Below are positions 1 to 64,000 of a stretch of DNA of 64,000 nucleotides, piece by piece. Where the stretch lies: assembly GCF_014205275.1 (NCBI RefSeq), contig NZ_JACHND010000001.1, forward strand, positions 4,464,001 through 4,528,000, read 5' to 3'. The translations under genes and the position numbers were made by a program. Position 1 is the first letter of the stretch; every line of letters begins with the position of its first letter. The notes beneath the pieces are model-generated. The model made no database searches and was not told the origin of the DNA. It saw only the letters and a list, made by a program, of their open reading frames with translations. Origin of the DNA: Sphaerisporangium siamense (GTDB lineage: Bacteria; Actinomycetota; Actinomycetes; Streptosporangiales; Streptosporangiaceae).

Positions 1-1755
1 GTACTCGGGGAACCGCCCCGCCCCGGTCGCCGCGAGGGCGTACAGGACGCCGGCCGCTCCGCTGGCCAGGTTCAGCCCGCCGCCCGGCAGGAACTGCGTC
101 GAATCGCCGGGGAACAGCCGGTCGTGGCGCTGGGGGGTCGCGGAGGCGAGGATCGCCCGGCGTGCGGCGTCCCTGAGCGAGGCCCAGGAGGCCCGGCCCG
201 GCAGCGGCAGCTCGCGCATCGCCCGCGTGTCGGGCCGCTCCCCGACCGCGCTGACCGTGCCGGCCGTGTTCGCGGTGTTCGCGGTGTTCGTCGTGTTCGC
301 GGTGTCGCCCGTGGTCTCCGGGGTGCCCGCCGGCGCGGCGCTCCGCTCCGGGCCGAGGATGGTCTCGACCGCCTCGTCGATGAATTCGCGCGGCACCGGG
401 AAGGTCTCGCGCACCAGGTCGGCGAGGTGGACCACCTTGGCCCGGTGCAGGGGGATCAGCACCGTGGACATCGTGGCGAACAGGCTCAGGCGCATGCAGG
501 CGAGCGAGTACTTGTCGGCCTCCACGCCGACCCGGTCGGGGGGAGGGCAGAAGCCGGGGTTGGCGAGCGTCGGCCGGGTGTTCTCCTCCGCCAGGCTGGC
601 CACCTCGAAGTCGATGAGCACGGCCCGGTCGCCCTCGACCAGGACGTTGAAGGGGTGCAGGTCACCGAACACGACCCCGCGCTCGTGCAGGGAGGCGATG
701 GCGCGCTCCACCTGGCCGAGCATCCTGAGCGCCCACTCGGTGTACTCCGCGGCGTCCTCGGGGGTGATCGCCGCGCGGATCAGCGGGTGGCGCCGCACCG
801 ACTCCTGGCTGAGCGTGGGGCCGTCCACGAACTCCTGGACCAGGAAGTGGTGGTCGCCGACGGTGAAGTAGTCGCGCATGCCCGGCACGGCGTCCAGCCC
901 GTCGAGCCGGCGCAGCATGTCCGCCTCGTGCCGGAGGCGCGCCACGGCGTCGCGGCCGACCGCGTCGAGCCCGGCGTGCGGCCTGGCCTCCTTGAGCACC
1001 ACCGTCTCGCCGGTGCGGGTGTCGGTCGCCTTGTAGACGCCGCCGCCGTTGGAGAAGTGCAGCACGCTCTCGATCGCGTACGGCAGGTCGGCCATGGTCA
1101 CCGCGTTGCGGGCGGCGAGGTGGGGCTCCAGGAAGGCGGGCAGCGTGACCCAGGGCGGGGGTGAGAAGGAGGGGCCGCGGCGGTCGGGCACGAGGACGCC
1201 GTCGGGGTCCTCGATCGCCAGCACGCGGTCCAGGTTGGCGTTGAGGCAGAACCGCTCGGCGAAGCCGCCGTAGCGGACGAACAGGGGGCCCTCGCCGATG
1301 CGCAGGTCGCTCAGGATGTAGGGGCCGGTCACGCCGCGCAGGAGCTCGTCGAGTTCCTTGATCACCAGTTCGAGCTCGGCCTCGTCCAAGGGGTAGATCG
1401 TGACCAGCTTGCCGCTGCTGCCCCGGTCGGCGTACTTGGAGCTCTGCATCATCGCGACGCGCGGACCGCGCAGGAACTTGAAGCTGGTCCGCCGGCCGAC
1501 GCAGTAGTCCCAGACGATGTCCAGCGTCTTCTCGGCGTCGGCCAGGCAGGAGGAGATGTGGATCTTCCAGCCCTGCGACGGCAGCGCTCTGTCCGCCGGC
1601 CCGTAGTGCAGCCACGTGTCCGTGACGCGGTGGTCCCACCCGGGAGGCACGGGCCTGCCGGCAATGGGGAAATCCGGATACTTGGCCCGCTGGTTGTCAA
1701 GGGTGTCGTAAAACAACGGATCCGCTTGGCAATAGACCTCGTACCGGGTGGTCAC
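1..1755 (-). CDS. Class III/IV lanthipeptide synthetase (LanKC), C-terminus cut by window edge
   Basis: This enzyme would phosphorylate Ser/Thr of a precursor peptide, eliminate phosphate and cyclise the peptide. About 585 residues are visible. Residues about 1-200 are the lyase-type N-terminal region, with the family hallmark QGWKIHIS near 61-68. A Ser/Thr kinase-like domain follows: ATP-site Lys about 255 in VVLKEARPH, and a catalytic loop FGDLHPFNVL near 360. After a Thr/Asn/Ala-rich repeat linker, the LanC-like cyclase begins at the edge (LASGAAGVLYAL), so zinc ligands cannot be checked and class III cannot be told from class IV. The GTG start at 1755 is preceded by a purine-rich GAGAGAGGGG stretch, and the frame is open down to base 1. 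No precursor-peptide gene is recognised immediately upstream; it may lie downstream, outside the window. Confidence 0.9.
   Translation of the reverse strand, partial: MTTRYEVYCQADPLFYDTLDNQRAKYPDFPIAGRPVPPGWDHRVTDTWLHYGPADRALPSQGWKIHISSCLADAEKTLDIVWDYCVGRRTSFKFLRGPRVAMMQSSKYADRGSSGKLVTIYPLDEAELELVIKELDELLRGVTGPYILSDLRIGEGPLFVRYGGFAERFCLNANLDRVLAIEDPDGVLVPDRRGPSFSPPPWVTLPAFLEPHLAARNAVTMADLPYAIESVLHFSNGGGVYKATDTRTGETVVLKEARPHAGLDAVGRDAVARLRHEADMLRRLDGLDAVPGMRDYFTVGDHHFLVQEFVDGPTLSQESVRRHPLIRAAITPEDAAEYTEWALRMLGQVERAIASLHERGVVFGDLHPFNVLVEGDRAVLIDFEVASLAEENTRPTLANPGFCPPPDRVGVEADKYSLACMRLSLFATMSTVLIPLHRAKVVHLADLVRETFPVPREFIDEAVETILGPERSAAPAGTPETTGDTANTTNTANTANTAGTVSAVGERPDTRAMRELPLPGRASWASLRDAARRAILASATPQRHDRLFPGDSTQFLPGGGLNLASGAAGVLYALAATGAGRFPEY
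266..301. repeat. Four tandem 9-bp units (GTGTTCGCG) inside the LanKC linker
   Basis: Three identical GTGTTCGCG units and one variant (GTGTTCGTC) lie head to tail. Read on the coding strand they encode a Thr/Asn/Ala repeat between the kinase and cyclase domains. Unit length is a multiple of three, so copy-number change would keep the frame. Confidence 0.85.
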
Positions 1756-2286
1756 GTCTCACGCCCCTCTCTCTGCTCGATCGCTGGGATGAGAATTACG
1801 GATAACCCCAGCCATGGCTAGTGACGGTACCCATAGGTGTCATATGCGGATGTCACTATTGCATTAGTGATGACTGTCATAGTCAGCGGCAATGACCTGT
1901 GGTTTTACGAACTTCCGGACTCGTCAAGAAAGTTCAAGAAGATTTGTGGCTTGACCTGGTTTAAGGGCAAAAAATGACCTTGACCTGGGGTGACGCAAAC
2001 CTGAACTTCTTTCGTATTCATCGAGTCATGCGGTGCGTCATGGCGAGCGTCGTTCGGTTCGGAGTGCCGTCGGCGGTTCGGGTCCGGCGTCGCGGGGACC
2101 CGGTGTTACAGGGCGGCGAACGCCTCGGCGAACCGAAGATTATTCGTACGTTTAACTGTGTTCGTGGGGGTATAGGGAGGGGTTCGGTCGCGCGGCAAAG
2201 ACTCGCGCAGCCCGTGCCTTGGAGGTGGAATCGACGGTTTTCCGGGGTCTGCCCGAGGAGAGGAACCCTGCGAAAAGGGGGAGATC
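1756..2286. other. 531-bp gene-free divergent region between LanKC and the DUF2795 gene
   Basis: No convincing CDS was found on either strand. Candidate starts on the LanKC strand (ATG at 1815, 1834, 1843, 1880) give peptides of about 20 residues or fewer, without a Ser/Cys-rich lanthipeptide core. The stretch is visibly less GC-rich than its flanks and contains two adjacent dyads (listed separately). The 9-mer TTGACCTGG occurs twice, at 1951 and 1980. It probably holds divergent promoters and operator sites. Confidence 0.6.
1853..1885. promoter_or_regulatory. Two adjacent dyad elements upstream of LanKC
   Basis: Bases 1853-1870 form a near-palindrome, TCACTA-T-TGCA-T-TAGTGA, with one mismatched pair. 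It abuts a second dyad at 1871-1885, TGACT-GTCAT-AGTCA. Another TAGTGA half-site lies at 1819-1824. The arrangement looks like an operator for LanKC or the divergent gene; the regulator is unknown. Confidence 0.45.
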
Positions 2287-2475
2287 ATGACCCAGGCAGA
2301 TTTCATCCACGTGCAGAAGTACTTGTCGGGAGTGGACTATCCCGCGTCGAAGGACACCCTGCTCGAACACGCCAAGGCGCAGGGCGCGGACCAGGACGCG
2401 GTGAAGGCCCTGGAGCGGCTGCCCGACCGCGAGTACGACGGCCCGAGCGGCGTCAGCAAGGAACTCGCCCGGTAG
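2287..2475 (+). CDS. DUF2795-type small protein
   Basis: A 62-residue protein that begins TQADFIHVQKYL and contains SGVDYPASKDTLLEHAK, the pattern of the actinobacterial DUF2795 family. It is small, helical and charged. Family function is unknown; members are cytosolic and lack a signal peptide, as here. The ATG is set by the strong upstream AAGGGGGAGATC. The gene is monocistronic, ending in a good hairpin, and divergent from the lanthipeptide synthetase. No functional link to that gene can be shown. Confidence 0.8.
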   Translation: MTQADFIHVQKYLSGVDYPASKDTLLEHAKAQGADQDAVKALERLPDREYDGPSGVSKELAR

Positions 2476-2503
2476 GCCCGGGCGTCGCCCGGACGCCCAG
2501 GCC
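2475..2503. terminator. Hairpin after the DUF2795 gene
   Basis: GGCC-c-GGGCGTC (2475-2486) pairs with GACGCCC-a-GGCC (2492-2503) around a 5-base loop. The stem is 11 bp with one mismatch and begins at the stop codon. There is no T-run, as is common for actinobacterial terminators. Confidence 0.65.
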
Positions 2504-2553
2504 GTGCGGCTCCGGGCGTACAGGCACGTCGTACCCGGCTCCCCGCCCGGGGG

Positions 2554-3498
2554 CTATCGCCGCGTCGCGGCTCGGTAGACGTCCTTGGTGAGGGCGGTGA
2601 GGCGGGCCGCGGAGGACTGGTAGCCGGCGCCGGCGGGCTGGAGCGTGAGCACGGCGATGATCAGACGGTCGCCCTTGCCGACGAGGCCGGTCGTGTGCAG
2701 CACGGGACGGCCGAGGTTCACCGGCGGGCGCGGGCCGCTCACCGCGGCGGTTCCGGCGGGCGTGAGGGCGGCTCCGCCCGCCGCGGCGGACCCGGCGGAG
2801 GGGCGTGTGCGCGAGCAGGGCACGGCCGGGCGGGCGCCGTAGCCCGACCAGCCCTGCTTGACCGCCCAGGGCCGGGGCGCCGCGCCCGGGATGCCGAAGT
2901 ACTGGTCGAAGTCGTCGGCCGCGCAGCGGGAGGCCTTGCGCAGGTGGCCAAGGATCACGTCCCTGACCTTCGGCTTCGCCCGCTCCAGCAGGTAGCGGTA
3001 GGTGGTGACGACGTCCGCGGCGCTGAGCGCGGTGTAGCCCCAGAAGCCCGGCCTGTTCGCGGGCGGCGGGCCGGTGTCGGCCAGGCCGAGACGGCGCGTC
3101 ACGCGGCCGATGATCGCCCCCTGGCCGCCGCGCTGCCAGAACACGGTGGCGGCGTCGTCGTCGCTGGCGCGCAGCATGCGCCGCAGCAGGTCCGCGTCGG
3201 CGCGCGGCACCGTGGTCGTGCGCGACTCCAGGTAGTCCAGCGCGATGAGGATCTTCACGACCGACGCCGACCGGAACCGCACGTGCGGCTTGTGCGCCAG
3301 CGCCGTCCTGCCCGTGACGCGGTCGAACACCACGTAGCTCGCGGCCGTCCCCGCCGGGATCCTCGGCGTCCGGGCCGCGCCCACGGCGCCCGAGGCCGGC
3401 GCGGCGGCCCGGGGGAGGAGCACGAGGGCGAGCGTGAGGGCGAGCACCGCGGCGAGGGCGCGTGACGCCCGCCGCGCGGGGGAGGTGAAGGACGACAC
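2554..3498 (-). CDS. Secreted serine hydrolase of the class A beta-lactamase fold
   Basis: A 314-residue protein with an N-terminal signal segment (Arg-rich start, hydrophobic residues about 13-29, Ala-rich cleavage zone). The penicillin-binding SxxK motif is Ser79-Val-Val-Lys82, so the acyl-serine machinery is present. The SDN-type element appears as Ser112-Asp-Asp and the KTG-type element as HTTG near 270. These departures, plus no obvious omega-loop Glu, argue against a standard beta-lactamase. It is more likely an exported transpeptidase- or esterase-like protein of unknown substrate. It is divergent from the polyphosphate glucokinase across about 110 bp. Confidence 0.75.
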
Positions 3499-3611
3499 CC
3501 GTCATCCCTACCAGATCCGGTGCGGCACAGGCGCGTGCGATCCGGGGAAGAGATGGTAGTTCTGCCTCGTACGTGGCAGACGACGGGGGAGAGCGGACAG
3601 GTGGGAGCGAC

Positions 3612-4370
3612 ATGAACACACTGGGAATCGACATCGGCGGGTCGGGCATCAAGGGCGCCCCGGTGGACACGGCGACCGGGACGCTGCTGGCGGAGCGGTG
3701 CAGGATACCGACGCCGAGCCCCTCCGCCCCCGGCGCCGTGGCCGAGGTGGTCCGGCGGATCGTCGAGCACTTCTCCTGGACGGGCCCGGTCGGGGTGACC
3801 TTCCCCGGCGTGGTGGTGGACGGCGTGACCAGGACCGCGGCGAACGTCGACCACGCCTGGATCGGCACGGACGCGCGGGCGCTGTTCACCGAGGCGAGCG
3901 GCCTCGGCGTCGTCGTGCTCAACGACGCCGACGCGGCGGGGGTCGCGGAGGCGACGTTCGGCGCGGGCCGCGGCCACGAGGGGCTGGTCCTCATGCTCAC
4001 CTTCGGCACCGGCATCGGCAGCGCCCTGATCATGAACGGCGCGCTGATCCCCAACACCGAGTTCGGGCACCTGGAGATCGACGGGCACGTGGCCGAGCGC
4101 CGCGCCTCCGACCACGCTCGTGAGGCGCACGACCTGACCTGGGAGAAGTGGGCCCAGCGCGTCCAGCGGTACCTGGAGCACGTCCAGATGCTGATGTCGC
4201 CCTCGCTGATCGTCATCGGCGGCGGGGTCAGCAAGAAGGCCGACAAGTTCCTCCGCTTCATCGATCTTCCCGGCACCACCGTGGTGCCCGCCGCCCTGCT
4301 CAACAACGCCGGCATCATCGGCGCCGCGCTCGCCGCCGCCTCCGCCGCGGTCCCGGTCTCCCACCCGTGA
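3612..4370 (+). CDS. ppgK: Polyphosphate glucokinase
   Basis: A 252-residue ROK-family sugar kinase that phosphorylates glucose using polyphosphate (and usually ATP). Motifs seen: phosphate-1 loop [11 protein letters not shown] at the N-terminus, catalytic [15 protein letters not shown], phosphate-2 loop [12 protein letters not shown], and EFGHLEID. Length and motifs match actinobacterial PpgK. The ATG at 3612 is chosen because GTGGGAGCGAC sits just before it; an upstream in-frame ATG at 3573 lacks such a site. It is cytosolic and followed by a hairpin at 4412-4439. Confidence 0.92.
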
Positions 4371-4411
4371 CGGCGGGGCCCGCCGCGTGCCGCCGTGACC
4401 GGAGAAGAGCA

Positions 4412-4439
4412 CGGGGCCGGTGCATCGGATCGGGCCCCG
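4412..4439. terminator. Hairpin after ppgK
   Basis: CGGGGCC (4412-4418) pairs with GGCCCCG (4433-4439) around a 14-base loop, about 45 bp after the ppgK stop and before the next ribosome-binding site. Confidence 0.5.
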
Positions 4440-4494
4440 GTGTTTGCCCGTGTCTGGGAGGGCACCTTTAACAAGTGGGTGGGAAGGAGGAAAC

Positions 4495-4926
4495 GTGAAG
4501 GTGACCATCGCATTGCGCTTGCCGCGAGACGCGGCGAGCGTGTCCGTCACCCGGCAGATCCTCGGCGCCGAGCTGGAGGTCCTCGGGGTGGAGCGTCAGA
4601 TCCGGGAGGACGTCCAGCTCATGCTCACCGAGGCGTGCTCGAACGTCATCAGGCACGCCAACGCGGGGGACGAGTACACCGTCAGCGTGGAGGTGCTGGA
4701 CGACAAGTGCCTGATAACCGTGACCGACACCGGCACCGGCTTCGACCCTGACCAGGTGAGTCCGGGCAGGCCGCTCGCCGAGCACGGCCGGGGGCTCCAG
4801 ATCATGCGCGCGCTCGCCGACGACGTCCGGTTCATGAACCGGCCGCGGCACGGCGCGATCGTCTGCCTGGAGAAGACGTTGAGGTTCGTCAAGGACGCCC
4901 CCGGTCGCCTGCTCAGCACCCACTGA
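4495..4926 (+). CDS. RsbW-like anti-sigma factor / ATP-binding regulator
   Basis: A 143-residue GHKL-fold protein. The N-box is EACSNVIRHA, the G1 box DTGTGFD and the G2 box GRGLQIM, as in RsbW/SpoIIAB-type serine kinases that bind sigma factors or phosphorylate anti-sigma-factor antagonists. There is no sensor or phosphoacceptor His domain. The GTG at 4495 has an excellent ribosome-binding site (GGAAGGAGG, 4 nt away). No sigma factor or STAS partner lies beside it, so its target is unknown. Actinomycetes carry many such orphan proteins. Confidence 0.82.
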   Translation: MKVTIALRLPRDAASVSVTRQILGAELEVLGVERQIREDVQLMLTEACSNVIRHANAGDEYTVSVEVLDDKCLITVTDTGTGFDPDQVSPGRPLAEHGRGLQIMRALADDVRFMNRPRHGAIVCLEKTLRFVKDAPGRLLSTH

Positions 4927-5119
4927 CCGGCGCTGACCGGCACTGATCGGCGCGGCCGCCGTCGCCGGGCGCCCCCGTCGGCCCCGGCGCGGATCGCGCG
5001 GGCGCCGGTCGCGCGCCCCCGGCGTCCCGGGTCACGCCTAAACCGTTGGCGCGGGACCCGGGAGGGTTGCTTATCCTTTCCGGTGGCGGCCATCTGACGG
5101 GACGGCCGGGAAAGCGACC

Positions 5120-8100
5120 ATGGGATCTTCTTCGGTGACATCGCCCTTGACCGGCCTGCGCGAACGCCTGCCCGCGCTCATGCTGCGCGACGAGCTGAGG
5201 CTTCGCCGCCGCATCGACGGCGCACGCAAGGTGCGCGACCACAAGGCGCTGCGGGCCATCGCCGACCAGGTGACGGGCCAGATCGAGGCGGCCGAGGCCA
5301 GGGTCGGGGCGCGCCGGGCCCTGGTGCCCGCTCTCACCTACCCCGAGGCCCTGCCGGTCAGCATGCGCAGGGACGAGATCCTCGCGGCCGTGCGCGACCA
5401 TCAGGTGGTCATCGTCGCGGGCGAGACCGGGTCCGGCAAGACCACCCAGATCCCCAAGATCTGCCTCGAACTCGGCCGGGGCGTCAAGGGCCAGATCGGT
5501 CACACCCAGCCGCGCAGGATCGCCGCCCGCACCGTGGCCGAGCGCATCGCGGAAGAGCTGGGCATCCCCCTCGGCGGCGCCGTCGGCTACAAGGTGCGCT
5601 TCACCGACCACTCCGGCGACGACACCCTGGTCAAGCTGATGACCGACGGCATCCTGCTGGCCGAGATGCAGCGCGACCGCCTGCTGTCCCGCTACGACAC
5701 GCTGATCATCGACGAGGCCCACGAGCGCAGCCTCAACATCGACTTCATCCTCGGCTACCTCAAACAGCTCCTGCCCCGCCGCCCCGACCTCAAGGTGATC
5801 ATCACCTCGGCCACGATCGACCCCGAGCGCTTCTCACGCCACTTCGGCGACGCTCCCGTCATCGAGGTCTCCGGCCGCACCTACCCCGTCGAGGTCCGCT
5901 ACCGCCCGATCACCGACGACCAGGAGGACCAGGCGCAGGCGATCGTCGACGCGGTGGACGAGCTCTGCGCCGAGGGTCCTGGCGACATCCTCGTCTTCCT
6001 CAGCGGCGAGCGCGAGATCCGCGACACCGCCGAGGCCCTGAAGGGCCGCGACGAAGAGGTGCTCCCGCTGTTCGCGCGGCTGTCGGCGGGCGAGCAGCAC
6101 CGGGTCTTCCAGCAGCACCGCGGGCGCAGGATCGTCCTGTCCACCAACGTCGCCGAGACCTCCCTCACCGTCCCGGGCATCAAGTACGTCATCGACCCCG
6201 GCTTCGCCCGCGTCTCCCGCTACAGCCACCGGCTGAAGGTCCAGCGCCTGCCCATCGAGCCGATCTCGCAGGCGTCGGCGAACCAGCGCAAGGGCCGCTG
6301 CGGCCGCACCTCCGACGGCGTGTGCGTCCGCCTCTACTCCGAGGAGGACTTCCTCGGCCGGCCTGAGTTCACCGATCCCGAGATCCTGCGCACCAACCTC
6401 GCCTCGGTCATCCTGCAGATGACCACGCTCGGCCTCGGCGACATCGCGGCCTTCCCGTTCGTGGAGCCGCCCGACCAGCGGCAGGTCAAGGACGGCGTCA
6501 ACCTGCTGCACGAGCTCGGCGCCTTCGACGACGACCGCAAGCTCACGCCCATCGGCGGCAAGCTCGCCCAGCTCCCCGTCGACCCCCGTCTCGCCCGCAT
6601 GGTGCTCGCCGCCCACGACAACGGCTGCGCCGAGGAGGTCATGGTCATCGCCGCGGCCCTGTCCATCCAGGACCCCCGCGAGCGGCCCGCCGACAAGCAG
6701 GCCCAGGCCGACCAGAAGCACGCCCGCTTCGCCGACAAGGAATCGGACTTCCTCACCTTCCTGAAGCTCTGGGACCATCTGCGCGAGCAGCAGAAAGAAC
6801 TGTCCTCCAGCCAGTTCCGGCGCATGTGCAAGGCCGACTACCTCAACTACCTGCGCGTGCGCGAATGGCAGGACCTCTACAGCCAGCTCCGGCAGGTCGC
6901 CACCGGCATGGGCGTCACGCTCAACTCGGCCCGCGCCGAGCCGTACGCCGTGCACGTCTCGCTGCTGGCGGGCATGCTCTCCCACATCGGCGTCATGGAC
7001 GTCGACAAGGACGCCGACAAGAACGGGGCCGGTGCGCGCCGCCGCGCCATGCGCGAGTACCTGGGCGCCCGGGGTGCGAAGTTCGCGATCTTCCCCGGCT
7101 CCGCGCTGTTCCGCAAGCAGCCCCGGTGGGTCATGGCCGGCGAGCTGGTCGAGACCTCGCGGCTGTGGGCGCGCGTGGTCGCGAAGATCGAGCCGCAGTG
7201 GATCGAACCGCTCGCCGGCCACTTGGTCAAGCGCACCTACAGCGAGCCCCACTGGGAGAAGAGCCAGGGCGCCGTCATGGCGTCCGAGAAGGTCACGCTG
7301 TACGGGGTGCCGATCGTCGTGGACCGCAAGGTCAACTACGGGCGGGTCGACCCCGAGCTGTCGCGCGACCTGTTCATCCGCCACGCCCTGGTGGAGGGCG
7401 ACTGGGACACCCACCACCGCTTCCTGAAGGACAACCGCCGCCTGCTGTCGGAGGTCGAGGAGCTGGAGGCCCGCGCGCGGCGGCGCGACATCCTGGTCGA
7501 CGACGAGACGCTGTTCGACTTCTACGACAAGCGCGTCCCCGATCACGTCGTCTCCGCGCGCCACTTCGACACCTGGTGGAAGCGCGAGCGGCAGACCCGG
7601 CCGGAGCTGCTCACCTTCACCTCCGACATGCTCATCAACGCGGGCGCCGACGCCGACGACCTGCAACAGGCCTACCCCGACGCCTGGCGGCACCTCGGCC
7701 AGCGCATGCGGCTCACCTACCAGTTCGAGCCCGGCGCCGACGCCGACGGCGTGACCGTGCACGTCCCCCTGCAGATCCTCAACCAGTTCGAGGGCGACGG
7801 CTTCGACTGGCAGGTGCCGGGCATGCGCGAGGAACTCGTCACCGAGATGATCCGCTCGCTGCCCAAGCCGCTGCGCCGCAACTTCGTGCCCGCGCCGAAC
7901 TACGCCAAGGCCGTGCTGGAGCACGTCACGCCCGGCAAGGAACCGGTGGCCGAAGCGGTGTCCCGCGAGCTGTCCCGGCTCACCGGCGTCCAGGTGCCCG
8001 CCGACGCGTTCGACCCCGCCCGCCTGCCCGACCACCTGCGCGTCACCTACCGGGTGGTGGACGAGCGCAAGCGCACCGTGGGCGAGGACAAGGACCTGGC

Positions 8101-9013
8101 CGCGCTCAAGAGCAGCCTCGCCCCCAAGGTGCGCGCCACCCTCTCGCGCGCCGGGGAGGAGCTGGAGCGCACCGGCCTGCGCGCGTGGACGTTCGGCGAC
8201 CTGCCCAAGCTCTTCGAGCAGGGCCGCCTGAAGGGCTACCCCGCGCTGGTGGACGAGGGCGGCACGGTGGGGGTGCGGGTCTTCCAGACCGAGGCCGAGC
8301 AGCGCGACGCCATGGGGCCGGGCATGCGCCGGCTCGTCCTGCTCAACGTCGTCTCGCCCGCCAAGGGCATCCTGCGGGGCCTGACCACCCAGCAGAAGCT
8401 GGCCCTCAGCCACAGCCCGCACCGCGACGCCGCCGACCTGTTCGAGGACTGCGTCACGTGCGCGGCCGACAAGCTCATCGCCGACGCGGGCGGCCCCGCC
8501 TGGAACCCCGGCGACTTCCGCCGCGTCCACGACCACGTGCGCGCCGAGCTGTACGACACCACCGCCGAGGTCGTCGCCCGCGTCGAACGCGTCCTGGTCA
8601 TCTGGCACGGCGTGCGGAACACGCTGGCCGCGATGAAGAGCCCGGCGGACGCGCTGGAGGAGATCGACGAGCACCTCGGCGAGCTGGTCTTCCCCGGCTT
8701 CGTCACCGCGACCGGCTCGCGCCGCCTTCCCGACCTGCAACGCTACCTGCGCGCGGTGGAACGCCGCCTGGAGAAGCTCCCCGACGACCCCTACCGCGAC
8801 CACGAGCGCATGCTCAAGCTGGACGAGATGCGCCTGGCCTACGACGATCTGCTCGGCCGGCTGCCCCCGGCCCGGCGCTCGGAGGACGCGGTGGTGGAGA
8901 TCCGCTGGATGCTGGAGGAGCTGAGGGTCAGCTACTTCGCCCAGACCCTGGGCACGCCGTACCCGATCAGTGACAAGCGCATCACCAAGGCGATGGAGCG
9001 CCTCACGGCCTGA
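5120..9013 (+). CDS. hrpA: ATP-dependent RNA helicase HrpA
   Basis: A 1297-residue DEAH-box helicase of the long HrpA type. Motif I AGETGSGKTTQ lies near residue 100, the DEAH box IDEAHERS near 197, SAT (TSATID) about 40 residues later, and motif VI QRKGRCGRTSDG near 390. Winged-helix, ratchet and OB domains follow, then the long DUF3418-type C-terminus of HrpA. Length is normal for actinobacterial HrpA. In other bacteria HrpA acts on structured mRNA and on colliding ribosomes. The stop overlaps the 3' end of the convergent SEFIR gene by 11 bp. Confidence 0.95.
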   Translation: MGSSSVTSPLTGLRERLPALMLRDELRLRRRIDGARKVRDHKALRAIADQVTGQIEAAEARVGARRALVPALTYPEALPVSMRRDEILAAVRDHQVVIVAGETGSGKTTQIPKICLELGRGVKGQIGHTQPRRIAARTVAERIAEELGIPLGGAVGYKVRFTDHSGDDTLVKLMTDGILLAEMQRDRLLSRYDTLIIDEAHERSLNIDFILGYLKQLLPRRPDLKVIITSATIDPERFSRHFGDAPVIEVSGRTYPVEVRYRPITDDQEDQAQAIVDAVDELCAEGPGDILVFLSGEREIRDTAEALKGRDEEVLPLFARLSAGEQHRVFQQHRGRRIVLSTNVAETSLTVPGIKYVIDPGFARVSRYSHRLKVQRLPIEPISQASANQRKGRCGRTSDGVCVRLYSEEDFLGRPEFTDPEILRTNLASVILQMTTLGLGDIAAFPFVEPPDQRQVKDGVNLLHELGAFDDDRKLTPIGGKLAQLPVDPRLARMVLAAHDNGCAEEVMVIAAALSIQDPRERPADKQAQADQKHARFADKESDFLTFLKLWDHLREQQKELSSSQFRRMCKADYLNYLRVREWQDLYSQLRQVATGMGVTLNSARAEPYAVHVSLLAGMLSHIGVMDVDKDADKNGAGARRRAMREYLGARGAKFAIFPGSALFRKQPRWVMAGELVETSRLWARVVAKIEPQWIEPLAGHLVKRTYSEPHWEKSQGAVMASEKVTLYGVPIVVDRKVNYGRVDPELSRDLFIRHALVEGDWDTHHRFLKDNRRLLSEVEELEARARRRDILVDDETLFDFYDKRVPDHVVSARHFDTWWKRERQTRPELLTFTSDMLINAGADADDLQQAYPDAWRHLGQRMRLTYQFEPGADADGVTVHVPLQILNQFEGDGFDWQVPGMREELVTEMIRSLPKPLRRNFVPAPNYAKAVLEHVTPGKEPVAEAVSRELSRLTGVQVPADAFDPARLPDHLRVTYRVVDERKRTVGEDKDLAALKSSLAPKVRATLSRAGEELERTGLRAWTFGDLPKLFEQGRLKGYPALVDEGGTVGVRVFQTEAEQRDAMGPGMRRLVLLNVVSPAKGILRGLTTQQKLALSHSPHRDAADLFEDCVTCAADKLIADAGGPAWNPGDFRRVHDHVRAELYDTTAEVVARVERVLVIWHGVRNTLAAMKSPADALEEIDEHLGELVFPGFVTATGSRRLPDLQRYLRAVERRLEKLPDDPYRDHERMLKLDEMRLAYDDLLGRLPPARRSEDAVVEIRWMLEELRVSYFAQTLGTPYPISDKRITKAMERLTA

Positions 9014-10583
9014 GCGGCGGGTCGCCCAGGTCCACCAGCGGGAAGTCCTCGCCGGCGGACAGCAGGGCCGCCGCCGCGTACAGCGGGGGCAGCGTGTCGC
9101 CGGGGTCGGCCTGGCCGCGGTGGATCCGCCCCTGCTCCAGGTGGCGGCGGGCCTCGGCGAGGGCCGCCGAGGGGCCGGCCTCGGCGCCGGTGGCCAGGGT
9201 GGCGTAGAACCGTTTGGCCAGCGCGGTGGCGTAGAAGTCGGTGACCGGCGCCCGCACGGCGAGCACCCGGCCGCCGCCGTGCCGGGCCAGCGCGGCGGCC
9301 AGGGTGGCGCCGTCCTCTCCGGCGGACAGCACGACGAACGGCGGGCGGCCGTCCCCGTCGCGCAGGACCGCGGCGAGCTCGCCCGCGGGCACCGCGACCG
9401 GGTCGCCGTCCTCGTCCTCCAGCTCGACCGAGGACGGCGACCCGGGGGCGGACAGGTGGACGACGTGGTACCCGCCGGCGCGCAGCGCCCCGGTGATCCG
9501 GCCGGGCGCGGCGACCTCCAGGACGCGCGCCTCGCCGGCCCCGGAGGCGCTCAGGTCCGCGACGGCGTCCAGGACCACTCGCGTGTCCCGTGCACGATTC
9601 TCGCCCGCCGCCACCACTAGGATCTTCAGCGGTCCGGGCAGAGGCGGGGGCGGCGCCGTCCGCCGCCCGGTGCCGGGGGCGCGCCGCCGCACGTGGACGC
9701 CGGGAAGGGTGGCGAGCACGGCCCCGTCCGGCAGCCGCAGCGCCTCGTACGGCGGCCACGCCGCCGCGTCCCCGTGCTCGACCACGACGTCGACGACCGT
9801 GCCGAAGCGCGAGTCGTGCAGCAGCCTGGTCAGGTGTCGGGCCGTGTCCTCGGTCAGCAGGGCCTGGCGGAGCCGGTGCCCCGCCTCGATGAGCCGCTCC
9901 TCGGCGGCGTGCGGGGGAGCCGCCAGGGCGCGGCTCAGGACGCCGGGCTCGAAGGGCAGGGGCGCGTCGTGCCGTCCCAGGAGCGACCCGGCCAGCGTCA
10001 CCTCGCAGGCCAGCCGGTCGCCGTCCGCCGTGACGGCGAGCACCAGGTCGTGGCCCAGCGGCGACCGGGAGCGCGCCGGCGGGGACCCGGCGGCCAGGGC
10101 GCGCAGCAGACCGTCCGTTCCCCGGGCGCTGAGGCCGGTCACCTGGTGGGGCGGCGCGGCGCCGAGGAATTCCGGGATCTCGGCGGCGGAGTGCCCAGGA
10201 AGCAGCACGGGCAGGTATTTCCCCGCCGCGGCGCCGGGGTCCAGGCGGAACGCGTCGCGGATGTGCCGTGCGTCCTCCTCGGCTCCGCCGGATTCATCCG
10301 CTTCATCGGTTCCGTTGATTCGGTGTACTTCGTCAACTTCGACGAGTCCGTCCGCCCGTTCTTTATATGTCTTCGAGGCGATGACGAGCACGAAATCCGA
10401 TTCGCCGATCCGTGCCTCCGCCCACGCGCGCCGGTCCCGGGCGTGCTCGGCCGGGGGCAGGCCCAGGCGGGCGTCCACGCCGTGTGTGCGCAGGAAGACC
10501 CACAGCTCGCGCACGGTGTCCAGATGCGCGGCGGAATCGTGCGCGTATGAAATGAACACCCGCGGAGCGGTGCTTTGGGCCAT
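9003..10583 (-). CDS. SEFIR domain fused to a degenerate CHAT protease-like domain
   Basis: A 526-residue cytosolic protein. Residues about 8-165 are a SEFIR/TIR-like domain (RVFISYAHDS at the start, then ARIGESDFVLVIASKTYKER), the module used for signalling or NAD turnover in defence proteins. The C-terminal part follows the CHAT caspase-like layout: HVVHLSAPG near 375, ELEDEDGDPV, FVVLSAGEDG near 417, then AVRAPVTDFYATALAKRFY and a final helical ARRHLEQG. In active CHAT domains the His sits in an HG dyad and the Cys in an NAC-type strand. Here those places read APG and SAGE, so both catalytic residues seem lost. Start: GGGGAGG is better spaced for the second ATG (10583) than the first (10586). 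The gene is convergent with hrpA. A defence role is inferred, not shown. Confidence 0.72.
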   Translation of the reverse strand: MAQSTAPRVFISYAHDSAAHLDTVRELWVFLRTHGVDARLGLPPAEHARDRRAWAEARIGESDFVLVIASKTYKERADGLVEVDEVHRINGTDEADESGGAEEDARHIRDAFRLDPGAAAGKYLPVLLPGHSAAEIPEFLGAAPPHQVTGLSARGTDGLLRALAAGSPPARSRSPLGHDLVLAVTADGDRLACEVTLAGSLLGRHDAPLPFEPGVLSRALAAPPHAAEERLIEAGHRLRQALLTEDTARHLTRLLHDSRFGTVVDVVVEHGDAAAWPPYEALRLPDGAVLATLPGVHVRRRAPGTGRRTAPPPPLPGPLKILVVAAGENRARDTRVVLDAVADLSASGAGEARVLEVAAPGRITGALRAGGYHVVHLSAPGSPSSVELEDEDGDPVAVPAGELAAVLRDGDGRPPFVVLSAGEDGATLAAALARHGGGRVLAVRAPVTDFYATALAKRFYATLATGAEAGPSAALAEARRHLEQGRIHRGQADPGDTLPPLYAAAALLSAGEDFPLVDLGDPPLRP

Positions 10584-10807
10584 CATCGCCTCCCCTGTCC
10601 GCCGAGTATCCTAATCCGCCGCAAGACAGGCGCCGGCCGTCTTTTCAATGCCGAAGCCGGCAGCGACGTATACGGATTGCGGTTAATCATTCATGCTGTT
10701 TCCGTATTCAGCGTGCATGTGCCCATAAATCGCCAAGGGTGGTACGGGGGCCGGGCGCGGCGAGACGGGAGGTAGGGTTCGTCACGCGCGAACGAGAGGG
10801 GTGCGGG

Positions 10808-11467
10808 GTGGCACTGGCGGTGGTGTTCGACGTCGGCGAGACGCTCGTCGACGAGACACGGATCTGGTCGCGGTGGGCGGACCGCCTGGGGGTGCCGCGC
10901 TTCGTCCTCATGGGCGTGCTCGGCGGCATGGCGGCGCTCGACCGCTCGCACCGGGAGGCCTTCCACATCGTGCGGCCCGGCATCGACCTGAGCGCCGAGA
11001 TCGCGGCCTGGCGGCGTGACGACCCCGATGGCCTGCGCGAGAACTTCGACGCCGACGACCTGTACCCCGACGTGCGGCCCGGCCTGACGGCGCTGCGCGA
11101 GGCGGGCCACCAGGTGATCGTGGCGGGCAACCAGCCGCCGCAGGCCTACGACGCGCTGGTGGCGATGGAGCTGCCCGTGGACGGCGTGCACACCTCGGCC
11201 GGCTGGGGGGTCAGCAAGCCCGACCCGGCGTTCTTCGCCAAGGTCGCCGCGGTCGCCGGCCGCGACCCGGGCGACATCCTGTACGTGGGGGACCGGCTGG
11301 ACAACGACGTGCTCCCGGCCGCGGCCGCGGGCATGCGCACGGCGCTGCTGCGCCGTGGTCCGTGGGGGTACCTGCACGCCGAGCGCCCCGAGGCCCGCCG
11401 CGCGGACGTCATCGTCGACGGCATCCCCGAGCTGGCCGCGCTCCTCGCCGAGGGCCGCCTGCGCTGA
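10808..11467 (+). CDS. HAD-family hydrolase
   Basis: A 219-residue phosphatase-like protein of the haloacid dehalogenase superfamily. Motif I is FDVGETLVDE (nucleophile Asp near residue 7, followed by the G-E-T variant), and motif IV is YVGDRLDNDVLPA, the usual acidic Mg site. A helical cap lies between residues about 15 and 85. The substrate is unknown. The GTG at 10808 follows GAGAGGGGTGC and begins directly at the conserved strand. A longer in-frame start at 10739 would add an unconserved Arg/Gly-rich tail. Confidence 0.82.
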   Translation: MALAVVFDVGETLVDETRIWSRWADRLGVPRFVLMGVLGGMAALDRSHREAFHIVRPGIDLSAEIAAWRRDDPDGLRENFDADDLYPDVRPGLTALREAGHQVIVAGNQPPQAYDALVAMELPVDGVHTSAGWGVSKPDPAFFAKVAAVAGRDPGDILYVGDRLDNDVLPAAAAGMRTALLRRGPWGYLHAERPEARRADVIVDGIPELAALLAEGRLR

Positions 11468-11475
11468 GGCGGCCG

Positions 11476-11513
11476 CCCGGCGAGGCCGGCACCGTGCCAC
11501 CGTCCTCGCCGGG
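11476..11513. terminator. Bidirectional hairpin between convergent HAD and sensor kinase genes
   Basis: CCCGGCGAG (11476-11484) pairs perfectly with CTCGCCGGG (11505-11513), placed between two stop codons of convergent genes. Confidence 0.65.
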
Positions 11514-11521
11514 CTCGCCCG

Positions 11522-13552
11522 TCACCGGGCGGGTTCCGGCCGCGGGCCCAGCGGGTCGCCCGTCAGGTCCACGGGCGTGTCCCGGCCGGCCGGGATGACC
11601 AGCGTGTGCGGCAGGAGCACGACGGCCGTGGTGCCGCCGTAGGGGGAGCGGCGCAGGGCCACCTTGATGTCGTGCCGGGCGGCCAGGCGGCTGACCACGA
11701 ACAGGCCGAGCCGGTCGCTGTCGGCGAGGTCGAACTCCGGCGGGTCCGTGAGGCGGCGGTTGATCTCGTCGCGGTCCTCGGGTGCCATCCCGAGGCCGCG
11801 GTCCTCGATCTCGACGGCGAACCCGTGGCCGACCTGGTCGCCCCTGATGTGCACCCGGGTGCTGGGCGGCGAGAAGACCGTGGCGTTCTCCACCAGCTCG
11901 GCGAGCAGGTGGATCACGTCGGCCACGGCCGTGCCGGCCAGCGACGTGTCCGGCATGGGCAGGACGGTGACGCGCGTGTAGTCCTCCACCTCGGCCACCG
12001 ACCCGCGCACCACGTCGTGCACCGGAACCGGCTTGCGCCAGGCGCGCCCGGCCGGCGCCCCGGACAGGATGATCAGTCCCTCGGCCTGGCGGCGCATGCG
12101 CGTGGTGAGGTGGTCCAGCCGGAACAGGTCGGCTAAGGCGTCGGGCGCGCTGGTCTTGCGCTGCATCGTGTCCAGCTGGCTGAGCTGACGGTGCAGCAGC
12201 GACTGGTTGCGCCGCGCCAGGTTGCGGAACACCAGGCTGACGCCCTTGCGCAGGCCGGCCTGCCCGACCGCCGCCTCGACGGCCGTGCGCCGCACCGTCG
12301 AGAACGCCTGGGCGACGTCGCGCACCTCCAGCGTGGTGCCGGTGACGGGGATGGGCGGCGCGTCGACGTCCACGTCGACCGGCTCGCCGTCGCGCAGCTT
12401 GGCGACGACGGCGGGAAGCCGGACGTCGGCCAGGTCCAGGGCCGCGGAGCGCAGGCCGGCGAGCTCGTGGGACAGCCCGCGCCCGAGCCGGGCCGACAGC
12501 ACGACGGCGAGCAGGATGGCCAGCAGTCCGGCGCCGCCGGCGATGACGATCCGGGCGACGATGCCCGCGGCGAGGCCGTCGGCGCGCCCGGTGAGCAGCG
12601 TCGTGCGCTCGGCGTCGAGCCGGTCCATGCGCGCGCCGAGCCCGCCGGCCAGCCCCTGCCAGGCCGAGGCCCGCGCGAGCGCGCCGCGCCGGGCGCCGAC
12701 CTCGTTCTCGATGGCGATGAGCCGCTTGTAGTCGGCCGAGGCGAGCAGCGTGTCGTAGGGGGCGCGCAGCTCGGGGTCCAGCGCCTGCGCGCCCCGGTCC
12801 AGCAGCAGCGTGCGCCCGGCGACGACCTGGGCGAACACGTGCTGCTCGTCGAGGCCGAGCGTGCCGCGCAGCAGCGCGCCCGACAGCAGGGCGTCCTCCT
12901 GGGCGAGCATCTCGCGCGACCTGGCGATGGTCTGCAGGCCGGTGGACTGCCGGTACAGGGCCGGGTCGGGCACGGTGACGAGCCGGTCGGCCATCTGGTA
13001 GAGCGCGTCCTGGATCTCGGTGTACCGCTGCACGGCCGTCAGGCGGTCCACGGCCCGCGAGTCGACCTCCTCCCGGATGCCGCCGAGCCGCTCCAGTTGC
13101 CGTTCCAGGTCGTCGAGGCCCTGCGCCACGTCGGCCCCGATCGCCGTCCGCGCCTCCTCGGAGGCCGTGCGCTCGTGGAGCCGCTCCACCGCGGCGTCGG
13201 TCTCCTGCCGGGCGGTCGCGAGGCCGCCCGCGTCGGGCGTGGTCCCGCTCAGCACCAGGGCGGACAGGTGGCGTTCGCGCCGCACGTGGTCGGCGACGGC
13301 CGAGGCCGGGGTCGCGACCTGCTCGAACTGCGTGACGGCCGTGCGCAGCGCGAACAGGTCGCCGACCAGGTGCCCGGTGAAGAAGCTCCACAGCAGGATG
13401 AGCGCCACGATCGGCAGGCTCAGCAGCGAGTAGAGCTTGAAGCGCAGCGTGCGCTCGCGCCGGGACGGCCCACCGGCGCCGGTCGCGGCGCGGATGAGCG
13501 CGCGCGGCGGCCCGCCGAGCCGGTCGACGATCGCCGTGAGGCTGACGCCCAC
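11522..13552 (-). CDS. NIT-domain sensor kinase-like protein (conservon CvnA type)
   Basis: A 676-residue membrane protein. TM1 lies near residues 42-60 (LYSLLSLPIVALILLWSFF). A long helical extracytoplasmic NIT (nitrate/nitrite-sensing) domain spans about 60-320, and TM2 near 335-355 is followed by a HAMP-like linker. A dimerisation helix with LDHLTTRMRR precedes a GHKL ATPase (N-box LVENATVFSPP, G1 EDRGLGM). Related streptomycete proteins head conservons with Roadblock, DUF742 and Ras-like GTPase partners; none is present here. The GTG at 13552 follows GGAGGTAATAC. It sits 32 bp behind the ECF transporter T gene on the same strand, so it is probably co-transcribed. Confidence 0.82.
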   Translation of the reverse strand: MGVSLTAIVDRLGGPPRALIRAATGAGGPSRRERTLRFKLYSLLSLPIVALILLWSFFTGHLVGDLFALRTAVTQFEQVATPASAVADHVRRERHLSALVLSGTTPDAGGLATARQETDAAVERLHERTASEEARTAIGADVAQGLDDLERQLERLGGIREEVDSRAVDRLTAVQRYTEIQDALYQMADRLVTVPDPALYRQSTGLQTIARSREMLAQEDALLSGALLRGTLGLDEQHVFAQVVAGRTLLLDRGAQALDPELRAPYDTLLASADYKRLIAIENEVGARRGALARASAWQGLAGGLGARMDRLDAERTTLLTGRADGLAAGIVARIVIAGGAGLLAILLAVVLSARLGRGLSHELAGLRSAALDLADVRLPAVVAKLRDGEPVDVDVDAPPIPVTGTTLEVRDVAQAFSTVRRTAVEAAVGQAGLRKGVSLVFRNLARRNQSLLHRQLSQLDTMQRKTSAPDALADLFRLDHLTTRMRRQAEGLIILSGAPAGRAWRKPVPVHDVVRGSVAEVEDYTRVTVLPMPDTSLAGTAVADVIHLLAELVENATVFSPPSTRVHIRGDQVGHGFAVEIEDRGLGMAPEDRDEINRRLTDPPEFDLADSDRLGLFVVSRLAARHDIKVALRRSPYGGTTAVVLLPHTLVIPAGRDTPVDLTGDPLGPRPEPAR

Positions 13553-13584
13553 GTATTACCTCCAGTCGAAGTGGTGGATCACCG

Positions 13585-14400
13585 TCACGGCACCCATACC
13601 GTCCCGGTCAGCCCGAGGAGCTTGGCGGCCGTGGCCACGGCCGCCATCGCGGCGAAGCCGCCGAGCACGAGCAGGTCCGTCCGGTCGAAGGACAGCTCGC
13701 GCGTCCACGTGCGGTGCCTGCCGCCGAAGCCGCGCAGGTCCATGGCGTTGACGGTGTCCTCGGCGTCGATCAGGGCGTTCACCGTCACCGGCACCACCAC
13801 GGGCTTCAGCGTGAGCAGCCGCCTGACCGGGTTGCGGCTGCGACTGTGCTCGTACCCGCGCAGCCGCTGGGCGTCCACGGTCTCGTTCAGGTTCGCCCAG
13901 GTGGAGGGCAGGAAGCGGAAGGTGAGGTCCACCCCGTACGCCAGGCGCTGGGACAGGCCGAGACGTGCGAACGCCACGCCGAGATCGCTCGGGGCGATGG
14001 TGAACGCCACGGGGAACCCGACCAGCGCCAGCGAGACGTAGCGCACCAGCAGCGTGGCGGCGTACGACAGCGTGGTCCAGCTCACCTCGGCGCCGGTGCC
14101 CGGGATCGTGAACAGGACTTCCGCGCCGGCGCGCGTGTCGGCCGCGGTGAACACGCTGTTGACGGCGACGAGCAGCGTGGTGAACGCCAGCATGAACACC
14201 CAGTTGGCCCGCACGCCGCGCCACGGGATGCCCGCGGCGCGGTAGTACAGCAGGGCGACCACCGTGCAGGCGAGGACCGCGCGCAGGTCGTCGATCCCCG
14301 CCACGGCCACCAGGTGGAGCACGGGCACCAGCAGCAGCACCCGCGGGTCGCGGCGGCCGAGGAAGGAGCCCGCGCCCAGGTGGCGCGGCGTGACGTCCAT
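13585..14400 (-). CDS. ECF transporter T component (EcfT)
   Basis: A 271-residue transmembrane coupling subunit with several hydrophobic helices in its first 190 residues. The two cytosolic coupling-helix motifs typical of EcfT appear as AQRLRGYE and AMDLRGFG (A-x-R-x-x-G class), which dock into the ATPases. It lies 4 bp downstream of the S component, in the order ATPase-S-T, so the three form one importer of a vitamin-like micronutrient. Confidence 0.85.
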   Translation of the reverse strand: MDVTPRHLGAGSFLGRRDPRVLLLVPVLHLVAVAGIDDLRAVLACTVVALLYYRAAGIPWRGVRANWVFMLAFTTLLVAVNSVFTAADTRAGAEVLFTIPGTGAEVSWTTLSYAATLLVRYVSLALVGFPVAFTIAPSDLGVAFARLGLSQRLAYGVDLTFRFLPSTWANLNETVDAQRLRGYEHSRSRNPVRRLLTLKPVVVPVTVNALIDAEDTVNAMDLRGFGGRHRTWTRELSFDRTDLLVLGGFAAMAAVATAAKLLGLTGTVWVP

Positions 14401-14404
14401 CAGA

Positions 14405-14968
14405 TCACCGGCCGGCGCGCTGGGACAGCGGCTCCCAGATCGCGTCGATCACCGGGGTGAGGACGACGACGGCGATGGCGTTGGCCAGCAGCACGGGCAC
14501 GTAGTTGAGGGTCAGGAAGGTGCTGACGTCACTGCCCTGCAGCCATATGTCGGTGGCGGCGAACAGCAGCCCGGCGACGGTCGCGACCAGGGCGCCGACG
14601 GCGGTGACGACCAGGCGCAGCGCCTCGCCGGCGATCGGCGGCAGCATCGCGAAGATCAGCCCGGCGAGGCCGCCCACCAGCCCGTTGGCGACGCTCCAGT
14701 TCCAGTACATGAGCCCGGCCCCCTGGACGAGGTCGATGATGAGGTTGCCGACGAGGCCGGCGAAGAAACCGGCGACGACGCCGAAGCGCTTGCCGAAGAA
14801 GGGGACCAGCGCGAACGCGGGACGGACGGCGACGTTCTGGGTGCCGGGGATGAGGAAGCTGAACAGGCCGAGCGCGGCGTAGAGCGCCGCGCCGACCGCG
14901 CCGTAGACGACGGTCCGGGATGAGACATCCAGTAACGGCCCTCGCCGGGCCGCCGCGTCTGCGCTCAT
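14405..14968 (-). CDS. ECF transporter S component, UPF0397-like
   Basis: A 187-residue integral membrane substrate-binding subunit with about five to six helices. The stretch PAFALVPFFGKRFGVVAGFF followed by NLIIDLVQG and YWNWSVANGLVGG resembles UPF0397-type S components, whose substrates are unknown. Its ATG at 14968 overlaps the stop of the ATPase gene by 4 bp (ATGA), showing translational coupling. The substrate cannot be assigned from this sequence. Confidence 0.75.
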   Translation of the reverse strand: MSADAAARRGPLLDVSSRTVVYGAVGAALYAALGLFSFLIPGTQNVAVRPAFALVPFFGKRFGVVAGFFAGLVGNLIIDLVQGAGLMYWNWSVANGLVGGLAGLIFAMLPPIAGEALRLVVTAVGALVATVAGLLFAATDIWLQGSDVSTFLTLNYVPVLLANAIAVVVLTPVIDAIWEPLSQRAGR

Positions 14969-16665
14969 GAGGGGGTGGGTCCTTCCTGGTGTAACGGGGT
15001 GAAGCCGGGGGGACGGGCCGAGAGCGATATGTGGCGTGCCAGATCGAAGGGGTGGGGGATCGGGGCGGCGCCGGACGCGGGGAGCCCGGGAAGGTGTTCG
15101 CGGAGCGCGCGGACCAGGCCGGTGGCGCGCAGCCCCGCCCCGGCCCAGACGTCCTCGGCGCGGGCCAGGTCGGCGGGGGAGCCGTCGGCGACCACGCGCC
15201 CGTCGTCCACGACGACGACGCGGTCGGCGTAGGTGAGGGCGAGGTCCACGTCGTGGGTGATGAAGTAGACGCTCTCCACGCCGCCGGCCGCGAGGGCGTG
15301 GCCCATGAACGCGGTGGTGGTGTGGAGGTCCTGCCCCGCGGTGGGCTCGTCCAGGATGAGCGTGCGGGGGCGCATGGCGAGGGCCAGGGCGACGGTGAGG
15401 CGGCGCTGCTGCCCGAACGACAGCGTGCGCGGCGGGCGGTCCATGATGCCGGCCTCGCCGTCGAGCAGCGTCGCCCGCAGGACCTCCGCCGCGTCCTCGG
15501 CGATCTCCTCGGGGCGCCTGCCGAGGTTGCGCGGCCCGAAGGCCAGCTCGCGGCCGACGGTGGCGCTGAACAGCGCCTGCCCGGGGTTCTGGAACACGTA
15601 GCCGAACGTGGTGGCGAGGCTGATGATCGAGCGCTCGGCCACCGGGGAGCCGTCCACCAGCACCTCGCCGCGGGAGGCGGTGGCGAGCATGACGGCGGCG
15701 CGCAGCAGGGTGGACTTGCCGGCCCCGTTCGGGCCGAGGACCGCGACCCGCTGGCGGGCGCCGAGCGCCAGGTCGACCCCGGTGAGCACGGCGCGCGGGC
15801 CGTACGCCAGCGTGACCCCGCGGTATTCGAGGCGCGGCACCGGCGTGCCGCCGCCGGGCCGGGGCGGCGGGGTGACGGAGGGCAGGTCGGCGGCGCGGGC
15901 GACCAGGGCGGGGAACGGCAGCTTGACGTGCCCGGCGGGGGCCACGCGCAGGAACCCTTCCACGGGACCGAGGTAGCGGGTGGCTCCGTCCTCCAGGTAG
16001 AGCACCTCGCCGGGGCCGAACTCCAGGATCTCCTCGACCCGGTGCTCGACGACCACGGCGGCGCCGCCCTCGTCGACGAACCTCCTGATCTCGCGCATCA
16101 GGCGCAGGCCGGCCGCGGGGTCGAGGTTGGCCAGCGGCTCGTCCACGACCACGACCTCGGGGTCCATGGCGAGCACGCCCGCGAAGGCGACCATCTGGAG
16201 CTCGCCGCCGCTCAGCTCGGAGGTGGCCCGCTCCAGCAGGTGGCCGACGCCGACGCGGCCGGCGATCGCGGCGATCCTGCGGCGGATCTCCTCGCGGGGC
16301 AGGCCCAGGTTCTCCGGGCCGAACGCGATCTCGGCGGCGACGGTGGTGCCGACGACCTGGCGGCGCGGGTCCTGGAGCATCGTGCCGACGACGGAGGACA
16401 GCTCGCGCACCGTCATGTCCGCGACGGGACGGCCGCCGACGCGCACCTCGCCGGTGACCTCGGCCCGGTAGGCGTGCGGGATCAGGCCGTTGAGCAGGCG
16501 CAGCAGCGTGCTCTTGCCGCATCCGGACGGGCCGCTGACCAGGGTGAGGTCCCCGGGGCGCACGGTCAGCGAGACCGGGCCGAGCGCGGGGCGGCCGGGG
16601 GAGCGGGGAGAGCCGGTGGACAGGTAATGGACGCGCGCGTCATGGACCTCGATGAGCGCGGTCAT
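14965..16665 (-). CDS. ECF transporter tandem ATPase (EcfA1-A2 fusion)
   Basis: A 566-residue protein with two complete ABC cassettes. Walker A sites are GPSGCGKST (about 45-53) and GPNGAGKST (about 311-319). Signatures are LSGGE and LSFGQ; Walker B regions are VVVVDEPLANLD and LILDEPTAGQD. Fused ECF ATPases of this type accompany YkoE/UPF0397-type S components. The ATG at 16665 is preferred over one at 16692 because GGAAGG lies 9 nt upstream. It is the first gene of the operon. No riboswitch was recognised in its roughly 220-bp upstream region. Confidence 0.88.
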   Translation of the reverse strand: MTALIEVHDARVHYLSTGSPRSPGRPALGPVSLTVRPGDLTLVSGPSGCGKSTLLRLLNGLIPHAYRAEVTGEVRVGGRPVADMTVRELSSVVGTMLQDPRRQVVGTTVAAEIAFGPENLGLPREEIRRRIAAIAGRVGVGHLLERATSELSGGELQMVAFAGVLAMDPEVVVVDEPLANLDPAAGLRLMREIRRFVDEGGAAVVVEHRVEEILEFGPGEVLYLEDGATRYLGPVEGFLRVAPAGHVKLPFPALVARAADLPSVTPPPRPGGGTPVPRLEYRGVTLAYGPRAVLTGVDLALGARQRVAVLGPNGAGKSTLLRAAVMLATASRGEVLVDGSPVAERSIISLATTFGYVFQNPGQALFSATVGRELAFGPRNLGRRPEEIAEDAAEVLRATLLDGEAGIMDRPPRTLSFGQQRRLTVALALAMRPRTLILDEPTAGQDLHTTTAFMGHALAAGGVESVYFITHDVDLALTYADRVVVVDDGRVVADGSPADLARAEDVWAGAGLRATGLVRALREHLPGLPASGAAPIPHPFDLARHISLSARPPGFTPLHQEGPTPS

Positions 16666-16887
16666 GACGGATCGCCTTCCGATCTGCTCCACTGCGGTGG
16701 TCGGCGCCCGGGCCGAAACACAATGTCCACAGAGATTAAAGGGGAAGGCGTGTTGTCAGCGCAATTGCTGTGAAACGAGCCCATTGGGGGAGCTGACCGA
16801 ATTGTGCGCTTTCGGCTACCTCAATTACGGACGGGTGAATTGAAGGCAGGCGCCGGGTTGCGGCAAGGTGATCACATGCCGCCGGGG

Positions 16888-17793
16888 TCAGGTACGGCTG
16901 GGAGTGCGCGGGCGGTCCGCGGCGGGCAGGCAGAGGCCGCCGGCGCGCCGGGCCTCCGCCAGGGTCGTGCGGAAGAGGCGCTCGACGTCGCGGGCCTGCG
17001 CGGTGAGACGGCCGGTGTGGGGGACGGCCAGGTGGTCCTCCTCGGTCTCGGCCAGCAGGCGCTCGTAGTCGGAGGTGCGCTCCCGCAGCACCCCGAGCTG
17101 CCGGTGCGCGTGGAACACCGCGTCCGCCCTGCGCACCCCGGCCGCGTACTCCTCCAGGGCGGCCACCCGCGCCCCGAGCGAGCGGTGCGCCCGCTCCAGC
17201 GCCTCGGCGTAGGGGCCGAAGACGGCGGCGACGTCCTCGGGCACGTCCCGGGGCACGATCCGGTGGTGCTCCGCCCGGGTGCGGGTGAGGTCGGCCAGCC
17301 GTACGGCGAGCCGCCAGATTTCGGCCGGGAGCGTCACGGCGTTGTCGATGGCGTCGAGCATCCCGGCGCGGTGCACCCGCGACAGCATCACTTCCTCGGC
17401 CGCCCGCTGCGCCCGGGCCAGCAGCTCCCGGGACTCCGCGTCCAGGTCACCGGGCAGGACGAACCGGTCGGCGTGCGCCGCGGCCACGCGCAGCCGCCGC
17501 CGCGCCTCGCGGCGCGCGGGGTCGCCCGCCAGCGCGTGGACCCCGGACAGCCCCGCGACGACGGCGCCGAGCGCGGCCATGCCCCACGGCCCGGCCAGCG
17601 CGAGGGTCGCCAGGAGGAACAGGGCCACGACCACGATCGCCGCGGGGTGGGGACCCGCGCGCGGGGGGACGGCGCCGCCGCGCACGGCGATGAGCGCGGC
17701 GGGGGCGGAACGCAGCGTCCCGGCGACCCCCGGCGGCAGCGCCGGGTCGAGGACGAGCCGGGGGAACTCGCGCGACGGCGTGCGTGCGTCCAC
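16888..17793 (-). CDS. Membrane-anchored coiled-coil protein, function unknown
   Basis: A 301-residue protein. A Pro-rich N-terminus is followed by one hydrophobic hairpin (about residues 50-90: AAIVVVALFLLATLALAGPW, then AALGAVVAGLSGVHALAG). The long Glu/Arg/Ala-rich remainder looks largely alpha-helical and coiled-coil. No enzyme motif is visible. The GTG at 17793 has a perfect GGAGG four bases ahead; a longer in-frame start at 17868 has no such site. It lies about 220 bp upstream of, and on the same strand as, the ECF operon, with no evidence of a functional link. Confidence 0.6.
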   Translation of the reverse strand: MDARTPSREFPRLVLDPALPPGVAGTLRSAPAALIAVRGGAVPPRAGPHPAAIVVVALFLLATLALAGPWGMAALGAVVAGLSGVHALAGDPARREARRRLRVAAAHADRFVLPGDLDAESRELLARAQRAAEEVMLSRVHRAGMLDAIDNAVTLPAEIWRLAVRLADLTRTRAEHHRIVPRDVPEDVAAVFGPYAEALERAHRSLGARVAALEEYAAGVRRADAVFHAHRQLGVLRERTSDYERLLAETEEDHLAVPHTGRLTAQARDVERLFRTTLAEARRAGGLCLPAADRPRTPSRT

Positions 17794-17988
17794 ATGACCT
17801 CCTGGGGAAGGCGGTTGGCGGCGAGCCCGCGCACCACGCCGGGGCGAGGACCACCAGGGCTCACCCATTTACACCACATGCCGGTTTTCGCCGGGATGGC
17901 AGCCGCCACGTGATGGACATGTCTTTTGACACTGTGCCGCGTGCGGTGTTCTCCGCGTGGACATAGGCCCCATATAGGCTGGCGCGTG

Positions 17989-18813
17989 ATGAACAAGCTA
18001 ACGAGGTGGATAGCCCTTGACGGAGCCGTCAACGTGCGGGACCTCGGCGGTCTCCCCACGACGGACGGCCGGACGACGCGGTTCGGGCAGGTGCTCCGCT
18101 CGGACAACCTGCAGGACCTCACCGACGCCGACGTGCGCAAGCTCGTCGGCGAGATCAACCTGCGCGACGTGATCGACCTGCGCTCCAACAACGAGGTCGC
18201 CCTCGAAGGCCCGGGTCCGCTGACCCGCGTGCCGGAGGTCGGCATCCATCACCTGACCCTGTTCGCCGAGGGCGGCCTGCACACCGACGTCGAGGCCGAC
18301 ACAGGCGTCCCGGCGCCCGCCGGCCGCCGCATCGACGCCGACCGGGTGCTGCCCTGGCAGGGCCGCCACGAGGAGGGCACGCGCGAGAGCAGGGTCATCG
18401 GCTTCTACCAGGGCTACCTGCGCGACCGGCCCGACGCGGTCGTCGCCGCGCTGCGCGTGCTCTCCCAGGGGGACGGCGCGGCCCTCGTGCACTGCGCGGC
18501 GGGCAAGGACAGGACCGGCGTCGTCTGCGCCCTCGCCCTGTCGGTCGCCGGGGTCACCCGCGAGGCCATCGTCGCCGACTACGCGCAGACCGGCGACCGC
18601 ATGGAGCGAATCCTCACCCGGCTGCGGTCCACCACGACCTACCGCGACGACCTGGACACCCGGCCCGCCGACAGCCACATGCCGCGCCGGGAGCACATGG
18701 AGCACTTCCTCGGGCTGCTCGACGAGCGGTACGACGGGCCGGTCGGCTGGCTGGAACGCAACGGCTGGACGTCCGGCGACTCCGGCGCCCTGCGCGCGCG
18801 GCTGCTCGGCTGA
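17989..18813 (+). CDS. Tyrosine-protein phosphatase (PtpB/SiwE-like)
   Basis: A 274-residue phosphatase. The P-loop is VHCAAGKDRTG, with nucleophile Cys169 and Arg175. The family N-terminal VRDLGGL sits near residue 16. It has the AGKDRTG loop of MptpB-like dual- or triple-specificity phosphatases and no signal peptide. The ATG at 17989 and an overlapping in-frame GTG at 17986 are alternatives. No Shine-Dalgarno is visible, and a TATAGG-like box lies about 10 bp upstream, so the mRNA may be leaderless. It ends 4 bp from the convergent oxidoreductase. Confidence 0.82.
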   Translation: MNKLTRWIALDGAVNVRDLGGLPTTDGRTTRFGQVLRSDNLQDLTDADVRKLVGEINLRDVIDLRSNNEVALEGPGPLTRVPEVGIHHLTLFAEGGLHTDVEADTGVPAPAGRRIDADRVLPWQGRHEEGTRESRVIGFYQGYLRDRPDAVVAALRVLSQGDGAALVHCAAGKDRTGVVCALALSVAGVTREAIVADYAQTGDRMERILTRLRSTTTYRDDLDTRPADSHMPRREHMEHFLGLLDERYDGPVGWLERNGWTSGDSGALRARLLG

Positions 18814-18817
18814 CCCC

Positions 18818-19858
18818 TCAGAACGCCGGCGGGTCCAGCGCGACCGCGCGGCCCTCGGCCGCGGACGTGCGCGCCGCGTGCAGCACCGCCAGGGCCTCCG
18901 CCACCTCGGACGGATCGACCGGCGGCGGCGCGCCGTCGCGCAGGCAGGCCACCACCCCGGCGTAGAACTCCTGGTAGGCGCCCGGCACGGTCGCGACGGG
19001 CCGGGCGTCGCCGTCCGTCCCGAGCGTGCCCCACCGCTCCGGAGGCTCGGCGCCCCAGCCGGGCCCGCCCGGGCGCTCGCCCGCGCGCAGCCGCTCCTCC
19101 TGCACGTCCAGCCCCCACTTGACGTAGGCGCCGCGTGAGCCGAGCACCCGCAGGCGCGGCCCCGGTCGCGCGGCCACCGAACTCATCCACAGATGGGACC
19201 GCGCGCCGCCCGCGTGGGTCAGCGCGACGAACGCGTCGTCGTCCGCGCCCACCCCCGGCCGCCGCACGTCGGCCTCGGCGTACACCGAGGACACCGGACC
19301 GAGGTAGCGCAGCGCCTGGTCCACCAGATGGCTGCCCAGGTCGTACAGCAGCCCGCCCAGTTCCTCCGGCCCGCCGTTCTCGCGCCACCCTCCCTTGGGC
19401 ACCGGACGCCAGCGCTCGAACCGGGACTCGAAGCGGTGGACCTCGCCGAGGTCGAGCGTGCGCAGCGTCAGGAAGTCGCCGTCCCAGCGGCGGTTCTGGA
19501 AGACCGTCAGCATCACGCCGCGCTCGCGTGCCAGGCCGATCAGCTCCACGGCCTCGGCGGCGGTGCCGGCGAGCGGTTTGTCCACCACCACGGGCAGCCC
19601 CGCCGACAGCGCGGCCCGGGCCAGCGGGACGTGCGTGCGGTTGGGCGAGGCGATCACGATCACGTCGAGCCCGAGCCCGAACAGGTCGTCGGCGGAGGGG
19701 ACGACCCGGGCACCGGGGTGGTCGCGGGCGACGCGGGCCACGCGGCCGGCGTCCCGGGTGACGACGGCGGCGAGCCGCAGGCCGGGTGTCGCGGCGATGA
19801 GCGGGGCGTGGAAGAACTCTCCGGCCGTGCCGTACCCGGCCAGGCCGGCGCTGATCAT
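18818..19858 (-). CDS. Gfo/Idh/MocA-family NAD(P) oxidoreductase
   Basis: A 346-residue two-domain dehydrogenase. The Rossmann start is ISAGLAGYGTAGEFFHAPLI, the adenine-side residues VIASPNRTH, and the family EKP motif appears as DKPLAGT near residue 97. The C-terminal alpha/beta domain carries YDLGSHLVDQALRYLG, including the catalytic-region His. Members act on sugars, inositols or related polyols; the substrate is not evident. The ATG at 19858 overlaps the stop of the upstream PAC2 gene by 4 bp, so the two are one transcription unit. Confidence 0.85.
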   Translation of the reverse strand: MISAGLAGYGTAGEFFHAPLIAATPGLRLAAVVTRDAGRVARVARDHPGARVVPSADDLFGLGLDVIVIASPNRTHVPLARAALSAGLPVVVDKPLAGTAAEAVELIGLARERGVMLTVFQNRRWDGDFLTLRTLDLGEVHRFESRFERWRPVPKGGWRENGGPEELGGLLYDLGSHLVDQALRYLGPVSSVYAEADVRRPGVGADDDAFVALTHAGGARSHLWMSSVAARPGPRLRVLGSRGAYVKWGLDVQEERLRAGERPGGPGWGAEPPERWGTLGTDGDARPVATVPGAYQEFYAGVVACLRDGAPPPVDPSEVAEALAVLHAARTSAAEGRAVALDPPAF

Positions 19859-20760
19859 GAGTCGGACTCGTCGCGCTCGGCGAGGAAACGCTCGAACTGC
19901 GCGGCGAGCTCGTCGCCCGTGGGCATCGGCGTCGTCTCGGCCATGAGGTTCTCGCGCTCGGCCCCGGCGGTGAACGCGTCGTACTGCTGTTCCAGGCCCT
20001 GGATCGCCGTGGACAGCTCCGCGGAGGCGACGATCTGCTCCTCGATCTCGGCCGTGGTCTTCTCGGCGGCGTCCCGCAGGCCGTCCAGCGGGAACACCAG
20101 CCCCGTGCTGCGGGTCACCGCCTCCAGCGCGGTCACCGCCGCCCGGGGGTACTCGGCCTGGGCCAGGTAGTGCGGGACGTGGACGGCGTACCCGAGGGCG
20201 GCGTGGCCGCGGGCGCCGAGCCGCAGCTCCAGCAGCGCGGCGGCGCTGCCCGGCACCTGGATCTTGCCGAACGGGCTGCCCGGGCCGGTCACCAGCTCCG
20301 GGCGGGTGCCGTGGGCGGTCACGCCGAGCGGGCGGGTGTGCGGCGCGGCCATGGGGATGCCGTGCACGGTGACCAGCCTGCCGATGTTGAGCCGGGTGAC
20401 CAGGGCGCCGACCGCCTCGGTGAACAGCTCCCACTCACGGTCGGGCTCGGGGCCGCTCATCAGCAGGAAGGGCGTGCCCGCCGTGTCGTGGGCGAGGTGG
20501 ACGGCGAGCTCCGGAGTCTCGCAGTCGACCCAGCGGTCGGTGTCGAAGGTCATCAGAGGACGCCGCGACCGGTAGTCGAGGAGGCGGTCCACGTCGAACG
20601 TCGCCACGACCCGGTGCTCAAGCTCGGCGAGCAGGTGACCGATGGCGAGCCTTCCGGCGCCCCCGGCGTCGACGAAGCCCTCGAAGTGGTAGAGCAGCAC
20701 CGGATCGGTCAGCTCGGGCACATCGCCGCTGAGCCGGTAGAGATCCGTCGGGTCGAACAC
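19855..20760 (-). CDS. PAC2-family protein
   Basis: A 301-residue protein of the PAC2 (proteasome-assembly-chaperone-like) family common in proteasome-bearing actinobacteria. It starts with the typical VFDPTDLYRL and has LLYHFEGFVDAGGAG, LLMSGPEPD and TVHGIPMAAPHTRP. The C-terminus is acidic and helical. The biochemical role of bacterial PAC2 proteins is unsettled. The GTG at 20760 has only a weak ribosome-binding site. It is the first gene of a two-gene unit with the oxidoreductase and is divergent from the ankyrin gene. Confidence 0.8.
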   Translation of the reverse strand: MFDPTDLYRLSGDVPELTDPVLLYHFEGFVDAGGAGRLAIGHLLAELEHRVVATFDVDRLLDYRSRRPLMTFDTDRWVDCETPELAVHLAHDTAGTPFLLMSGPEPDREWELFTEAVGALVTRLNIGRLVTVHGIPMAAPHTRPLGVTAHGTRPELVTGPGSPFGKIQVPGSAAALLELRLGARGHAALGYAVHVPHYLAQAEYPRAAVTALEAVTRSTGLVFPLDGLRDAAEKTTAEIEEQIVASAELSTAIQGLEQQYDAFTAGAERENLMAETTPMPTGDELAAQFERFLAERDESDS

Positions 20761-20783
20761 CTTGGGTCCCAGCCTTTCTATCG

Positions 20784-20797
20784 TCTCTCAAGAGAGA
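20784..20797. promoter_or_regulatory. Short palindrome in the PAC2/ankyrin divergent region
   Basis: TCTCTC-AA-GAGAGA forms 6-bp arms around two bases, 24 bp upstream of the PAC2 start codon. It could be an operator; no regulator is known. Confidence 0.3.
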
Positions 20798-20877
20798 ACC
20801 TATGGGATGTGGCGAGGATTCCGCCGGGCGAGTGGCCCGCTACCCACCGTCGGACCACGCGCACCCGGCGCGGCACA

Positions 20878-21309
20878 ATGGATCTCGTGCCAGAGAACCC
20901 AGCGGGCCGGGGGGACGCGGGGCCGGGCCAGGACGTCGAGGAGCTCGCCACCCGCCTGTTCCAGATGGCCAGGTCGGGCCAGACCGACCGCCTGTGCGCC
21001 TACGTCGACGCCGGCGTCCCGGCGAACCTCCACAACGACAAGGGCGACACCCTGCTCATGCTCGCCGCCTACCACGGCCACGCCGGCACGGTGCGGGCCC
21101 TCCTCGACCGCGGGGCCGACCCCTCGCGTGCCAACGACCGCGGGCAGACCCCGCTCGCGGGCGCGGTGTTCAAGCAACTGCCCGACGTGGTGCGCGCTCT
21201 GCTGGACGCCGGCGCCGACCCCGCGCAGGGCACTCCGTCGGCCGTCGAGACCGCACGCATGTTCGGACAGGAGGAGTTCCTGGCCTGGTTCGGGGACGAC
21301 GGTCGATAG
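20878..21309 (+). CDS. Ankyrin-repeat protein
   Basis: A 143-residue cytosolic protein made mostly of ankyrin repeats: GDTLLMLAAYHGHAGTVRAL, then RGQTPLAGAVFKQLPDVVRA, each ending LLDxGADP. It resembles the short ankyrin proteins of actinomycetes, which presumably mediate protein binding. The ATG at 20878 has no Shine-Dalgarno; a GTG nine bases later is an alternative. It lies 60 bp upstream of the terpene synthase in the same orientation. Confidence 0.8.
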   Translation: MDLVPENPAGRGDAGPGQDVEELATRLFQMARSGQTDRLCAYVDAGVPANLHNDKGDTLLMLAAYHGHAGTVRALLDRGADPSRANDRGQTPLAGAVFKQLPDVVRALLDAGADPAQGTPSAVETARMFGQEEFLAWFGDDGR

Positions 21310-21369
21310 TGCCGGACATAAACCAGTCGCGATGTGGTTACGGGCAGTCTTTGTTGCCATGATGTGGGG

Positions 21370-22359
21370 ATGGCTGATTTAGCGGTATCACAGCTTGTTC
21401 TGCCAGATTTGTCGTGCCCGTTTCCCAGCCTGATCAGCCCGCACGCCGCGCAGGTCGACCGGGAGACGCTCTCCTGGCTGCGTGCCTGCCGCATGATCGA
21501 CGACCCCGCCGAGCTGGAGCGCTACCGCGAGGCCGCCTACGGCTACCTCGGCGCCCGCGCCTACCCCTACGCCTCGTACGAGATGCTCCGGCTGGTCACC
21601 GACTGGTGCGTCTGGCTCTTCGCCTTCGACGACGCCTTCTGCGAGTCCGACCGGCGGGCCGCCGAGATCGCGAGGGCGCTGCCGCAGCTGCTCGTCGTCC
21701 TGGACGACATCGACGCGGGCATCCCGGTGGAGAACCCGTTCGCGCGGGCCATGCGCGACGTCATGCGCAGGGTCGCCGCCGCAGGGAACGCCGACCAGCT
21801 CGACGGCTGGCGCGCGCTCACCAAGGAGTACCTCTTCGCCCAGGTCTGGGAGGCCGCCAACCGCGAGGACGCCGTCGTCCCCCTCTACAACGACTACGTC
21901 TTCATGCGGCGCAGGACGGGCGCCATGCCGACGGTCTTCTCGCTGATCGAGCTGGCCGCCGGGCAGACGCTGACCCCGGCGGAGCGGCGCGCGCCCGGCC
22001 TGCGGGCCATCACCGAGTGCGCCAACGACGTCGTCGTCTGGGACAACGACCTGCTCTCCTACGCCAAGGAGCGGGAGGGGGTCAACGCGGGCAACAACCT
22101 GGTCAGCGTGCTGGTCCGGCACGGCGACCGGACCACCCAGGAGGCCATGGACCAGATCGGCCGCCTGCGCGACCGGGCCGTGGCGCGGATGCTCGCGCTG
22201 CGCTCGGAGATCGCCGCGTGGGGCTCGGAAGGGGTGATGGCGTACGTGCGCGGGCTGGAGCACTGGGTCAGCGGCAGCGTGGCCTACTCGCTCACCAGCC
22301 CCCGGTACACCCGCGCCTGGAAGGGCACGGCCGCCGTCGCCTGGCGCGGCCGCAACTGA
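21370..22359 (+). CDS. Class I terpene synthase
   Basis: A 329-residue bacterial terpene cyclase. The Mg-binding acidic motif is Asp87-Asp-AFC-Glu92 (DDxxxE), the NSE motif is NDLLSYAKE near residue 226, and the C-terminal sensor is SPRYTR near 310. These match the size and layout of bacterial sesquiterpene or related cyclases. The product cannot be told from the sequence, and no P450, prenyltransferase or methyltransferase is adjacent, so it may act alone on farnesyl or geranyl diphosphate. The start at 21370 has only a weak GTGGGG ahead. It is convergent with the STAND ATPase gene. Confidence 0.87.
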   Translation: MADLAVSQLVLPDLSCPFPSLISPHAAQVDRETLSWLRACRMIDDPAELERYREAAYGYLGARAYPYASYEMLRLVTDWCVWLFAFDDAFCESDRRAAEIARALPQLLVVLDDIDAGIPVENPFARAMRDVMRRVAAAGNADQLDGWRALTKEYLFAQVWEAANREDAVVPLYNDYVFMRRRTGAMPTVFSLIELAAGQTLTPAERRAPGLRAITECANDVVVWDNDLLSYAKEREGVNAGNNLVSVLVRHGDRTTQEAMDQIGRLRDRAVARMLALRSEIAAWGSEGVMAYVRGLEHWVSGSVAYSLTSPRYTRAWKGTAAVAWRGRN

Positions 22360-22386
22360 GCGGCCGCCCCCTGAGCCGCCGCGGCC

Positions 22387-24489
22387 TCACCCGGCGGCGT
22401 CGATCTCGCCCATCGCGTAGCTGACGGCCTCTTCGAAGTCCATGCGCGTGCCCTGCCGGTAGGCCTCCTGGTACGCCTCCTCGCCGAGCAGGCGCTTGCA
22501 CTCCTTGACGCACTGCTCGTGCTCGGTGCCGAAGAACGGCGAGCCGAACAAGGGGAGGCCGAAGAGCTGCCAGTTGACCTGGGCGGCGCCGAGGATGCGC
22601 GCCGCCCGCGCCGCGTCCCCCTGGTCCAGCGCGAGCTGCGACAGCGTCTCCATCGCCACGACGGCGCCGAGCACGTCGTGGAAGTGGCGCTTGATGCGCA
22701 GGGCCTCCTGGGCGCTGAACACCGCGTCCGCGGTCCTGCCGGTCATGCGCTCGATCGCCGAGGTCGCCCACACCGCGTAGGAGCGCAGCCACAGCTCGCC
22801 GCGCTCGGCGCAGAGCTGACGGCAGTCGCGCAGCAGCGCCTCGGCCTCATCCAGCTCGTCCTGCTGGGTGAGCACGACCGCCAGCTCGACGATCGCGGGC
22901 AGCAGGCCGGGGTTCAGCTCGCGCCCGCTGCGGTGGAACTCGATCGCCACGCCGAGCAGCGCGGTCGCCTTGTGCAGGTCGCCCTGCAGCCAGGCGGCGG
23001 TGCCCTGCATCTTGGTGGCCAGGATCACCGCGATCGAGTCGCCGACCCGGACGGCGTCGCCCGCGCACTGCTCCGCGGCCTCCAGCGCGCCCACGGTGTC
23101 GCCCTGGGCGCTGCGGACGTACGACAGCACCCACAGCGCCTTGCAGCGCTCCCTGCTCGGGTCGGGCGAGGCCCGCAGGGCCCGCTCCAGGTACAGCCGG
23201 CCTTCGCGGGCGAACCCGCAGGCCACCCACATGAACCACAGCGAGGACAGCAGCGTGAGCCCGGTGCGGGCCTCCTGAGGGTCGCGCAGGCAGAAGTCCA
23301 GCGCGGCGCGGATGTTGTCGTGCTCCTGGCGCATGCGCCCGAACCAGTACACCTGCCGCGGCCCCGACCAGGCCAGCTCGCCCCGCTCGGCCAGCGCCAG
23401 GTAGTAGTCGCGGTGGCGGCGGCGCAGCGCCTCGGTCTCGCCGAGCTTGTCCAGCCATTCGAGGCCGTAGTGGCGCAGGGTGTCCAGCAGGCGGTAGCGG
23501 GAGCCCGAGCGCTCGACGGAGCTCAGCAGGATGGACTTCTCCACCAGCCCGGAGATCAGATCCATGATGATCTCCTCGGGCAGGGTGTCGCCGGAGCACA
23601 CCTGGCAGGCGGCCTCCAGCTCGAAGTCGCCGGAGAAGATGGAAAGGCGCGCCCACAGCAGCCGCTCGGCCGGCTCGCACAGCTCATGGCTCCAGCCGAT
23701 CGCCGCGCGCAGCGTCTGGTGGCGGGGCAGCGCGGTGCGGCTGGCCCCCGCGAGCAGGCTGAAGCGGTCGGTCAGCAGCGCGAGGATCTGCTCCACCGAC
23801 AGCGCGCGCAGCCGCACGGCCGCGAGCTCCAGCGCCAGCGGGATGCCGTCCAGCCGCCTGCACAGCTCGGAGACGGCCAAAATGTTGTCCTCGTCCACGG
23901 CGAACCCCGGGACGACGGCCGCGGCGCGCTCGGCGAAGAGCCGGACCGCCTCGTTGACGTACGGGCTCTCGGAGCGGTCGTCGCCGGGCACCGACAGCGG
24001 CGGGATCGGGACGGACTGCTCGCCCTGCACGCCGAGCGACTGCCTGCTGGTGGCCAGCACCCGCACGCCCGGGGCCGCGCGCAGGACGCGCTCGATGAGC
24101 TCGGCGCCCGCGGTCAGGACGTGCTCGCAGGAGTCGATGACGAGCAGCAGCTCGCGGTCGCCCAGCCACTCGGCCAGCGTGTCGGCCTCCGGGCGCGCCG
24201 ACTGGTCGGCGATGCCGAGGGCCGCGTTGACCGCGTGCGCGACCATGAACGGGTCCTGCAGGCGGGACAGGTCGGCGTACCAGACGCCGTCGGGGAAGTG
24301 CCCGGCGACCTGGTGGGCCGCGCGCAGCGCCGTGCGCGACTTGCCCACGCCGCCGATGCCCGTCACGGTCACCAGCCGGTGGTCGCGGAGACGTTGCCCG
24401 AGGCCGGCGAGCAGCCGATCTCTGCCGACGAAGCTCGTGAGCTCCGCGGGGAGGTTTCCGTCTCTTCGCCATGATCCCGGCGATGCCAT
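22387..24489 (-). CDS. STAND/NB-ARC-type ATPase with TPR-like C-terminus
   Basis: A 700-residue signal-transduction ATPase. After a short N-terminus (LTSFVGRDRLLAGLG) come Walker A GIGGVGKS (44-51), Walker B LLLVIDSCEH near 120, LATSRQSL (sensor 1) and GIPLALELAAVRLRAL. The C-terminal half is alpha-helical with TPR-like repeats. This core is shared by AfsR/LuxR-type large regulators, but no LuxR, SARP or other DNA-binding domain is present at either end. It probably acts through protein contact or is a truncated relative. The ATG at 24489 follows GAGGCGGCC; an in-frame ATG at 24534 is the alternative. Confidence 0.8.
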   Translation of the reverse strand: MASPGSWRRDGNLPAELTSFVGRDRLLAGLGQRLRDHRLVTVTGIGGVGKSRTALRAAHQVAGHFPDGVWYADLSRLQDPFMVAHAVNAALGIADQSARPEADTLAEWLGDRELLLVIDSCEHVLTAGAELIERVLRAAPGVRVLATSRQSLGVQGEQSVPIPPLSVPGDDRSESPYVNEAVRLFAERAAAVVPGFAVDEDNILAVSELCRRLDGIPLALELAAVRLRALSVEQILALLTDRFSLLAGASRTALPRHQTLRAAIGWSHELCEPAERLLWARLSIFSGDFELEAACQVCSGDTLPEEIIMDLISGLVEKSILLSSVERSGSRYRLLDTLRHYGLEWLDKLGETEALRRRHRDYYLALAERGELAWSGPRQVYWFGRMRQEHDNIRAALDFCLRDPQEARTGLTLLSSLWFMWVACGFAREGRLYLERALRASPDPSRERCKALWVLSYVRSAQGDTVGALEAAEQCAGDAVRVGDSIAVILATKMQGTAAWLQGDLHKATALLGVAIEFHRSGRELNPGLLPAIVELAVVLTQQDELDEAEALLRDCRQLCAERGELWLRSYAVWATSAIERMTGRTADAVFSAQEALRIKRHFHDVLGAVVAMETLSQLALDQGDAARAARILGAAQVNWQLFGLPLFGSPFFGTEHEQCVKECKRLLGEEAYQEAYRQGTRMDFEEAVSYAMGEIDAAG

Positions 24490-24706
24490 GGCCGCCTCAC
24501 GTGGGGTCGATCCGGCGTGCGTCCTGACCCGCATCGTACCCGTGCGGGCCGGAGGCTGTCCCCGTGGCGGAGACGCCCGGCTCGGACGGGTGCGTGCCGG
24601 TGCTCGGCACGGCCCGGAAACCAGTTATTAGGGGTATAGCGGGAAACGAGGGAGTCTTGGCCGAGCACGCGATCGCGGCGGTGCCGGGGCGCGTAGCATT
24701 GTCCCC

Positions 24707-24874
24707 GTGACTGTGCATGAGCCGGATGACCTGCGTCCGGTGGACCTCTCCGACGAGGGGCCGCCGGTGCTGCCCGACCAGACGAGCGACGAGAGTGACT
24801 CCGCCTGGGGCGAGTGGCGATCGTCCGACGACGTGTCCCGGTTGCTGGAGGAACGCCCGCCGCACTGGGACTGA
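24707..24874 (+). CDS. Small acidic protein, function unknown
   Basis: A 55-residue, strongly acidic protein (begins VTVHEPDDLRPVDLSDE, ends LLEERPPHWD). It has no hydrophobic segment or recognised motif. The GTG at 24707 lies 8 bp after TAGCAT, an actinobacterial -10-like box, so a leaderless transcript is plausible. Clean composition and a downstream terminator support a real gene. Confidence 0.55.
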   Translation: MTVHEPDDLRPVDLSDEGPPVLPDQTSDESDSAWGEWRSSDDVSRLLEERPPHWD

Positions 24875-24919
24875 CGCCCGTCGTCCGGCCCGCGCGGGAC
24901 ACCGCCGCCGGGCCTGAAC

Positions 24920-24976
24920 CATGGAAGCCACGGTCCCGAAGGTCTTCTCGCCTCCGGGGCCGTGGCTTCTTCCATG
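24920..24976. terminator. Strong bidirectional hairpin
   Basis: CATGGAAGCCACGG (24920-24933) pairs with CCGTGGCTTC-tt-CCATG (24960-24976), with a 2-base bulge. It lies between two convergent stop codons (24874 and 25013). Confidence 0.75.
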
Positions 24977-25012
24977 CCCGTCCGCCGCGTCCGGCGGCCG
25001 GGGCCGTGACGC

Positions 25013-26359
25013 TCAGACGTGGTGCGCCGCGCCCGCGCCGTTCATGCTGAGGACCGGCTCCTCCTCGCTCGCGGGCCGGTCGTCGCTCACGGGCAGCTCG
25101 TCGATCACGGGCGTGTCCTCGGCGTCGGAGCCGTCCGGCACCACGATCGCGGGGAACGTCCCGGTGTCGATGATGCCGGACTCGTTGTAGGCCGCCTCGA
25201 TCAGCGCGTGCGCCCGGGGCTCCAGCTTCCACAGCGCACGGTACTCGCGTGCCGCGGCCAGCGAGACGCCCGTCTCCCTGGCGATGTCGGCCGCGCGCGG
25301 CACGAACCTGCGCTCGATCTGCTTGTCCCAGTACTGGCGCGCCGCGCGCATCAGGGCCGCGCGCTGGGCCGTGTCGACCACCTGGGGTGACGGCTCCACC
25401 GTCACTGCGGCGTCCTCGTCGTCCTCCGCGTCGGCGATGTAGGTGACCGGGCGGGGACCCGCCAGCGGGAGGGCCTGCGGGGCGGGCTGCTCCTGCTCCG
25501 GCTCCCACGGCACCGGGGGCCGCAGGTCGATCAGCGCGCTCGTGTTGTACAGCGCGCCGATCTGCGACAGCAGGGCCTCCTGACGCTCGGCGTCGACCGC
25601 GAGGCCGGTGTGCTCCACGGCCTGGTCCATCATGCGGTCCAGCTTGGCGAGCGCGGCGCGCATCTTGCGGTCGGAGGCGCCCGCCTCGCGCAGCGCGCGG
25701 GCGCGCTTGGCGGCCAGGGCCACGCGGGTCAGCCTGCGGTGCGCGTCGACCTCGGTCACGGTGCGGTCGCTGACCTCGGCGAGGCCCATGCGGACCATCG
25801 CGCGCTCGGGGGTGAAACGCCACTTGATGCGGGAGCGCCCGGTGATGCGGTGCCGCTCGATGGCCATGCCGCGCTCCCACAGCCACGCGGCCACCAGGGG
25901 GGCGGCGAGCCGGAAGATCGCCTCGGCCAGGCTGCGGGCGTCCAGGCTGGACAGCACCGCCGACAGGCCGGTCAGCACCCACACGGCCATGCCGTCGATG
26001 CCGGCCGAGAAGTTCTCGCGCATGTTGCGGCGGGCACGCACGGCGCTCGTGATCACCGCGACCTCGATGAACGCGAAGAGCAGCAGGCGCAGCGGCCCGT
26101 CGAACCCGAGCACGTCACCGGAGAACCGCCACATGCCCTGGGCGGACACGCCGGTCGCGATGCTGGCGGCGACGATGGTCAGGATGTCCTCTGCCGGACG
26201 GTTCGCCGCGAACTTCTGATAGCCGCGCGACGCCGCGCGGTAGGCGGCGCGCAGGGCGAGGTACGCGAGGACGAGTGCGACCAGAGTGGACACGCAGATG
26301 ATGGCCGCTCCGAGCGGATTGTCCGCCGCGTACGTGGTCAATTGATCGATGGGGGGCAT
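25013..26359 (-). CDS. DUF2637/SpdB2-like membrane protein
   Basis: A 448-residue protein. It has about four N-terminal membrane helices, including AAIICVSTLVALVLAYLALR, LTIVAASIATGVSAQGMW and LRLLLFAFIEVAVITSAVRA. A cytosolic Arg/Ala-rich region (AERQEALLSQIGALYN) leads to an HTH-like segment AADIARETGVSLAAAREY near 360 and an acidic tail. The N-terminal pattern is that of the DUF2637/SpdB2 proteins found on actinomycete conjugative plasmids and integrative elements. No Tra, excisionase or integrase gene adjoins it, so the assignment is tentative and the gene may be a domesticated relative. Confidence 0.5.
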   Translation of the reverse strand: MPPIDQLTTYAADNPLGAAIICVSTLVALVLAYLALRAAYRAASRGYQKFAANRPAEDILTIVAASIATGVSAQGMWRFSGDVLGFDGPLRLLLFAFIEVAVITSAVRARRNMRENFSAGIDGMAVWVLTGLSAVLSSLDARSLAEAIFRLAAPLVAAWLWERGMAIERHRITGRSRIKWRFTPERAMVRMGLAEVSDRTVTEVDAHRRLTRVALAAKRARALREAGASDRKMRAALAKLDRMMDQAVEHTGLAVDAERQEALLSQIGALYNTSALIDLRPPVPWEPEQEQPAPQALPLAGPRPVTYIADAEDDEDAAVTVEPSPQVVDTAQRAALMRAARQYWDKQIERRFVPRAADIARETGVSLAAAREYRALWKLEPRAHALIEAAYNESGIIDTGTFPAIVVPDGSDAEDTPVIDELPVSDDRPASEEEPVLSMNGAGAAHHV

Positions 26360-26540
26360 CAGTCACTGTCCGTCATTCTCGATGTCCGACAGGATTACCG
26401 GAAGGATCATTCCAGACCCGCGCCGCTGATGTTCCCTCAAACCCACTTATGTCGCACAGAAAGTCAACGGCATCCGGGATCCCAGGGGCACCAGGGGCGC
26501 CGCGCAGCCCCGCCGGGGGCCGATCAGGGGCGGCGGGGCG

Positions 26541-27515
26541 CTACGAGACGACGTCCTTGCGGCGGAACCGGCGGAACGCCAAGGCGACGAGGACGACCGC
26601 GTAGGTCACCGAGAGCGACGCCCCCTTGGCCATGCGGCTCCAGTCCAGCTCCGGGGCCAGGGCGTCCACCCAGGCGGCGTTCCAGAACGTCGGCAGGAAC
26701 TCGCGCACCACGCCGAGCGCGTCCACCGCCTGCAGGATGGTGCTCACGATGACCAGCCCCACCGCGCCCCCGACCGCGCCGAGTGGCGAGTCCGTGCTCA
26801 CCGAGAGCAGGAACGCCAGTGCCGCCACGACGAGCTGGCTCACCAGGGCGTAGCCCACCACGATCCCGAAGCGCGGCAGCACCGAGGCGGCCGCGACGGC
26901 CTCGCCCGTGCCCGGCAGGCGGATGTCGTTCCACCCGAACGCCACCGTGCCCGCCAGCAGGGCCATCAGCGGCAGCGCCACCACCGCCGTCGCCGAGTAG
27001 GTCAGCGCCACCACGAGCTTCTGCCGCAGCAGCCGGTCACGCGGCACCGGCGCGGCCAGCAGGTAGCGCAGCGACGACCAGCTCGCCTCGCTCGCCACCG
27101 TGTCCCCGCAGAACAAGGCCACGGCCACCACCAGCAGCAGCGTCGCCGACACCGACAGCACGAACGCGGCGAAGTTCAGCCCGCCCTGCGTGGCCAGGTC
27201 CGACAGCCGCAGGCTGCTCTGCTGGACGGGCGCGGGGCCGAGGGCGAACGCCGCCACGAGGATCCACGGCAGCGCCAGCAGCAGCCCGAACATCACCAGC
27301 GTGCGCCGCCGCCGGAACTGCCGCACGAACTCCACCCGCAACGGCAGCGTGCCGCGCACGGGTCCACCGCCCCGCGCGATCCCCACGCCGTTCCCGGCCG
27401 CCGGCGCTCCCGCCGCGCCGCCCGACCCGTTCCCCGTGGCCGGTGGTCCCGCCGCGCCGTCGCCGGGAGCCGCGGTCGCGGGCTCCCGCGCTTGCGTACG
27501 GTCCGGTCCGCTCAT
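26541..27515 (-). CDS. ABC-2-type transporter permease
   Basis: A 324-residue permease. Its first 50 residues are a low-complexity Gly/Ala/Pro cytosolic tail. About six membrane helices follow, from LVMFGLLLALPWILVAAFAL to SVTYAVVLVALAFRRFRRKD. The segment LRYLLAAPVPRDRLLRQKLVV is the usual cytosolic coupling region of ABC-2 exporters. The ATG at 27515 overlaps the stop of the upstream hydrolase-ATPase gene by 4 bp, so it is the membrane partner of that ATPase. The substrate is unknown. Confidence 0.85.
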   Translation of the reverse strand: MSGPDRTQAREPATAAPGDGAAGPPATGNGSGGAAGAPAAGNGVGIARGGGPVRGTLPLRVEFVRQFRRRRTLVMFGLLLALPWILVAAFALGPAPVQQSSLRLSDLATQGGLNFAAFVLSVSATLLLVVAVALFCGDTVASEASWSSLRYLLAAPVPRDRLLRQKLVVALTYSATAVVALPLMALLAGTVAFGWNDIRLPGTGEAVAAASVLPRFGIVVGYALVSQLVVAALAFLLSVSTDSPLGAVGGAVGLVIVSTILQAVDALGVVREFLPTFWNAAWVDALAPELDWSRMAKGASLSVTYAVVLVALAFRRFRRKDVVS

Positions 27516-30163
27516 GCCCTGCCTCCGCCGTCTCCGATCAGGTCGAGGAAGACGTCCTCGAGACGTCCCGGCGCGCCGCCCGTGGGCGCGTCGCCGAGCA
27601 GGTCGCCCACCGGGCCCGCCGTGACCAGCCGGCCCCGGTGCATGACCACCACGTGGTCGCAGGTCTGCTCCACCTCGGCGAGCAGGTGGCTCGACACGAT
27701 CACCGTGCGGCCGTGCGCCGCGTACCGGATCAGCACCCGGCGCATCTCGGCGATCTGCGGAGGGTCGAGGCCGTTGGTCGGCTCGTCCAGCACCAGCAGG
27801 TCGGGCAGCCCCAGCATGGCCTGCGCGATCGCCAGCCGCTGCCGCATGCCCTGCGAGTACGTGCGCACGGCGCGGTCCAGCGCCGCGCCGAGCCCGGCGA
27901 TCTCCAGCGCCTCCTCGGCGTGGGCCTCGCCGGCGGGACGGCCGGTGGCCCGCCAGTACAGGTCGATGTTCTCCCTGCCGGTCAGGTGCGGCAGGAAACC
28001 CGGGCCCTCCACGAACGCCCCGACGCGCCCCAGCACGGGCGCGCCCGGCGTCACGCGGTGCCCGAACACGCGGATCTCGCCCGCGTCCGGGTGGATCAGC
28101 CCGAGCAGCATGCGCATCGTCGTGGTCTTGCCCGCGCCGTTCGGCCCGAGCAGGCCGAGCACCTGGCCGCGCTCCACGCGGAACGACAGGCCGTCCACGG
28201 CGAGCTCGCCGTCGCGGTACTTCTTCGTCAGCCCGGTGATGCGCAGCGGCACGTTCGCCAGCGAAGACTCCGGGGCGTCGTCGCGCCGCCCGCGCCCGGC
28301 CAGCACCAGCGCGACCGCGACGGCCAGCGCCGCCAGGGGCAGCGCCCAGGTCCACCAGGACGGACCGGCGGCGGGCGTCCTGAGCGCCCGGTCGGCGGGG
28401 ACGGTGAGCGACGGCGCGGCGGCCACGCGGAACACCGCGGGGGAGGTGCCGGAGGCGTACCCCATGTCGGTGGTGCCGACCACCACCCGCAGCCGGTGCC
28501 CGGCGTCGAACCGGTGGTCGATCGCCGGAAGCGCCACCGTCACCGGCGTGCCCGCGGGCGTGGCGGTGACCCGGAACGGCGCCACCAGCCCCTGCGGCAG
28601 CGCCGGGCGCTGCCCGCCGACGTCGTACACCTTGGCGAACAGCGTGACCTCGCCCGTCCCGTACACCGTGAGGCCCGCCGTGGGGGAGCCGGTGACCTGG
28701 AGCGGCGCGGCCAGCGGCGCCGACTCGAACGCGGCGGCCTGGCCCGGCATGTCCAGGGCCAGGCCCGCCTGGGAGTCCGCGAGGCCGCCGAGCAGGCCGC
28801 CGATGCCCGGCACGGCGGAGATCGCGGCGGGCGAGCCGCCCGGCGGGACGGCCACCGGCTGCGCGGGCCCCGAAATCGTGACGGGCGTGCGCGAGGCGCC
28901 CGAGACGCCCGGGTAGCGGCCCGCGACGGCGTGGACGAGCACGGGCCGCCGGGTGCCCGGGTCGCGCCCGCCGTCCCGGGTGACGGTGAACGCCTCCCCG
29001 GCCCTGGCGTCGTCCGCGTCCTTCTTCAGCCAGCGGTCGAACCAGCCGATCGTGCGGTCGGCCACCCAGTCGGCCTCGCCGTCCCCGCCGTCGTGCCCGC
29101 CCTCGAACCAGGCGACCTCCACGGGGGCGCCGGTCGCGGCGATGGCCCTGGCGTTGGCGTCGGCGTGCCCGAGCGGGAACAGCGAGTCCCGTTTGCCCTG
29201 GATGAGCAGGCTCGGCACCCGGATCCTGCCCGGCACCGAGATGGGGCTGGACCGGCGCAGGGTGGCCACGGCGTCGGCGGTGGCCCGGCCCGTCGTCGCC
29301 ACCTCGGCGTACATGGCGCAGATCTCCGGAAGGAACCGCCCGCACTGGACGTCCTGCGTCCCCCCGGCTGAGCCCCCGGGCCCGCCCCGGCCACCAGACG
29401 TCCCAGGAGCGCCCGACGCCCCCTGGCCACTCGGCGTCCCTGAACCGCTCGGGGGCCCGGAGGCGCCGGCCGCGCCGCCCCCGAGCGCCGCCGCCAGGCC
29501 GCCGCCGCCCGGTGCGAGCGGCGAGTCGGCGCCCCTGCTGAAGAACAGCCCGGCCCACATGCGCTTGAACACCCCGCGCAGCGGCCCGCCGCCCGTGGCC
29601 TCGGGGAACAGCGCGTCGGCCAGGTCGTACCAGGTGATCTGCGGGACGATCGCGTCGATCCTGGCGTCGTAGGCGGCGGCCATCAGCGTGATCGCCCCGC
29701 CGTAGGAGCCGCCCGCCGCCCCGAGACGCGGGTCGCCCGGCCCGTCCAGCACCACCTCGGGCCGCTTCGCCAGCCAGTCGACGAGCTGCCGGACGTCCTT
29801 GACCTCGTAGTCGGGCGAGTTCAGCGCGATCTGCCCGCCGGAGGCGCCGAACCCGCGCGCCGACCAGGTCAGCACGGCGTAGCCGCGCCGCGCCAGCAGC
29901 TCGGCCTCGGCGCGCACGCTCGCCTTGCTGCCGCCGAACCCGTGGGCCAGCAGTACGGCCGGCCCCTTCCCTCCGCCCGCGGGCGGGAAGAAGGTGGTGT
30001 CGAGCGTGACCCGCAGGTCGTCGCGCGGGCCGTCCACGACCGGGATCATCTGGTCGATCGCCCGCACCGGCGGCGACGACGGCCACAGGACCCAGATCGC
30101 CGCGCCCGCCACCAGCACGGCCGCCACGATCAGCGCGACCGGCCGCCTTCCCCCAAGCTTCAT
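27512..30163 (-). CDS. Membrane-anchored CocE/S15-type hydrolase fused to an ABC exporter ATPase
   Basis: An 883-residue fusion. Residues 9-28 are one membrane helix. About 35-590 is an alpha/beta-hydrolase of the X-Pro dipeptidyl-peptidase/CocE type: LLAHGFGGSK near 75, nucleophile elbow GGSYGG with Ser153, then a Gly/Ser/Pro-rich insert near 240-285 and a jelly-roll-like C-terminal domain. A second helix lies near 600-621. From about 640 there is a complete ABC ATPase: GPNGAGKT at 672-679, signature YSQGMRQRL, Walker B LLVLDEPTNGLDP. The two helices would put the hydrolase outside and the ATPase inside, next to the following ABC-2 permease. Cleavage of a peptide or ester coupled to export is inferred. 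Confidence 0.82.
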   Translation of the reverse strand: MKLGGRRPVALIVAAVLVAGAAIWVLWPSSPPVRAIDQMIPVVDGPRDDLRVTLDTTFFPPAGGGKGPAVLLAHGFGGSKASVRAEAELLARRGYAVLTWSARGFGASGGQIALNSPDYEVKDVRQLVDWLAKRPEVVLDGPGDPRLGAAGGSYGGAITLMAAAYDARIDAIVPQITWYDLADALFPEATGGGPLRGVFKRMWAGLFFSRGADSPLAPGGGGLAAALGGGAAGASGPPSGSGTPSGQGASGAPGTSGGRGGPGGSAGGTQDVQCGRFLPEICAMYAEVATTGRATADAVATLRRSSPISVPGRIRVPSLLIQGKRDSLFPLGHADANARAIAATGAPVEVAWFEGGHDGGDGEADWVADRTIGWFDRWLKKDADDARAGEAFTVTRDGGRDPGTRRPVLVHAVAGRYPGVSGASRTPVTISGPAQPVAVPPGGSPAAISAVPGIGGLLGGLADSQAGLALDMPGQAAAFESAPLAAPLQVTGSPTAGLTVYGTGEVTLFAKVYDVGGQRPALPQGLVAPFRVTATPAGTPVTVALPAIDHRFDAGHRLRVVVGTTDMGYASGTSPAVFRVAAAPSLTVPADRALRTPAAGPSWWTWALPLAALAVAVALVLAGRGRRDDAPESSLANVPLRITGLTKKYRDGELAVDGLSFRVERGQVLGLLGPNGAGKTTTMRMLLGLIHPDAGEIRVFGHRVTPGAPVLGRVGAFVEGPGFLPHLTGRENIDLYWRATGRPAGEAHAEEALEIAGLGAALDRAVRTYSQGMRQRLAIAQAMLGLPDLLVLDEPTNGLDPPQIAEMRRVLIRYAAHGRTVIVSSHLLAEVEQTCDHVVVMHRGRLVTAGPVGDLLGDAPTGGAPGRLEDVFLDLIGDGGGRA

Positions 30164-30276
30164 GCCGCGAGCCTACTGATCGGCGCCGGGCATCGGCTGA
30201 GACGGCTCTCAGGTGCGCTGATCTCCGGGTGATCCCCGATTGCGGTACATGTCGAGGACCGGCATCATTTCTTCGC

Positions 30277-31434
30277 GTGAAGCACGGCGCGGGCATCAAG
30301 GACAGAGCCACCCAGGTGATCGAGTGGGCTCTGCCGTACTGGACGCGAGGTCCCGCGGGAAGGCAGACGCCCCCCGACCTCCTCCGCGTCCTCTATTTCT
30401 CTTGGATCGTTGCATTCGTCCTCAAGGTGCTCGGCGCGTCGTGGGACGTCTCCTGGCACTTCAAGTGGCTGCGCGACGACTTCGCCCCGCCCCACATGAT
30501 CAACAGCGTGGGCACCGCCATCGTCGTGGCCCTGACGATCATCCACGGGTACACCGGCTACGGCGTCGACCGCGCGGCCCAGCGCCTGATCCAGTGGGGC
30601 ACCGGCGTCTTCCTGATCGCGATCCCGATCGACCTGATCAACCACCGGGTCAACGGCATCGACATCACCTCCTGGAGCCCCTCGCACGTCCTGCTGTACG
30701 TGGGCACCGCCTTCATGATCGCCGGGGTGATCCGGGGCTGGCACGTCTCGGCGCCCCCCGGACGCCTGCGCACGCTCGTGCTCGGCGGCCTGTTCGTGTT
30801 CTTCCTGGAGAACGTGCTGTTCCCCAGCGAGCACCAGGAGTACGGCGTGCTCAGCCTCGCCGCCTGGGACCGGGGCGTCCGCTACGCCGAGCCGATCCTG
30901 CTCAACTTCGCCGCCGACCAGATGGGCCGCTCCGTCGACCGCGGGATGGTCGAGAAGTTCACGCTCCCCGTCCCCGACTGGGTGTACCCCATGTGGTTCG
31001 GCGTCGCCGCCGTCCTCGTCCTCGTCGTGGCCCGCATGCTGGTCGGCCGCCGCTGGACCGCCACCGCCGTCGCCGGCGTGTACCTCGCGTTCCGCACGAT
31101 CCTGTGGCCCCTGCTGTACGCCACGCACTTCCCGCCGTCGGCCGTGCCGTTCTTCCTGCTCGCCGTCGCGGTCTGCGTCGACGTGGCGTTCCTCCTCAAG
31201 GTCCCCGCCGTCCGCGCCGTCGCCGGGGCCGTCCTGGTCACCGCCGCCGTCTACGGCTCCCTCGCCGTCCAGGAGGCCCTGCTCGACGCCCCGCCGTTCC
31301 TGCTCGCCTCCGCCCCGGTCAGCGCCGTCCTGCTCGCCGGCGCCTGGCTCGGCGTCGAGTGGCGCGCCCGCGGGCGCGCCCCCGACCCCGAACCGGTCCT
31401 CCCGCCGGTCGGCACTCCCGCCGCCATCCCTTAG
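30277..31434 (+). CDS. Polytopic membrane protein, function unknown
   Basis: About 385 residues with roughly nine hydrophobic helices and short loops, rich in Trp and His (KVLGASWDVSWHFKWLRDD near the first helix). There is no transporter signature I can name. The 3' end faces the copD-copC genes across a terminator, so this is not an operon with them. The GTG at 30277 gives a compact N-terminus; a GTG at 30229 in the same frame would add 16 residues, and neither has a clear ribosome-binding site. Confidence 0.65.
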   Translation: MKHGAGIKDRATQVIEWALPYWTRGPAGRQTPPDLLRVLYFSWIVAFVLKVLGASWDVSWHFKWLRDDFAPPHMINSVGTAIVVALTIIHGYTGYGVDRAAQRLIQWGTGVFLIAIPIDLINHRVNGIDITSWSPSHVLLYVGTAFMIAGVIRGWHVSAPPGRLRTLVLGGLFVFFLENVLFPSEHQEYGVLSLAAWDRGVRYAEPILLNFAADQMGRSVDRGMVEKFTLPVPDWVYPMWFGVAAVLVLVVARMLVGRRWTATAVAGVYLAFRTILWPLLYATHFPPSAVPFFLLAVAVCVDVAFLLKVPAVRAVAGAVLVTAAVYGSLAVQEALLDAPPFLLASAPVSAVLLAGAWLGVEWRARGRAPDPEPVLPPVGTPAAIP

Positions 31435-31448
31435 TCCCGTCGCGCCCG

Positions 31449-31480
31449 GCGCCCCCCGGCCCTTGTGGCACGGGGGGTGC
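31449..31480. terminator. Bidirectional hairpin between convergent genes
   Basis: GCGCCCCCCG (31449-31458) pairs with CGGGGGGTGC (31471-31480), a 10-bp stem with one G-T pair and a 12-base loop, sitting between two stop codons. Confidence 0.7.
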
Positions 31481-31483
31481 GGG

Positions 31484-32635
31484 TCAGGCCACCGGGGCGC
31501 GGGTCAGGGCGACCGCCACGCCGTACGCCAGGCCCATCACGGTGATCTCCAGCAGGGCCCACGCCGCGAACGCCGTCGCCCGGCGCCCGGCGACCGCCGG
31601 CATGAGACGCCAGCGGATGCGGGCCCCGAGCACCGCGATGGCGCACGCGAAGACGGTCTTGGCGAGCACCAGCCACCCGTAGCGGGTGGTCACCAGCGAC
31701 CCGGGCAGGCTCGTCGTCGGCGACAGGGCCAGCTCGACCAGCCCGTTGAACAGCCCCGACAGGCCCACCACCAGCAGCGCGACCGTGGCCAGCCGCGAGA
31801 ACCTCGGCAGCGCGCGCGCCAGCAGGTCGCGGTCGCGGGCCAGGAACACGGCGAGCGTCACCAGCCCGCCCGTCCACAGCGCGGCGCCGGCGACGTGCAA
31901 CTCCATCGAGACCATGCTCAGGTCGTGCCAGTACCAGTTCGAGGCGTGGCCGCTGACCGGCAGCGGCAGCAGCCCGAACAGCGCGACCGCGACCCGCAGC
32001 TCGGCGGGCACCTTCTCACCGAAACGCACCGCCAGCAGGGCGAAGAAGGTGTAGATCAGGGCGATGGCGGCGCTGATCACCAGTCCTTGGCCCGCGCCGA
32101 TGCGGGCGACGTAGGAGGCGGGGTCGGGCGCCTGGCCGGGGGTGACCTCGGCCGCGCTGAGGATCATGGTGATCAGCGCGGCGAGCGCCCAGCCGAACGC
32201 CGTCATCACCGCCCAGCTCCGCGCCCGGGACAGCACGGCCTCGGTGCGCCCGGGGTCGTCGAACCCGAGCAGCCGCGGCAGCAGGCTCAACCCCACGGTC
32301 GCCAGCGCGCACAGGTCCATGACCAGCCGCGTCACCGGCAGCCCGTACTCGACGAACGGCCCCGGCGCGGCGATCCCCGGCACGACGCCCTCCGCCGTCC
32401 ACCACGCCGCGACGACCACGGCCACCAGCCCGCCCCCGGCGATCGCCCAAGCAGGCGGCCACCGGACCTCCACCGGGACGGAAGGCACGGCGACAGACGA
32501 GTCCCCGGCGGGAGGCTCGCCGTCGTGCGCGTCGGTCGTGAGCGAGGGACCGTGGGTGGTGTCGGTCGTGAGGGAGGAATCGTGGCCGGTCTCGGTTGTG
32601 GGGGAAGGGCCTTGGGCGGCGCCGGTCGTGTTCAC
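31484..32635 (-). CDS. CopD-family copper resistance membrane protein
   Basis: A 383-residue CopD/PcoD-like protein with about eight membrane helices, after a cytosolic Thr-rich N-terminal tail built from 10-residue repeats. Conserved-type elements include NWYWHDLSMVSMELHVAGAA (candidate copper-binding His and Met residues) and TRYGWLVLAKTVF. The GTG at 32635 overlaps the CopC stop by 4 bp, so CopC-CopD form a coupled pair, consistent with copper uptake or handling across the membrane. Confidence 0.82.
   Translation of the reverse strand: MNTTGAAQGPSPTTETGHDSSLTTDTTHGPSLTTDAHDGEPPAGDSSVAVPSVPVEVRWPPAWAIAGGGLVAVVVAAWWTAEGVVPGIAAPGPFVEYGLPVTRLVMDLCALATVGLSLLPRLLGFDDPGRTEAVLSRARSWAVMTAFGWALAALITMILSAAEVTPGQAPDPASYVARIGAGQGLVISAAIALIYTFFALLAVRFGEKVPAELRVAVALFGLLPLPVSGHASNWYWHDLSMVSMELHVAGAALWTGGLVTLAVFLARDRDLLARALPRFSRLATVALLVVGLSGLFNGLVELALSPTTSLPGSLVTTRYGWLVLAKTVFACAIAVLGARIRWRLMPAVAGRRATAFAAWALLEITVMGLAYGVAVALTRAPVA
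32531..32620. repeat. Three 30-bp tandem units in the CopD N-terminal tail
   Basis: Units begin at 32531, 32561 and 32591, each with GTCGGTCGTG or a close variant, and a partial fourth starts at 32621. They encode a 10-residue repeat of the form TTxxxxGPSL. Units are diverged at several sites, so this is an older duplication. Confidence 0.75.
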
Positions 32636-33189
32636 GCGCCCTCGCCCTTCGCTGGGCGGCCCTGGCGGGCGACGACGCGGATGCCGAGCCCGGACAGCAG
32701 CAGGGCGGCCACCAGCAGCCCCCACACCCAGCCGCCGTTGTTCGCGGGCGGCACGCTGGAGACGGCGACCGTGCCCGCGGGAGACGCCTGGGCGGCAGGC
32801 GACTGCGGGGCTACGGGAGCCGCGCTCGCCGCCCCCGTGACGGTGAAACCGATCTTCCCGGTCACCGGATGACCGTCATTGGAGAGGATCTGGTAGCCGA
32901 TGACGTAGTCGCCGGGCGCGGCCGAGGCCGGGAGCGTCGCGATCACGTCGTTGTCCGCGACCCGCACCGTGAGCTTGGCGACGACGCCCCCCGGGCTGGT
33001 CAACGCCACCTGGGCGAAGTCCGCCCGCACGGACTGGTCGAAGCTCAGCGTGGCATGCCCGGGCATGGCGGAGAACCGGGCGCCGTCCTCGGGGTCACTG
33101 CCGGTCAGCACGTTGTGCGCCGAGGCGGGCGCCACACCCAGCGCCAGGGCCGCACAGACCGCGAACAGCACCGTAAGGAATCGCCTCAC
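32632..33189 (-). CDS. CopC-family periplasmic copper-binding protein
   Basis: A 185-residue exported protein. The signal peptide is residues 1-24; cleavage after SA would leave His25 as the new N-terminus (HNVLTGSDPEDG), the expected Cu(II) ligand. Asp105 and His107 in SNDGHPVTG complete the site. A Pro/Ala linker and a C-terminal membrane helix (WVWGLLVAALLLSGLGI) follow, so it stays anchored. The GTG at 33189 lies after AGGAAAGG. It is the first gene of the copC-copD unit. Confidence 0.88.
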   Translation of the reverse strand: MRRFLTVLFAVCAALALGVAPASAHNVLTGSDPEDGARFSAMPGHATLSFDQSVRADFAQVALTSPGGVVAKLTVRVADNDVIATLPASAAPGDYVIGYQILSNDGHPVTGKIGFTVTGAASAAPVAPQSPAAQASPAGTVAVSSVPPANNGGWVWGLLVAALLLSGLGIRVVARQGRPAKGEGA

Positions 33190-33583
33190 GCGACATGACC
33201 TTTCCTAAACGTTTCCGAACGCTGCCATGCTCCCATCTCCCCAAGCCCCCCGCGGAACCAGATCCACGGGACGGCCCGGACGCGACCGGCGATGTACCGG
33301 CGAGAACGAAAGGGTTCGGGCCGTTCTCGTCACCACGGAGAAAGCTGCTCCTCTCCCCACGTGGAGGCCATAGAACTGTCGCACCGGTCTGCTTCAGTGA
33401 TCCGCGAGGGACGGATCGCCGTCCGAATCTGCAGGCGGACCTTTACAAGATGCGGGTTCGGCCATCGGAGGACGATCCGCGGTGAAGGCGGGAACCCGGC
33501 GTGAGCAGAGGGGAATGGGTCTTTCTCGCGGGAGGTGGGAGGGCTAGCATCCCAGCACCCCCCATCGCTTGGAGTAACGTCTC
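33190..33583. other. 394-bp gene-free region between copC and an MFS gene
   Basis: No convincing CDS or tRNA. It must hold the copC promoter and the MFS promoter. A perfect 8-bp inverted repeat, CGAGAACG (33301-33308) with CGTTCTCG (33322-33329), could be an operator or attenuator. TAGCAT at 33545-33550 is a possible -10 box for the MFS gene. Confidence 0.5.
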
Positions 33584-34870
33584 GTGAGCACGCCGCCTCC
33601 GCGCAAGCAGCCGTATGACGTCCCTCTCGCCCTCGCCGAACCGGTCACGCGTGTGGGGCCGCGCTGGGTCGGGCTCATCTCGCTGGCGAACCTCGCGCTG
33701 TGGATGGCCTACTTCGGGCCGTTGCAGGTGCTGCTGCCGCAGCAGGTCGCCGATGTCGCGCCCGGAGGCAAGGAGACCGCCCTCGCCTGGGTGACGGGGC
33801 TGGGCGCCGCCGTCGCGATGGTCGCCAACCCGGTGGCCGGCGCGCTGTCGGACCGGACGACGGGGCGCTTCGGCAGGCGCCACCCCTGGACGCTGCTCGG
33901 CGCGTCGACCGGAGGGCTCGCGCTCGTCCTCCTGGCCTTCCAGGGCACGGTCGTGGGGGTCGCGATCGGATGGTGCCTGGCCCAGGCGGGGCTGAACGCG
34001 ATGCAGGCGGCGCTGACGGCGGGCGTGCCCGACCACGTGCCGGTGGGTCAGCGCGGCGCGGTGTCGGGGTGGATCGGCATCCCGCAGACGCTGGGCGTGG
34101 TGGTGGCCGTCGTCCTGGTGACGATGGTCGTCACGACCACCGAGTCCGGCTATCTGCTGATCGGCGTGCTCGTGCCGCTGTGCGCGCTCCCGTTCGTCCT
34201 CGCCACCCCGGACGCCTCGCTGCCGGCCGAGCGACGCCCGCCGTTCGGCCTGGCCGGCTTCCTGCGCGGCTTCTGGATCAGCCCACGGGCCCACCCCGAC
34301 TTCGCCTGGGCCTGGCTGACCCGCTTCCTCATGCAACTCGGCAACGCCATGGTCCTGCTCTACCTGCTGTACTTCCTCACCGACGCCGTCCACTACGAAC
34401 GCGTCTTCCCCGGGAGCAAGGCCGAGGACGGCCTGCTCGTGCTCATCCTGATCTACACGGCGACCGTCGTGCTCACCACAGTCGCCAGTGGCGCGATCTC
34501 CGACCGCCTCGGCCGCCGCAAGACCCTGGTGACCGTCTCCGGCGCCATCAGCGCCGTCCCCGCCGTGCTCCTGGCATTCTGGCCGCAGTGGACGGTCGTC
34601 ACGGTGGCCGCGGCGATCATGGGCATCGGCTTCGGCGTCTACCTCTCGGTGGACAACGCCCTGGTCACCCAGGTACTCCCCGCGGCGGCGGGCCGCGCCA
34701 AGGACCTCGGCGTCATCAACATCGCCAACTCGGGCCCCCAGGTGCTCGCCCCAGTGATCGCCGGTCCCATCGTCGCGAGCCTCGGCGGCTACCCGATCCT
34801 CTACCTCACCGCAGGAACCCTGACCCTCCTCGGCGCCGCCCTGGTCTGGAAGATCCGCTCCGTCCCCTGA
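33584..34870 (+). CDS. MFS transporter
   Basis: A 428-residue permease with about 12 membrane helices. The first-half motif A is GALSDRTTGRFGRRHPW and the second-half copy GAISDRLGRRK. The TGRFGRRHPW pattern recalls sugar/proton symporters of the SLC45/GPH kind, but the substrate is not certain. The GTG at 33584 follows TTGGAGTAACGTCTC. It is monocistronic. Confidence 0.85.
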   Translation: MSTPPPRKQPYDVPLALAEPVTRVGPRWVGLISLANLALWMAYFGPLQVLLPQQVADVAPGGKETALAWVTGLGAAVAMVANPVAGALSDRTTGRFGRRHPWTLLGASTGGLALVLLAFQGTVVGVAIGWCLAQAGLNAMQAALTAGVPDHVPVGQRGAVSGWIGIPQTLGVVVAVVLVTMVVTTTESGYLLIGVLVPLCALPFVLATPDASLPAERRPPFGLAGFLRGFWISPRAHPDFAWAWLTRFLMQLGNAMVLLYLLYFLTDAVHYERVFPGSKAEDGLLVLILIYTATVVLTTVASGAISDRLGRRKTLVTVSGAISAVPAVLLAFWPQWTVVTVAAAIMGIGFGVYLSVDNALVTQVLPAAAGRAKDLGVINIANSGPQVLAPVIAGPIVASLGGYPILYLTAGTLTLLGAALVWKIRSVP

Positions 34871-35196
34871 CCGCTCGTCCCGCTCCTGCGGCAGCGAGAC
34901 CGTCCCGAGCACATCATGGGAATCACGCTCATTTGGTCCCGCGTCGATGCCGATGGTCGTGACCTCGGTGGTCCACTCGAACACGGCGCCCCGATATTCG
35001 GGGCGGGTCATGCTGCCCACCACCCCCTGTGGCCGCCGCGGTGCGCCGCGGAATCGGCCGGTCGCTTTGGTGGCTTGCGGCATGCCCGTCCACTAGGGAA
35101 GGATCATCCCCTACGTCCCAGGCCGATGGAATGTGCCGTCGGCTGACGGGCCGGACAAGCTTCGCAATTTTAGAAAAACGGAATATGGAGGCTGCT
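34871..35196. other. 326-bp region with a possible minus-strand gene remnant
   Basis: There is no intact gene. On the minus strand, from about 35011 down to 34871, a frame reads RPEYRGAVFEWTTEVTTIGI and then DSHDVLGTVSLPQE. This looks like genuine protein rather than the Arg/Ala/Pro-rich antisense seen elsewhere. It then runs into antisense of the MFS gene without a stop, so it would be a 3'-truncated fragment. The right end carries the promoter of the APC permease (AT-rich at 35165-35185). Confidence 0.35.
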
Positions 35197-36570
35197 ATGC
35201 AGCCACAGGAGACTATCGAGCGGTTCGGGTACCGCCAGGAATTGCAGCGGGGCGTCGGCCTTGCCGATCTGGTCTTCTACGGCCTGGTCATGATGGTACC
35301 GATCTCGCCATTCGCGATCTTCGGTGACGTCTATCACGTGTCGAACGGCATGCCCGCGCTGGCGTACCTGATCGGGATGGTCGCGCTGCTCTTCACCGCG
35401 AGCTCCTACGCGCAGATGGTGAAGGCGTTCCCGCTGTCGGGATCGGTCTACAACTACGCGGGCCGCGGCATCGCGCGCCCGGTCGGCTTCATGACCGGGT
35501 GGGCGATTCTTCTCGACTACCTCCTCGCTCCCACGCTGCTCTATCTGCTGGCGTCGATCGCCATGAACGCCGCCGTGCCCGCTGTGCCGATCTGGGCATG
35601 GCTGGTCGTGTTCGTGATCGTGAACACGGTGATCAATCTGCGTGGCATCAGGGTGACTCTGTCGCTCACCAAGGCCATGATCGTCGCGGAGTTGATCGTC
35701 CTCGCGCTCTTCCTCGCGGCCGGCGTGTGGGCGCTCATGCAGGGCAAGGGGCAGGGCTTCAGCCTCGCGCCGCTGTTCAGCGCGGACACGATCTCCTGGC
35801 CCGTGGTGTTCGGCGCGGCCTCCTTCGCGGTGCTGTCGTTCCTCGGCTTCGACGGCATCAGCATGCTGGTCGAGGAGTCCAAGGGCGGCTCGGCCCAGGT
35901 CGGCAAGGCGATGAAGGTCGCCCTGATCCTGGCCGGGGTGCTGTTCATCGTGCAGGTGTGGGTCGCCGCCCTGCTGGTGCAGGACCCGGCGGCGCTGCTG
36001 GCGGAAGGAGACCACAGCACCGCCTTCTACGACGTCGCCGCCGTCGCCGGCGGCAGTTGGCTGCAGCACACGACGTCGATCGCGACCGGGATCTCCTGGG
36101 GGCTGGCCAACACGATGGTCGCGCAGGTCGCCGTGTCACGCCTGCTCTACGCGATGGCACGCGACCGGCAGCTTCCGGCCTTCCTGGCGCGGGTGTCGGT
36201 CAAGCACTCGGTGCCGGTCAACGCGACCCTCCTCGTCGCCGCCCTGTCCGTCGTGCTCGGAGTGTGGATGTCCACCCGCGATGACGGTGTGAGCCTGCTC
36301 GTCAATCTGATCAACATGGGAGCGCTGGTCGCCTTCATCGTCCTGCATGTGTCCGTTGTCGTGCATTACGTGATCCGGCAGCGATCGAACGATCTCGTGT
36401 CCCATCTGATCGTGCCTCTGATCGGCATGTTGATCCTCGTCTTCGTCGTGATCAACGCCAGCGTCATGGCGCAGTGGCTCGGGCTGATCTGGCTGGCCGT
36501 CGGCGCGCTGATCATGATCGCGGTGTACGTCAGGGGCCGCCGGCCCGACCTGTCCGGCCTCACCCAGTAA
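35197..36570 (+). CDS. APC-superfamily amino acid/amine permease
   Basis: A 457-residue permease with about 12 membrane helices. The first helix region carries FYGLVMMVPISPFAIFGDVY, and the usual APC segment is GSVYNYAGRGIARPVGFMTG. The middle segment FLGFDGISMLVEESKGG has the conserved acidic helix-6/loop pattern. Putrescine- or amino-acid-type substrates are likely but unproven. The ATG at 35197 is chosen because GGAGG is 5 nt upstream; the ATG at 35185 overlaps that site. The GPP34 gene follows after 17 bp. Confidence 0.85.
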   Translation: MQPQETIERFGYRQELQRGVGLADLVFYGLVMMVPISPFAIFGDVYHVSNGMPALAYLIGMVALLFTASSYAQMVKAFPLSGSVYNYAGRGIARPVGFMTGWAILLDYLLAPTLLYLLASIAMNAAVPAVPIWAWLVVFVIVNTVINLRGIRVTLSLTKAMIVAELIVLALFLAAGVWALMQGKGQGFSLAPLFSADTISWPVVFGAASFAVLSFLGFDGISMLVEESKGGSAQVGKAMKVALILAGVLFIVQVWVAALLVQDPAALLAEGDHSTAFYDVAAVAGGSWLQHTTSIATGISWGLANTMVAQVAVSRLLYAMARDRQLPAFLARVSVKHSVPVNATLLVAALSVVLGVWMSTRDDGVSLLVNLINMGALVAFIVLHVSVVVHYVIRQRSNDLVSHLIVPLIGMLILVFVVINASVMAQWLGLIWLAVGALIMIAVYVRGRRPDLSGLTQ

Positions 36571-36587
36571 GGGAGCACCCCGACGTC

Positions 36588-37229
36588 ATGAACCGGCCGT
36601 CGCTCCATCAGGAGCTGTACCTCATCGCTCACGACGACGATGGCAAGCCGCTGATCCAGCCGCCGTCCCTGCGCCTCGGACTGGCCGGTGCGGTGCTGCT
36701 CGACCTCGCCCTGAACGGCCGTGTCAACGTCACCCAGGGCCGGATCGCCGTCTACGATCGCAGCCCGATCGGCGACACGGTCGCCGACAGCCTCATCCCC
36801 GCGATCCTGAACGACCGCGTCAACCGCGACCTCAAGCTCTGGATCAAGCAGATCGCCGAGGACATCTACGACCGCACCTGCGGAAGCCTGGTCGCCGCCG
36901 GCGTCCTCACCAAGGTGACCAGGCGCCGCCTGGGCGTGCTCGCCCAGGTCCGTTACCAGCCCGTCGACACCACCCCGGCCGTACGCGCACGCGCCGGGGT
37001 GCGCGAGGCCACCACCGACGCCCGAGGAACCCCCGACGCCCACTACGCGGCGCTGTGCGGGCTGGTCGGCGTGCTGCGCCTGGAGTCGACGCTCTACATC
37101 AATCAGCCGTCGAACCGGCTCGTCGGCCGCCTGCTCACCATCGCGGGCGAGTACTCCCGGCCGGTCCAGGAGATCACCCAAACCGTGGACACCCTCATCG
37201 GCGAGACCGCCGTCGCGGCCTACCGGTGA
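36588..37229 (+). CDS. GOLPH3/GPP34-family phosphoprotein
   Basis: A 213-residue cytosolic protein of the Golgi phosphoprotein 3 family, widespread in actinomycetes. It shows SLHQELYLIAHDDDGKPLIQ at the start, then LRLGLAGAVLLDLALNGRV and the long helical core. In eukaryotes the fold binds phosphoinositides; the bacterial role is unknown. It probably shares a transcript with the APC permease upstream (17-bp gap, GGGAG present). Confidence 0.82.
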   Translation: MNRPSLHQELYLIAHDDDGKPLIQPPSLRLGLAGAVLLDLALNGRVNVTQGRIAVYDRSPIGDTVADSLIPAILNDRVNRDLKLWIKQIAEDIYDRTCGSLVAAGVLTKVTRRRLGVLAQVRYQPVDTTPAVRARAGVREATTDARGTPDAHYAALCGLVGVLRLESTLYINQPSNRLVGRLLTIAGEYSRPVQEITQTVDTLIGETAVAAYR

Positions 37230-37260
37230 CCTCGGGTGCCGCGACCGCGCCCACCGGTCG

Positions 37261-37277
37261 CCCATGGTCACCATGGG
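37261..37277. repeat. Perfect 17-bp palindrome downstream of the GPP34 gene
   Basis: CCCATGGT-C-ACCATGGG has 8-bp arms around a single base, 32 bp after the GPP34 stop and 32 bp before the vapB operator dyad. It may be an operator or a short terminator. Confidence 0.45.
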
Positions 37278-37308
37278 TATTGTCGCGACCGCGTCGCGTG
37301 ACATCGTT

Positions 37309-37342
37309 TAACCTTTACCTGTGACGGTTAGAGTAAAGGTTA
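37309..37342. promoter_or_regulatory. Operator-like dyad overlapping the vapB start
   Basis: TAACCTTTAC (37309-37318) and GTAAAGGTTA (37333-37342) form a perfect 10-bp inverted repeat. Its right arm ends on the first base of the ATG and contains the AAAGG ribosome-binding site. Antitoxins of this class usually repress their own operon by binding such dyads. Confidence 0.65.
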
Positions 37343-37593
37343 TGGAGCGCCGCGAAAGGACACGGGCCAGGCGGGCGGGGCCCGCGCGTATCTCCAGCAA
37401 GAACCAGGTGACCCTGCCGGCCGCCGTGCTGCGCAAGCTCGGCCTGGGGCCCGGTGACCCGATCGACATCACCGAGGAGGGTGGCGACATCGTCATCCGG
37501 CGACATCGCAGCCGCTTCACGGGCGTCGTCGGCACCGTTCCCGGTTTCGCCGAAGCCGTGGACGTCGAGGCGAGTCGCGAAAGCTGGGACTGA
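37342..37593 (+). CDS. AbrB/MazE-fold antitoxin (VapB-like)
   Basis: An 83-residue protein. It has a basic N-terminus, then the swapped-hairpin DNA-binding core RISSKNQVTLPAAVLRKLGL and GPGDPIDITEEGGDIVI. The C-terminal 25 residues should bind and neutralise the adjacent PIN toxin. The ATG at 37342 fits the AAAGG ribosome-binding site inside the operator dyad; an upstream GTG at 37321 would put the start inside the dyad. The toxin start follows the stop by 4 bp. Confidence 0.82.
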   Translation: MERRERTRARRAGPARISSKNQVTLPAAVLRKLGLGPGDPIDITEEGGDIVIRRHRSRFTGVVGTVPGFAEAVDVEASRESWD

Positions 37594-37597
37594 CGGC

Positions 37598-38008
37598 GTG
37601 CCCACGGTGATGCTGGACACGAACATCGTCGCCGGTCTCCTCGATCCCGGCGACGCGCTCCACGAGGGAGCCCTGGACGCGGTTCGCCGCTGGGAGGGGC
37701 GGGCGGCGAGCTTCGCCATCTCCGTGATCACCTGGAGCGAGCTCCGGGTCGGCGCCGTCCGCAGGGGGCCCATGGCCGAGAAGGCGCTCGCGGAGTTTCG
37801 GTCCGCGGCCGTCGATCGGATCGTCGCGGTGGACGAGGCGGTGGCCGAGAGCGCGGCTCTGCTCAGAGCGCGAGACCTGACGCTGCGGATGCCTGACGCC
37901 CTCATCATCGCGACCGCGCGGGAGGCCGGCGCCGAAGCCTTGCTCAGCGGGGACCAGAAGTTCCTCGGCGCCGCGCCCGATCTCGTGGAGCTCGTTCGCG
38001 CGTGCTGA
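37598..38008 (+). CDS. PIN-domain toxin (VapC-like RNase)
   Basis: A 136-residue PIN nuclease that would cleave RNA when freed from its antitoxin. All acidic residues are in place: Asp7 (MLDTNIV), Glu48 (WSELRVG), Asp100 (MPDALIIATA) and Asp119 (LSGDQKF). Length is typical. The GTG at 37598 follows the antitoxin stop closely, so translation is coupled. The intact active site suggests the pair is functional. Confidence 0.85.
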   Translation: MPTVMLDTNIVAGLLDPGDALHEGALDAVRRWEGRAASFAISVITWSELRVGAVRRGPMAEKALAEFRSAAVDRIVAVDEAVAESAALLRARDLTLRMPDALIIATAREAGAEALLSGDQKFLGAAPDLVELVRAC

Positions 38009-38058
38009 TCCGGACGGCAGGCCGGGCTCACGCGCGATCGAGGCGAGCGGTGGCGTTG

Positions 38059-39429
38059 TCAGGTGAGCGTGCGGTTCTTCGTCAGTTGGAGGGTGCGGAC
38101 GCGGAGGACGAAGCGGGCGCCTTTGGGGGAGTCCGCGACGGTGAGGGTGCCGCCGTGGCGTTCGGCGATCTCGCGGGCGATGGCCAGGCCGAGGCCGGTG
38201 CCGTGTTTGTCGCGTTCGCGGCTGGCGGCCAGGCGGGTGAAACGCTGGAAGACGAGTTCGCGGTGCTCGGGGCGGATGCCCTCGCCGTCGTCCACGACCT
38301 CCATCACCGCGTCCTCGCCTTCGCGGCGCAGCGCCACGGTGATGGTGGAGGCGGCGTGCCGCTCGCCGTTGTCCAGCAGGTTGGTGAGCAGCCGGGCGAG
38401 CTGTAGCCGGTCGCCGCTGACCACCACGCCGGGCTGCAAGTCCAGCACGAGCCGCTTGCCGCGTGCCCGGCGCCCGGTCTCGGCGCGCACCAGCTCGGCG
38501 AGGTTGATGTAGTCACGGGTGACCCGTCCGCCGGCGTCCAGGCGGGCGATGTCCAGCAGGTCGGTGACGATGGCCTGTACCCGGTCCAGGCTGGCCATCA
38601 CCGCTTCGGCGATCTTGGGCCACTCGGCGTCCTCCGGGTGCGCCAGGGCGTCCTCGACCTGGGTGCGCATGGCGGTGATGGGGCTGCGCAGGTCGTGGGA
38701 GGCGTCGAAGGCGAACCGGCGCTGCCGCTCGGCCGCCTCCTGGAGCCGGTCCAGCGTCTGGTTCACGGTCTCGGCGAGGTGGCGGATCTCGTCGCGGTGC
38801 GGCGGCAGGGGCACGCGGCGGCTGAGGTCGGAGGCGGTGATCTCGGCCAGCTCGGCGCGCACCCGGTCGACGGGGGCGAGCGTCCTGCTCACCATGCGGT
38901 GCGTGCCGAACCCCGTGACGGCGACCAGGGCCAGCGTCCCGGCGGAGAGCAGCGCGAACAGGCCGGGGTCGACGTACCAGGGCGGCGTGCGACCGGCGGC
39001 GTAGACCAGCCAGTCGCCCTGGCCGTCGTTGGCGTGCCGGGCCACGACCACGTGCACGCACTCGCCCGGGAAACCCGGCGCCGAGCAGACGGCTCTGGCG
39101 ATGTGCGCGAGATGGTCGGGCGGAACGAGGCGCGTTATCAAGGGCTTGCCGACCAGGTTGGGGGAGGCGGCGGCGATCCGGCCCTTGCCGTCGACGACCT
39201 GGATGCCGTCGGCCGCCCGGTCGGTGATGACCGGGGGCAGGTGCCCGTGGTTGATGAGCTGCGCCAGGCGCAGGTGGACGAGCGTGATCTGATGGAGCCG
39301 GTACTCGTGGACGGCGTACCGCATGCCGACCAGGACGAGCGTGCACATCCCCGCGCACGCCAGTGCCATCACGGTGCTCGCGACGGCCGTGAACCGAGTC
39401 CGTACGGACCGGTCGCGCCAGAAGACCAC
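38059..39429 (-). CDS. Orphan two-component sensor histidine kinase
   Basis: A 456-residue kinase. TM1 lies near 13-36 and an extracytoplasmic domain of about 120 residues has two Cys (AVCSAPGFPGECVHV). TM2 lies near 160-180, followed by a HAMP domain (SRTLAPVDRVRAELAEITAS). The H-box is FAFDASHDLRSPITAM with phospho-His near 243, N-box NLLDNGERHA, G1 VVDDGEGI and G2 HGTGLGLAIA. No response regulator is adjacent, which is unusual for this class. GTG start at 39429. Confidence 0.85.
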   Translation of the reverse strand: MVFWRDRSVRTRFTAVASTVMALACAGMCTLVLVGMRYAVHEYRLHQITLVHLRLAQLINHGHLPPVITDRAADGIQVVDGKGRIAAASPNLVGKPLITRLVPPDHLAHIARAVCSAPGFPGECVHVVVARHANDGQGDWLVYAAGRTPPWYVDPGLFALLSAGTLALVAVTGFGTHRMVSRTLAPVDRVRAELAEITASDLSRRVPLPPHRDEIRHLAETVNQTLDRLQEAAERQRRFAFDASHDLRSPITAMRTQVEDALAHPEDAEWPKIAEAVMASLDRVQAIVTDLLDIARLDAGGRVTRDYINLAELVRAETGRRARGKRLVLDLQPGVVVSGDRLQLARLLTNLLDNGERHAASTITVALRREGEDAVMEVVDDGEGIRPEHRELVFQRFTRLAASRERDKHGTGLGLAIAREIAERHGGTLTVADSPKGARFVLRVRTLQLTKNRTLT

Positions 39430-39510
39430 CGCGCCCCCCTGTCCGCCTCATGATCACACTAAATGTGGATCGTTCGAGGTCAGGGCCGCCACGGGGCAAG
39501 GGGCGCGAAA

Positions 39511-40650
39511 CTATGGGTCAAGGACGAGAAGCGCGCCGGGCGCTCGGGTCATGGCGCGGGCCCCGGTCTCTGTACATTCCACTACATCTCCCACCCGCGC
39601 TCCGTAAAGGTCGGGCACGTGGATGCCGGGTTCCACGATCATCGTCATGCCCGGGGCCAGGACGGTGCGGTCGTCCGCGGCGAGACGGAGGCCCTCGACC
39701 GGCTCCAGGCCGACTCCATGGCCGAGCCCGGGGGAGACGTAGGCGCCGTACCCGCTCTCGTCGAGCACGGCCTCGGCCGCCGCGTGGACGTCGGCGGCCG
39801 TCGTGCCGGGCCGCACGGCGTCGGCGGCGGCGTCGCGCGCGGCGAGCAGCACCGCGTACACCGCGTCGAAGTCCTCGGGCGGCTCCGCCACGACGAACGC
39901 GCGGCCCGCGTGGGCGTGGTAGCCCTCGTGCCGGGCGGTCACCCGGATCGTGACCGCGTCCCCTGGGTTGATCACCCGCTCGCCCGGCAGGTGGCGCGGA
40001 CGCGCGGTGTTCTCGCCCGCCGCCACGACGACCGACACCAGCCCGGACGCGCCCGACTCCCCGGCCAGCCGCGCCGCCATGGCGCGCTCGGTGCCGCCGA
40101 ACCATCGCAGGTGCGGCGCGGTGGCGAGCACCAGGTCGGCCGCGGCGGCGGCCCGCGCGATCGCGGCCAGCTCCTCCGGCCGCTTGACGGCGCGCAGCGG
40201 CGCGAGGACGGCGGAGGCCAGCACGAGGTCGGCGGTCAGGCCGAGCGCGAACAGCTCGCGCACCCGCATCTCGGGGTCCACGGCGACCCGCGACGCCGTC
40301 CGGGGGATCAGCGCCGCCGCCCGCGCCGCCTCGGTCGCGAACCCGGGCGGACGGCCGGGGGCGAGGACGAGGAAGCCCGAGGCGTCGTGCCCGGCCACGT
40401 ACCGCAGGTCGGTGGAGGACCGCAGGACCAGCGCGTCCAGCCCCGCCTCCGCCATCGCGGCGAGAACCGCGGCCGGCACTCCATCGGCGGGCGACCAATC
40501 GGCCCGCACTTCATCGGCCCGCACTTCATCGGCCCGCACTTCATCGGCCGGCACCCCGGAGGCGGGCACTCCATCGGCGATGGTTAACCCATCGGTGCTT
40601 ACCCCGTCGGCGCTCAAACCCTCGCCGTGCCCCTCGGCCTTGTTCGTCAC
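39511..40650 (-). CDS. M24 (Xaa-Pro peptidase-fold) protein with a degenerate metal site
   Basis: A 379-residue pita-bread-fold protein. The first about 60 residues are acidic repeats (VRADE x3). The N-terminal domain follows (LVLRSSTDLRYVAGHDASGF), then the M24 core. Family metal ligands are D-D-H-E-E. Aligning motifs by eye, GDAVTIRVTAR puts Arg236 at the first Asp, YHAHAGR puts His247 at the second, GLGHGVGL keeps His311, MIVEPG keeps Glu340, and ARVGD puts Gly354 at the last Glu. A normal dimetal centre seems impossible, so it may bind rather than cleave peptides. The GTG at 40650 overlaps the DppF stop, making it the last gene of the peptide-transport operon. Confidence 0.78.
   Translation of the reverse strand: MTNKAEGHGEGLSADGVSTDGLTIADGVPASGVPADEVRADEVRADEVRADWSPADGVPAAVLAAMAEAGLDALVLRSSTDLRYVAGHDASGFLVLAPGRPPGFATEAARAAALIPRTASRVAVDPEMRVRELFALGLTADLVLASAVLAPLRAVKRPEELAAIARAAAAADLVLATAPHLRWFGGTERAMAARLAGESGASGLVSVVVAAGENTARPRHLPGERVINPGDAVTIRVTARHEGYHAHAGRAFVVAEPPEDFDAVYAVLLAARDAAADAVRPGTTAADVHAAAEAVLDESGYGAYVSPGLGHGVGLEPVEGLRLAADDRTVLAPGMTMIVEPGIHVPDLYGARVGDVVECTETGARAMTRAPGALLVLDP
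40501..40545. repeat. Three perfect 15-bp tandem repeats in the M24 gene
   Basis: GGCCCGCACTTCATC occurs three times without mismatch, followed by a degenerate fourth copy at 40546-40560. It encodes a 5-residue acidic repeat in the protein N-terminus. Perfect identity suggests recent slippage. Confidence 0.9.
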
Positions 40651-41555
40651 GGGTACAGCCAGCAGGACACCGGTCCCGGAGCGGGCTCCTTCTCCGCGCA
40701 GACGTCCATCGCCATCGGGCAGCGCGGGTGGAAGCGGCAGCCCGGCGGCGGGTCGGCGGGGTCGGGGACGTCCCCGGCCAGCTCCTGCGGCAGCCTGCCC
40801 AGCCCGTCGGCCTCCGGCACGGCCCGCAGCAGCGCCTGGGTGTACGGGTGGCGGGGGGCGGCCCAGACCTCGGCCGTCGGCCCGGTCTCCACGATCTTCC
40901 CGAGGTACATGACCGCGATGCGGTCGGCGATCAGCCGTACGACGGACAGGTCGTGGCTGATGAACAGCAGCCCGGCCCCCGACTCCACGGCGAGGTTGCG
41001 CATCAGCGTCGCGACCTGCGCCTGCGCCGAGGCGTCCAGCGCAGAGATGGGCTCGTCCCCGATGAGCAGGGTGGGACGCGCGGCGAGCGCGCGGGCGATG
41101 GCGATGCGCTGCCGCTGCCCGCCGGAGAACTCGTGCGGGTAGCGCGAGGCCATCGCGCCGGGCAGGCCGACCCGCTCCAGCATCCCCGCGGGCGTGGTGC
41201 CGCGGTCGCCCGCGATCTCCAGGCCGTCGGCGATCTGCGCGCCGACCCGCCGCCGGGGGTTGAGGGAGGCGTACGGGTCCTGGAACACCATCTGGATCTT
41301 GGTGAGGGCCTTGTCCCTGCGGCGCAGGCCGAGCCGGGTCACCGTCCCGCCCTCGAACCTGATCGCGCCCCCGCCGGCGGGGACGAGCCCGCACACGGCC
41401 CTGGCCAGCGTGGACTTGCCGCACCCCGACTCGCCGACCAGCCCGACGACCTCGCCCGCCGCGACGCTCAGGCTCGCGCCCGCGACGGCCCGCACGGCGG
41501 GGCGGCCCGGCGTCCGGTGGTCGACGACCAGGTCCTCCACGGTGAGCAGGCTCAC
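40647..41555 (-). CDS. Oligopeptide/dipeptide ABC transporter ATPase (DppF-like)
   Basis: A 302-residue ATPase. Walker A is GESGCGKSTLARA, the Q-loop VFQDPYASLNP, the signature FSGGQRQRIAIARAL, Walker B LLIGDEPISALD, and the H-switch FISHDLSV. The C-terminal oligopeptide-transporter extension ends CRFHPRCPMAMDVC, the usual cysteine-rich (iron-sulphur type) motif of the Dpp/Opp ATPases. The GTG at 41555 overlaps the DppD stop by 4 bp. Confidence 0.9.
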   Translation of the reverse strand: MSLLTVEDLVVDHRTPGRPAVRAVAGASLSVAAGEVVGLVGESGCGKSTLARAVCGLVPAGGGAIRFEGGTVTRLGLRRRDKALTKIQMVFQDPYASLNPRRRVGAQIADGLEIAGDRGTTPAGMLERVGLPGAMASRYPHEFSGGQRQRIAIARALAARPTLLIGDEPISALDASAQAQVATLMRNLAVESGAGLLFISHDLSVVRLIADRIAVMYLGKIVETGPTAEVWAAPRHPYTQALLRAVPEADGLGRLPQELAGDVPDPADPPPGCRFHPRCPMAMDVCAEKEPAPGPVSCWLYP

Positions 41556-42337
41556 TGGCCCTCCCTCGGCAGCGCGTCCAGCAGGGCGCGGGTGTAGGGG
41601 TGTTCCGGCTCGCGCAGCACCCGGCCGCGCGGGCCGGTCTCCACGACGAGGCCGTCCTTCATGACGCTGACGTCGTCGGCCACGGCGGACATGACCCCGA
41701 GGTCGTGCGTCACCAGCAGCACGGCCAGCCCGAGGTCGTCGCACAGGCCCCGCAGCAGCCGCAGGATGCCGGCCTGGACGGTGACGTCGAGCGCAGTGGT
41801 GGGCTCGTCGGCGATGAGGATCTTCGGCCCGCAGGCGAGCGCGACCGCGATGGCGACGCGCTGGCGCATGCCGCCGGAGAACTGGTGCGGGTAGCGGTCC
41901 ACGGCCGCGGCGGGCCCGGGGATGCGCACCTGGCCGAGCAGGTCCACGGCCCGCGTCCGCGCCTCGGCCTTGCCGATCCCCAGGTGGTGGCGCATGTGCT
42001 CGGTGAGCTGGCGTCCGATCGACAGCATGGGGTGCAGGCTGGTGGCGGGGTCCTGGAAGACCATGGCGATCTCGCGGCCCCGCACGGCGTTCAGCTCCCG
42101 CGGGCGCAGCCCGAGCAGGTCGCGGCCGTCCAGCAGGATCCGCCCCGAGGCGCGCGCGCCGTGCGGGAGCAGGCCGAGCGTGGCGAGGCCGGTCATGGTC
42201 TTGCCCGAGCCGCTCTCGCCGGCCAGGCCATGAACGCGGCCTGGGGCCAGGGCCAGGTCCACGCCGCGCAGGATCTCGTGCGGGCCGATGCCCACCGTCA
42301 GGCCCTCGACGCGCAGCACGTCACCGGAGGGGCTCAC
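41552..42337 (-). CDS. Oligopeptide/dipeptide ABC transporter ATPase (DppD-like)
   Basis: A 261-residue ATPase. Walker A is [13 protein letters not shown], the Q-loop [11 protein letters not shown], the signature [15 protein letters not shown], Walker [13 protein letters not shown] and the H-switch LVTHDLGV. It lacks the Cys-rich C-terminal extension that its partner has and ends at [16 protein letters not shown], so it is slightly short. The GTG at 42337 overlaps the permease stop (GTGA). Confidence 0.9.
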
Positions 42338-43185
42338 AGTGCACGCTCCTTGATGGCGCGGGCGGTGCGGGGGTCCAGGGCGTCGCGCAGGGTGTCGCCG
42401 AGGAAGTTGAACGCCAGGACCACGGTGAGGATGGCGAGGCCGGGGAAGGTGGCGACCCACCAGCTGTCGAAGACGTCCACGCCCGAGGCGACCATCGCCC
42501 CCCACTCGGGGGAGGGCGGCTTGGCGCCGAGGCCGAGGAACGACAGTCCGGACAGCAGCAGCAGCGCCGTGCCGATGTCGAGGGTGGCGAGCACGAGGAC
42601 GGGTCCGGTGACGTTGGGCAGGACGTCCACGCGCAGCGACCGCCAGGCCGAGAAGCCGAGCAGTCGCCCGCTGAGCACGAACTCGCGTTCCCGCATGCCG
42701 AGGACGAGGCCGCGGGTCACGCGGGCGTAGGCGGGCCAGGCGACGACCAGGACGGCGAGCACGGCGTTGGTGAGGCTGGCGCCGAGCGCGGCGGCGACGA
42801 CCATGGCGAGGATGACCGTGGGGAAGGCGAAGACGAGGTCGGCGAGCCGCATGATCGCCTCGCCCACCCATCTACCGAAATATCCGGCACAGGCGCCGAG
42901 GACGCCGCCGATCAGCAGCGACATCGCCACCAGCAGCAGCGTCAGCGGGATCGACACCCGCGCCCCGTACATCACCCGCGACAGGATGTCGCGCCCGAGC
43001 TGGTCGGTGCCGAACCAGTGTCCCGGCCCGGGAGAGGCGAGCCGGGGCAGGTCCTGGGCCAGTGGGTCGTGCGGCGCGAGCAGGGGAGCGGCGACGGCGA
43101 TCACCAGCCAGGCGGCGGCCACCACGCACCCCGTGACGGCGAGCGGCCGGCGCCACGCCTCGGGCAGCCGGGAGAGGATTCTCAT
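42334..43185 (-). CDS. Dipeptide ABC transporter permease (DppC-like)
   Basis: A 283-residue inner-membrane permease with an N-terminal OppC-type helix and about six helices in all. The stretch HDPLAQDLPRLASPGPGHWF and then GTDQLGRDILSRVMYG is the standard start of DppC/OppC permeases. The EAA-like coupling loop appears around GLVLGMREREFVLSGRLLG. It lies 28 bp downstream of DppB. Confidence 0.9.
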   Translation of the reverse strand: MRILSRLPEAWRRPLAVTGCVVAAAWLVIAVAAPLLAPHDPLAQDLPRLASPGPGHWFGTDQLGRDILSRVMYGARVSIPLTLLLVAMSLLIGGVLGACAGYFGRWVGEAIMRLADLVFAFPTVILAMVVAAALGASLTNAVLAVLVVAWPAYARVTRGLVLGMREREFVLSGRLLGFSAWRSLRVDVLPNVTGPVLVLATLDIGTALLLLSGLSFLGLGAKPPSPEWGAMVASGVDVFDSWWVATFPGLAILTVVLAFNFLGDTLRDALDPRTARAIKERAL

Positions 43186-43213
43186 CGCAGCCCCACGGTT
43201 GGACGCGGATGTG

Positions 43214-44311
43214 TCACGACAGTCTCACTCTCGGGTCGATGACCCCGTACAGGATGTCGACCACCAGGTTGATCACGACGTACACGCAGCCCACTACCAG
43301 GCCGACCCCCATCACGGCGGGCAGGTCCAGGGTGGTGGCGCTCTTGTAGGCGTACTGGCCGATGCCGGGCCGCGCGAACACCGACTCCACCAGCACCGTG
43401 CCCGACAGCAGGCTGCCGAACGCCAGGCCCGCCACCGTGATGATCGGCACCAGCGCCGAGCGCAGCACGTACCGGAAGAGGATCACCCGTCCCGGCAGGC
43501 CCTTGGCCCGGGCGGCGCGCACGTAGTCCTGCCCGAGCACCTCCAGCACCGCCGAGCGGGTGAACCGGGTCAGCAGCCCGATGGTGTACGCGGCGAGCAC
43601 CAGCGCCGGGGTGATCAGGTGGCCGACCGCCGAGGCGAACACGTCCCACTGGCCCGCGAGCGCGGCGTCCACGGTGAACAGGCCGGTCACGGCGGGCGGC
43701 GCGCTCATGTCGGGGTTGATGCGCCCGCTGCCCGGCGTGAGCTGGAGGCGGAAGAAGAACACGTAGAAGGCCACCAGGGCCAGCCAGAACGTCGGCACCG
43801 AGATGCCGATCAGGCTGAGCACGCGCAGCGCCTGGTCGGAGGGCCGGTCCCGGCGCAGCGCGGCGACCACGCCGAACGCCACGCCGACGACCAGCGAGAC
43901 CAGGATCGCGCTCCCGGCCAGCTCGATCGTGGACGGCACGAACTCGGCCAGGTCGGTGAGCACGGGGCGGTGGCTCTGCTGGCTGACGCCGAGGTCCCCT
44001 TGCAGCAGCCCGCCCAGGTAGGTCAGGTACTGCTGGGGCAGCGACTTGTCCAGGCCGTGCTCGGCACGCCACTGCGCGACGATCGCCGGGTCCCCGAGCG
44101 CGCTCTGCCCGAGGTTGGCCGTGACCGGGTCGCCGGGCACCAGGTTGGTCAGGACGAACGTGACCAGCGTGATCCCGAACGCCAGCAGCACCGCGATCGC
44201 GACGCGGCGCAGCAGGAAGCGGGCCAGAGGGTGGCGCGAGCGGCCCGGGCGGGCGGCGCGGCCCGGTGCGCCGCCCGCCCCGGCCTCACTTGGCGCCGAG
44301 GGCTGCGACAT
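43214..44311 (-). CDS. Dipeptide ABC transporter permease (DppB-like)
   Basis: A 365-residue permease. A Gly/Arg-rich cytosolic tail of about 30 residues is followed by the DppB start FLLRRVAIAVLLAFGITLV and VTFVLTNLVPGDPV. About six helices and the coupling segment YVRAARAKGLPGRVILFRYV are present. The ATG at 44311 overlaps the end of the binding-protein gene by 26 bp, an unusually long coupling overlap. Confidence 0.9.
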   Translation of the reverse strand: MSQPSAPSEAGAGGAPGRAARPGRSRHPLARFLLRRVAIAVLLAFGITLVTFVLTNLVPGDPVTANLGQSALGDPAIVAQWRAEHGLDKSLPQQYLTYLGGLLQGDLGVSQQSHRPVLTDLAEFVPSTIELAGSAILVSLVVGVAFGVVAALRRDRPSDQALRVLSLIGISVPTFWLALVAFYVFFFRLQLTPGSGRINPDMSAPPAVTGLFTVDAALAGQWDVFASAVGHLITPALVLAAYTIGLLTRFTRSAVLEVLGQDYVRAARAKGLPGRVILFRYVLRSALVPIITVAGLAFGSLLSGTVLVESVFARPGIGQYAYKSATTLDLPAVMGVGLVVGCVYVVINLVVDILYGVIDPRVRLS

Positions 44312-45905
44312 CGACCGTCCACACGGGGTGGAACGCCAGGCCCGTGACGGAGGCGGCCGTCACGATGTTCTGGCTCGGCTGGATGAGCGGGACGAACGGG
44401 CCGGTGGCGTTGAGCTTGGTCTGGATGTCGGTGTAGAGCTGCTTGCGCGCGTCGTCGCCGATGGTGACGGCGGCCTTGTCACCCAGCTCCTCCAGGGCCT
44501 TGTCGGCGCCCTTCTTCCAGCCGGAGCGCAGGCCCACGGTGTTGCCGGGGAGGAAGACCAGGTAGTCGGTCGGGTCAGGGTAGTCGGGGCCCCAGTACCA
44601 CAGGCCGAGCTCCTCCTTGCCCTTGCGGTAGTTCTCCAGCGCGGTCGCCACCGGGGCGGGGGCCAGGTCGACGGTGATGCCGACCTCCTTGAGGTTGGCC
44701 TGGATCCGCTCGGCGAACGGCTGGAACGACAGGCCCTGCAGGGTCAGGTCGCTCGGGTACTCCAGCTTGAGCGTCGGGTTGCTCACCCCGCTGGCGGCGA
44801 CGGCGGCCTTGGCGCCCTCGACGTCCCGCTTGACGGCCTGGTCGGGCGGCAGCGCGCCGAGCAGCATCGTCGGGATCACGCCGGGGGCCTGGACCGAGCC
44901 CTCGCCGGCCAGCTCCAGCAGGCCCTGGTAGTCGATGCCCTTGCGGACCGCCTCGACGATCTTGGGGTTGCTCGACGTCCTGCTGACGGCCGTGTCCTGG
45001 TTGGCGAGCAGGAACACCATGTTGGCCGAGGCCGTCTTGGTGGTCTGCTGGCTTCCGCTCACCGTCTTGATCTGGTCGCCGGACAGGTCCAGCGCCACCT
45101 GGCTGTCGCCGCGCTGGACGTTCAGCTTCTGGGTGGCCGACTCGACGTTGCGCAGCACGACCTTGCCGTAGGTGGGCTTCTTCTGGCCCCAGTACTTCGG
45201 GTTGGCGGTCAGCACGACCTGCGACTGGGCGTTGAACGACTGCAGCGTGTAGGGCCCGGACCCGGCGGAGGCGCCGTTCAGGTACTGCTCGGCCTTGTCC
45301 GAGGAGTCCTCGGCTCCGCCGTTGGCCTTGACGACCTTGGAGTTCAGGATGCCGAGCGCGGGGTTCGGCAGGATGAACGGCAGCGCGGGCTTGGGGGTCT
45401 CGGAGGTCAGCGCGACCGTCGTGTCGTCGGTCTTGGCCACCTTGACGCCGTCGAGCAGGAAGGACGGGTTCCCCTTCAGGTCGCGCACGCGGTTCAGGGA
45501 GAACACGACGTCGTCGGCCGTGACGGGCGACCCGTCGGAGAACGTGGCGCCCTGGCGCAGCTTCAGCGTGAGGGTCTTGCCGTCGGAGGACTGCTCGTAG
45601 GACTCGGCCAGCGCGGGGACGGGCTTGGTGACGTCCGACCCCTCGAAGGTGAGCAGGGTGTCGTAGAGGGCCTTGCCGATGATCAGGCCGGTGGGCTCGT
45701 AGTTGCGGCCGGGGTCCGCGGTCTTGAGGGTGAAGGACGCGTCCATCACCAGGGTCTTGCTCGCGGTCCCTCCCGCGCTCTGCGCGGGCGTGGTGGACGT
45801 GCCGCCACCGGAGCAGGCGGCGAGGGAGAGGGCGCCCGTGAGCAGGACCGGCAGCAGAGCCGCCCTCGCCTGCCGTGCCGGACGGCGCCGCATACGGGTC
45901 GCCAT
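44286..45905 (-). CDS. Dipeptide/oligopeptide-binding lipoprotein (DppA-like)
   Basis: A 539-residue extracellular solute-binding protein of family 5. It has a lipoprotein signal with lipobox LAAC near residues 28-31, followed by a Gly/Ser/Thr linker. Signature features include ALAESYEQSSDGKTLTLKLR, GATFSDGSPVTADDVVFSLN and GIPTMLLGA-type segments in lobe II (VIPTMLLGALPPDQ). The ligand is not predictable, but the operon suggests peptides. The start follows GGAGGAAACAGC. It is the first gene of the transport operon and divergent from the Lrp regulator. Confidence 0.92.
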   Translation of the reverse strand: MATRMRRRPARQARAALLPVLLTGALSLAACSGGGTSTTPAQSAGGTASKTLVMDASFTLKTADPGRNYEPTGLIIGKALYDTLLTFEGSDVTKPVPALAESYEQSSDGKTLTLKLRQGATFSDGSPVTADDVVFSLNRVRDLKGNPSFLLDGVKVAKTDDTTVALTSETPKPALPFILPNPALGILNSKVVKANGGAEDSSDKAEQYLNGASAGSGPYTLQSFNAQSQVVLTANPKYWGQKKPTYGKVVLRNVESATQKLNVQRGDSQVALDLSGDQIKTVSGSQQTTKTASANMVFLLANQDTAVSRTSSNPKIVEAVRKGIDYQGLLELAGEGSVQAPGVIPTMLLGALPPDQAVKRDVEGAKAAVAASGVSNPTLKLEYPSDLTLQGLSFQPFAERIQANLKEVGITVDLAPAPVATALENYRKGKEELGLWYWGPDYPDPTDYLVFLPGNTVGLRSGWKKGADKALEELGDKAAVTIGDDARKQLYTDIQTKLNATGPFVPLIQPSQNIVTAASVTGLAFHPVWTVDVAALGAK

Positions 45906-45951
45906 GCTGTTTCCTCCGGAAATGGTGCTATGTAGACGATTGGTAGCGTGT

Positions 45952-45980
45952 CGTCCAGGATTGTCCGCTAGAACGTCCAG
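45952..45980. promoter_or_regulatory. Direct repeats between dppA and the Lrp gene
   Basis: CGTCCAG occurs at 45952-45958 and 45974-45980, 22 bp apart, about two helical turns, within the roughly 120-bp divergent promoter region. Same-face spacing of this kind suits an oligomeric Lrp-type regulator. Confidence 0.35.
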
Positions 45981-46025
45981 CTCATGGCAAGAAGGCGAGA
46001 CGAATATGACGCCGAGGATGCACCC

Positions 46026-46670
46026 ATGACCGATATGTCAGGCTCGCCATCGCCCGGGACCGGCGTCCCTGGACGGATCGGCATCGGCCTGCAGCTCGAC
46101 GCGATCCACATGAAGATCCTGGAGGTCCTGCGCGAGAACGGCCGCATCTCGGTCGCGGCCCTCGCCGAGCGGGTCGGCATCTCCCGCGCCAGCGCCTACA
46201 CCCGGTTCGAGGCGCTGCGCGCCGACGGCGTCATCAAAAGGTTCACCGCCGAGGTCGACCACCTCAGGGCCGGCCTCGGCATCACCGCGCTCGTCTTCGT
46301 GACCGTGCGCCAGCAGATGTGGAAGCAGTTCCGCGCCCAGCTCGCCCAGATGCCCGAGGTCGAGTACTGCGCGATCACCACCGGGCAGCACGACGCGATG
46401 ATCCAGGTCAGGATGGCCGACGTCGCCGCCGTGCACGCGCTGGTCACCGAGCGGCTGGCGAGCATCCCCGCCGTCAAGGCCACCGAGACCGTGTTCATCC
46501 TGGACGAGGTGCTGCGCCGGCCGTACGTGCTGCCCTCCGACCGGCGCCAGGGACGGCCGCAGCACCGCGCCGCCCCGGCCGAGCCCCCGCCCCCCTCCGG
46601 CGTGCCGCTCGGCAAGATGCGCTTCACCAGCGCCGCCGAAGGCCGCGCCTCCATGCACAAGGAGCCCTGA
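46026..46670 (+). CDS. Lrp/AsnC-family transcriptional regulator
   Basis: A 214-residue regulator. After a Gly/Pro-rich lead, the HTH is LDAIHMKILEVLRENGRISV to AERVGISRASAYTRFEAL. The RAM effector domain follows (FVTVRQQMWKQFRAQLAQMP, CAITTGQHDAMIQV). A Pro-rich tail of about 50 residues is longer than usual. Divergence from dppA, and the amino-acid pathway nearby, make it the likely local regulator responding to an amino acid. The ATG at 46026 has GAGGA 7 nt ahead; an upstream ATG at 45984 lacks one. Confidence 0.85.
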   Translation: MTDMSGSPSPGTGVPGRIGIGLQLDAIHMKILEVLRENGRISVAALAERVGISRASAYTRFEALRADGVIKRFTAEVDHLRAGLGITALVFVTVRQQMWKQFRAQLAQMPEVEYCAITTGQHDAMIQVRMADVAAVHALVTERLASIPAVKATETVFILDEVLRRPYVLPSDRRQGRPQHRAAPAEPPPPSGVPLGKMRFTSAAEGRASMHKEP

Positions 46671-46673
46671 CCG

Positions 46674-47024
46674 TCAGACCTCCTCGCACACGCTGACCTG
46701 CGGCGTGTCGTCCCCGTCGAAGGTGAACTCCTCCACGAGGCGCAGGCGGCCGTCCGGGAGCGTCTCGATGCGGCTGGAGCTGCGCCCCCCGGCCCGGCCG
46801 CCCGCCTTCAGCGCGTGCACGTACGACAGCTCGACGCGGTCGTCGTCCCGGGTGCCGACGAAGCGGCCCTGGATCACCGTGTCGCCGTCGTAGCTGCCCC
46901 AGATCAGGCCGTCGGCCTCCTCGTAGGAGAACCGCGTCGGCGCCTCGGCGTTCACCTCGCTCGCCGTGGAACTCACCATGATGAAACGCCGGCCGTTGAG
47001 AAGATTCGCACTCGTGTCGCTCAC
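46674..47024 (-). CDS. Small beta-rich protein of the family often labelled n-acetylglutamate synthase
   Basis: A 116-residue protein. It reads LLNGRRFIMVSSTASEVNAE, SYEEADGLIWGSYDGDTVIQ, GRFVGTRDDDRVELSYVHAL and ETLPDGRLRLVEEFTF. The pattern matches a family found in bacilli and actinobacteria that databases often call n-acetylglutamate synthase, with no GNAT motif and probably wrongly. Real function is unknown. It follows the racemase gene by 101 bp on the same strand and may belong to that operon. GTG start at 47024, with a weak ribosome-binding site. Confidence 0.65.
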   Translation of the reverse strand: MSDTSANLLNGRRFIMVSSTASEVNAEAPTRFSYEEADGLIWGSYDGDTVIQGRFVGTRDDDRVELSYVHALKAGGRAGGRSSSRIETLPDGRLRLVEEFTFDGDDTPQVSVCEEV

Positions 47025-47125
47025 GTCACCGCATCGTGCCCTTCCCCGCCGACGGCGCAACCAGGGCTGGACGTTTCGCTCCCGGTTCCCGGGACGACGG
47101 GGTGATCCGTCTGGCCGGCGGCGTC

Positions 47126-48232
47126 TCAGGCGGGGATCCACTCGGTGGACGTCGTCACCTCGCGCAGGACGCCGGCGAGCGGCGCCACGCCGAGGCCCGG
47201 GCCCGCGGGGACGGGCAGGTGGCCGTCCCGCAGGACGAACGGCTCGGTGACGTCGGTGGCGAAGTAGCGGCCGGAGGCCGAGGTGTCGCCGGGCAGTGTG
47301 AACCCGGGCAGGGCGGCCAGCGCGACGTTGGCGGCCCGGCCGATCCCGGTCTCCAGCATGCCCCCGCACCAGACCGCGATCCCGTGCGCCCGGCACACGT
47401 CGTGGACGCGCCGCGCCTCGATGTACCCGCCCACGCGCCCCGGTTTGATGTTGACGATCGAGCACGCCCCGAGCGAGATCGCCGCCGCGGCGTGCCCGGC
47501 CGAGAGGATGGACTCGTCCAGGCACAGCGGCGTGTTCAGCCGGCGGGCGAGCGCGGCGTGCTGGACCAGGTCCTCCTCGCCGAGGGGCTGCTCGATCAGC
47601 AGGAGGCCGAACTCGTCCAGCCTCGCCAGGTGCGGGGCGTCCGACAGCGTGTAGGCCGCGTTCGCGTCCACCTGAAGGAGCAGGTCGTCCCCGAACCGCT
47701 CACGCACCGCGCGCACGGGAACGAGGTCCCAGCCCGGTTCGATCTTGAGCTTGACCCGCACGTACCCCGCCTCCAGATAGGCGGAGACCGCGTCCAGCAG
47801 CCGCGGCACCGAGTCCATGATGCCGACCGACACCCCGCACGGCACCCGGTCGCGGGCCGCGCCGAGGAAGCTCCCGAAGGAGCGCCCCGCCGCGCGCAGC
47901 TCGGCGTCGAGCACGGCGCACTCCAGCGCGGTCTTGGCCATCCGGTGCCCCTTGAACGGCGCGAGCGCGCGCTCGACCCCGTAGGCGTCCACGTCCGGCA
48001 GGGCGGTCACCGCCGGGACCAGGAAGCGGCGCAGCACGTCCGCGGCGCCGTCGGCGTACTCCGAGGAGTAGAGCGGCTCGGACATCGCCACGCACTCGCC
48101 CCACCCCTCCGACTCGGGCGTGACGACCCTGACCAGCAGCACGTCCCGCGCGGTCTCGGTCCCGAACGACGTGCGGAACGGCGCGACCAGCGGCATCGCG
48201 ATCCTGCGCAGCTCGACCCCGGTGATCTTCAT
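47126..48232 (-). CDS. N-succinylamino acid racemase / o-succinylbenzoate synthase (enolase superfamily)
   Basis: A 368-residue enolase-superfamily enzyme. The catalytic Lys pair is Lys163 (in KLKIEPG) and Lys263 (NIKPGRVGG). Metal ligands are Asp189 (VDANAAY), Glu214 (IEQPL) and Asp239 (LDES). These positions coincide with those I recall for the Amycolatopsis N-acylamino acid racemase. The capping domain carries TSFGTE, as in the NSAR/OSBS subgroup. OSBS activity for menaquinone cannot be excluded, but no men genes are near. GNAT and M20 genes beside it favour the N-succinylamino acid racemase role. Confidence 0.85.
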   Translation of the reverse strand: MKITGVELRRIAMPLVAPFRTSFGTETARDVLLVRVVTPESEGWGECVAMSEPLYSSEYADGAADVLRRFLVPAVTALPDVDAYGVERALAPFKGHRMAKTALECAVLDAELRAAGRSFGSFLGAARDRVPCGVSVGIMDSVPRLLDAVSAYLEAGYVRVKLKIEPGWDLVPVRAVRERFGDDLLLQVDANAAYTLSDAPHLARLDEFGLLLIEQPLGEEDLVQHAALARRLNTPLCLDESILSAGHAAAAISLGACSIVNIKPGRVGGYIEARRVHDVCRAHGIAVWCGGMLETGIGRAANVALAALPGFTLPGDTSASGRYFATDVTEPFVLRDGHLPVPAGPGLGVAPLAGVLREVTTSTEWIPA

Positions 48233-48260
48233 GATCGCGTCCCGTCCACCACATGTCCTC

Positions 48261-49055
48261 TCAAGAGCGTTCCACGACGTACTCGCCCGCCGCGGTGAAG
48301 CCGGTGATCCGGGCGCCCTCGTCCAGCAGCGCGCCCAGCGTCTCGCGCACCGCCCGCCGCCACGCCGTCGCCATGGCCGGATCCTCCCGGCGCAGCCTCT
48401 CGGCGTCCCGCGGCGTGCCGACCAGCAGCGCCCGCCCGTCCATGATCCCGCGGACCGGACGGTCCTCCCGCTCGGCCAGCGCGGGCACGGCGTCCCGCGG
48501 CGGCACGGCCGGACCCGGCCCCGCGTCCGAGCCCGGCGCGGCGATACGCCAGACCGCCAGCAGGCGGTCGGACTCGTCGCCGGCGTTCACCGCGTCCTCC
48601 ATGCGGCCGTAGAAGGACGGCAGGTACCGTTCGGGCCGCGCGCCCAGCTTGGCGATGTTGAAATGCGCGTTGCGGCGCACCAGAGGGTCGTACGTCCAGG
48701 CGATCTTCTCCAGGCCCCGCGCCAGGGCCCACGCCCGCTGGTGGAGCTTGAGCGCGAGGCCGATGCCCCGGCCCATGACGGCGCCGGTGACGTGGGAGTG
48801 CAGCCCCGTCCCCGGCGGCCCCGACAGGAAGCCGACGCTCGCGCCCACCAGCCGCTCGCCCGCGTACGCCCCGGCCACGTAGTTGCCGCTGTGCGCGAAG
48901 GCGGCCATCAGCTCCACCGTGATCGGCACGCCCGAGGGCGGCGCCTTCCATATGGCGTCGAACAAGGCGGTGACCTGCTCGAACTCCGCGATCTCGCGCA
49001 GCTCGCGCACCCGCGCCCCGGCGCGCCGCGCGGCGTCCTCGTACGCCTGTGTCAC
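48261..49055 (-). CDS. GNAT-family acyltransferase, probably the succinyltransferase partner of NSAR
   Basis: A 264-residue protein. The N-terminal half has a GNAT core: GAYAGERLVGASVGFLSG, then HSHVTGAVMGRGIGLALKLH, the acyl-CoA-binding R/Q-x-x-G-x-G loop region. AWTYDPLVRRNAHFNIAKLG follows. The C-terminal 80 residues are a family extension. In Geobacillus, a GNAT enzyme encoded with NSAR N-succinylates D-amino acids; the same job is inferred here. The GTG at 49055 overlaps the M20 stop by 4 bp and the racemase follows after 28 bp. Confidence 0.75.
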   Translation of the reverse strand: MTQAYEDAARRAGARVRELREIAEFEQVTALFDAIWKAPPSGVPITVELMAAFAHSGNYVAGAYAGERLVGASVGFLSGPPGTGLHSHVTGAVMGRGIGLALKLHQRAWALARGLEKIAWTYDPLVRRNAHFNIAKLGARPERYLPSFYGRMEDAVNAGDESDRLLAVWRIAAPGSDAGPGPAVPPRDAVPALAEREDRPVRGIMDGRALLVGTPRDAERLRREDPAMATAWRRAVRETLGALLDEGARITGFTAAGEYVVERS

Positions 49056-50155
49056 GCCGGCCCCGCCAGGACCGCCGCCACCAGCCCGGCCAGCAGCGAG
49101 CAGCGGCGCGGCATCTCCTCGACGATCACGTGTTCGTGCGCCGCGTGCGCGCCACCGCCCACCGCGCCGAGGCCGTCCAGCGTGGGGCAGCCCACCCCCG
49201 CCGAGAAGTTGCCGTCCGAGCCGCCGCCCACCGCCACGCCGCGCAGCGGGCCGAGCCCGCGCTCGGCCGCGATCCGCTCGGCCAGCTTGAACAGCGCGGC
49301 GGACGACGCGGCCTCCATCGGGGGCCGGCTGAGCCCGCCGGACAGCTCCAGCCGTACGCCGGGGACCTTGGGGGTGAGGGCGCGCAGGCGGGCGTCCACC
49401 TCCCGCTGCGAGGCCAGGTCCACCGCCCGCACGTCCACGGCGACCGATCCCCGCGCGGGGACGGTGTTGACGCTGGTGCCCGCGCTCAGCAGCGTCGGGG
49501 TCACGGTCGTGGCGCCGTCCCCGCCGTCCATCGCCGCGATGGCGAGCACCTGGTGGGCCACCTCGATGCCCGCGTTCCGGCCCTTGTGCGGCTCCAGGCC
49601 CGCGTGCGAGGCCAGGCCCTCCACCTCCAGCCGGTAGTGCGAGACGCCCTTGCGCGAGGTCTTCAGCGCCCCGCCGTCCGCGCTGGCCTCCAGGACCAGG
49701 GACGCGGCGCAGTCCCGCGCGATCTCCTCGATCAGCGGGCGGGAGGTCGGCGAGCCCAGCTCCTCGTCCCCGGTGACCAGCACGCACACCCCGTCCAGCG
49801 ACGGTAGCGAGCGCAGTGCGTGGAAGAGCTGTACGAGCCCGGCCTTCATGTCGAACACGCCGGGACCGCGGGCGACGCCGCCGGTCACCGAGAAGGGATG
49901 GGCGCGCAGGGAGCCGGTCGGCCACACCGTGTCGTGGTGGCCGAGCAGCAGGACCCGGGGCGTGCCGAAGCTCCAGCGCAGGTGGGTCACGCCCTCCACG
50001 ACCAGCGTCTCCGGCTCGGCGCCGAGGTGGCGGACGCCCAGCCTGGCCACGACCGCCGCGCTCGCCGCGACCGCGCCGTGGTCGGAGGAGAACGACTCGC
50101 ACAGGACGAGTTCCTCCAGGTCGTCCAGCATGGCGGGCAGGTCGCCGGGCGTCAT
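49052..50155 (-). CDS. M20-family amidohydrolase, probably N-succinyl-L-amino acid desuccinylase
   Basis: A 367-residue zinc peptidase/deacylase. Metal ligands are visible: HxD at His73 and Asp75 (LLGHHDTV), Asp102 (FDMKAG), Glu132 after catalytic Glu131 (TGDEEL), Glu156 (LVLEAS), and His in HAAHEHV near the C-terminus. The dimerisation lid is present. The M20 family includes carboxypeptidase G2, ArgE and DapE. Beside NSAR and GNAT genes the inferred reaction is release of succinate from the L-amino acid. ATGA overlap with the dipeptidase gene upstream. Confidence 0.82.
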   Translation of the reverse strand: MTPGDLPAMLDDLEELVLCESFSSDHGAVAASAAVVARLGVRHLGAEPETLVVEGVTHLRWSFGTPRVLLLGHHDTVWPTGSLRAHPFSVTGGVARGPGVFDMKAGLVQLFHALRSLPSLDGVCVLVTGDEELGSPTSRPLIEEIARDCAASLVLEASADGGALKTSRKGVSHYRLEVEGLASHAGLEPHKGRNAGIEVAHQVLAIAAMDGGDGATTVTPTLLSAGTSVNTVPARGSVAVDVRAVDLASQREVDARLRALTPKVPGVRLELSGGLSRPPMEAASSAALFKLAERIAAERGLGPLRGVAVGGGSDGNFSAGVGCPTLDGLGAVGGGAHAAHEHVIVEEMPRRCSLLAGLVAAVLAGPA

Positions 50156-51210
50156 AGGACGTCCTCCGGCTTGCTCTCGGCCGGACGGCCCAGCTCGGCG
50201 CGGAACAGCCGCATCACGTTCCCGCCGAGGATCTTGCGCACCTCGTCCTCGCCGAAGCCGCGCCGCAGCAGCTCCTCGGTGACCAGCGGCATGCCCGACG
50301 GCCCGTCCAGCCCCGGCACCGACGCGAGAACGTCCAGGCCGGTCGTGCTCGGGCTCTCGCACGGCGGGGTCAGGTCGTCCATCACCTCGCGGACGAAGTC
50401 CGGGCCCAGGCCGACGTGGTCGATGCCCGCGACCTCCGCGACGTGCGCGATGTGGTCGCCGAGCCGCTCGATCGTGTACCCCTCCGGCTTCTCCGCCAGG
50501 AACGCGGCCAGGAAGTTCACGCACACCACGCCGCCGCCCGCCGCGACCGCGCGCAACTGGTCGTCGGTGAGGTTGCGGTGGTGGTCGCGCAGCGCGCGGG
50601 CCGAGGAGTGCGTCGCGATGACCGGCCGCGTGGCGATCTCCAGCACGTGCGCCACGCCGGACGCGCCGAGGTGCGAGATGTCGAAGACCATGCCGAGCCG
50701 CTCCATCTCGGCGAGGGCGGCCACGCCCTCGCTGGTCAGGCGGCTGCCGGTGCCGTCCTGGCCGCTGCCGTCGGCGAGCGGCGTGCGCCCCCAGTGCGCG
50801 ATGGAGGCCACGCGGACGCCCAGGCGGTGCAGGGTGGGGATCAGCTCGACGCTGGCGTCGACGCCCGGCATGCTCTCCAGGGCGATGACCAGGGCGATCC
50901 TGCCCAGCGCCACGGTCTCGTCGATCTGCGCGCCGTCGTGGCAGATGCCGACCTCGCCGGGGTTGCCCTCCGCGATGACGTGCGCGCACTCGATCATCCG
51001 CAGGGTCTGGCGCAGCGCGCCCTCGGGGCGGTACTGCGCGTCGATGAAGACCGGCAGCACCTGCACGTCCACGCCGCCCTCGCGAAGCTGGGGCAGCCAC
51101 CGCTCACGGAAGAACGACGCCCACCGCTCCGGCGGCCTCGCCGCGACCGCCATCAGCAGGTCGTTGTGGGTGTCTGCCACGATCGCGTCCCGGTGGAGGT
51201 CAGCGAACAC
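50152..51210 (-). CDS. M19 membrane-dipeptidase-family metallopeptidase
   Basis: A 352-residue amidohydrolase-fold dipeptidase. Ligands expected for renal-dipeptidase relatives are all present: His15 and Asp17 (DTHNDLL), bridging Glu112 (LESMPG), His180 (DISH), His201 (THSSA), Arg212 (HHRN) and Asp271 (GLGPDF). It has no signal peptide, so it should act in the cytosol. Many M19 enzymes accept D-residues at the C-terminal position. GTG start at 51210 after GAGAGGAG. It is the first gene of the four-gene M19-M20-GNAT-NSAR unit. Confidence 0.88.
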   Translation of the reverse strand: MFADLHRDAIVADTHNDLLMAVAARPPERWASFFRERWLPQLREGGVDVQVLPVFIDAQYRPEGALRQTLRMIECAHVIAEGNPGEVGICHDGAQIDETVALGRIALVIALESMPGVDASVELIPTLHRLGVRVASIAHWGRTPLADGSGQDGTGSRLTSEGVAALAEMERLGMVFDISHLGASGVAHVLEIATRPVIATHSSARALRDHHRNLTDDQLRAVAAGGGVVCVNFLAAFLAEKPEGYTIERLGDHIAHVAEVAGIDHVGLGPDFVREVMDDLTPPCESPSTTGLDVLASVPGLDGPSGMPLVTEELLRRGFGEDEVRKILGGNVMRLFRAELGRPAESKPEDVL

Positions 51211-51344
51211 GTGTGGACTCCTCTCGCCGCCGCGCTCCCGGCCTGACGCCAAAACCCGCGCGGAGCAGGCCGGGCTCGTCCTGGATGGTCCGATGTCCTC
51301 GACGGTATACGCACGATGCGGCGAAGAGAAACGTGGCCGGGACC

Positions 51345-52787
51345 TCAGCCGAAGGTGAAGGAGCCGGGGCGCGGCGCGCGGGTGATCCGCCGGTACGCCG
51401 ACGCCGGGCCCGGCCAGTTGTTGACCACGCGCCCGGCGGCGTTCTTGTACCAGCTGTCGCAGTCGGCCTGCCAGACGGTCCGCGCGAGCGCCCGCTCCAG
51501 GGCGCGGCGCCAGGCGTCCATGGCCGCCGGGCGCACCTCCATGGGGCCGTGCGCGCTCAGCAGCGGCAGGCAGCCCATGATGTAGCGCACCTGCGCCTCG
51601 ATCATGAGGATGATCGAGTTGTGCCCGAGGTTGGTGTTCGGGCCGTACAGCAGGAACAGGTTCGGGAAACCCGGGACCGCCATGCCGAGGTAGGCCTCGG
51701 CGCCGTCCTTCCACGCCTCGCCCAGGCGCCGCCCGCCGCGTCCGACGACCTCGATGGGCGCCAGGAAGTCGGTGGTCAGGAAGCCGGTCGCGAAGATGAT
51801 CGTGTCCACCTCGCGGAGCGTCCCGCCCGCCGTCTCGATGCCGTTCCGGGTCACGCGGGTGATGGGGTCGGTCACGACCTCCACGTTCGGCCTGGTCAAC
51901 GCCGGGTAGTAGTCGTCGTCCAGCACGATGCGCTTGCAGCCGATCGGATAGGCCGGGGTCAGCCTGGCCCGCAGCGCCGGGTCGGGCACCTGCCGGTTGA
52001 GGTGCTCGGTGGCCCGCCGGGTCATCAGCGGCCGGCTCCAGCCGTCCACCAGCGCCGGGTACACCACGCTCTCGATGAACCGGTTGACCCTCCGGCGGTT
52101 GGCCGAGCGCAGCGGCGGCAGATGGCGGAACGCCGCACGCAGGCCGGGGCCGTACGCGCCGTCCGGCTTGGGGATCACCCAACTCGGCGTGCGCTGGTAG
52201 ACGTCCAGATGGGCGACGACCGGGGCGACGCGCGGGATGAACTGCGCGGCCGAGGAGCCGTTGCCGATCACGGCGACCCTGCGCCCGGCGAGGTCGTGGC
52301 CGTGGTCCCAGCGCGCCGAGTGGAAGCTCGTCCCCGCGAACTCCCGCAGGCCCGGGATGTCGGGCAGGCGCGGCCGGTTGAGCTGGCCCACCCCCGACAC
52401 CACCACGTCGAACGGCCCGTGCTCGCCGTCGGCCGTCGTCACCCGCCAGCGTCCGCCGGCCTCGTCGAACACCGCGGCCGTGACCTCCGCGCCGAGCCGC
52501 AGCCGCCGGTGCACGCCGTACTTGCCCGCGCACCGGTCCAGGTAGGCGAGGATCTCCGGCTGGCGCGGGTAGCGCCGCGACCAGTCGTGGTCCTGCTCGA
52601 ACGAGTAGGAGTACAGGTGGGACGGCACGTCGCACGCCGCGCCCGGATAGGTGTTGTCCCGCCACGTCCCGCCGAGGCGATCCGCCTTCTCGAAGATCGT
52701 GTACGTGGTGACGCCGGCCTTCCGGAGCTGGATCGCCATGCACAGCCCGCCGAAACCGGCCCCGATGATCGCTACGTTCAGTGCCAT
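51345..52787 (-). CDS. Flavin monooxygenase, Baeyer-Villiger type
   Basis: A 480-residue FAD/NADPH enzyme. The FAD Rossmann motif is IIGAGFGGL and the BVMO fingerprint is FAGTSFHSARWD (FxGxxxHxxxW-D type). The NADPH Rossmann motif is VIGNGSSAAQ, with a late FATGFLTTDF. It would insert oxygen next to a ketone; the substrate is unknown. It lies 134 bp upstream of the dipeptidase on the same strand, with a -10-like TATACC (minus strand, 51304-51309) between, so it probably belongs to a separate unit. Confidence 0.87.
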   Translation of the reverse strand: MALNVAIIGAGFGGLCMAIQLRKAGVTTYTIFEKADRLGGTWRDNTYPGAACDVPSHLYSYSFEQDHDWSRRYPRQPEILAYLDRCAGKYGVHRRLRLGAEVTAAVFDEAGGRWRVTTADGEHGPFDVVVSGVGQLNRPRLPDIPGLREFAGTSFHSARWDHGHDLAGRRVAVIGNGSSAAQFIPRVAPVVAHLDVYQRTPSWVIPKPDGAYGPGLRAAFRHLPPLRSANRRRVNRFIESVVYPALVDGWSRPLMTRRATEHLNRQVPDPALRARLTPAYPIGCKRIVLDDDYYPALTRPNVEVVTDPITRVTRNGIETAGGTLREVDTIIFATGFLTTDFLAPIEVVGRGGRRLGEAWKDGAEAYLGMAVPGFPNLFLLYGPNTNLGHNSIILMIEAQVRYIMGCLPLLSAHGPMEVRPAAMDAWRRALERALARTVWQADCDSWYKNAAGRVVNNWPGPASAYRRITRAPRPGSFTFG

Positions 52788-52847
52788 TCGGCGGCCCCCC
52801 GGGTGTCAGGACCTCCTCACGCTAGGACGTGCCGGTAGTCTGCGCAC

Positions 52848-53693
52848 GTGTCCCCGACGACCTTGGCCGCGATCATCGCGGAACTTGAATCGGCGTATGA
52901 CCCCGCTTGGGCCGAGCCCTGGGACGCCGTAGGCCTGGTTTGCGGAGACCCGGGGCGCCCCGTACGCAGGATCCTCTTCGCCGTCGACCCGGTGGCGAGC
53001 GTCGGCGACGAGGCCGTGGCCTGGGGCGCCGACCTCATCGTCGCCCACCATCCCCTCTACCTGCGCGGCACCACCACCGTCTCCGCCGCCACCCCCAAGG
53101 GCGCCCTCGTGCACCGCCTGATCAAGCACGACATCGCCCTCTACACCGCCCACACCAACGCCGACGTCGCCGACCCCGGCGTCTCCGACGCCCTGGCCAG
53201 GGCGGTCGGCCTGACCGGCGCCCTGCGTCCCCTCCAGCCCTCCGCCGAGGACCCGCGCCGCGGGCTCGGCCGCGTCGGCGACCTGCCGGCCCCCATGACC
53301 CTGCGCGAGTTCGCCGCCCAGGCCGTGCGGGGGCTGCCGCGCACCGCCTGGGGCCTGCGCGTCGCCGGCGACCCCGGCCGCACCGTGCGCACGGTCGCCG
53401 TCAGCGGCGGCGCGGGCGACTCGCTGCTCGGCCTCGGCGCCGTGCGCGCCGCCGACGTCTTCCTCACCGCCGATTTACGGCACCACCCCGCCGCCGAGTT
53501 CCTGCAGGCGGGGGAGTCCGGCGGCGGCCCCGCGCTCATCGACGCGGCCCACTGGGCGACCGAATGGCCCTGGCTTCCGCAAGCGGCCGACCTGCTCGCG
53601 TCCGCATTGGCCGCCAAGGGGATTAATGTTGAGACGCGCGTATCGCGGACGGTGACGGACGCCTGGACCACAACAGCACAGTGCGAGGATTAA
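52848..53693 (+). CDS. Nif3-like dinuclear metal-centre hexameric protein
   Basis: A 281-residue Nif3/YbgI family protein. Metal residues are in LIVAHHPLYL (HH pair), TAHTNAD, and the C-terminal DAAHWATEW. Length is that of the short form. It binds two metal ions; the reaction is unsettled (GTP cyclohydrolase I type 2 labels are common). TAGTCT ends 8 bp before the GTG, hinting at a leaderless mRNA. The zinc-ribbon gene starts directly after the stop, so the two are co-transcribed. Confidence 0.88.
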   Translation: MSPTTLAAIIAELESAYDPAWAEPWDAVGLVCGDPGRPVRRILFAVDPVASVGDEAVAWGADLIVAHHPLYLRGTTTVSAATPKGALVHRLIKHDIALYTAHTNADVADPGVSDALARAVGLTGALRPLQPSAEDPRRGLGRVGDLPAPMTLREFAAQAVRGLPRTAWGLRVAGDPGRTVRTVAVSGGAGDSLLGLGAVRAADVFLTADLRHHPAAEFLQAGESGGGPALIDAAHWATEWPWLPQAADLLASALAAKGINVETRVSRTVTDAWTTTAQCED

Positions 53694-54434
53694 GTGAAAG
53701 CAGCCCCGGAAGCCCAGAAGCGCCTGCTCGAACTGGCCGAGCTCGACGCCGTCCTCGACCGGCTGGCCCACCGCCGCCGCACGCTGCCCGAGCTGGCCGA
53801 GATCGAAGAGCGCTCCGCCCGGCTCGCCCGCCTCGCCACCGAGGTGATCGCCGCGGAGACCGAGGCGTCCGACCTCGCCCGTGAGCAGGCCAAGGCCGAG
53901 TCCGACGTCGAGGCCGTGCGCGTGCGCGCCGAGCGTGACCAGAAGCGCCTCGACTCCGGCCAGGTCGGCTCCTCCAAGGACCTGTCCAACCTCCAGTCCG
54001 AGATCGCCTCGCTGCACCGCCGCCAGGCCGACCTGGAGGACGTCGTCCTGGAGATCATGGAGCGCCGCGAGGCCGCGGACGCCGCCGTCGCCCGGCTCGG
54101 CGCCGAGCGCGCCGAGATCGGCGCGGGGCTGTCCACGCTGGAGGAGAAGCGCGACGCCGCGCTCGGCGACCTCGACCGCGAGAGCGCCGAGACCAAGGGC
54201 AGGCGCGGCGGCGTCAGCCCTGACATCCCCGCCGACCTGCTCGCCCTCTACGAGAAGCTGCGCGAGCAGTACGGCGTCGGCGCGGCCATGCTCCAGGGGG
54301 GCCGCTGCCAGGGCTGCAAGGTGTCGCTGTCCATCGCCGACCTCAACCGCATCCGCGCCGCCGCCAAGGACGAGGTGCTGCGCTGCGAGGAGTGCCGCAG
54401 GATCCTCGTCCGCACCCCCGAGTCGGGCCTGTGA
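53694..54434 (+). CDS. Coiled-coil protein with C-terminal C4 zinc ribbon
   Basis: A 246-residue protein. Residues about 5-175 form one long antiparallel coiled-coil (heptad-rich LARLATEVIAAETEASDLAR). The C-terminal zinc ribbon has two CxxC knuckles, GRCQGCKVSL and LRCEECRRIL. This is the conserved actinobacterial (CdsZ/CT398-like) family, usually found next to Nif3 and RNase H genes as here. Precise function is unknown. GTG start; stop overlaps the next gene by 4 bp. Confidence 0.87.
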   Translation: MKAAPEAQKRLLELAELDAVLDRLAHRRRTLPELAEIEERSARLARLATEVIAAETEASDLAREQAKAESDVEAVRVRAERDQKRLDSGQVGSSKDLSNLQSEIASLHRRQADLEDVVLEIMERREAADAAVARLGAERAEIGAGLSTLEEKRDAALGDLDRESAETKGRRGGVSPDIPADLLALYEKLREQYGVGAAMLQGGRCQGCKVSLSIADLNRIRAAAKDEVLRCEECRRILVRTPESGL

Positions 54435-55879
54435 ACCTCGTCGTCGAGGCCGACGGCGGCTCCCGCGGCAACCCGGGGCCCGCCGGATACGGCGCGGTCG
54501 TCAAGGACACCGACGGCCAGGTCCTCGCCGAGGCGGCCGACGCGCTCGGCGTCACCACCAACAACGTCGCCGAGTACCAGGGCCTGATCGCCGGCCTGCG
54601 CTCCGTCCTCGCCCTCGCCGGGGACGGCACCGCGGTCGAGGTCCGCATGGACTCCAAGCTCGTCATCGAGCAGATGGCCGGCCGCTGGAAGATCAAGAAC
54701 GAGGGCCTGCGCCCGCTCGCCCTGGAGGCCCGCGGCCTCGCCGGCCGGCTGCGCGTCACCTGGCGCTGGATCCCCCGCGAACGCAACCGCGACGCCGACC
54801 GCCTCGCCAACGAGGCCATGGACGCCGCCGCCAAAGGCACCCACTGGCAGTCCAAGACCTTCCCCTCACCCCCCGGAACTCCAGGCCCCGGCACTTCCAT
54901 TTCCGGCGGCCCTGGTAGGGGCGCCCTGCCTTCGGACGCTGCCGGCTCCGGCGGCCTGGGTTCGGGCGGCGCGGGTACGGGCGGTCCCGGCTCAAGCGCC
55001 CCGGGCATGGCTGCTTCAGGGCCGACTGCTTCAGGCTCGCGTACCGCCGGCGCGAAGACCGCCACTCGGGCCGCCAGAGGGTCCGCCTCGAATGCCGGCC
55101 GGGCGGGAACCACCGAAGCCCTGTTCGACATCCCCTCCAGCGCCGCGGAGACCGCCGCCCCTGAAGCCACGGCCGGCGAGGTGGTGACGAGTTCCGTGTC
55201 CGCCGAGCAGGCTCGCGTCGTCGCGGCGAAGCCCGCCGCCACCAGCGGCTGGCAGGCCCCCGCCCCCGCCACCTCCCTCCTCCTGCTCCGCCACGGCGAG
55301 ACGCCCTTCTCCATCGACCGCCGCTTCTCCGGCACCGGCGACCCGGACCTGACGCCCGCGGGTGTCGCCCAGGCCGAGGCCGCCGCCGCCCGCCTGTCCC
55401 GCCCCCCGTACGCCGTCGAGGTCATCGTCAGCTCCCCCCTGCGCCGCGCCCGGCAGACCGCCGAGGCCGTCGCCGCCCGCACCGGCCTGACGGTCGCCGT
55501 GGACGAGGGCCTGCGCGAGGTCGACTTCGGTGACTGGGAGGGCCACACGTTCACCGAGATCCAGCGCCGCTGGCCCGGGGAACTCGCGGCCTGGCTGGAC
55601 GACCCGTCCGTCGCCCCGCCCGGCGGCGAGAGCTTCGACCGGGCGGCCATCCGCGTGGAGGAGGCCAGGGAGCGCCTGCTCGCCGACTACCAGGGCAAGA
55701 ACATCCTGGTGGTCTCGCACGTCACCCCGATCAAGCTGCTGCTGTCCTCCGCACTGCTCGCCCCCCTGGCCGCGCTGTACCGCATGCACCTCGACCTGGC
55801 CTCCCTGTCCTCGATCGACTACTTCACCGACGGCCCCCAGCTCGTCCGAGCCTTCAACGACACCGCCCACCTACGCTGA
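54431..55879 (+). CDS. Bifunctional RNase HI / histidine phosphatase with a long linker
   Basis: A 482-residue fusion like mycobacterial Rv2228c. Residues 1-135 are RNase HI: Asp8 (EADGGSRGNPGPAGYG), Glu48 (NNVAEYQGL), Asp74 (MDSKLV) and Asp121/123 (NRDADRL). From about 280 a phosphoglycerate-mutase-type phosphatase carries RHGETPFSIDRRFSG and VSHVTPIK; this domain is related to alpha-ribazole phosphatase (CobC). The middle 140 residues are Gly/Ser/Pro/Ala-rich and much longer than in Rv2228c. It would remove RNA from RNA-DNA hybrids and dephosphorylate a small metabolite. GTGA overlap with the zinc-ribbon gene. Confidence 0.9.
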   Translation: MNLVVEADGGSRGNPGPAGYGAVVKDTDGQVLAEAADALGVTTNNVAEYQGLIAGLRSVLALAGDGTAVEVRMDSKLVIEQMAGRWKIKNEGLRPLALEARGLAGRLRVTWRWIPRERNRDADRLANEAMDAAAKGTHWQSKTFPSPPGTPGPGTSISGGPGRGALPSDAAGSGGLGSGGAGTGGPGSSAPGMAASGPTASGSRTAGAKTATRAARGSASNAGRAGTTEALFDIPSSAAETAAPEATAGEVVTSSVSAEQARVVAAKPAATSGWQAPAPATSLLLLRHGETPFSIDRRFSGTGDPDLTPAGVAQAEAAAARLSRPPYAVEVIVSSPLRRARQTAEAVAARTGLTVAVDEGLREVDFGDWEGHTFTEIQRRWPGELAAWLDDPSVAPPGGESFDRAAIRVEEARERLLADYQGKNILVVSHVTPIKLLLSSALLAPLAALYRMHLDLASLSSIDYFTDGPQLVRAFNDTAHLR

Positions 55880-55959
55880 GCCCGCCCCTTCGCCCCCGCC
55901 CTGATCGATCGGATAGGGCTCCGGCCCTACGACCCCTGCCCCATCGGATAAACTTGCCC

Positions 55960-56366
55960 GGATAGCGGACGAGTCGGCCGGGCGACCGCGTCAGGGCTTT
56001 CGGGCCCTGCCGAGGAAGGTCCGGGCTCCACAGGGCAGGGTGGTCGGTAACGCCGACCCGGGGTGACCCGCGGGACAGTGCCACAGAGAACAGACCGCCT
56101 CCCCTCGCGGGAGGTAAGGGTGAAACGGTGGTGTAAGAGACCACCAGCGCCCACGGCGACGTGGGCGGCTCGGTAAACCCCACCCGGAGCAAGGTCAAGA
56201 AGGGACCCTCCCCGGAGGGCCCCGCGCGCGGCGTTCGAGGGTGACCCGCCCAAGCCGCGCGGGTAGACCGCTTGAGGCCGTCGGCAACGACGGCCCTAGA
56301 TGGATGGTCGCCCCTTTGCACCGCAAAGGACAGAACCCGGCCTACAGGCCGACTCGCCCGCTCTCA
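55960..56366 (+). ncRNA. rnpB: RNase P RNA
   Basis: Actinobacterial type A RNase P RNA, the ribozyme that matures tRNA 5' ends. Helix P1 is formed by AGCGGACGAGTCGGCC (55964-55979) and GGCCGACTCGCCCGCT (56347-56362), 16 bp with one mismatch. Conserved core CR-I reads GAGGAAGGTCCGGGCTCC near 56011, the central ACAGTGCCACAGAGAACAGA is near 56080, and CR-V ACAGAACCCGGCCTAC lies just before P1's 3' strand. Ends are estimates to within a few bases. It follows the RNase H gene by about 80 bp. Confidence 0.95.
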
Positions 56367-56399
56367 CCCCTGACCTGCGGCGGAGCTCTCCTTCAGGGG
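56367..56399. terminator. Hairpin after rnpB
   Basis: CCCCTGA (56367-56373) pairs with TCAGGGG (56393-56399) around a 19-base loop, starting directly after the P1 3' strand of rnpB. Confidence 0.5.
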
Positions 56400-56423
56400 G
56401 CTTGAATCCCCGAGAGGGCACAT

Positions 56424-56660
56424 TCAGGTGAGTTGAAGCGCGGTGGCGAAGGCGTTGCCCGGCGCCGTCCGCGCCCGCTCGGACGCCTCCCGAACCAGAT
56501 GTCCGTACAGATCCACGTGGATGGTGCCCATGGTGGTGGAGTAGTGGTGGGACCAGGTGGAGAGGTGGCCGCGGAAGCCCAGCATGTGGGCCCACTGGGT
56601 CAGCCGCAGGTCGGCGTATTCGTCGAGGTCGCCCAGGCGCACGCAGTCGAGGAGGCTGCG
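56424..56660 (-). pseudogene. Chimeric remnant: replication-initiator fragment joined to an integrase C-terminus
   Basis: About 78 residues on the minus strand. The first part, LLDCVRLGDLDEYADLRLTQ then WAHMLGFRGHLSTWSHHYST, is the C-terminal signature of RepSA-type replication initiators of actinomycete plasmids and integrative elements. From TTMGTIH it passes into DLYGHLVREASERARTAPGN and a short tail, which is the C-terminal YGHL segment (with the nucleophile-type Tyr) of a tyrosine integrase. Upstream the frame has no homology and meets a stop at 56715. It looks like a deletion scar of an integrated element beside rnpB. Confidence 0.55.
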
Positions 56661-56778
56661 GGTGCCGTGGGCTCCGGAGTCACCGCCGAGGCTGGAACCT
56701 CTCCGGTCGGTACGTCACGGGGTGACCTTCGCCTGGACCGCCGAGGCCGTGCCGATCCGGACATCTAGTAGTACTTCG

Positions 56779-57768
56779 TTAGGTTGGTTCTGGTGGGTGG
56801 TGTTCTGGCCGGACTGAGCCGGGAAGGGGATCGAGCCCGTCTGGCGGCCCGCTCCGCAGGTCCGGGTAGCCGGGGATGAACGCCCCGGCCTCCCGGAGTT
56901 CGCGGACGATCTGGACGAAGGCCAGGACGGCGGGATCGGTGGTGTCCCGCCGCCATACGATGCGCTGGTCGGCGAGCGGGCTCGGCTCGGTGAAGGGCCG
57001 ATACACCACGCCGGCGAACGGCCGGGCCGCGGCGGAGGCCGCGACCGTGATCCCGATCGCCGCGTCGGCGAGGACCAGCGGCAGCAGCCGGTCCAGGCTG
57101 GAGATCTCCCGGTGGATCGTCACCACGGTGCCATGGTCTCGTAGGTGGCCGACGATGTGGTCGTACAGCCAGGGGCTGAGGTCCCGCTCGTGCACGATGA
57201 TCGGCTGGTGGGAGAGCCGTACGGGATCGATGGCGGCCTCGGCAGCGAGGGGATGGGTGGCGGCCAGGGCGAGGACGAACGGTTCGCGGACCACCAGCAG
57301 CGAGTCCAGCCCTGACCGGGCCTCGGCGTTCCAGCAGAAGCCGATGTCCAGGCGGCGGTCCTCCAGTGCGGCAAGCTGGTCGGCGGTGGCCATCGGACAC
57401 GGCGCCAGCCGTACCTCGGGCAGATGCGCGCGTAGCGCGGGGATGACGAGCTGGAACAGGCGGAGGCCGAGGTCCGCGGCGTGACCGATGCGAAGTTCGT
57501 CGGCCGGGCCGGCGGCGCGGCGTCCGACGTCGAGCGCGTGGCGGACGGCGGCCACCGCCCGGCGGGCCTCGGGCAGGAACGCCTCACCCACCGCGGTCAC
57601 GGTGACGCGGCGGCTGGTGCGGACGAACAGTTGGGCGCCGATCTCCTTTTCCAGCCGGCGGATCTGCTCGCTGACCGATTGCTGGGTGACGTGCATCCGG
57701 GCCGCGGCCTTGCCGAAGTGCAGTTCCTCGGCGACCGCGATGGCGTATTCAAGCTGGCGGAGGTCCAC
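56779..57768 (-). CDS. LysR-family transcriptional regulator
   Basis: A 329-residue regulator. The winged HTH is residues 1-60 (LRQLEYAIAVAEELHFGKAA, then MHVTQQSVSEQIRRLEKEIG). The effector domain starts at ELRIGHAADLGLRLFQLVIP. The C-terminal 30 residues are Pro-rich and extra. GTG start at 57768. It is divergent from a small secreted-protein gene across a 251-bp region with a strong dyad and phased repeats, its likely target site. No metabolic gene next to it hints at the effector. Confidence 0.88.
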   Translation of the reverse strand: MDLRQLEYAIAVAEELHFGKAAARMHVTQQSVSEQIRRLEKEIGAQLFVRTSRRVTVTAVGEAFLPEARRAVAAVRHALDVGRRAAGPADELRIGHAADLGLRLFQLVIPALRAHLPEVRLAPCPMATADQLAALEDRRLDIGFCWNAEARSGLDSLLVVREPFVLALAATHPLAAEAAIDPVRLSHQPIIVHERDLSPWLYDHIVGHLRDHGTVVTIHREISSLDRLLPLVLADAAIGITVAASAAARPFAGVVYRPFTEPSPLADQRIVWRRDTTDPAVLAFVQIVRELREAGAFIPGYPDLRSGPPDGLDPLPGSVRPEHHPPEPT

Positions 57769-57788
57769 GCCTTCATGATCTCAGTGCG

Positions 57789-57828
57789 CTGACAGGCGCG
57801 GACAGGATCGACAGGCGTGGCCTGTCAG
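57789..57828. promoter_or_regulatory. Dyad with phased GACAGG repeats upstream of the LysR gene
   Basis: CTGACAGGC (57789-57797) and GCCTGTCAG (57820-57828) form a perfect 9-bp inverted repeat. GACAGG recurs at 57791, 57801 and 57810, so three direct copies sit on one helix face, and the inverted copy is at 57821. It starts 21 bp from the LysR start codon and is a good candidate for its binding site. Confidence 0.6.
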
Positions 57829-58019
57829 ACATACGCCGATCAGTCGTTGATCCTCGCTCGGTCCTGGGCTGACATTTAGACAAATTAGACCAATGCCCTC
57901 CGTTCCACCCGATCGACATCGTGATCACCCGTGCCCGGACAGAACCGCCGAGTGGAGGTTTCGGATTTCTCCTCTAGGCCGTCAGGGCTGTTCCGCAATG
58001 CCCCCGATTGGAGAACTTC

Positions 58020-58475
58020 ATGGACCGACTCCGAACATTCACCATGGTGGCCGGGGCGATCATCACCGCCCTGGTGAGCATCACCCCGAGCGGGACGGCG
58101 AGCGCCGCCCCGTCATCCTCCGGGCTCGCCCAACCCGGGAGCGGGACCCAGGTGTCGGAGGTCTACCCCGGGTGCGAGGTGTTCTTCGAAGATCCTCACA
58201 TGGTGGACGGCAAGGTGCGCTTCAACGGCGGCGCCCGATGCTCGGAATCCGCTCCGGCCACCGTTGACTGGCTGCTCGTCTGGCTCACCCCGCAGAACAA
58301 CGCGCCCTACGACGAAGCGGTCGGCGAGGGAAGGGGCCCCAGGAAGTTCCACTCCGCGAGCAGTACCGTGCCATGCGTCGGCGGCACCTACCAGGGCACC
58401 ATCTTCGCTTCCGTGTTCGGGAACAAGGGCGTCGACCAGATGTGGGTGGACCGTGAGGTGACCATCGACTGCTGA
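58020..58475 (+). CDS. Small secreted protein, function unknown
   Basis: A 151-residue protein with a signal peptide (residues about 1-33, MVAGAIITALVSITPSGTAS and ASA-type cleavage). The mature part has four Cys (YPGCEVFF, GARCSES, TVPCVGG and the C-terminal TIDC), probably two disulphides, in a Trp- and Thr-rich beta-type sequence. It resembles actinomycete secreted proteins of unknown role. ATG at 58020 follows GGAGAA; it is divergent from the LysR gene and may be its target. Confidence 0.7.
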   Translation: MDRLRTFTMVAGAIITALVSITPSGTASAAPSSSGLAQPGSGTQVSEVYPGCEVFFEDPHMVDGKVRFNGGARCSESAPATVDWLLVWLTPQNNAPYDEAVGEGRGPRKFHSASSTVPCVGGTYQGTIFASVFGNKGVDQMWVDREVTIDC

Positions 58476-58946
58476 CCGTTCGCCTGGAGTACGACCTCGG
58501 GTGCGAGCAGGCGTTCTCAGCCGGTGGAGCTCACCTGCCGAGTGACCGGTCGCGCCTGCGGGCCGGGGCCTGGCGCGGGAAGCGCGGCAGGCCCCGGCGG
58601 AAGCGGCGACCGATCGATGACCCGCCCGGCCGTGCCGTCGCCGACGCGGCATTTCTCACCGTGTGGCGTCGCTGGGCTGTGGACAACGCCCCGGCCCGCG
58701 GCGCCCAGGCCGTGAGGTTGAGATCTTTTCACCGCCTCGCGGGTCGCCGTGGTTCCGGGACATCCGGGTGGCGCCCGGCCCGGCAGAACTGGAACGGCGG
58801 AGATCATCCGGCCCAAAGCATCGAATGAGTACCTGACAGGGGCGTTTCGGAGGGCCAGCGTGAGGCGTGGGCGGCGGGAGACTCGCCGTGCCGTCACGGC
58901 CCTTTCCTCCGCGCCCGGAGTATAGGAACCCGCGAATACCACCGAC
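58476..58946. other. 471-bp gene-free region between two secreted-protein genes
   Basis: No convincing CDS on either strand. A small perfect hairpin GCCGTG-CCGT-CACGGC lies at 58885-58900, followed by CCCTTTCC. TATAGGA at 58921-58927 is a possible -10 box for the next gene. Some of the stretch may be decayed coding sequence, but nothing is recognisable. Confidence 0.4.
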
Positions 58947-59735
58947 ATGTCTATATGTGCTCTGTTAAGAGCACGCTGTGAAACAGCGTCCACCCCCTTG
59001 CTCAGCCGCAGTGGCCTGGCCTGGAACACCACCCGGCTCGTCGCGATCGTGGTCTCCGTCGCGCTGGTCCTTACCGGCATCGCCGCACCCACGCAGGCGG
59101 GCGTGCAGGCCCTGTCCGCGTGCGAAGGCGCGAAACGCGCCGGCGCCCAGCTGGCGGCCAGTAAGGGAGGAACGATACGCCTGATGTGCGCGGCCGACGC
59201 CCCGGCGAGCCTCGCTGCGCTGGCCGCGGACGACGACGACCTAGTGGCGACCATCAAGGTGGAGGGGGACCGTGCGTACCTCCAGGCGGAGGGCGACATG
59301 GCCCACAAAGCGCAGGCGGCGGGCAAGCCGCTGGGCGACTATCTCATTTCATACCTCAAGACATATGAGGTGGGCGTCTACCCAATCGAATGGGAACTTT
59401 CGGGTTCCACGGCTCCATCGAGCTGACTCCCGATGGAGTGGCCATGGTGATATCGGCCGACCAGGTCGGCACGGAGGCGAACTGGTGGCAGAAGGCTCTC
59501 AGCACAGCTGTGGCAGGAGTCGCCGGTATTGCGGCCACGATGGTGTGCCCTGTGCTCGTCGCTCCCGCCGGGCCAGGATCCGGCCAGTCTGGGCCAGCAC
59601 TGGCAGGCCCGCGGCGTCATCCAGCCCCAGGGGCTTTCCGATGCGGTCAAGTTGTGGATGACGGACGGGAGGAGCGGGAAGCCCGTCGGGGCGCACAGGA
59701 AGGGCCGCTGGTGGGCGGCCCATCCTGTGGTGTGA
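58947..59735 (+). pseudogene. Small secreted protein gene, probably frameshifted
   Basis: The first frame (58947-59426) encodes 159 residues with a membrane/signal segment near 30-51 (RLVAIVVSVALVLTGIAAP) and a mature part with two Cys, ending soon after TYEVGVYPIEW. From about 59390 the coding character continues in the -1 frame as GTFGFHGSIELTPDGVAMVI, then EANWWQKALSTAVAGVAGIA, a Gly/Ala-rich hydrophobic stretch. Near 59590 a third segment in the original frame reads LGQHWQARGVIQPQGLSDAV to the stop at 59735. This suits one gene with two indels; a genuine 159-residue protein overlapping another gene is the alternative. Function unknown. Confidence 0.45.
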
Positions 59736-59737
59736 GG

Positions 59738-62236
59738 TCAGCGGCGGATCTGGTCGGCGGGGCGGCCCAGGAGGGTTTTGTGGGTGGGGGTGAGGGTTGC
59801 GGTGTAGGCCAGGGCCATGGTGGCCAGGGCCATCGTCGCGTAGGTGAGGGAGGGGATGTGGGGGAGGGGGGAACCCGTCAGGCCGTAGGTGAGGGCCATG
59901 AGGGTGGGGGCGGTGATCAAGGTGCCGGTTACCACTGCGAGGGCGCCGATCAGGAGGGCTTCCCAGCGGACCATGGCGCGTACCTGGCGGCGGGTGCCGC
60001 CGACCAGGCGGAGGAGGGCGAACTCGCGTACGCGTGCGCCGGTGGCGGTGACCAGCGTGTTCACCACGGAGATGACGATGAAGACGATGATCATGCCGAG
60101 CAGCAGGCGGTTGACCCAGTCGTTGAACTCCTGCGCCGTGTCGATCGCCGCGCGGGCGGCGGCCCGGTCCAGGACGGTGAGGCCGGGAGCCAGTGCGGCG
60201 AGACCTTCCTTGGCGCCGCCCGTGACGTACAGCTGGGAGGACATCCCGGACGCCGAGTGGTCGCGGGCCAGCGCGTACGGCAGCGCTACGTCGCCGTAGC
60301 CGAGGCCGCGCTCGTAGAGGGCCACGACGGTCAGCCTGACCGGGGTGCCGTCGCCCATGAGGAGACGGACCTTGTCGCCGACCGAGGCGCCGAAGCCGCC
60401 CGCGGCGAGCGTGCTCAGCGCGACCCCGTTCCCGCGGAGCCGGTCCAGCGAGCCGGAGGTGACGCCGAGGTCGATTCCGCGCACGGGGACGGTGAGGCCG
60501 ATCGCCGCCATGGGCTTGAGCGTGCGTGATCCCAGTTCGGTCGTGTCGCCGATCACCTTGGTGCGGATGGTCTCGGTCACTCCCGTGACGCCGGGCAGCT
60601 CGCGCGCGGCCCGCGCGACCTCGGGAGGCAGGCCGGGCCCGGCCGCCTGCAGGATGTGGTCGGCCCGGTTGCCGTCCAGGGCCTGCCGGGTGGTGGCGTG
60701 CGCGATGGTGGACTGGGAGAACAGGGTGGTCGCGGCGAAGGCGAACATGAGGATGAGCGGGCCGGCGACGGACGCCAGCCGCTTGGCCGCCGTCCGGGTG
60801 TTGGCCACGGCCAGGTAGCCGCCGACCGGGGAGGTCCGCCCGATCACCCCGCCCGCCAGGCGCGCGGCCAGCCGGACCAGCCAGGGGCCGAGCAGGGTGG
60901 CGGCGGTGATGAGCAGGAGCACGATGGCGCCGGCGGTCGCCGCGGCCGTCTCCCCGGCCATGTACATGGCCATGGCGGAGGCGGACAGGCCGAGGGCGAG
61001 GAAGACGAGGCCGGCGATCATTCGGCCGCGGCCGAGCTCCCGGCGCTCGGCGGCGGCCTCGCCCAGCGCCTCGGTGGGCTTGACGCGGGCGGCGCGCCGT
61101 ACGGCGCCGCGGGCGGCGAGCCAGGCCGTGGCCAGCCCGACCGCGGCGGCGACCAGCAGCGGAAGGGGGCCGGTCACCGGGGTGAATCCCCGCGGCAGCA
61201 TGCCGCGCGCGACGAACTGGTCGAACAACCACCTGCCCAGCGCGACGCCGAGCGGCAGTCCCGGCACGACGGCCGCGACCCCGATGACCAGCGACTCCTG
61301 GCCGATCATGGCGCGGATCTGCCGGGGCGTCGCCCCGATGGCCCGCAGCAGGGCGATCTCGCGGTCCCGCTGCCGGACGGCGAGCCCGAACGCGCTCGCC
61401 ACCACCAGCACCGCGACCATGAGGATCACGCCGCCGAGGCTGCCGCCGATGGCGATGAGCATCTCGCGGCCCTCCCGCGCGGTGACGTCCTCGGCCATCC
61501 CGCGCCGGTCGCCGGCGTAGACGGTCACCGTGTCGCCGAGCGCCCGCTCGACACGCCGCGCCAGCTCTTCGCTCTGGCCGTCGCCGAAGACGCCGAACGC
61601 GAGCACCTTGCCGGGGCGGGCGAACAGCTCGGCGGCGCGCCCGGGGGTGAAGAAGACCGACGCCCGCCCGTCCGCACCGGGTCCGTCTTCACCGGGTCTG
61701 TTCGTGCCGGGCTCGGCGGTGCCGGTTACGGTGTACTCGCGTAGGCCGTCCCGGCCGGTGACGTGGAGCTTCTGCCCGATCTCGTGGCCCAGCGTGACGT
61801 CCGTGACGATCTCGTGCGGCGTGGCGGGCGCGCGGCCCTTCTTCAGGGTGTACGGCGTGAGTGCCGCCGATTCCCAGGACCGCCCGGTCACAGACTCCCG
61901 CGCGCCGGTCAGGCCGACCGGGAAGCCGATCTCAGGCACGACCTTGGCGACGCCCGGCACCTTGGCGATCTCTCCGGCGAGGGTGGCCGGGATCGCGACC
62001 GGCTCGGTCAGGGGCACTCCCAGGAAGTCGTCCTCGGTGGCGAGTACGGCCTGTTCCAGGCCGGCCACCACGACCGGGGCGGCGCCGTACCGTTCGGCGG
62101 GGACGCGGGCGCGCAGGCCGCTCTCCATGAGCATCCCGCACGCGGCGACCAGGGCCACGGCGAACATCAACGCGACGAACGAACCGGCCAGGGAGGCCAT
62201 GCGGCCGCGCGAGGCGGCGAAGGCGAGCCTCAGCAC
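59738..62236 (-). CDS. FtsX-like (MacB-type) ABC transporter permease
   Basis: An 832-residue protein with two FtsX-type cores. It has an N-terminal helix and a large extracytoplasmic domain (about 45-255). The first three-helix core follows (VILMVAVLVVASAFGLAVRQ, then REIALLRAIGATPRQIRAMI). A middle segment with helices and a second extracytoplasmic region leads to the second core (VVNTLVTATGARVREFALLR to LVGGTRRQVRAMVRWEALLI). Such permeases move lipids, peptides or drugs, or transmit force; the substrate is unknown. The ATG at 62236 overlaps the ATPase gene by 7 bp. Confidence 0.88.
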   Translation of the reverse strand: MLRLAFAASRGRMASLAGSFVALMFAVALVAACGMLMESGLRARVPAERYGAAPVVVAGLEQAVLATEDDFLGVPLTEPVAIPATLAGEIAKVPGVAKVVPEIGFPVGLTGARESVTGRSWESAALTPYTLKKGRAPATPHEIVTDVTLGHEIGQKLHVTGRDGLREYTVTGTAEPGTNRPGEDGPGADGRASVFFTPGRAAELFARPGKVLAFGVFGDGQSEELARRVERALGDTVTVYAGDRRGMAEDVTAREGREMLIAIGGSLGGVILMVAVLVVASAFGLAVRQRDREIALLRAIGATPRQIRAMIGQESLVIGVAAVVPGLPLGVALGRWLFDQFVARGMLPRGFTPVTGPLPLLVAAAVGLATAWLAARGAVRRAARVKPTEALGEAAAERRELGRGRMIAGLVFLALGLSASAMAMYMAGETAAATAGAIVLLLITAATLLGPWLVRLAARLAGGVIGRTSPVGGYLAVANTRTAAKRLASVAGPLILMFAFAATTLFSQSTIAHATTRQALDGNRADHILQAAGPGLPPEVARAARELPGVTGVTETIRTKVIGDTTELGSRTLKPMAAIGLTVPVRGIDLGVTSGSLDRLRGNGVALSTLAAGGFGASVGDKVRLLMGDGTPVRLTVVALYERGLGYGDVALPYALARDHSASGMSSQLYVTGGAKEGLAALAPGLTVLDRAAARAAIDTAQEFNDWVNRLLLGMIIVFIVISVVNTLVTATGARVREFALLRLVGGTRRQVRAMVRWEALLIGALAVVTGTLITAPTLMALTYGLTGSPLPHIPSLTYATMALATMALAYTATLTPTHKTLLGRPADQIRR

Positions 62237-62967
62237 GCGACGGCCCTGCGGCGGCCGAGCGCGGTCACGCGCTGCGCGATGGTCTCGGGTCCGGCGGCGT
62301 ACACGTCGTCCACCAGCGCGCCTTCGGCCAGGAACAGCACCCGGTCGGCGTAGGAGGCGGCCACCGGGTCGTGGGTCACCATCACCACGGTCTGGCCCGT
62401 GGCGTCGACCACCTGGCGGAGCAGGGTGAGCACCTCGGCGGCGGTCTGGGTGTCGAGCGCGCCCGTCGGCTCGTCGGCGAAGACGACCTCGGGCCTGGTC
62501 ACCAGCGCGCGGGCGATCGCCACCCGCTGCTGCTGCCCGCCGGACAGCTCCGAGGGCCGGTGCCGTGTGCGCCCGCCGAGCCCGACCCGTCCGATCACCT
62601 CGTCGAGCCAGGCGTGGTCGGGCCGCGTGCCGGCGAGCCGGAACGGCAGCAGGACGTTCTCGGTCACGCTGAGCGCGGGGATCAGGTTGAACGCCTGGAA
62701 CACGAAGCCCGCCTTCTCCCGGCGCAGCTCGGTGAGCTGGGTCTCGTTCATCCGGGACAGCTCGGTGCCGCCGATGTGGACGGTGCCCGACGTGGGGGTG
62801 TCCAGCCCGGCCGCGCAGTGCAGCAACGTGCTCTTGCCGGACCCCGACGGGCCCATGATGGCGGTGAAGTCGCCGCGGGGCAGGTCCACCGAGACGCCGC
62901 GCAGGGCGTGCACCGCCTTGCCGTACGTCTTCGTCACCGCGTTGAGGCGTACCGCGTGCGTCGCCAT
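62230..62967 (-). CDS. MacB/LolD-type ABC transporter ATPase
   Basis: A 245-residue ATPase. Walker A is GPSGSGKSTLLHCAAGLD, the Q-loop VFQAFNLIPALSV, the signature LSGGQQQRVAIARAL, Walker B VVFADEPTGALDTQT, and the H-switch VMVTHDPVAASYADRVL. It is the energy partner of the overlapping FtsX-type permease. The upstream 263-bp region, shared with the divergent PEBP gene, holds its promoter; no cognate two-component system is next to it. Confidence 0.92.
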   Translation of the reverse strand: MATHAVRLNAVTKTYGKAVHALRGVSVDLPRGDFTAIMGPSGSGKSTLLHCAAGLDTPTSGTVHIGGTELSRMNETQLTELRREKAGFVFQAFNLIPALSVTENVLLPFRLAGTRPDHAWLDEVIGRVGLGGRTRHRPSELSGGQQQRVAIARALVTRPEVVFADEPTGALDTQTAAEVLTLLRQVVDATGQTVVMVTHDPVAASYADRVLFLAEGALVDDVYAAGPETIAQRVTALGRRRAVAC

Positions 62968-63230
62968 TTATCCGTCCCTCGTTTCAGCGCAACTCTCGTC
63001 AAGGCCACCCTCACGGTAGGGATCCGGACGTTCCGGGCACGAGCCCGCGGGCTGGACAGCGATGGTAGGGCTGGCTGTACCACCGGTGGTGGGGACGGGC
63101 ATAGGACGTGGGGATGTCAAGCTGCGTGGTGGTCCGGGCGGAGCGTGATTCCTACACTGTGGCCACGCGCCATGTAATGCCCGTAGTCAGGACGGAGCGC
63201 CAGGACCCCGGCCACCCCTAGGAGCCCTCT

Positions 63231-63827
63231 GTGACCATCAAGCGAGCCGTGTCGCACGCCCTGCTCGTCACGTGCGCCTTCGGCCTCTCCCTGACCATCG
63301 CCACCCCCTCGGCCGCGGGGACCTCGTCGTCGAGCCGCGCCGCGTTCACGGTGACGAGCACCGCCTTCACCGAGGGCGGTCTGATCCCCAAGGTGCACGA
63401 ATGCACCAGCAGCGGCACCGGCGACCCGCGCCAGAAGAACGAGTCGCCGCCGCTGGCGTGGAGCGGCGCGCCCGCGGGCGCGCAGAGCTACGCCATCGTC
63501 ATGCGCGACCTGGACAACAACAACCTCATCCACTGGGTCATCTACGACATCCCGCCGGGCGTGACGTCGCTACCGCAGAACGTCGACCACGCCTACCGGC
63601 CGTCGGTGCCCGCGGGATCCCGGCAGATCTACTACCGCGGGAGCGCGAGCCTGTACGGGTATCAGGGGCCGTGCTCGCCGAGGACGGTGAACACCTACGA
63701 GTTCGTGGTCCACGCGCTCAACCGGGCGACCCTGTCGGAGCTGACCTCCTCGTCCTCGACGACCACCGCGGCCCGGGTGATCGCCGGCGCCTCGATCGGC
63801 TCGGCGAGGATCACCGGCGAGTCGTGA
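63231..63827 (+). CDS. Secreted YbhB/YbcL-type PEBP protein
   Basis: A 198-residue protein of the phosphatidylethanolamine-binding (Raf kinase inhibitor-like) family. The signal peptide is residues about 1-29. Ligand-pocket motifs are seen: SPPLAWSGAPAGAQSYAIVM, MRDLDNNNLIHWVIYDIP (usual DPD..HW) and GYQGPCSP (usual GYxGPxPP). The Cys in the last motif and one near HECTSS could pair. GTG start at 63231 with AGGAG upstream. Role unknown. A strong hairpin follows. Confidence 0.87.
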   Translation: MTIKRAVSHALLVTCAFGLSLTIATPSAAGTSSSSRAAFTVTSTAFTEGGLIPKVHECTSSGTGDPRQKNESPPLAWSGAPAGAQSYAIVMRDLDNNNLIHWVIYDIPPGVTSLPQNVDHAYRPSVPAGSRQIYYRGSASLYGYQGPCSPRTVNTYEFVVHALNRATLSELTSSSSTTTAARVIAGASIGSARITGES

Positions 63828-63853
63828 GCCGGCGACGTCACATCTGCGTGCGG

Positions 63854-63913
63854 TTGTGACCGGCCCCCGTGTCCCGCCGCGGATCCGTCCGCGGGGGAGG
63901 GGCCGGCCACAAC
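63854..63913. terminator. Strong bidirectional terminator hairpin
   Basis: GTTGTGACCGGCCCC (63854-63868 region) pairs with GGGGCCGGCCACAAC (to 63913), 15 bp with one mismatch. An inner CGCGG/CCGCG hairpin sits in the loop. It separates two convergent genes. Confidence 0.75.
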
Positions 63914-63926
63914 CGGTGGCGGCCGG

Positions 63927-64000
63927 TCAGGCGACCAGGACCTTGGCGGCCTCGCGCGTCTCGTCGGTGAACGGCGTGGGGCGCAGGGTGGCGGGGTCGA
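63927..64000 (-). CDS. 3' end of a gene leaving the window, product unknown
   Basis: Only the last 24 codons are present, reading DPATLRPTPFTDETREAAKV and ending LVA-stop at 63927. The frame is open to the window edge, the composition is protein-like, and a terminator lies just beyond the stop. The family cannot be recognised from this tail. Confidence 0.5.
   Translation of the reverse strand, partial: DPATLRPTPFTDETREAAKVLVA

Follow-up and report, generated by a model that had tools for sequence, protein, structure and literature searches.

A predicted D-peptide salvage operon in Sphaerisporangium siamense whose racemase may also serve menaquinone synthesis

What does an actinomycete do with an N-succinylamino acid racemase / o-succinylbenzoate synthase (NSAR/OSBS)? 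Palmer's work of 1999 is said to have equated the actinobacterial 'N-acylamino acid racemase' with o-succinylbenzoate synthase, and that of Sakai in 2006 reportedly placed the NSAR/OSBS subfamily in a D-to-L amino acid pathway. Cell-wall debris and peptides with D-residues are part of the surroundings in which actinomycetes live. We analysed a 64,000-nucleotide stretch of the Sphaerisporangium siamense genome (the window), in which an enolase of this subfamily is encoded with a peptidase, a deacylase and an acyltransferase. We put at about 70% the probability that this operon and the neighbouring importer together salvage peptides with D-residues in the cytoplasm, and hold it probable that the enolase also acts as an OSBS in this organism. 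If true, this would be a concrete, testable route for D-amino acid use by actinomycetes.

The four genes lie on the minus strand in the transcription order M19, M20, GNAT, enolase (Table 1). M19 and M20 overlap by 4 bp (a common ATGA), as do M20 and GNAT (a common GTGA), and 28 bp separate the GNAT stop from the enolase start. An Opp/Dpp/Nik-type ABC importer occupies 45905..40647 on the same strand, with an M24 peptidase gene behind it. A sequence-only reading of this DNA had described this order, overlaps and spacing, a Geobacillus-type set of GNAT, NSAR and M20, intact catalytic residues and an Lrp regulator alongside, and on all of these the window ORFs, alignment positions (for enolase, M19 and M20) and domain matches agree with it. 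It had also described a dipeptide importer; an ABC importer does adjoin the operon, but scores of 254.9 of 590 bits for the DppB model and 56.7 of 1005 bits for DppA, with nickel and dipeptide models giving similar values that are all below cut-off, support only the broad Opp/Dpp/Nik class. The 116-codon ORF at 47024..46674 is absent from that reading.

Table 1 Genes of the operon and its surroundings, in window coordinates.
Feature	Position	Strand	Basis
M19 (membrane-dipeptidase family) peptidase, 352 aa, GTG start	50152..51210	-	PF01244, 273 bits
M20 metallo-deacylase, carboxypeptidase-G2-like, 367 aa, ATG start	49052..50155	-	PF01546 and PF07687 above cut-off
GNAT-fold N-acyltransferase, 264 aa, GTG start	48261..49055	-	relatives match PF00583; predicted structure
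NSAR/OSBS-subfamily enolase, 368 aa, ATG start	47126..48232	-	TIGR01928, 302 bits; PF13378, 170 bits
Small ORF, 116 codons, between enolase and Lrp gene	46674..47024	-	without Pfam or NCBIfam match
Lrp/AsnC-family regulator, divergent from importer	46026..46670	+	PF01037, PF13412
Family-5 solute-binding protein of Opp/Dpp/Nik-type importer	44286..45905	-	PF00496, 237 bits
ABC permease, DppB-like	43214..44311	-	PF00528/PF19300; DppB and Opp2B models below cut-off
Second ABC permease	42334..43185	-	tblastn matches in importer clusters of other NSAR loci
ABC ATPase 1, start uncertain	41552..42346	-	tblastn
ABC ATPase 2	40647..41555	-	tblastn
M24 peptidase resembling Xaa-Pro dipeptidases, overlapping ATPase 2 by 4 bp	39511..40650	-	PF00557

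The enolase passes the NSAR/OSBS model TIGR01928 with 302.2 bits (cut-off 200.65), and its best PDB relative is 1sja, at 597 bits over residues 1-366. Scores fall well short for the L-Ala-D/L-Glu epimerase models (57.4 of 343 and 54 of 500 bits) and for the canonical actinobacterial MenC model NF002782 (65.6 bits, cut-off 288). Residues K161, K163, D189, E214, D239, K263 and R266 are present and do not vary across the 15 rows of the alignment, of which 14 are distinct. From family knowledge, we take K161/K163 (the KxK motif) and K263 to be catalytic lysines and D189/E214/D239 metal ligands; Arg266 is presumably the second-shell residue tied to, and needed for, NSAR activity, and PDB entry 7s8w has Q at its position. 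By sequence, the enolase is closely related to the Amycolatopsis racemase of known crystal structure.

The other three proteins fit their predicted families. The M19 protein has H15, D17, E112, H180, H201, R212 and D271, all but R212 being recorded as kept across 20 aligned M19s, and no signal peptide is apparent by eye. H73, D75, D102, E131, E132, E156 and H337 of the M20 protein are conserved in 45 aligned M20s; we assume metal-ligand or catalytic roles for these M19 and M20 residues. The closest solved structure to the M20 by sequence is 1cg2 (carboxypeptidase G2), and with the DapE and ArgE models it stays far under the cut-off. Searched against Pfam, the GNAT protein itself matches only PF13480, at 17.5 bits (cut-off 22), and a sequence search for PDB relatives found no close one; of 40 relatives scanned, 27 match PF00583 (Acetyltransf_1) with E ≤ 1, down to 1e-6 for the strongest. 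Its AlphaFold2 model (pLDDT 95.5) has a GNAT fold, and Foldseek gives it 333 PDB matches (E ≤ 0.001); of the 50 listed, almost all are named acetyltransferases. Those alignments span 158-198 columns of 265 residues, with TM-scores of up to 0.81 by target and 0.42-0.50 by query. On the evidence of the predicted structure, the 264-aa protein is a GNAT superfamily member.

Gene order was compared across two partly overlapping sets: a named set, comprising the best 80 of 567 confirmed relatives, and a class set of 82 loci. For the class sample, 80 of 145 NSAR places were read in context; one locus (L166) was added for the M55 gene listed beside its NSAR, so that M55 and S66 counts in the class set are biased upward. 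Loci were counted by tblastn; the codon-usage gene caller places some starts wrongly and overlooks genes in this high-GC DNA; it finds the core at 39 of the best 80 of 567 confirmed relatives, against 44 by tblastn. Within each set the loci are mutually related and the p values below are therefore too small.

Among the best 80 of 567 confirmed relatives, the tight order M20-GNAT-NSAR occurs at 44 loci and is not found at 36. An M19 gene stands directly upstream of it at 18, spread over eight genera and two families, and an S9/serine-beta-lactamase-type protein takes its place at 17; no locus has both. At one of the 18 M19 loci (L232) the M19 match is partial, covering 120 residues, and this row does not enter the M19 tree. 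In that tree the window M19 falls in a clade of 41 rows, many adjoining M20, GNAT or NSAR. All three core genes are present at 44 of the 82 class loci, and M55, the DppA family of D-aminopeptidases, lies beside NSAR at two loci of the class sample (L099 and L166), the latter reading importer-GNAT-NSAR-M55-M20-S66 on one strand. Some of the families exchanged for M19 presumably include D-peptidases. To judge from gene content, the known GNAT-NSAR-M20 core is one that bears exchangeable peptidase front ends, and this fits D-peptide salvage; the swapped peptidases suggest what the pathway feeds on.

M19 genes lie within 6 kb of NSAR six times against 0.21 expected in 53 genomes, among the matches listed (five without the window); three of these pairs are of the operon type and three have a distant M19 on the opposite strand. 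The class sample, with M19 at 5 of 82 loci versus 0 of 20 arbitrary regions, shows no enrichment (p 0.58). Because 8 of the 15 family M19 loci read have no M20-GNAT pair after M19, and none of the 15 has NSAR behind the M19-M20-GNAT place, the association of M19 with the core is not a strict one. We had also considered M19 a local accident, as the first class sample, window aside, has a window-type M19 before the core at only 2 of 80 loci (L042, the same locus as L207, and L046); the named loci and the M19 tree overturned this.

Importer genes recur around the racemase. Of the best 80 of 567 confirmed relatives, 37 have Opp-type importer genes no more than 11 kb from NSAR, and within the same range 15 have an M24 gene and 12 an Lrp gene; a homologue of the small ORF is found at 10, every one of them also with the Lrp gene. 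No Opp permease lies within 11 kb at 26 of the 44 tight-core loci among these 80 of 567. In the class set, Opp permeases are present at 32 of 82 NSAR loci and PF00144 at 42 of 82, each versus 0 of 20 arbitrary 19.5-kb regions, and the permeases concentrate at loci with the core (27 of 44, versus 5 of 38 others). The exchange of M19 for other peptidase types, together with this linked importer, strengthens the D-peptide reading.

The genome itself points to a second role for the enolase. Sphaerisporangium siamense has menB, menD and a menE-like gene, and no canonical menC was found in its genome; the gap of ~0.6 kb between menD and the menE-like gene, its usual site, does not contain it, and tblastn at E ≤ 10 finds no menC-like piece there. 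Canonical menC adjoins menD in the seven relatives read (L152-L158). In Sphaerisporangium siamense, menD (5979721) and the operon enolase (4511129) share a contig. Seven enolases of the genome were scored and only that of the operon passes an OSBS model; the other six, considered as the missing OSBS, fail, the best with 107 bits of 200.65. An eighth PF13378 place, outside the scored set, falls in what looks by eye like a glycolytic enolase gene.

Across 36 Streptosporangiaceae genomes, 7 of the 16 NSAR carriers lack menC, versus 0 of 20 non-carriers (p 0.0014 by genome and 0.07 by genus, values that related loci make too small). Planobispora takensis (G369) is one relative in which menC is retained, and Microbispora genomes may carry two copies of NSAR. 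The one in-frame TGA scored in each of five family menC genes is no internal stop, the match simply reaching the gene's own terminal stop codon; a few menC matches from other families likewise show in-frame stop codons. In other families, menD and menC are both absent in 7 of 40 carriers and, as commonly, in 11 of 40 non-carriers. Carriers lacking both genes, and carriers that have lost menC, are natural tests of the two published readings, and together they suggest that the enolase is probably a true racemase that in Sphaerisporangium siamense also makes o-succinylbenzoate. Its performing this step of menaquinone synthesis is made likely by the gap between menD and the menE-like gene, and we hold it to be probable on these comparisons. 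We lean slightly towards a wider scenario, in which menC was lost in the window's lineage and at least one other in Streptosporangiaceae, the salvage NSAR/OSBS became the only o-succinylbenzoate synthase, promiscuous in two pathways, and the salvage core would be a general platform with exchangeable D-peptidases.

The enolase might instead be an o-succinylbenzoate synthase for menaquinone only, its neighbours serving unrelated peptide catabolism. The menaquinone genes without canonical menC, and the operon enolase as sole OSBS match, would suit this. NSAR nevertheless sits beside GNAT and M20 both in genomes without menD and menC (G199 L063, G269 L047) and where a family genome has menC (L032-L034, L036, L037), and R266, which is presumably needed for NSAR activity, is invariant in the aligned set; we regard an OSBS-only enolase as highly improbable. 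The M19 gene could also be a passenger of an old chromosomal RNaseH-ZnR-Nif3-(FMO)-M19 block behind which M20-GNAT-NSAR merely landed, and it does hold its place without M20 and GNAT at 7 of 15 family loci (L125, L129, L130, L131, L133, L135, L136). That is hard to square with same-clade M19s preceding M20-GNAT-NSAR in Streptomyces, Embleya and Spongiactinospora, where the block is absent from the DNA examined, or with other peptidases occupying the M19 place elsewhere, and we give it little credence.

An unlikely alternative, though a more serious one, keeps the chemistry and changes the acyl group (N-acetyl, for instance) or the purpose, the enzymes disarming D-amino acids of antibiotics or competitors. 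Against it, many loci carry importer and peptidase genes, which speaks for peptide use, and the Geobacillus pathway reportedly uses succinyl. Still, no solved structure is close to the GNAT by sequence, and the M20 is nearest to carboxypeptidase G2 and far from the DapE and ArgE models. NSARs also accept many N-acyl groups (PMC7431475).

The D-peptide salvage reading accordingly stays preferred. The sequence-only reading had named a lack of gene-order conservation and an OSBS-only enolase as findings that would count against it. The survey found the order conserved at the M19 loci counted above, and an enolase confined to OSBS is unlikely because 7 of 40 carriers outside the family have neither menD nor menC and NSAR commonly sits with GNAT and M20. 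Conserved order, peptidase exchange and the linked importer thus lend partial support to the salvage proposal, which had overlooked the probable second, OSBS role where canonical menC is lost; the absence of menC does not appear in it.

In the proposed route, the Opp-type importer would take up short peptides, from which the M19 dipeptidase, as one of several exchangeable front ends, may release the D-amino acid, a step suggested by family knowledge and by the exchange at this slot. The GNAT would then acylate it, by analogy with Geobacillus most likely with a succinyl group donated by succinyl-CoA, and the NSAR, whose two lysines are in place, would racemise the N-acyl-amino acid by 1,1-proton transfer. 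Finally, the M20 is predicted to deacylate the L-form alone, and this selectivity would make the D-to-L conversion one-way.

Among known systems, actinobacterial MenC (PRK02901) belongs to the same superfamily as the enolase and presumably shares its overall OSBS reaction, but the window enolase is far below the MenC cut-off and does not sit beside menD. The Amycolatopsis N-acylamino acid racemase (NSAR/OSBS; PDB 1sja and others) aligns to it without gaps and so has the same active-site numbering, whereas the window enolase sits in a genome without canonical menC, where OSBS duty is therefore likely. The ykf/dpp system of Bacillus subtilis, which we take to use murein peptides through a dipeptide epimerase and the D-aminopeptidase DppA, likewise combines an enolase-family racemase or epimerase, a peptide importer and a D-peptidase, as M55 beside NSAR at L099 and L166 recalls; the window racemase, by contrast, is of the N-acyl type. 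Another is the Geobacillus kaustophilus D-to-L amino acid pathway, reportedly described by Sakai and colleagues in 2006 with GNAT, NSAR/OSBS and M20 and succinyl as the acyl group: the same three enzyme classes are encoded together, with the same inferred chemistry. We found no paper on the present gene set among openly licensed PMC papers. The core is known; Sphaerisporangium siamense adds an M19 dipeptidase in front, with an Lrp regulator and an importer alongside, and relatives swap the dipeptidase for other peptidases. Opp-type permease genes lie no more than 11 kb away in 37 of the 80 best among 567 confirmed relatives.

The four genes of the candidate pathway lie where the sequence-only reading had placed them, all on the minus strand; neighbouring genes overlap by 4 bp at each of the first two junctions, and 28 bp separate the GNAT from the enolase. 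Pfam scores stand above cut-off for M19 (273 bits), M20 (83.9 + 53.5) and the enolase (MR_MLE, 170). The adjacent regulator, which had been called an Lrp protein, is Lrp/AsnC by Pfam, and the importer belongs to the broad Opp/Dpp/Nik class, for which nickel and dipeptide models score alike, all below cut-off. Among relatives with species names, Sphaerisporangium loci come closest, at 86% in S. album for the enolase and 90% for M19, which puts the window in Streptosporangiaceae or near that family. The proposed reading of this operon as a D-peptide pathway is well supported by comparison of loci.

Features of the window and of three further loci
Feature	Place	Strand
Importer genes	window 45905..40647	-
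Lrp/AsnC gene	window 46026..46670	+
116-aa ORF	window 46674-47024	
NSAR/OSBS enolase	window 48232..47126	-
GNAT	window 49055..48261	-
M20	window 50155..49052	-
M19	window 51210..50152	-
Flavin monooxygenase gene	window 51345-52787	
Repeat-like GC-rich sequence	L147 (C1:5975000-5987000), 5982-6602	
M20-like and M19-like pieces	L151:11846-13320 (genome G141)	
Row from importer genes to S66	L166:5636-18972 (genome G101)	one strand

The 116-aa ORF matches no Pfam or NCBIfam family; it recurs at ten of 80 named loci (the best 80 of 567 confirmed relatives in the species collection) in Sphaerisporangium and Nonomuraea, with the Lrp gene at all ten. A flavin monooxygenase gene lies upstream of M19, as it does at 9 of 15 Streptosporangiaceae M19 loci, and shows no evident link to the pathway.

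Among solved structures, the nearest to the enolase by sequence is the Amycolatopsis racemase (1sja; 597 bits, residues 1-366), in whose numbering the window protein has K161, K163, D189, E214, D239, K263 and R266. These seven residues are invariant across an alignment of 15 rows, 14 of them distinct; the Arg266 position is Q in PDB 7s8w. R266 has been linked to racemase activity. The protein also passes the o-succinylbenzoate synthase (OSBS) model TIGR01928, but this family evidently takes in racemases too, so the score cannot separate OSBS from racemase activity. The window GNAT has no Pfam match above cut-off, and searches of the PDB gave no match to the protein sequence at E <= 1 and four chance-level matches only to its profile; Acetyltransf_1 is matched by 27 of 40 scanned family members at E <= 1 (best 1e-6). 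For its AlphaFold2 model (pLDDT 95.5), TM-scores against acetyltransferase structures reach 0.81 by target length but stay at 0.42-0.50 by query length among the 50 matches shown, the low query-length values indicating that a sizeable share of the protein lies outside the matches.

At a threshold of E <= 1e-60, 117 of 394 sampled genomes of the class Actinomycetes have an NSAR relative. We read 82 loci in context (80 of 145 NSAR places, L166 and the window), with 20 arbitrary 19.5-kb regions from genomes of the same sample as controls. GNAT is present at 70 of the 82 loci, M20 at 48 and the complete core of M20, GNAT and NSAR at 44, together with PF00144 serine peptidases or beta-lactamases (42), PucR regulators (39) and Opp permeases (32), versus 0/20 control regions in each case, although the loci are interrelated and the p values of this test are therefore too favourable. 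Opp permeases track the core (27/44 core loci versus 5/38 others). Counts not significant against 0/20 controls were those of M19 (5/82), M55 (2/82), S66 (1/82), Amidohydro_3 (8/82) and the Opp binding protein (7/82). At five loci (L039, L041, L043, L044 and L045) a lone NSAR stands behind a large ORF, with neither GNAT nor M20 nearby; in L039 this ORF is a GntP-family permease, and a same-cluster ORF precedes NSAR in three of the other four, the gene call of L043 being split.

The joint gene order recurs in relatives. Within the best 80 of 567, tight M20-GNAT-NSAR order is found at 44 named loci, and M19 stands ahead of it at 18, in Streptosporangiaceae (Sphaerisporangium, Rhizohabitans, Microbispora, Planotetraspora, Spongiactinospora) and Streptomycetaceae (Streptomyces, Embleya, Yinghuangia). 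An S9/beta-lactamase-type protein takes this place at 17; no locus has both, and 9/44 have neither. By gene calls, an S9-type ORF of ~1,100 codons lies directly upstream of M20 at 11/39 core loci, with an SxxK motif in its second half in 3/3 checked; a representative (L061) has an S9 domain followed by PF00144. One study groups PF00144-type proteins with D-aminopeptidases, DD-carboxypeptidases and beta-lactamases (PMC3347556), which makes it plausible, if not certain, that the S9/PF00144 front end acts on D-peptides.

Among the matches listed, M19-NSAR pairs within 6 kb number six against 0.21 expected (53 genomes with both), or five without the window. Distant M19s (30-32% identity to that of the window) lie near NSAR in three genomes, on the opposite strand. 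Two Sphaerisporangium loci (L187, L188) share the window's gene order from RNaseH through M24. An M55 D-aminopeptidase lies close to M20 and NSAR at L099, with Opp genes, and at L166 importer genes, GNAT, NSAR, M55, M20 and an S66 LD-carboxypeptidase are consecutive. A PLD-domain protein follows S66 there, in a genome without menD and menC.

In Streptosporangiaceae, whose sampled genomes include Microbispora siamensis, Planobispora takensis and Nonomuraea maritima as judged by identical DNA, a block RNaseH-ZnR-Nif3, often with the flavin monooxygenase, precedes M19. Of the 15 family M19 loci read, seven continue with M20 and GNAT (L119, L124, L126-L128, L132, L137), one with M20 only (L134) and seven with neither gene (L125, L129-L131, L133, L135, L136); NSAR is behind M19 at none of the 15. 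The full M19-M20-GNAT-NSAR row stands at this place, behind the block, in the window, L187, L188 and Planotetraspora (L213). The operon is thus assembled from parts that are also found separately. Beyond menD in G141, M20-like and M19-like pieces are visible by eye at a place where a complete second M19-M20-GNAT-NSAR set lies in two sister genomes (L042, L046); the pieces are possibly a decaying copy.

The window genome has menB and menD, and the AMP-binding protein encoded next to menD is taken to be MenE from its position; the futalosine-pathway family PF02621 has no match there. The genome lacks a canonical menC, for which the best match scores 87 bits versus a cut-off of 288, and none of six other enolases scored passes an OSBS model. 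In seven relatives (L152-L158) menC directly adjoins menD; at this place the window genome (L147) has only ~0.6 kb of unrelated sequence between menD and the menE-like gene, and five Microbispora-group genomes and G323 have menB. These menB copies (L148, L149, L150, L151, L164, L165) are divergent, with ~49% identity to that of L154; G323 menB is 89% identical to L150 menB although the tree does not group the two genomes, a hint of transfer.

Among 36 family genomes, menC is missing from 7/16 NSAR carriers versus 0/20 non-carriers (p = 0.0014 with genomes as units and 0.07 with genera); menD is present in 10/10 checked, including all seven without menC. In a 16-genome tree, built partly on the men locus itself and with weak support for the window's placement, the losers (window; Microbispora group; G323) are not grouped, so menC was likely lost two or three times. 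Outside the family we compared 80 chosen genomes, 40 carriers and 40 non-carriers, scoring below-cut-off menC matches in G065 and G029 as present. Here menD without menC is seen in 1/32 menD-bearing carriers (G007, a fragmented assembly) versus 0/28 menD-bearing non-carriers.

An added role of the enolase in quinone synthesis is likely. Outside the family, both menD and menC are lacking in 7/40 carriers (G011, G034, G052, G057, G101, G199, G269) and 11/40 non-carriers, so NSAR does not follow the men pathway. The tight M20-GNAT-NSAR order is present in two of these seven carriers (L063, L047), and retention of NSAR in these seven for menaquinone via the men route is unlikely. This double dissociation, of menC loss in carriers and of carriers without menD and menC, favours a real racemase role and also an added OSBS role where menC is lost.

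Searches of openly licensed papers found none on menC loss in NSAR carriers, on the link to an importer, or on peptidases (M19 or others) ahead of the core. The GNAT-NSAR-M20 conversion itself is already known, reportedly from the work of Sakai in 2006 on Geobacillus.
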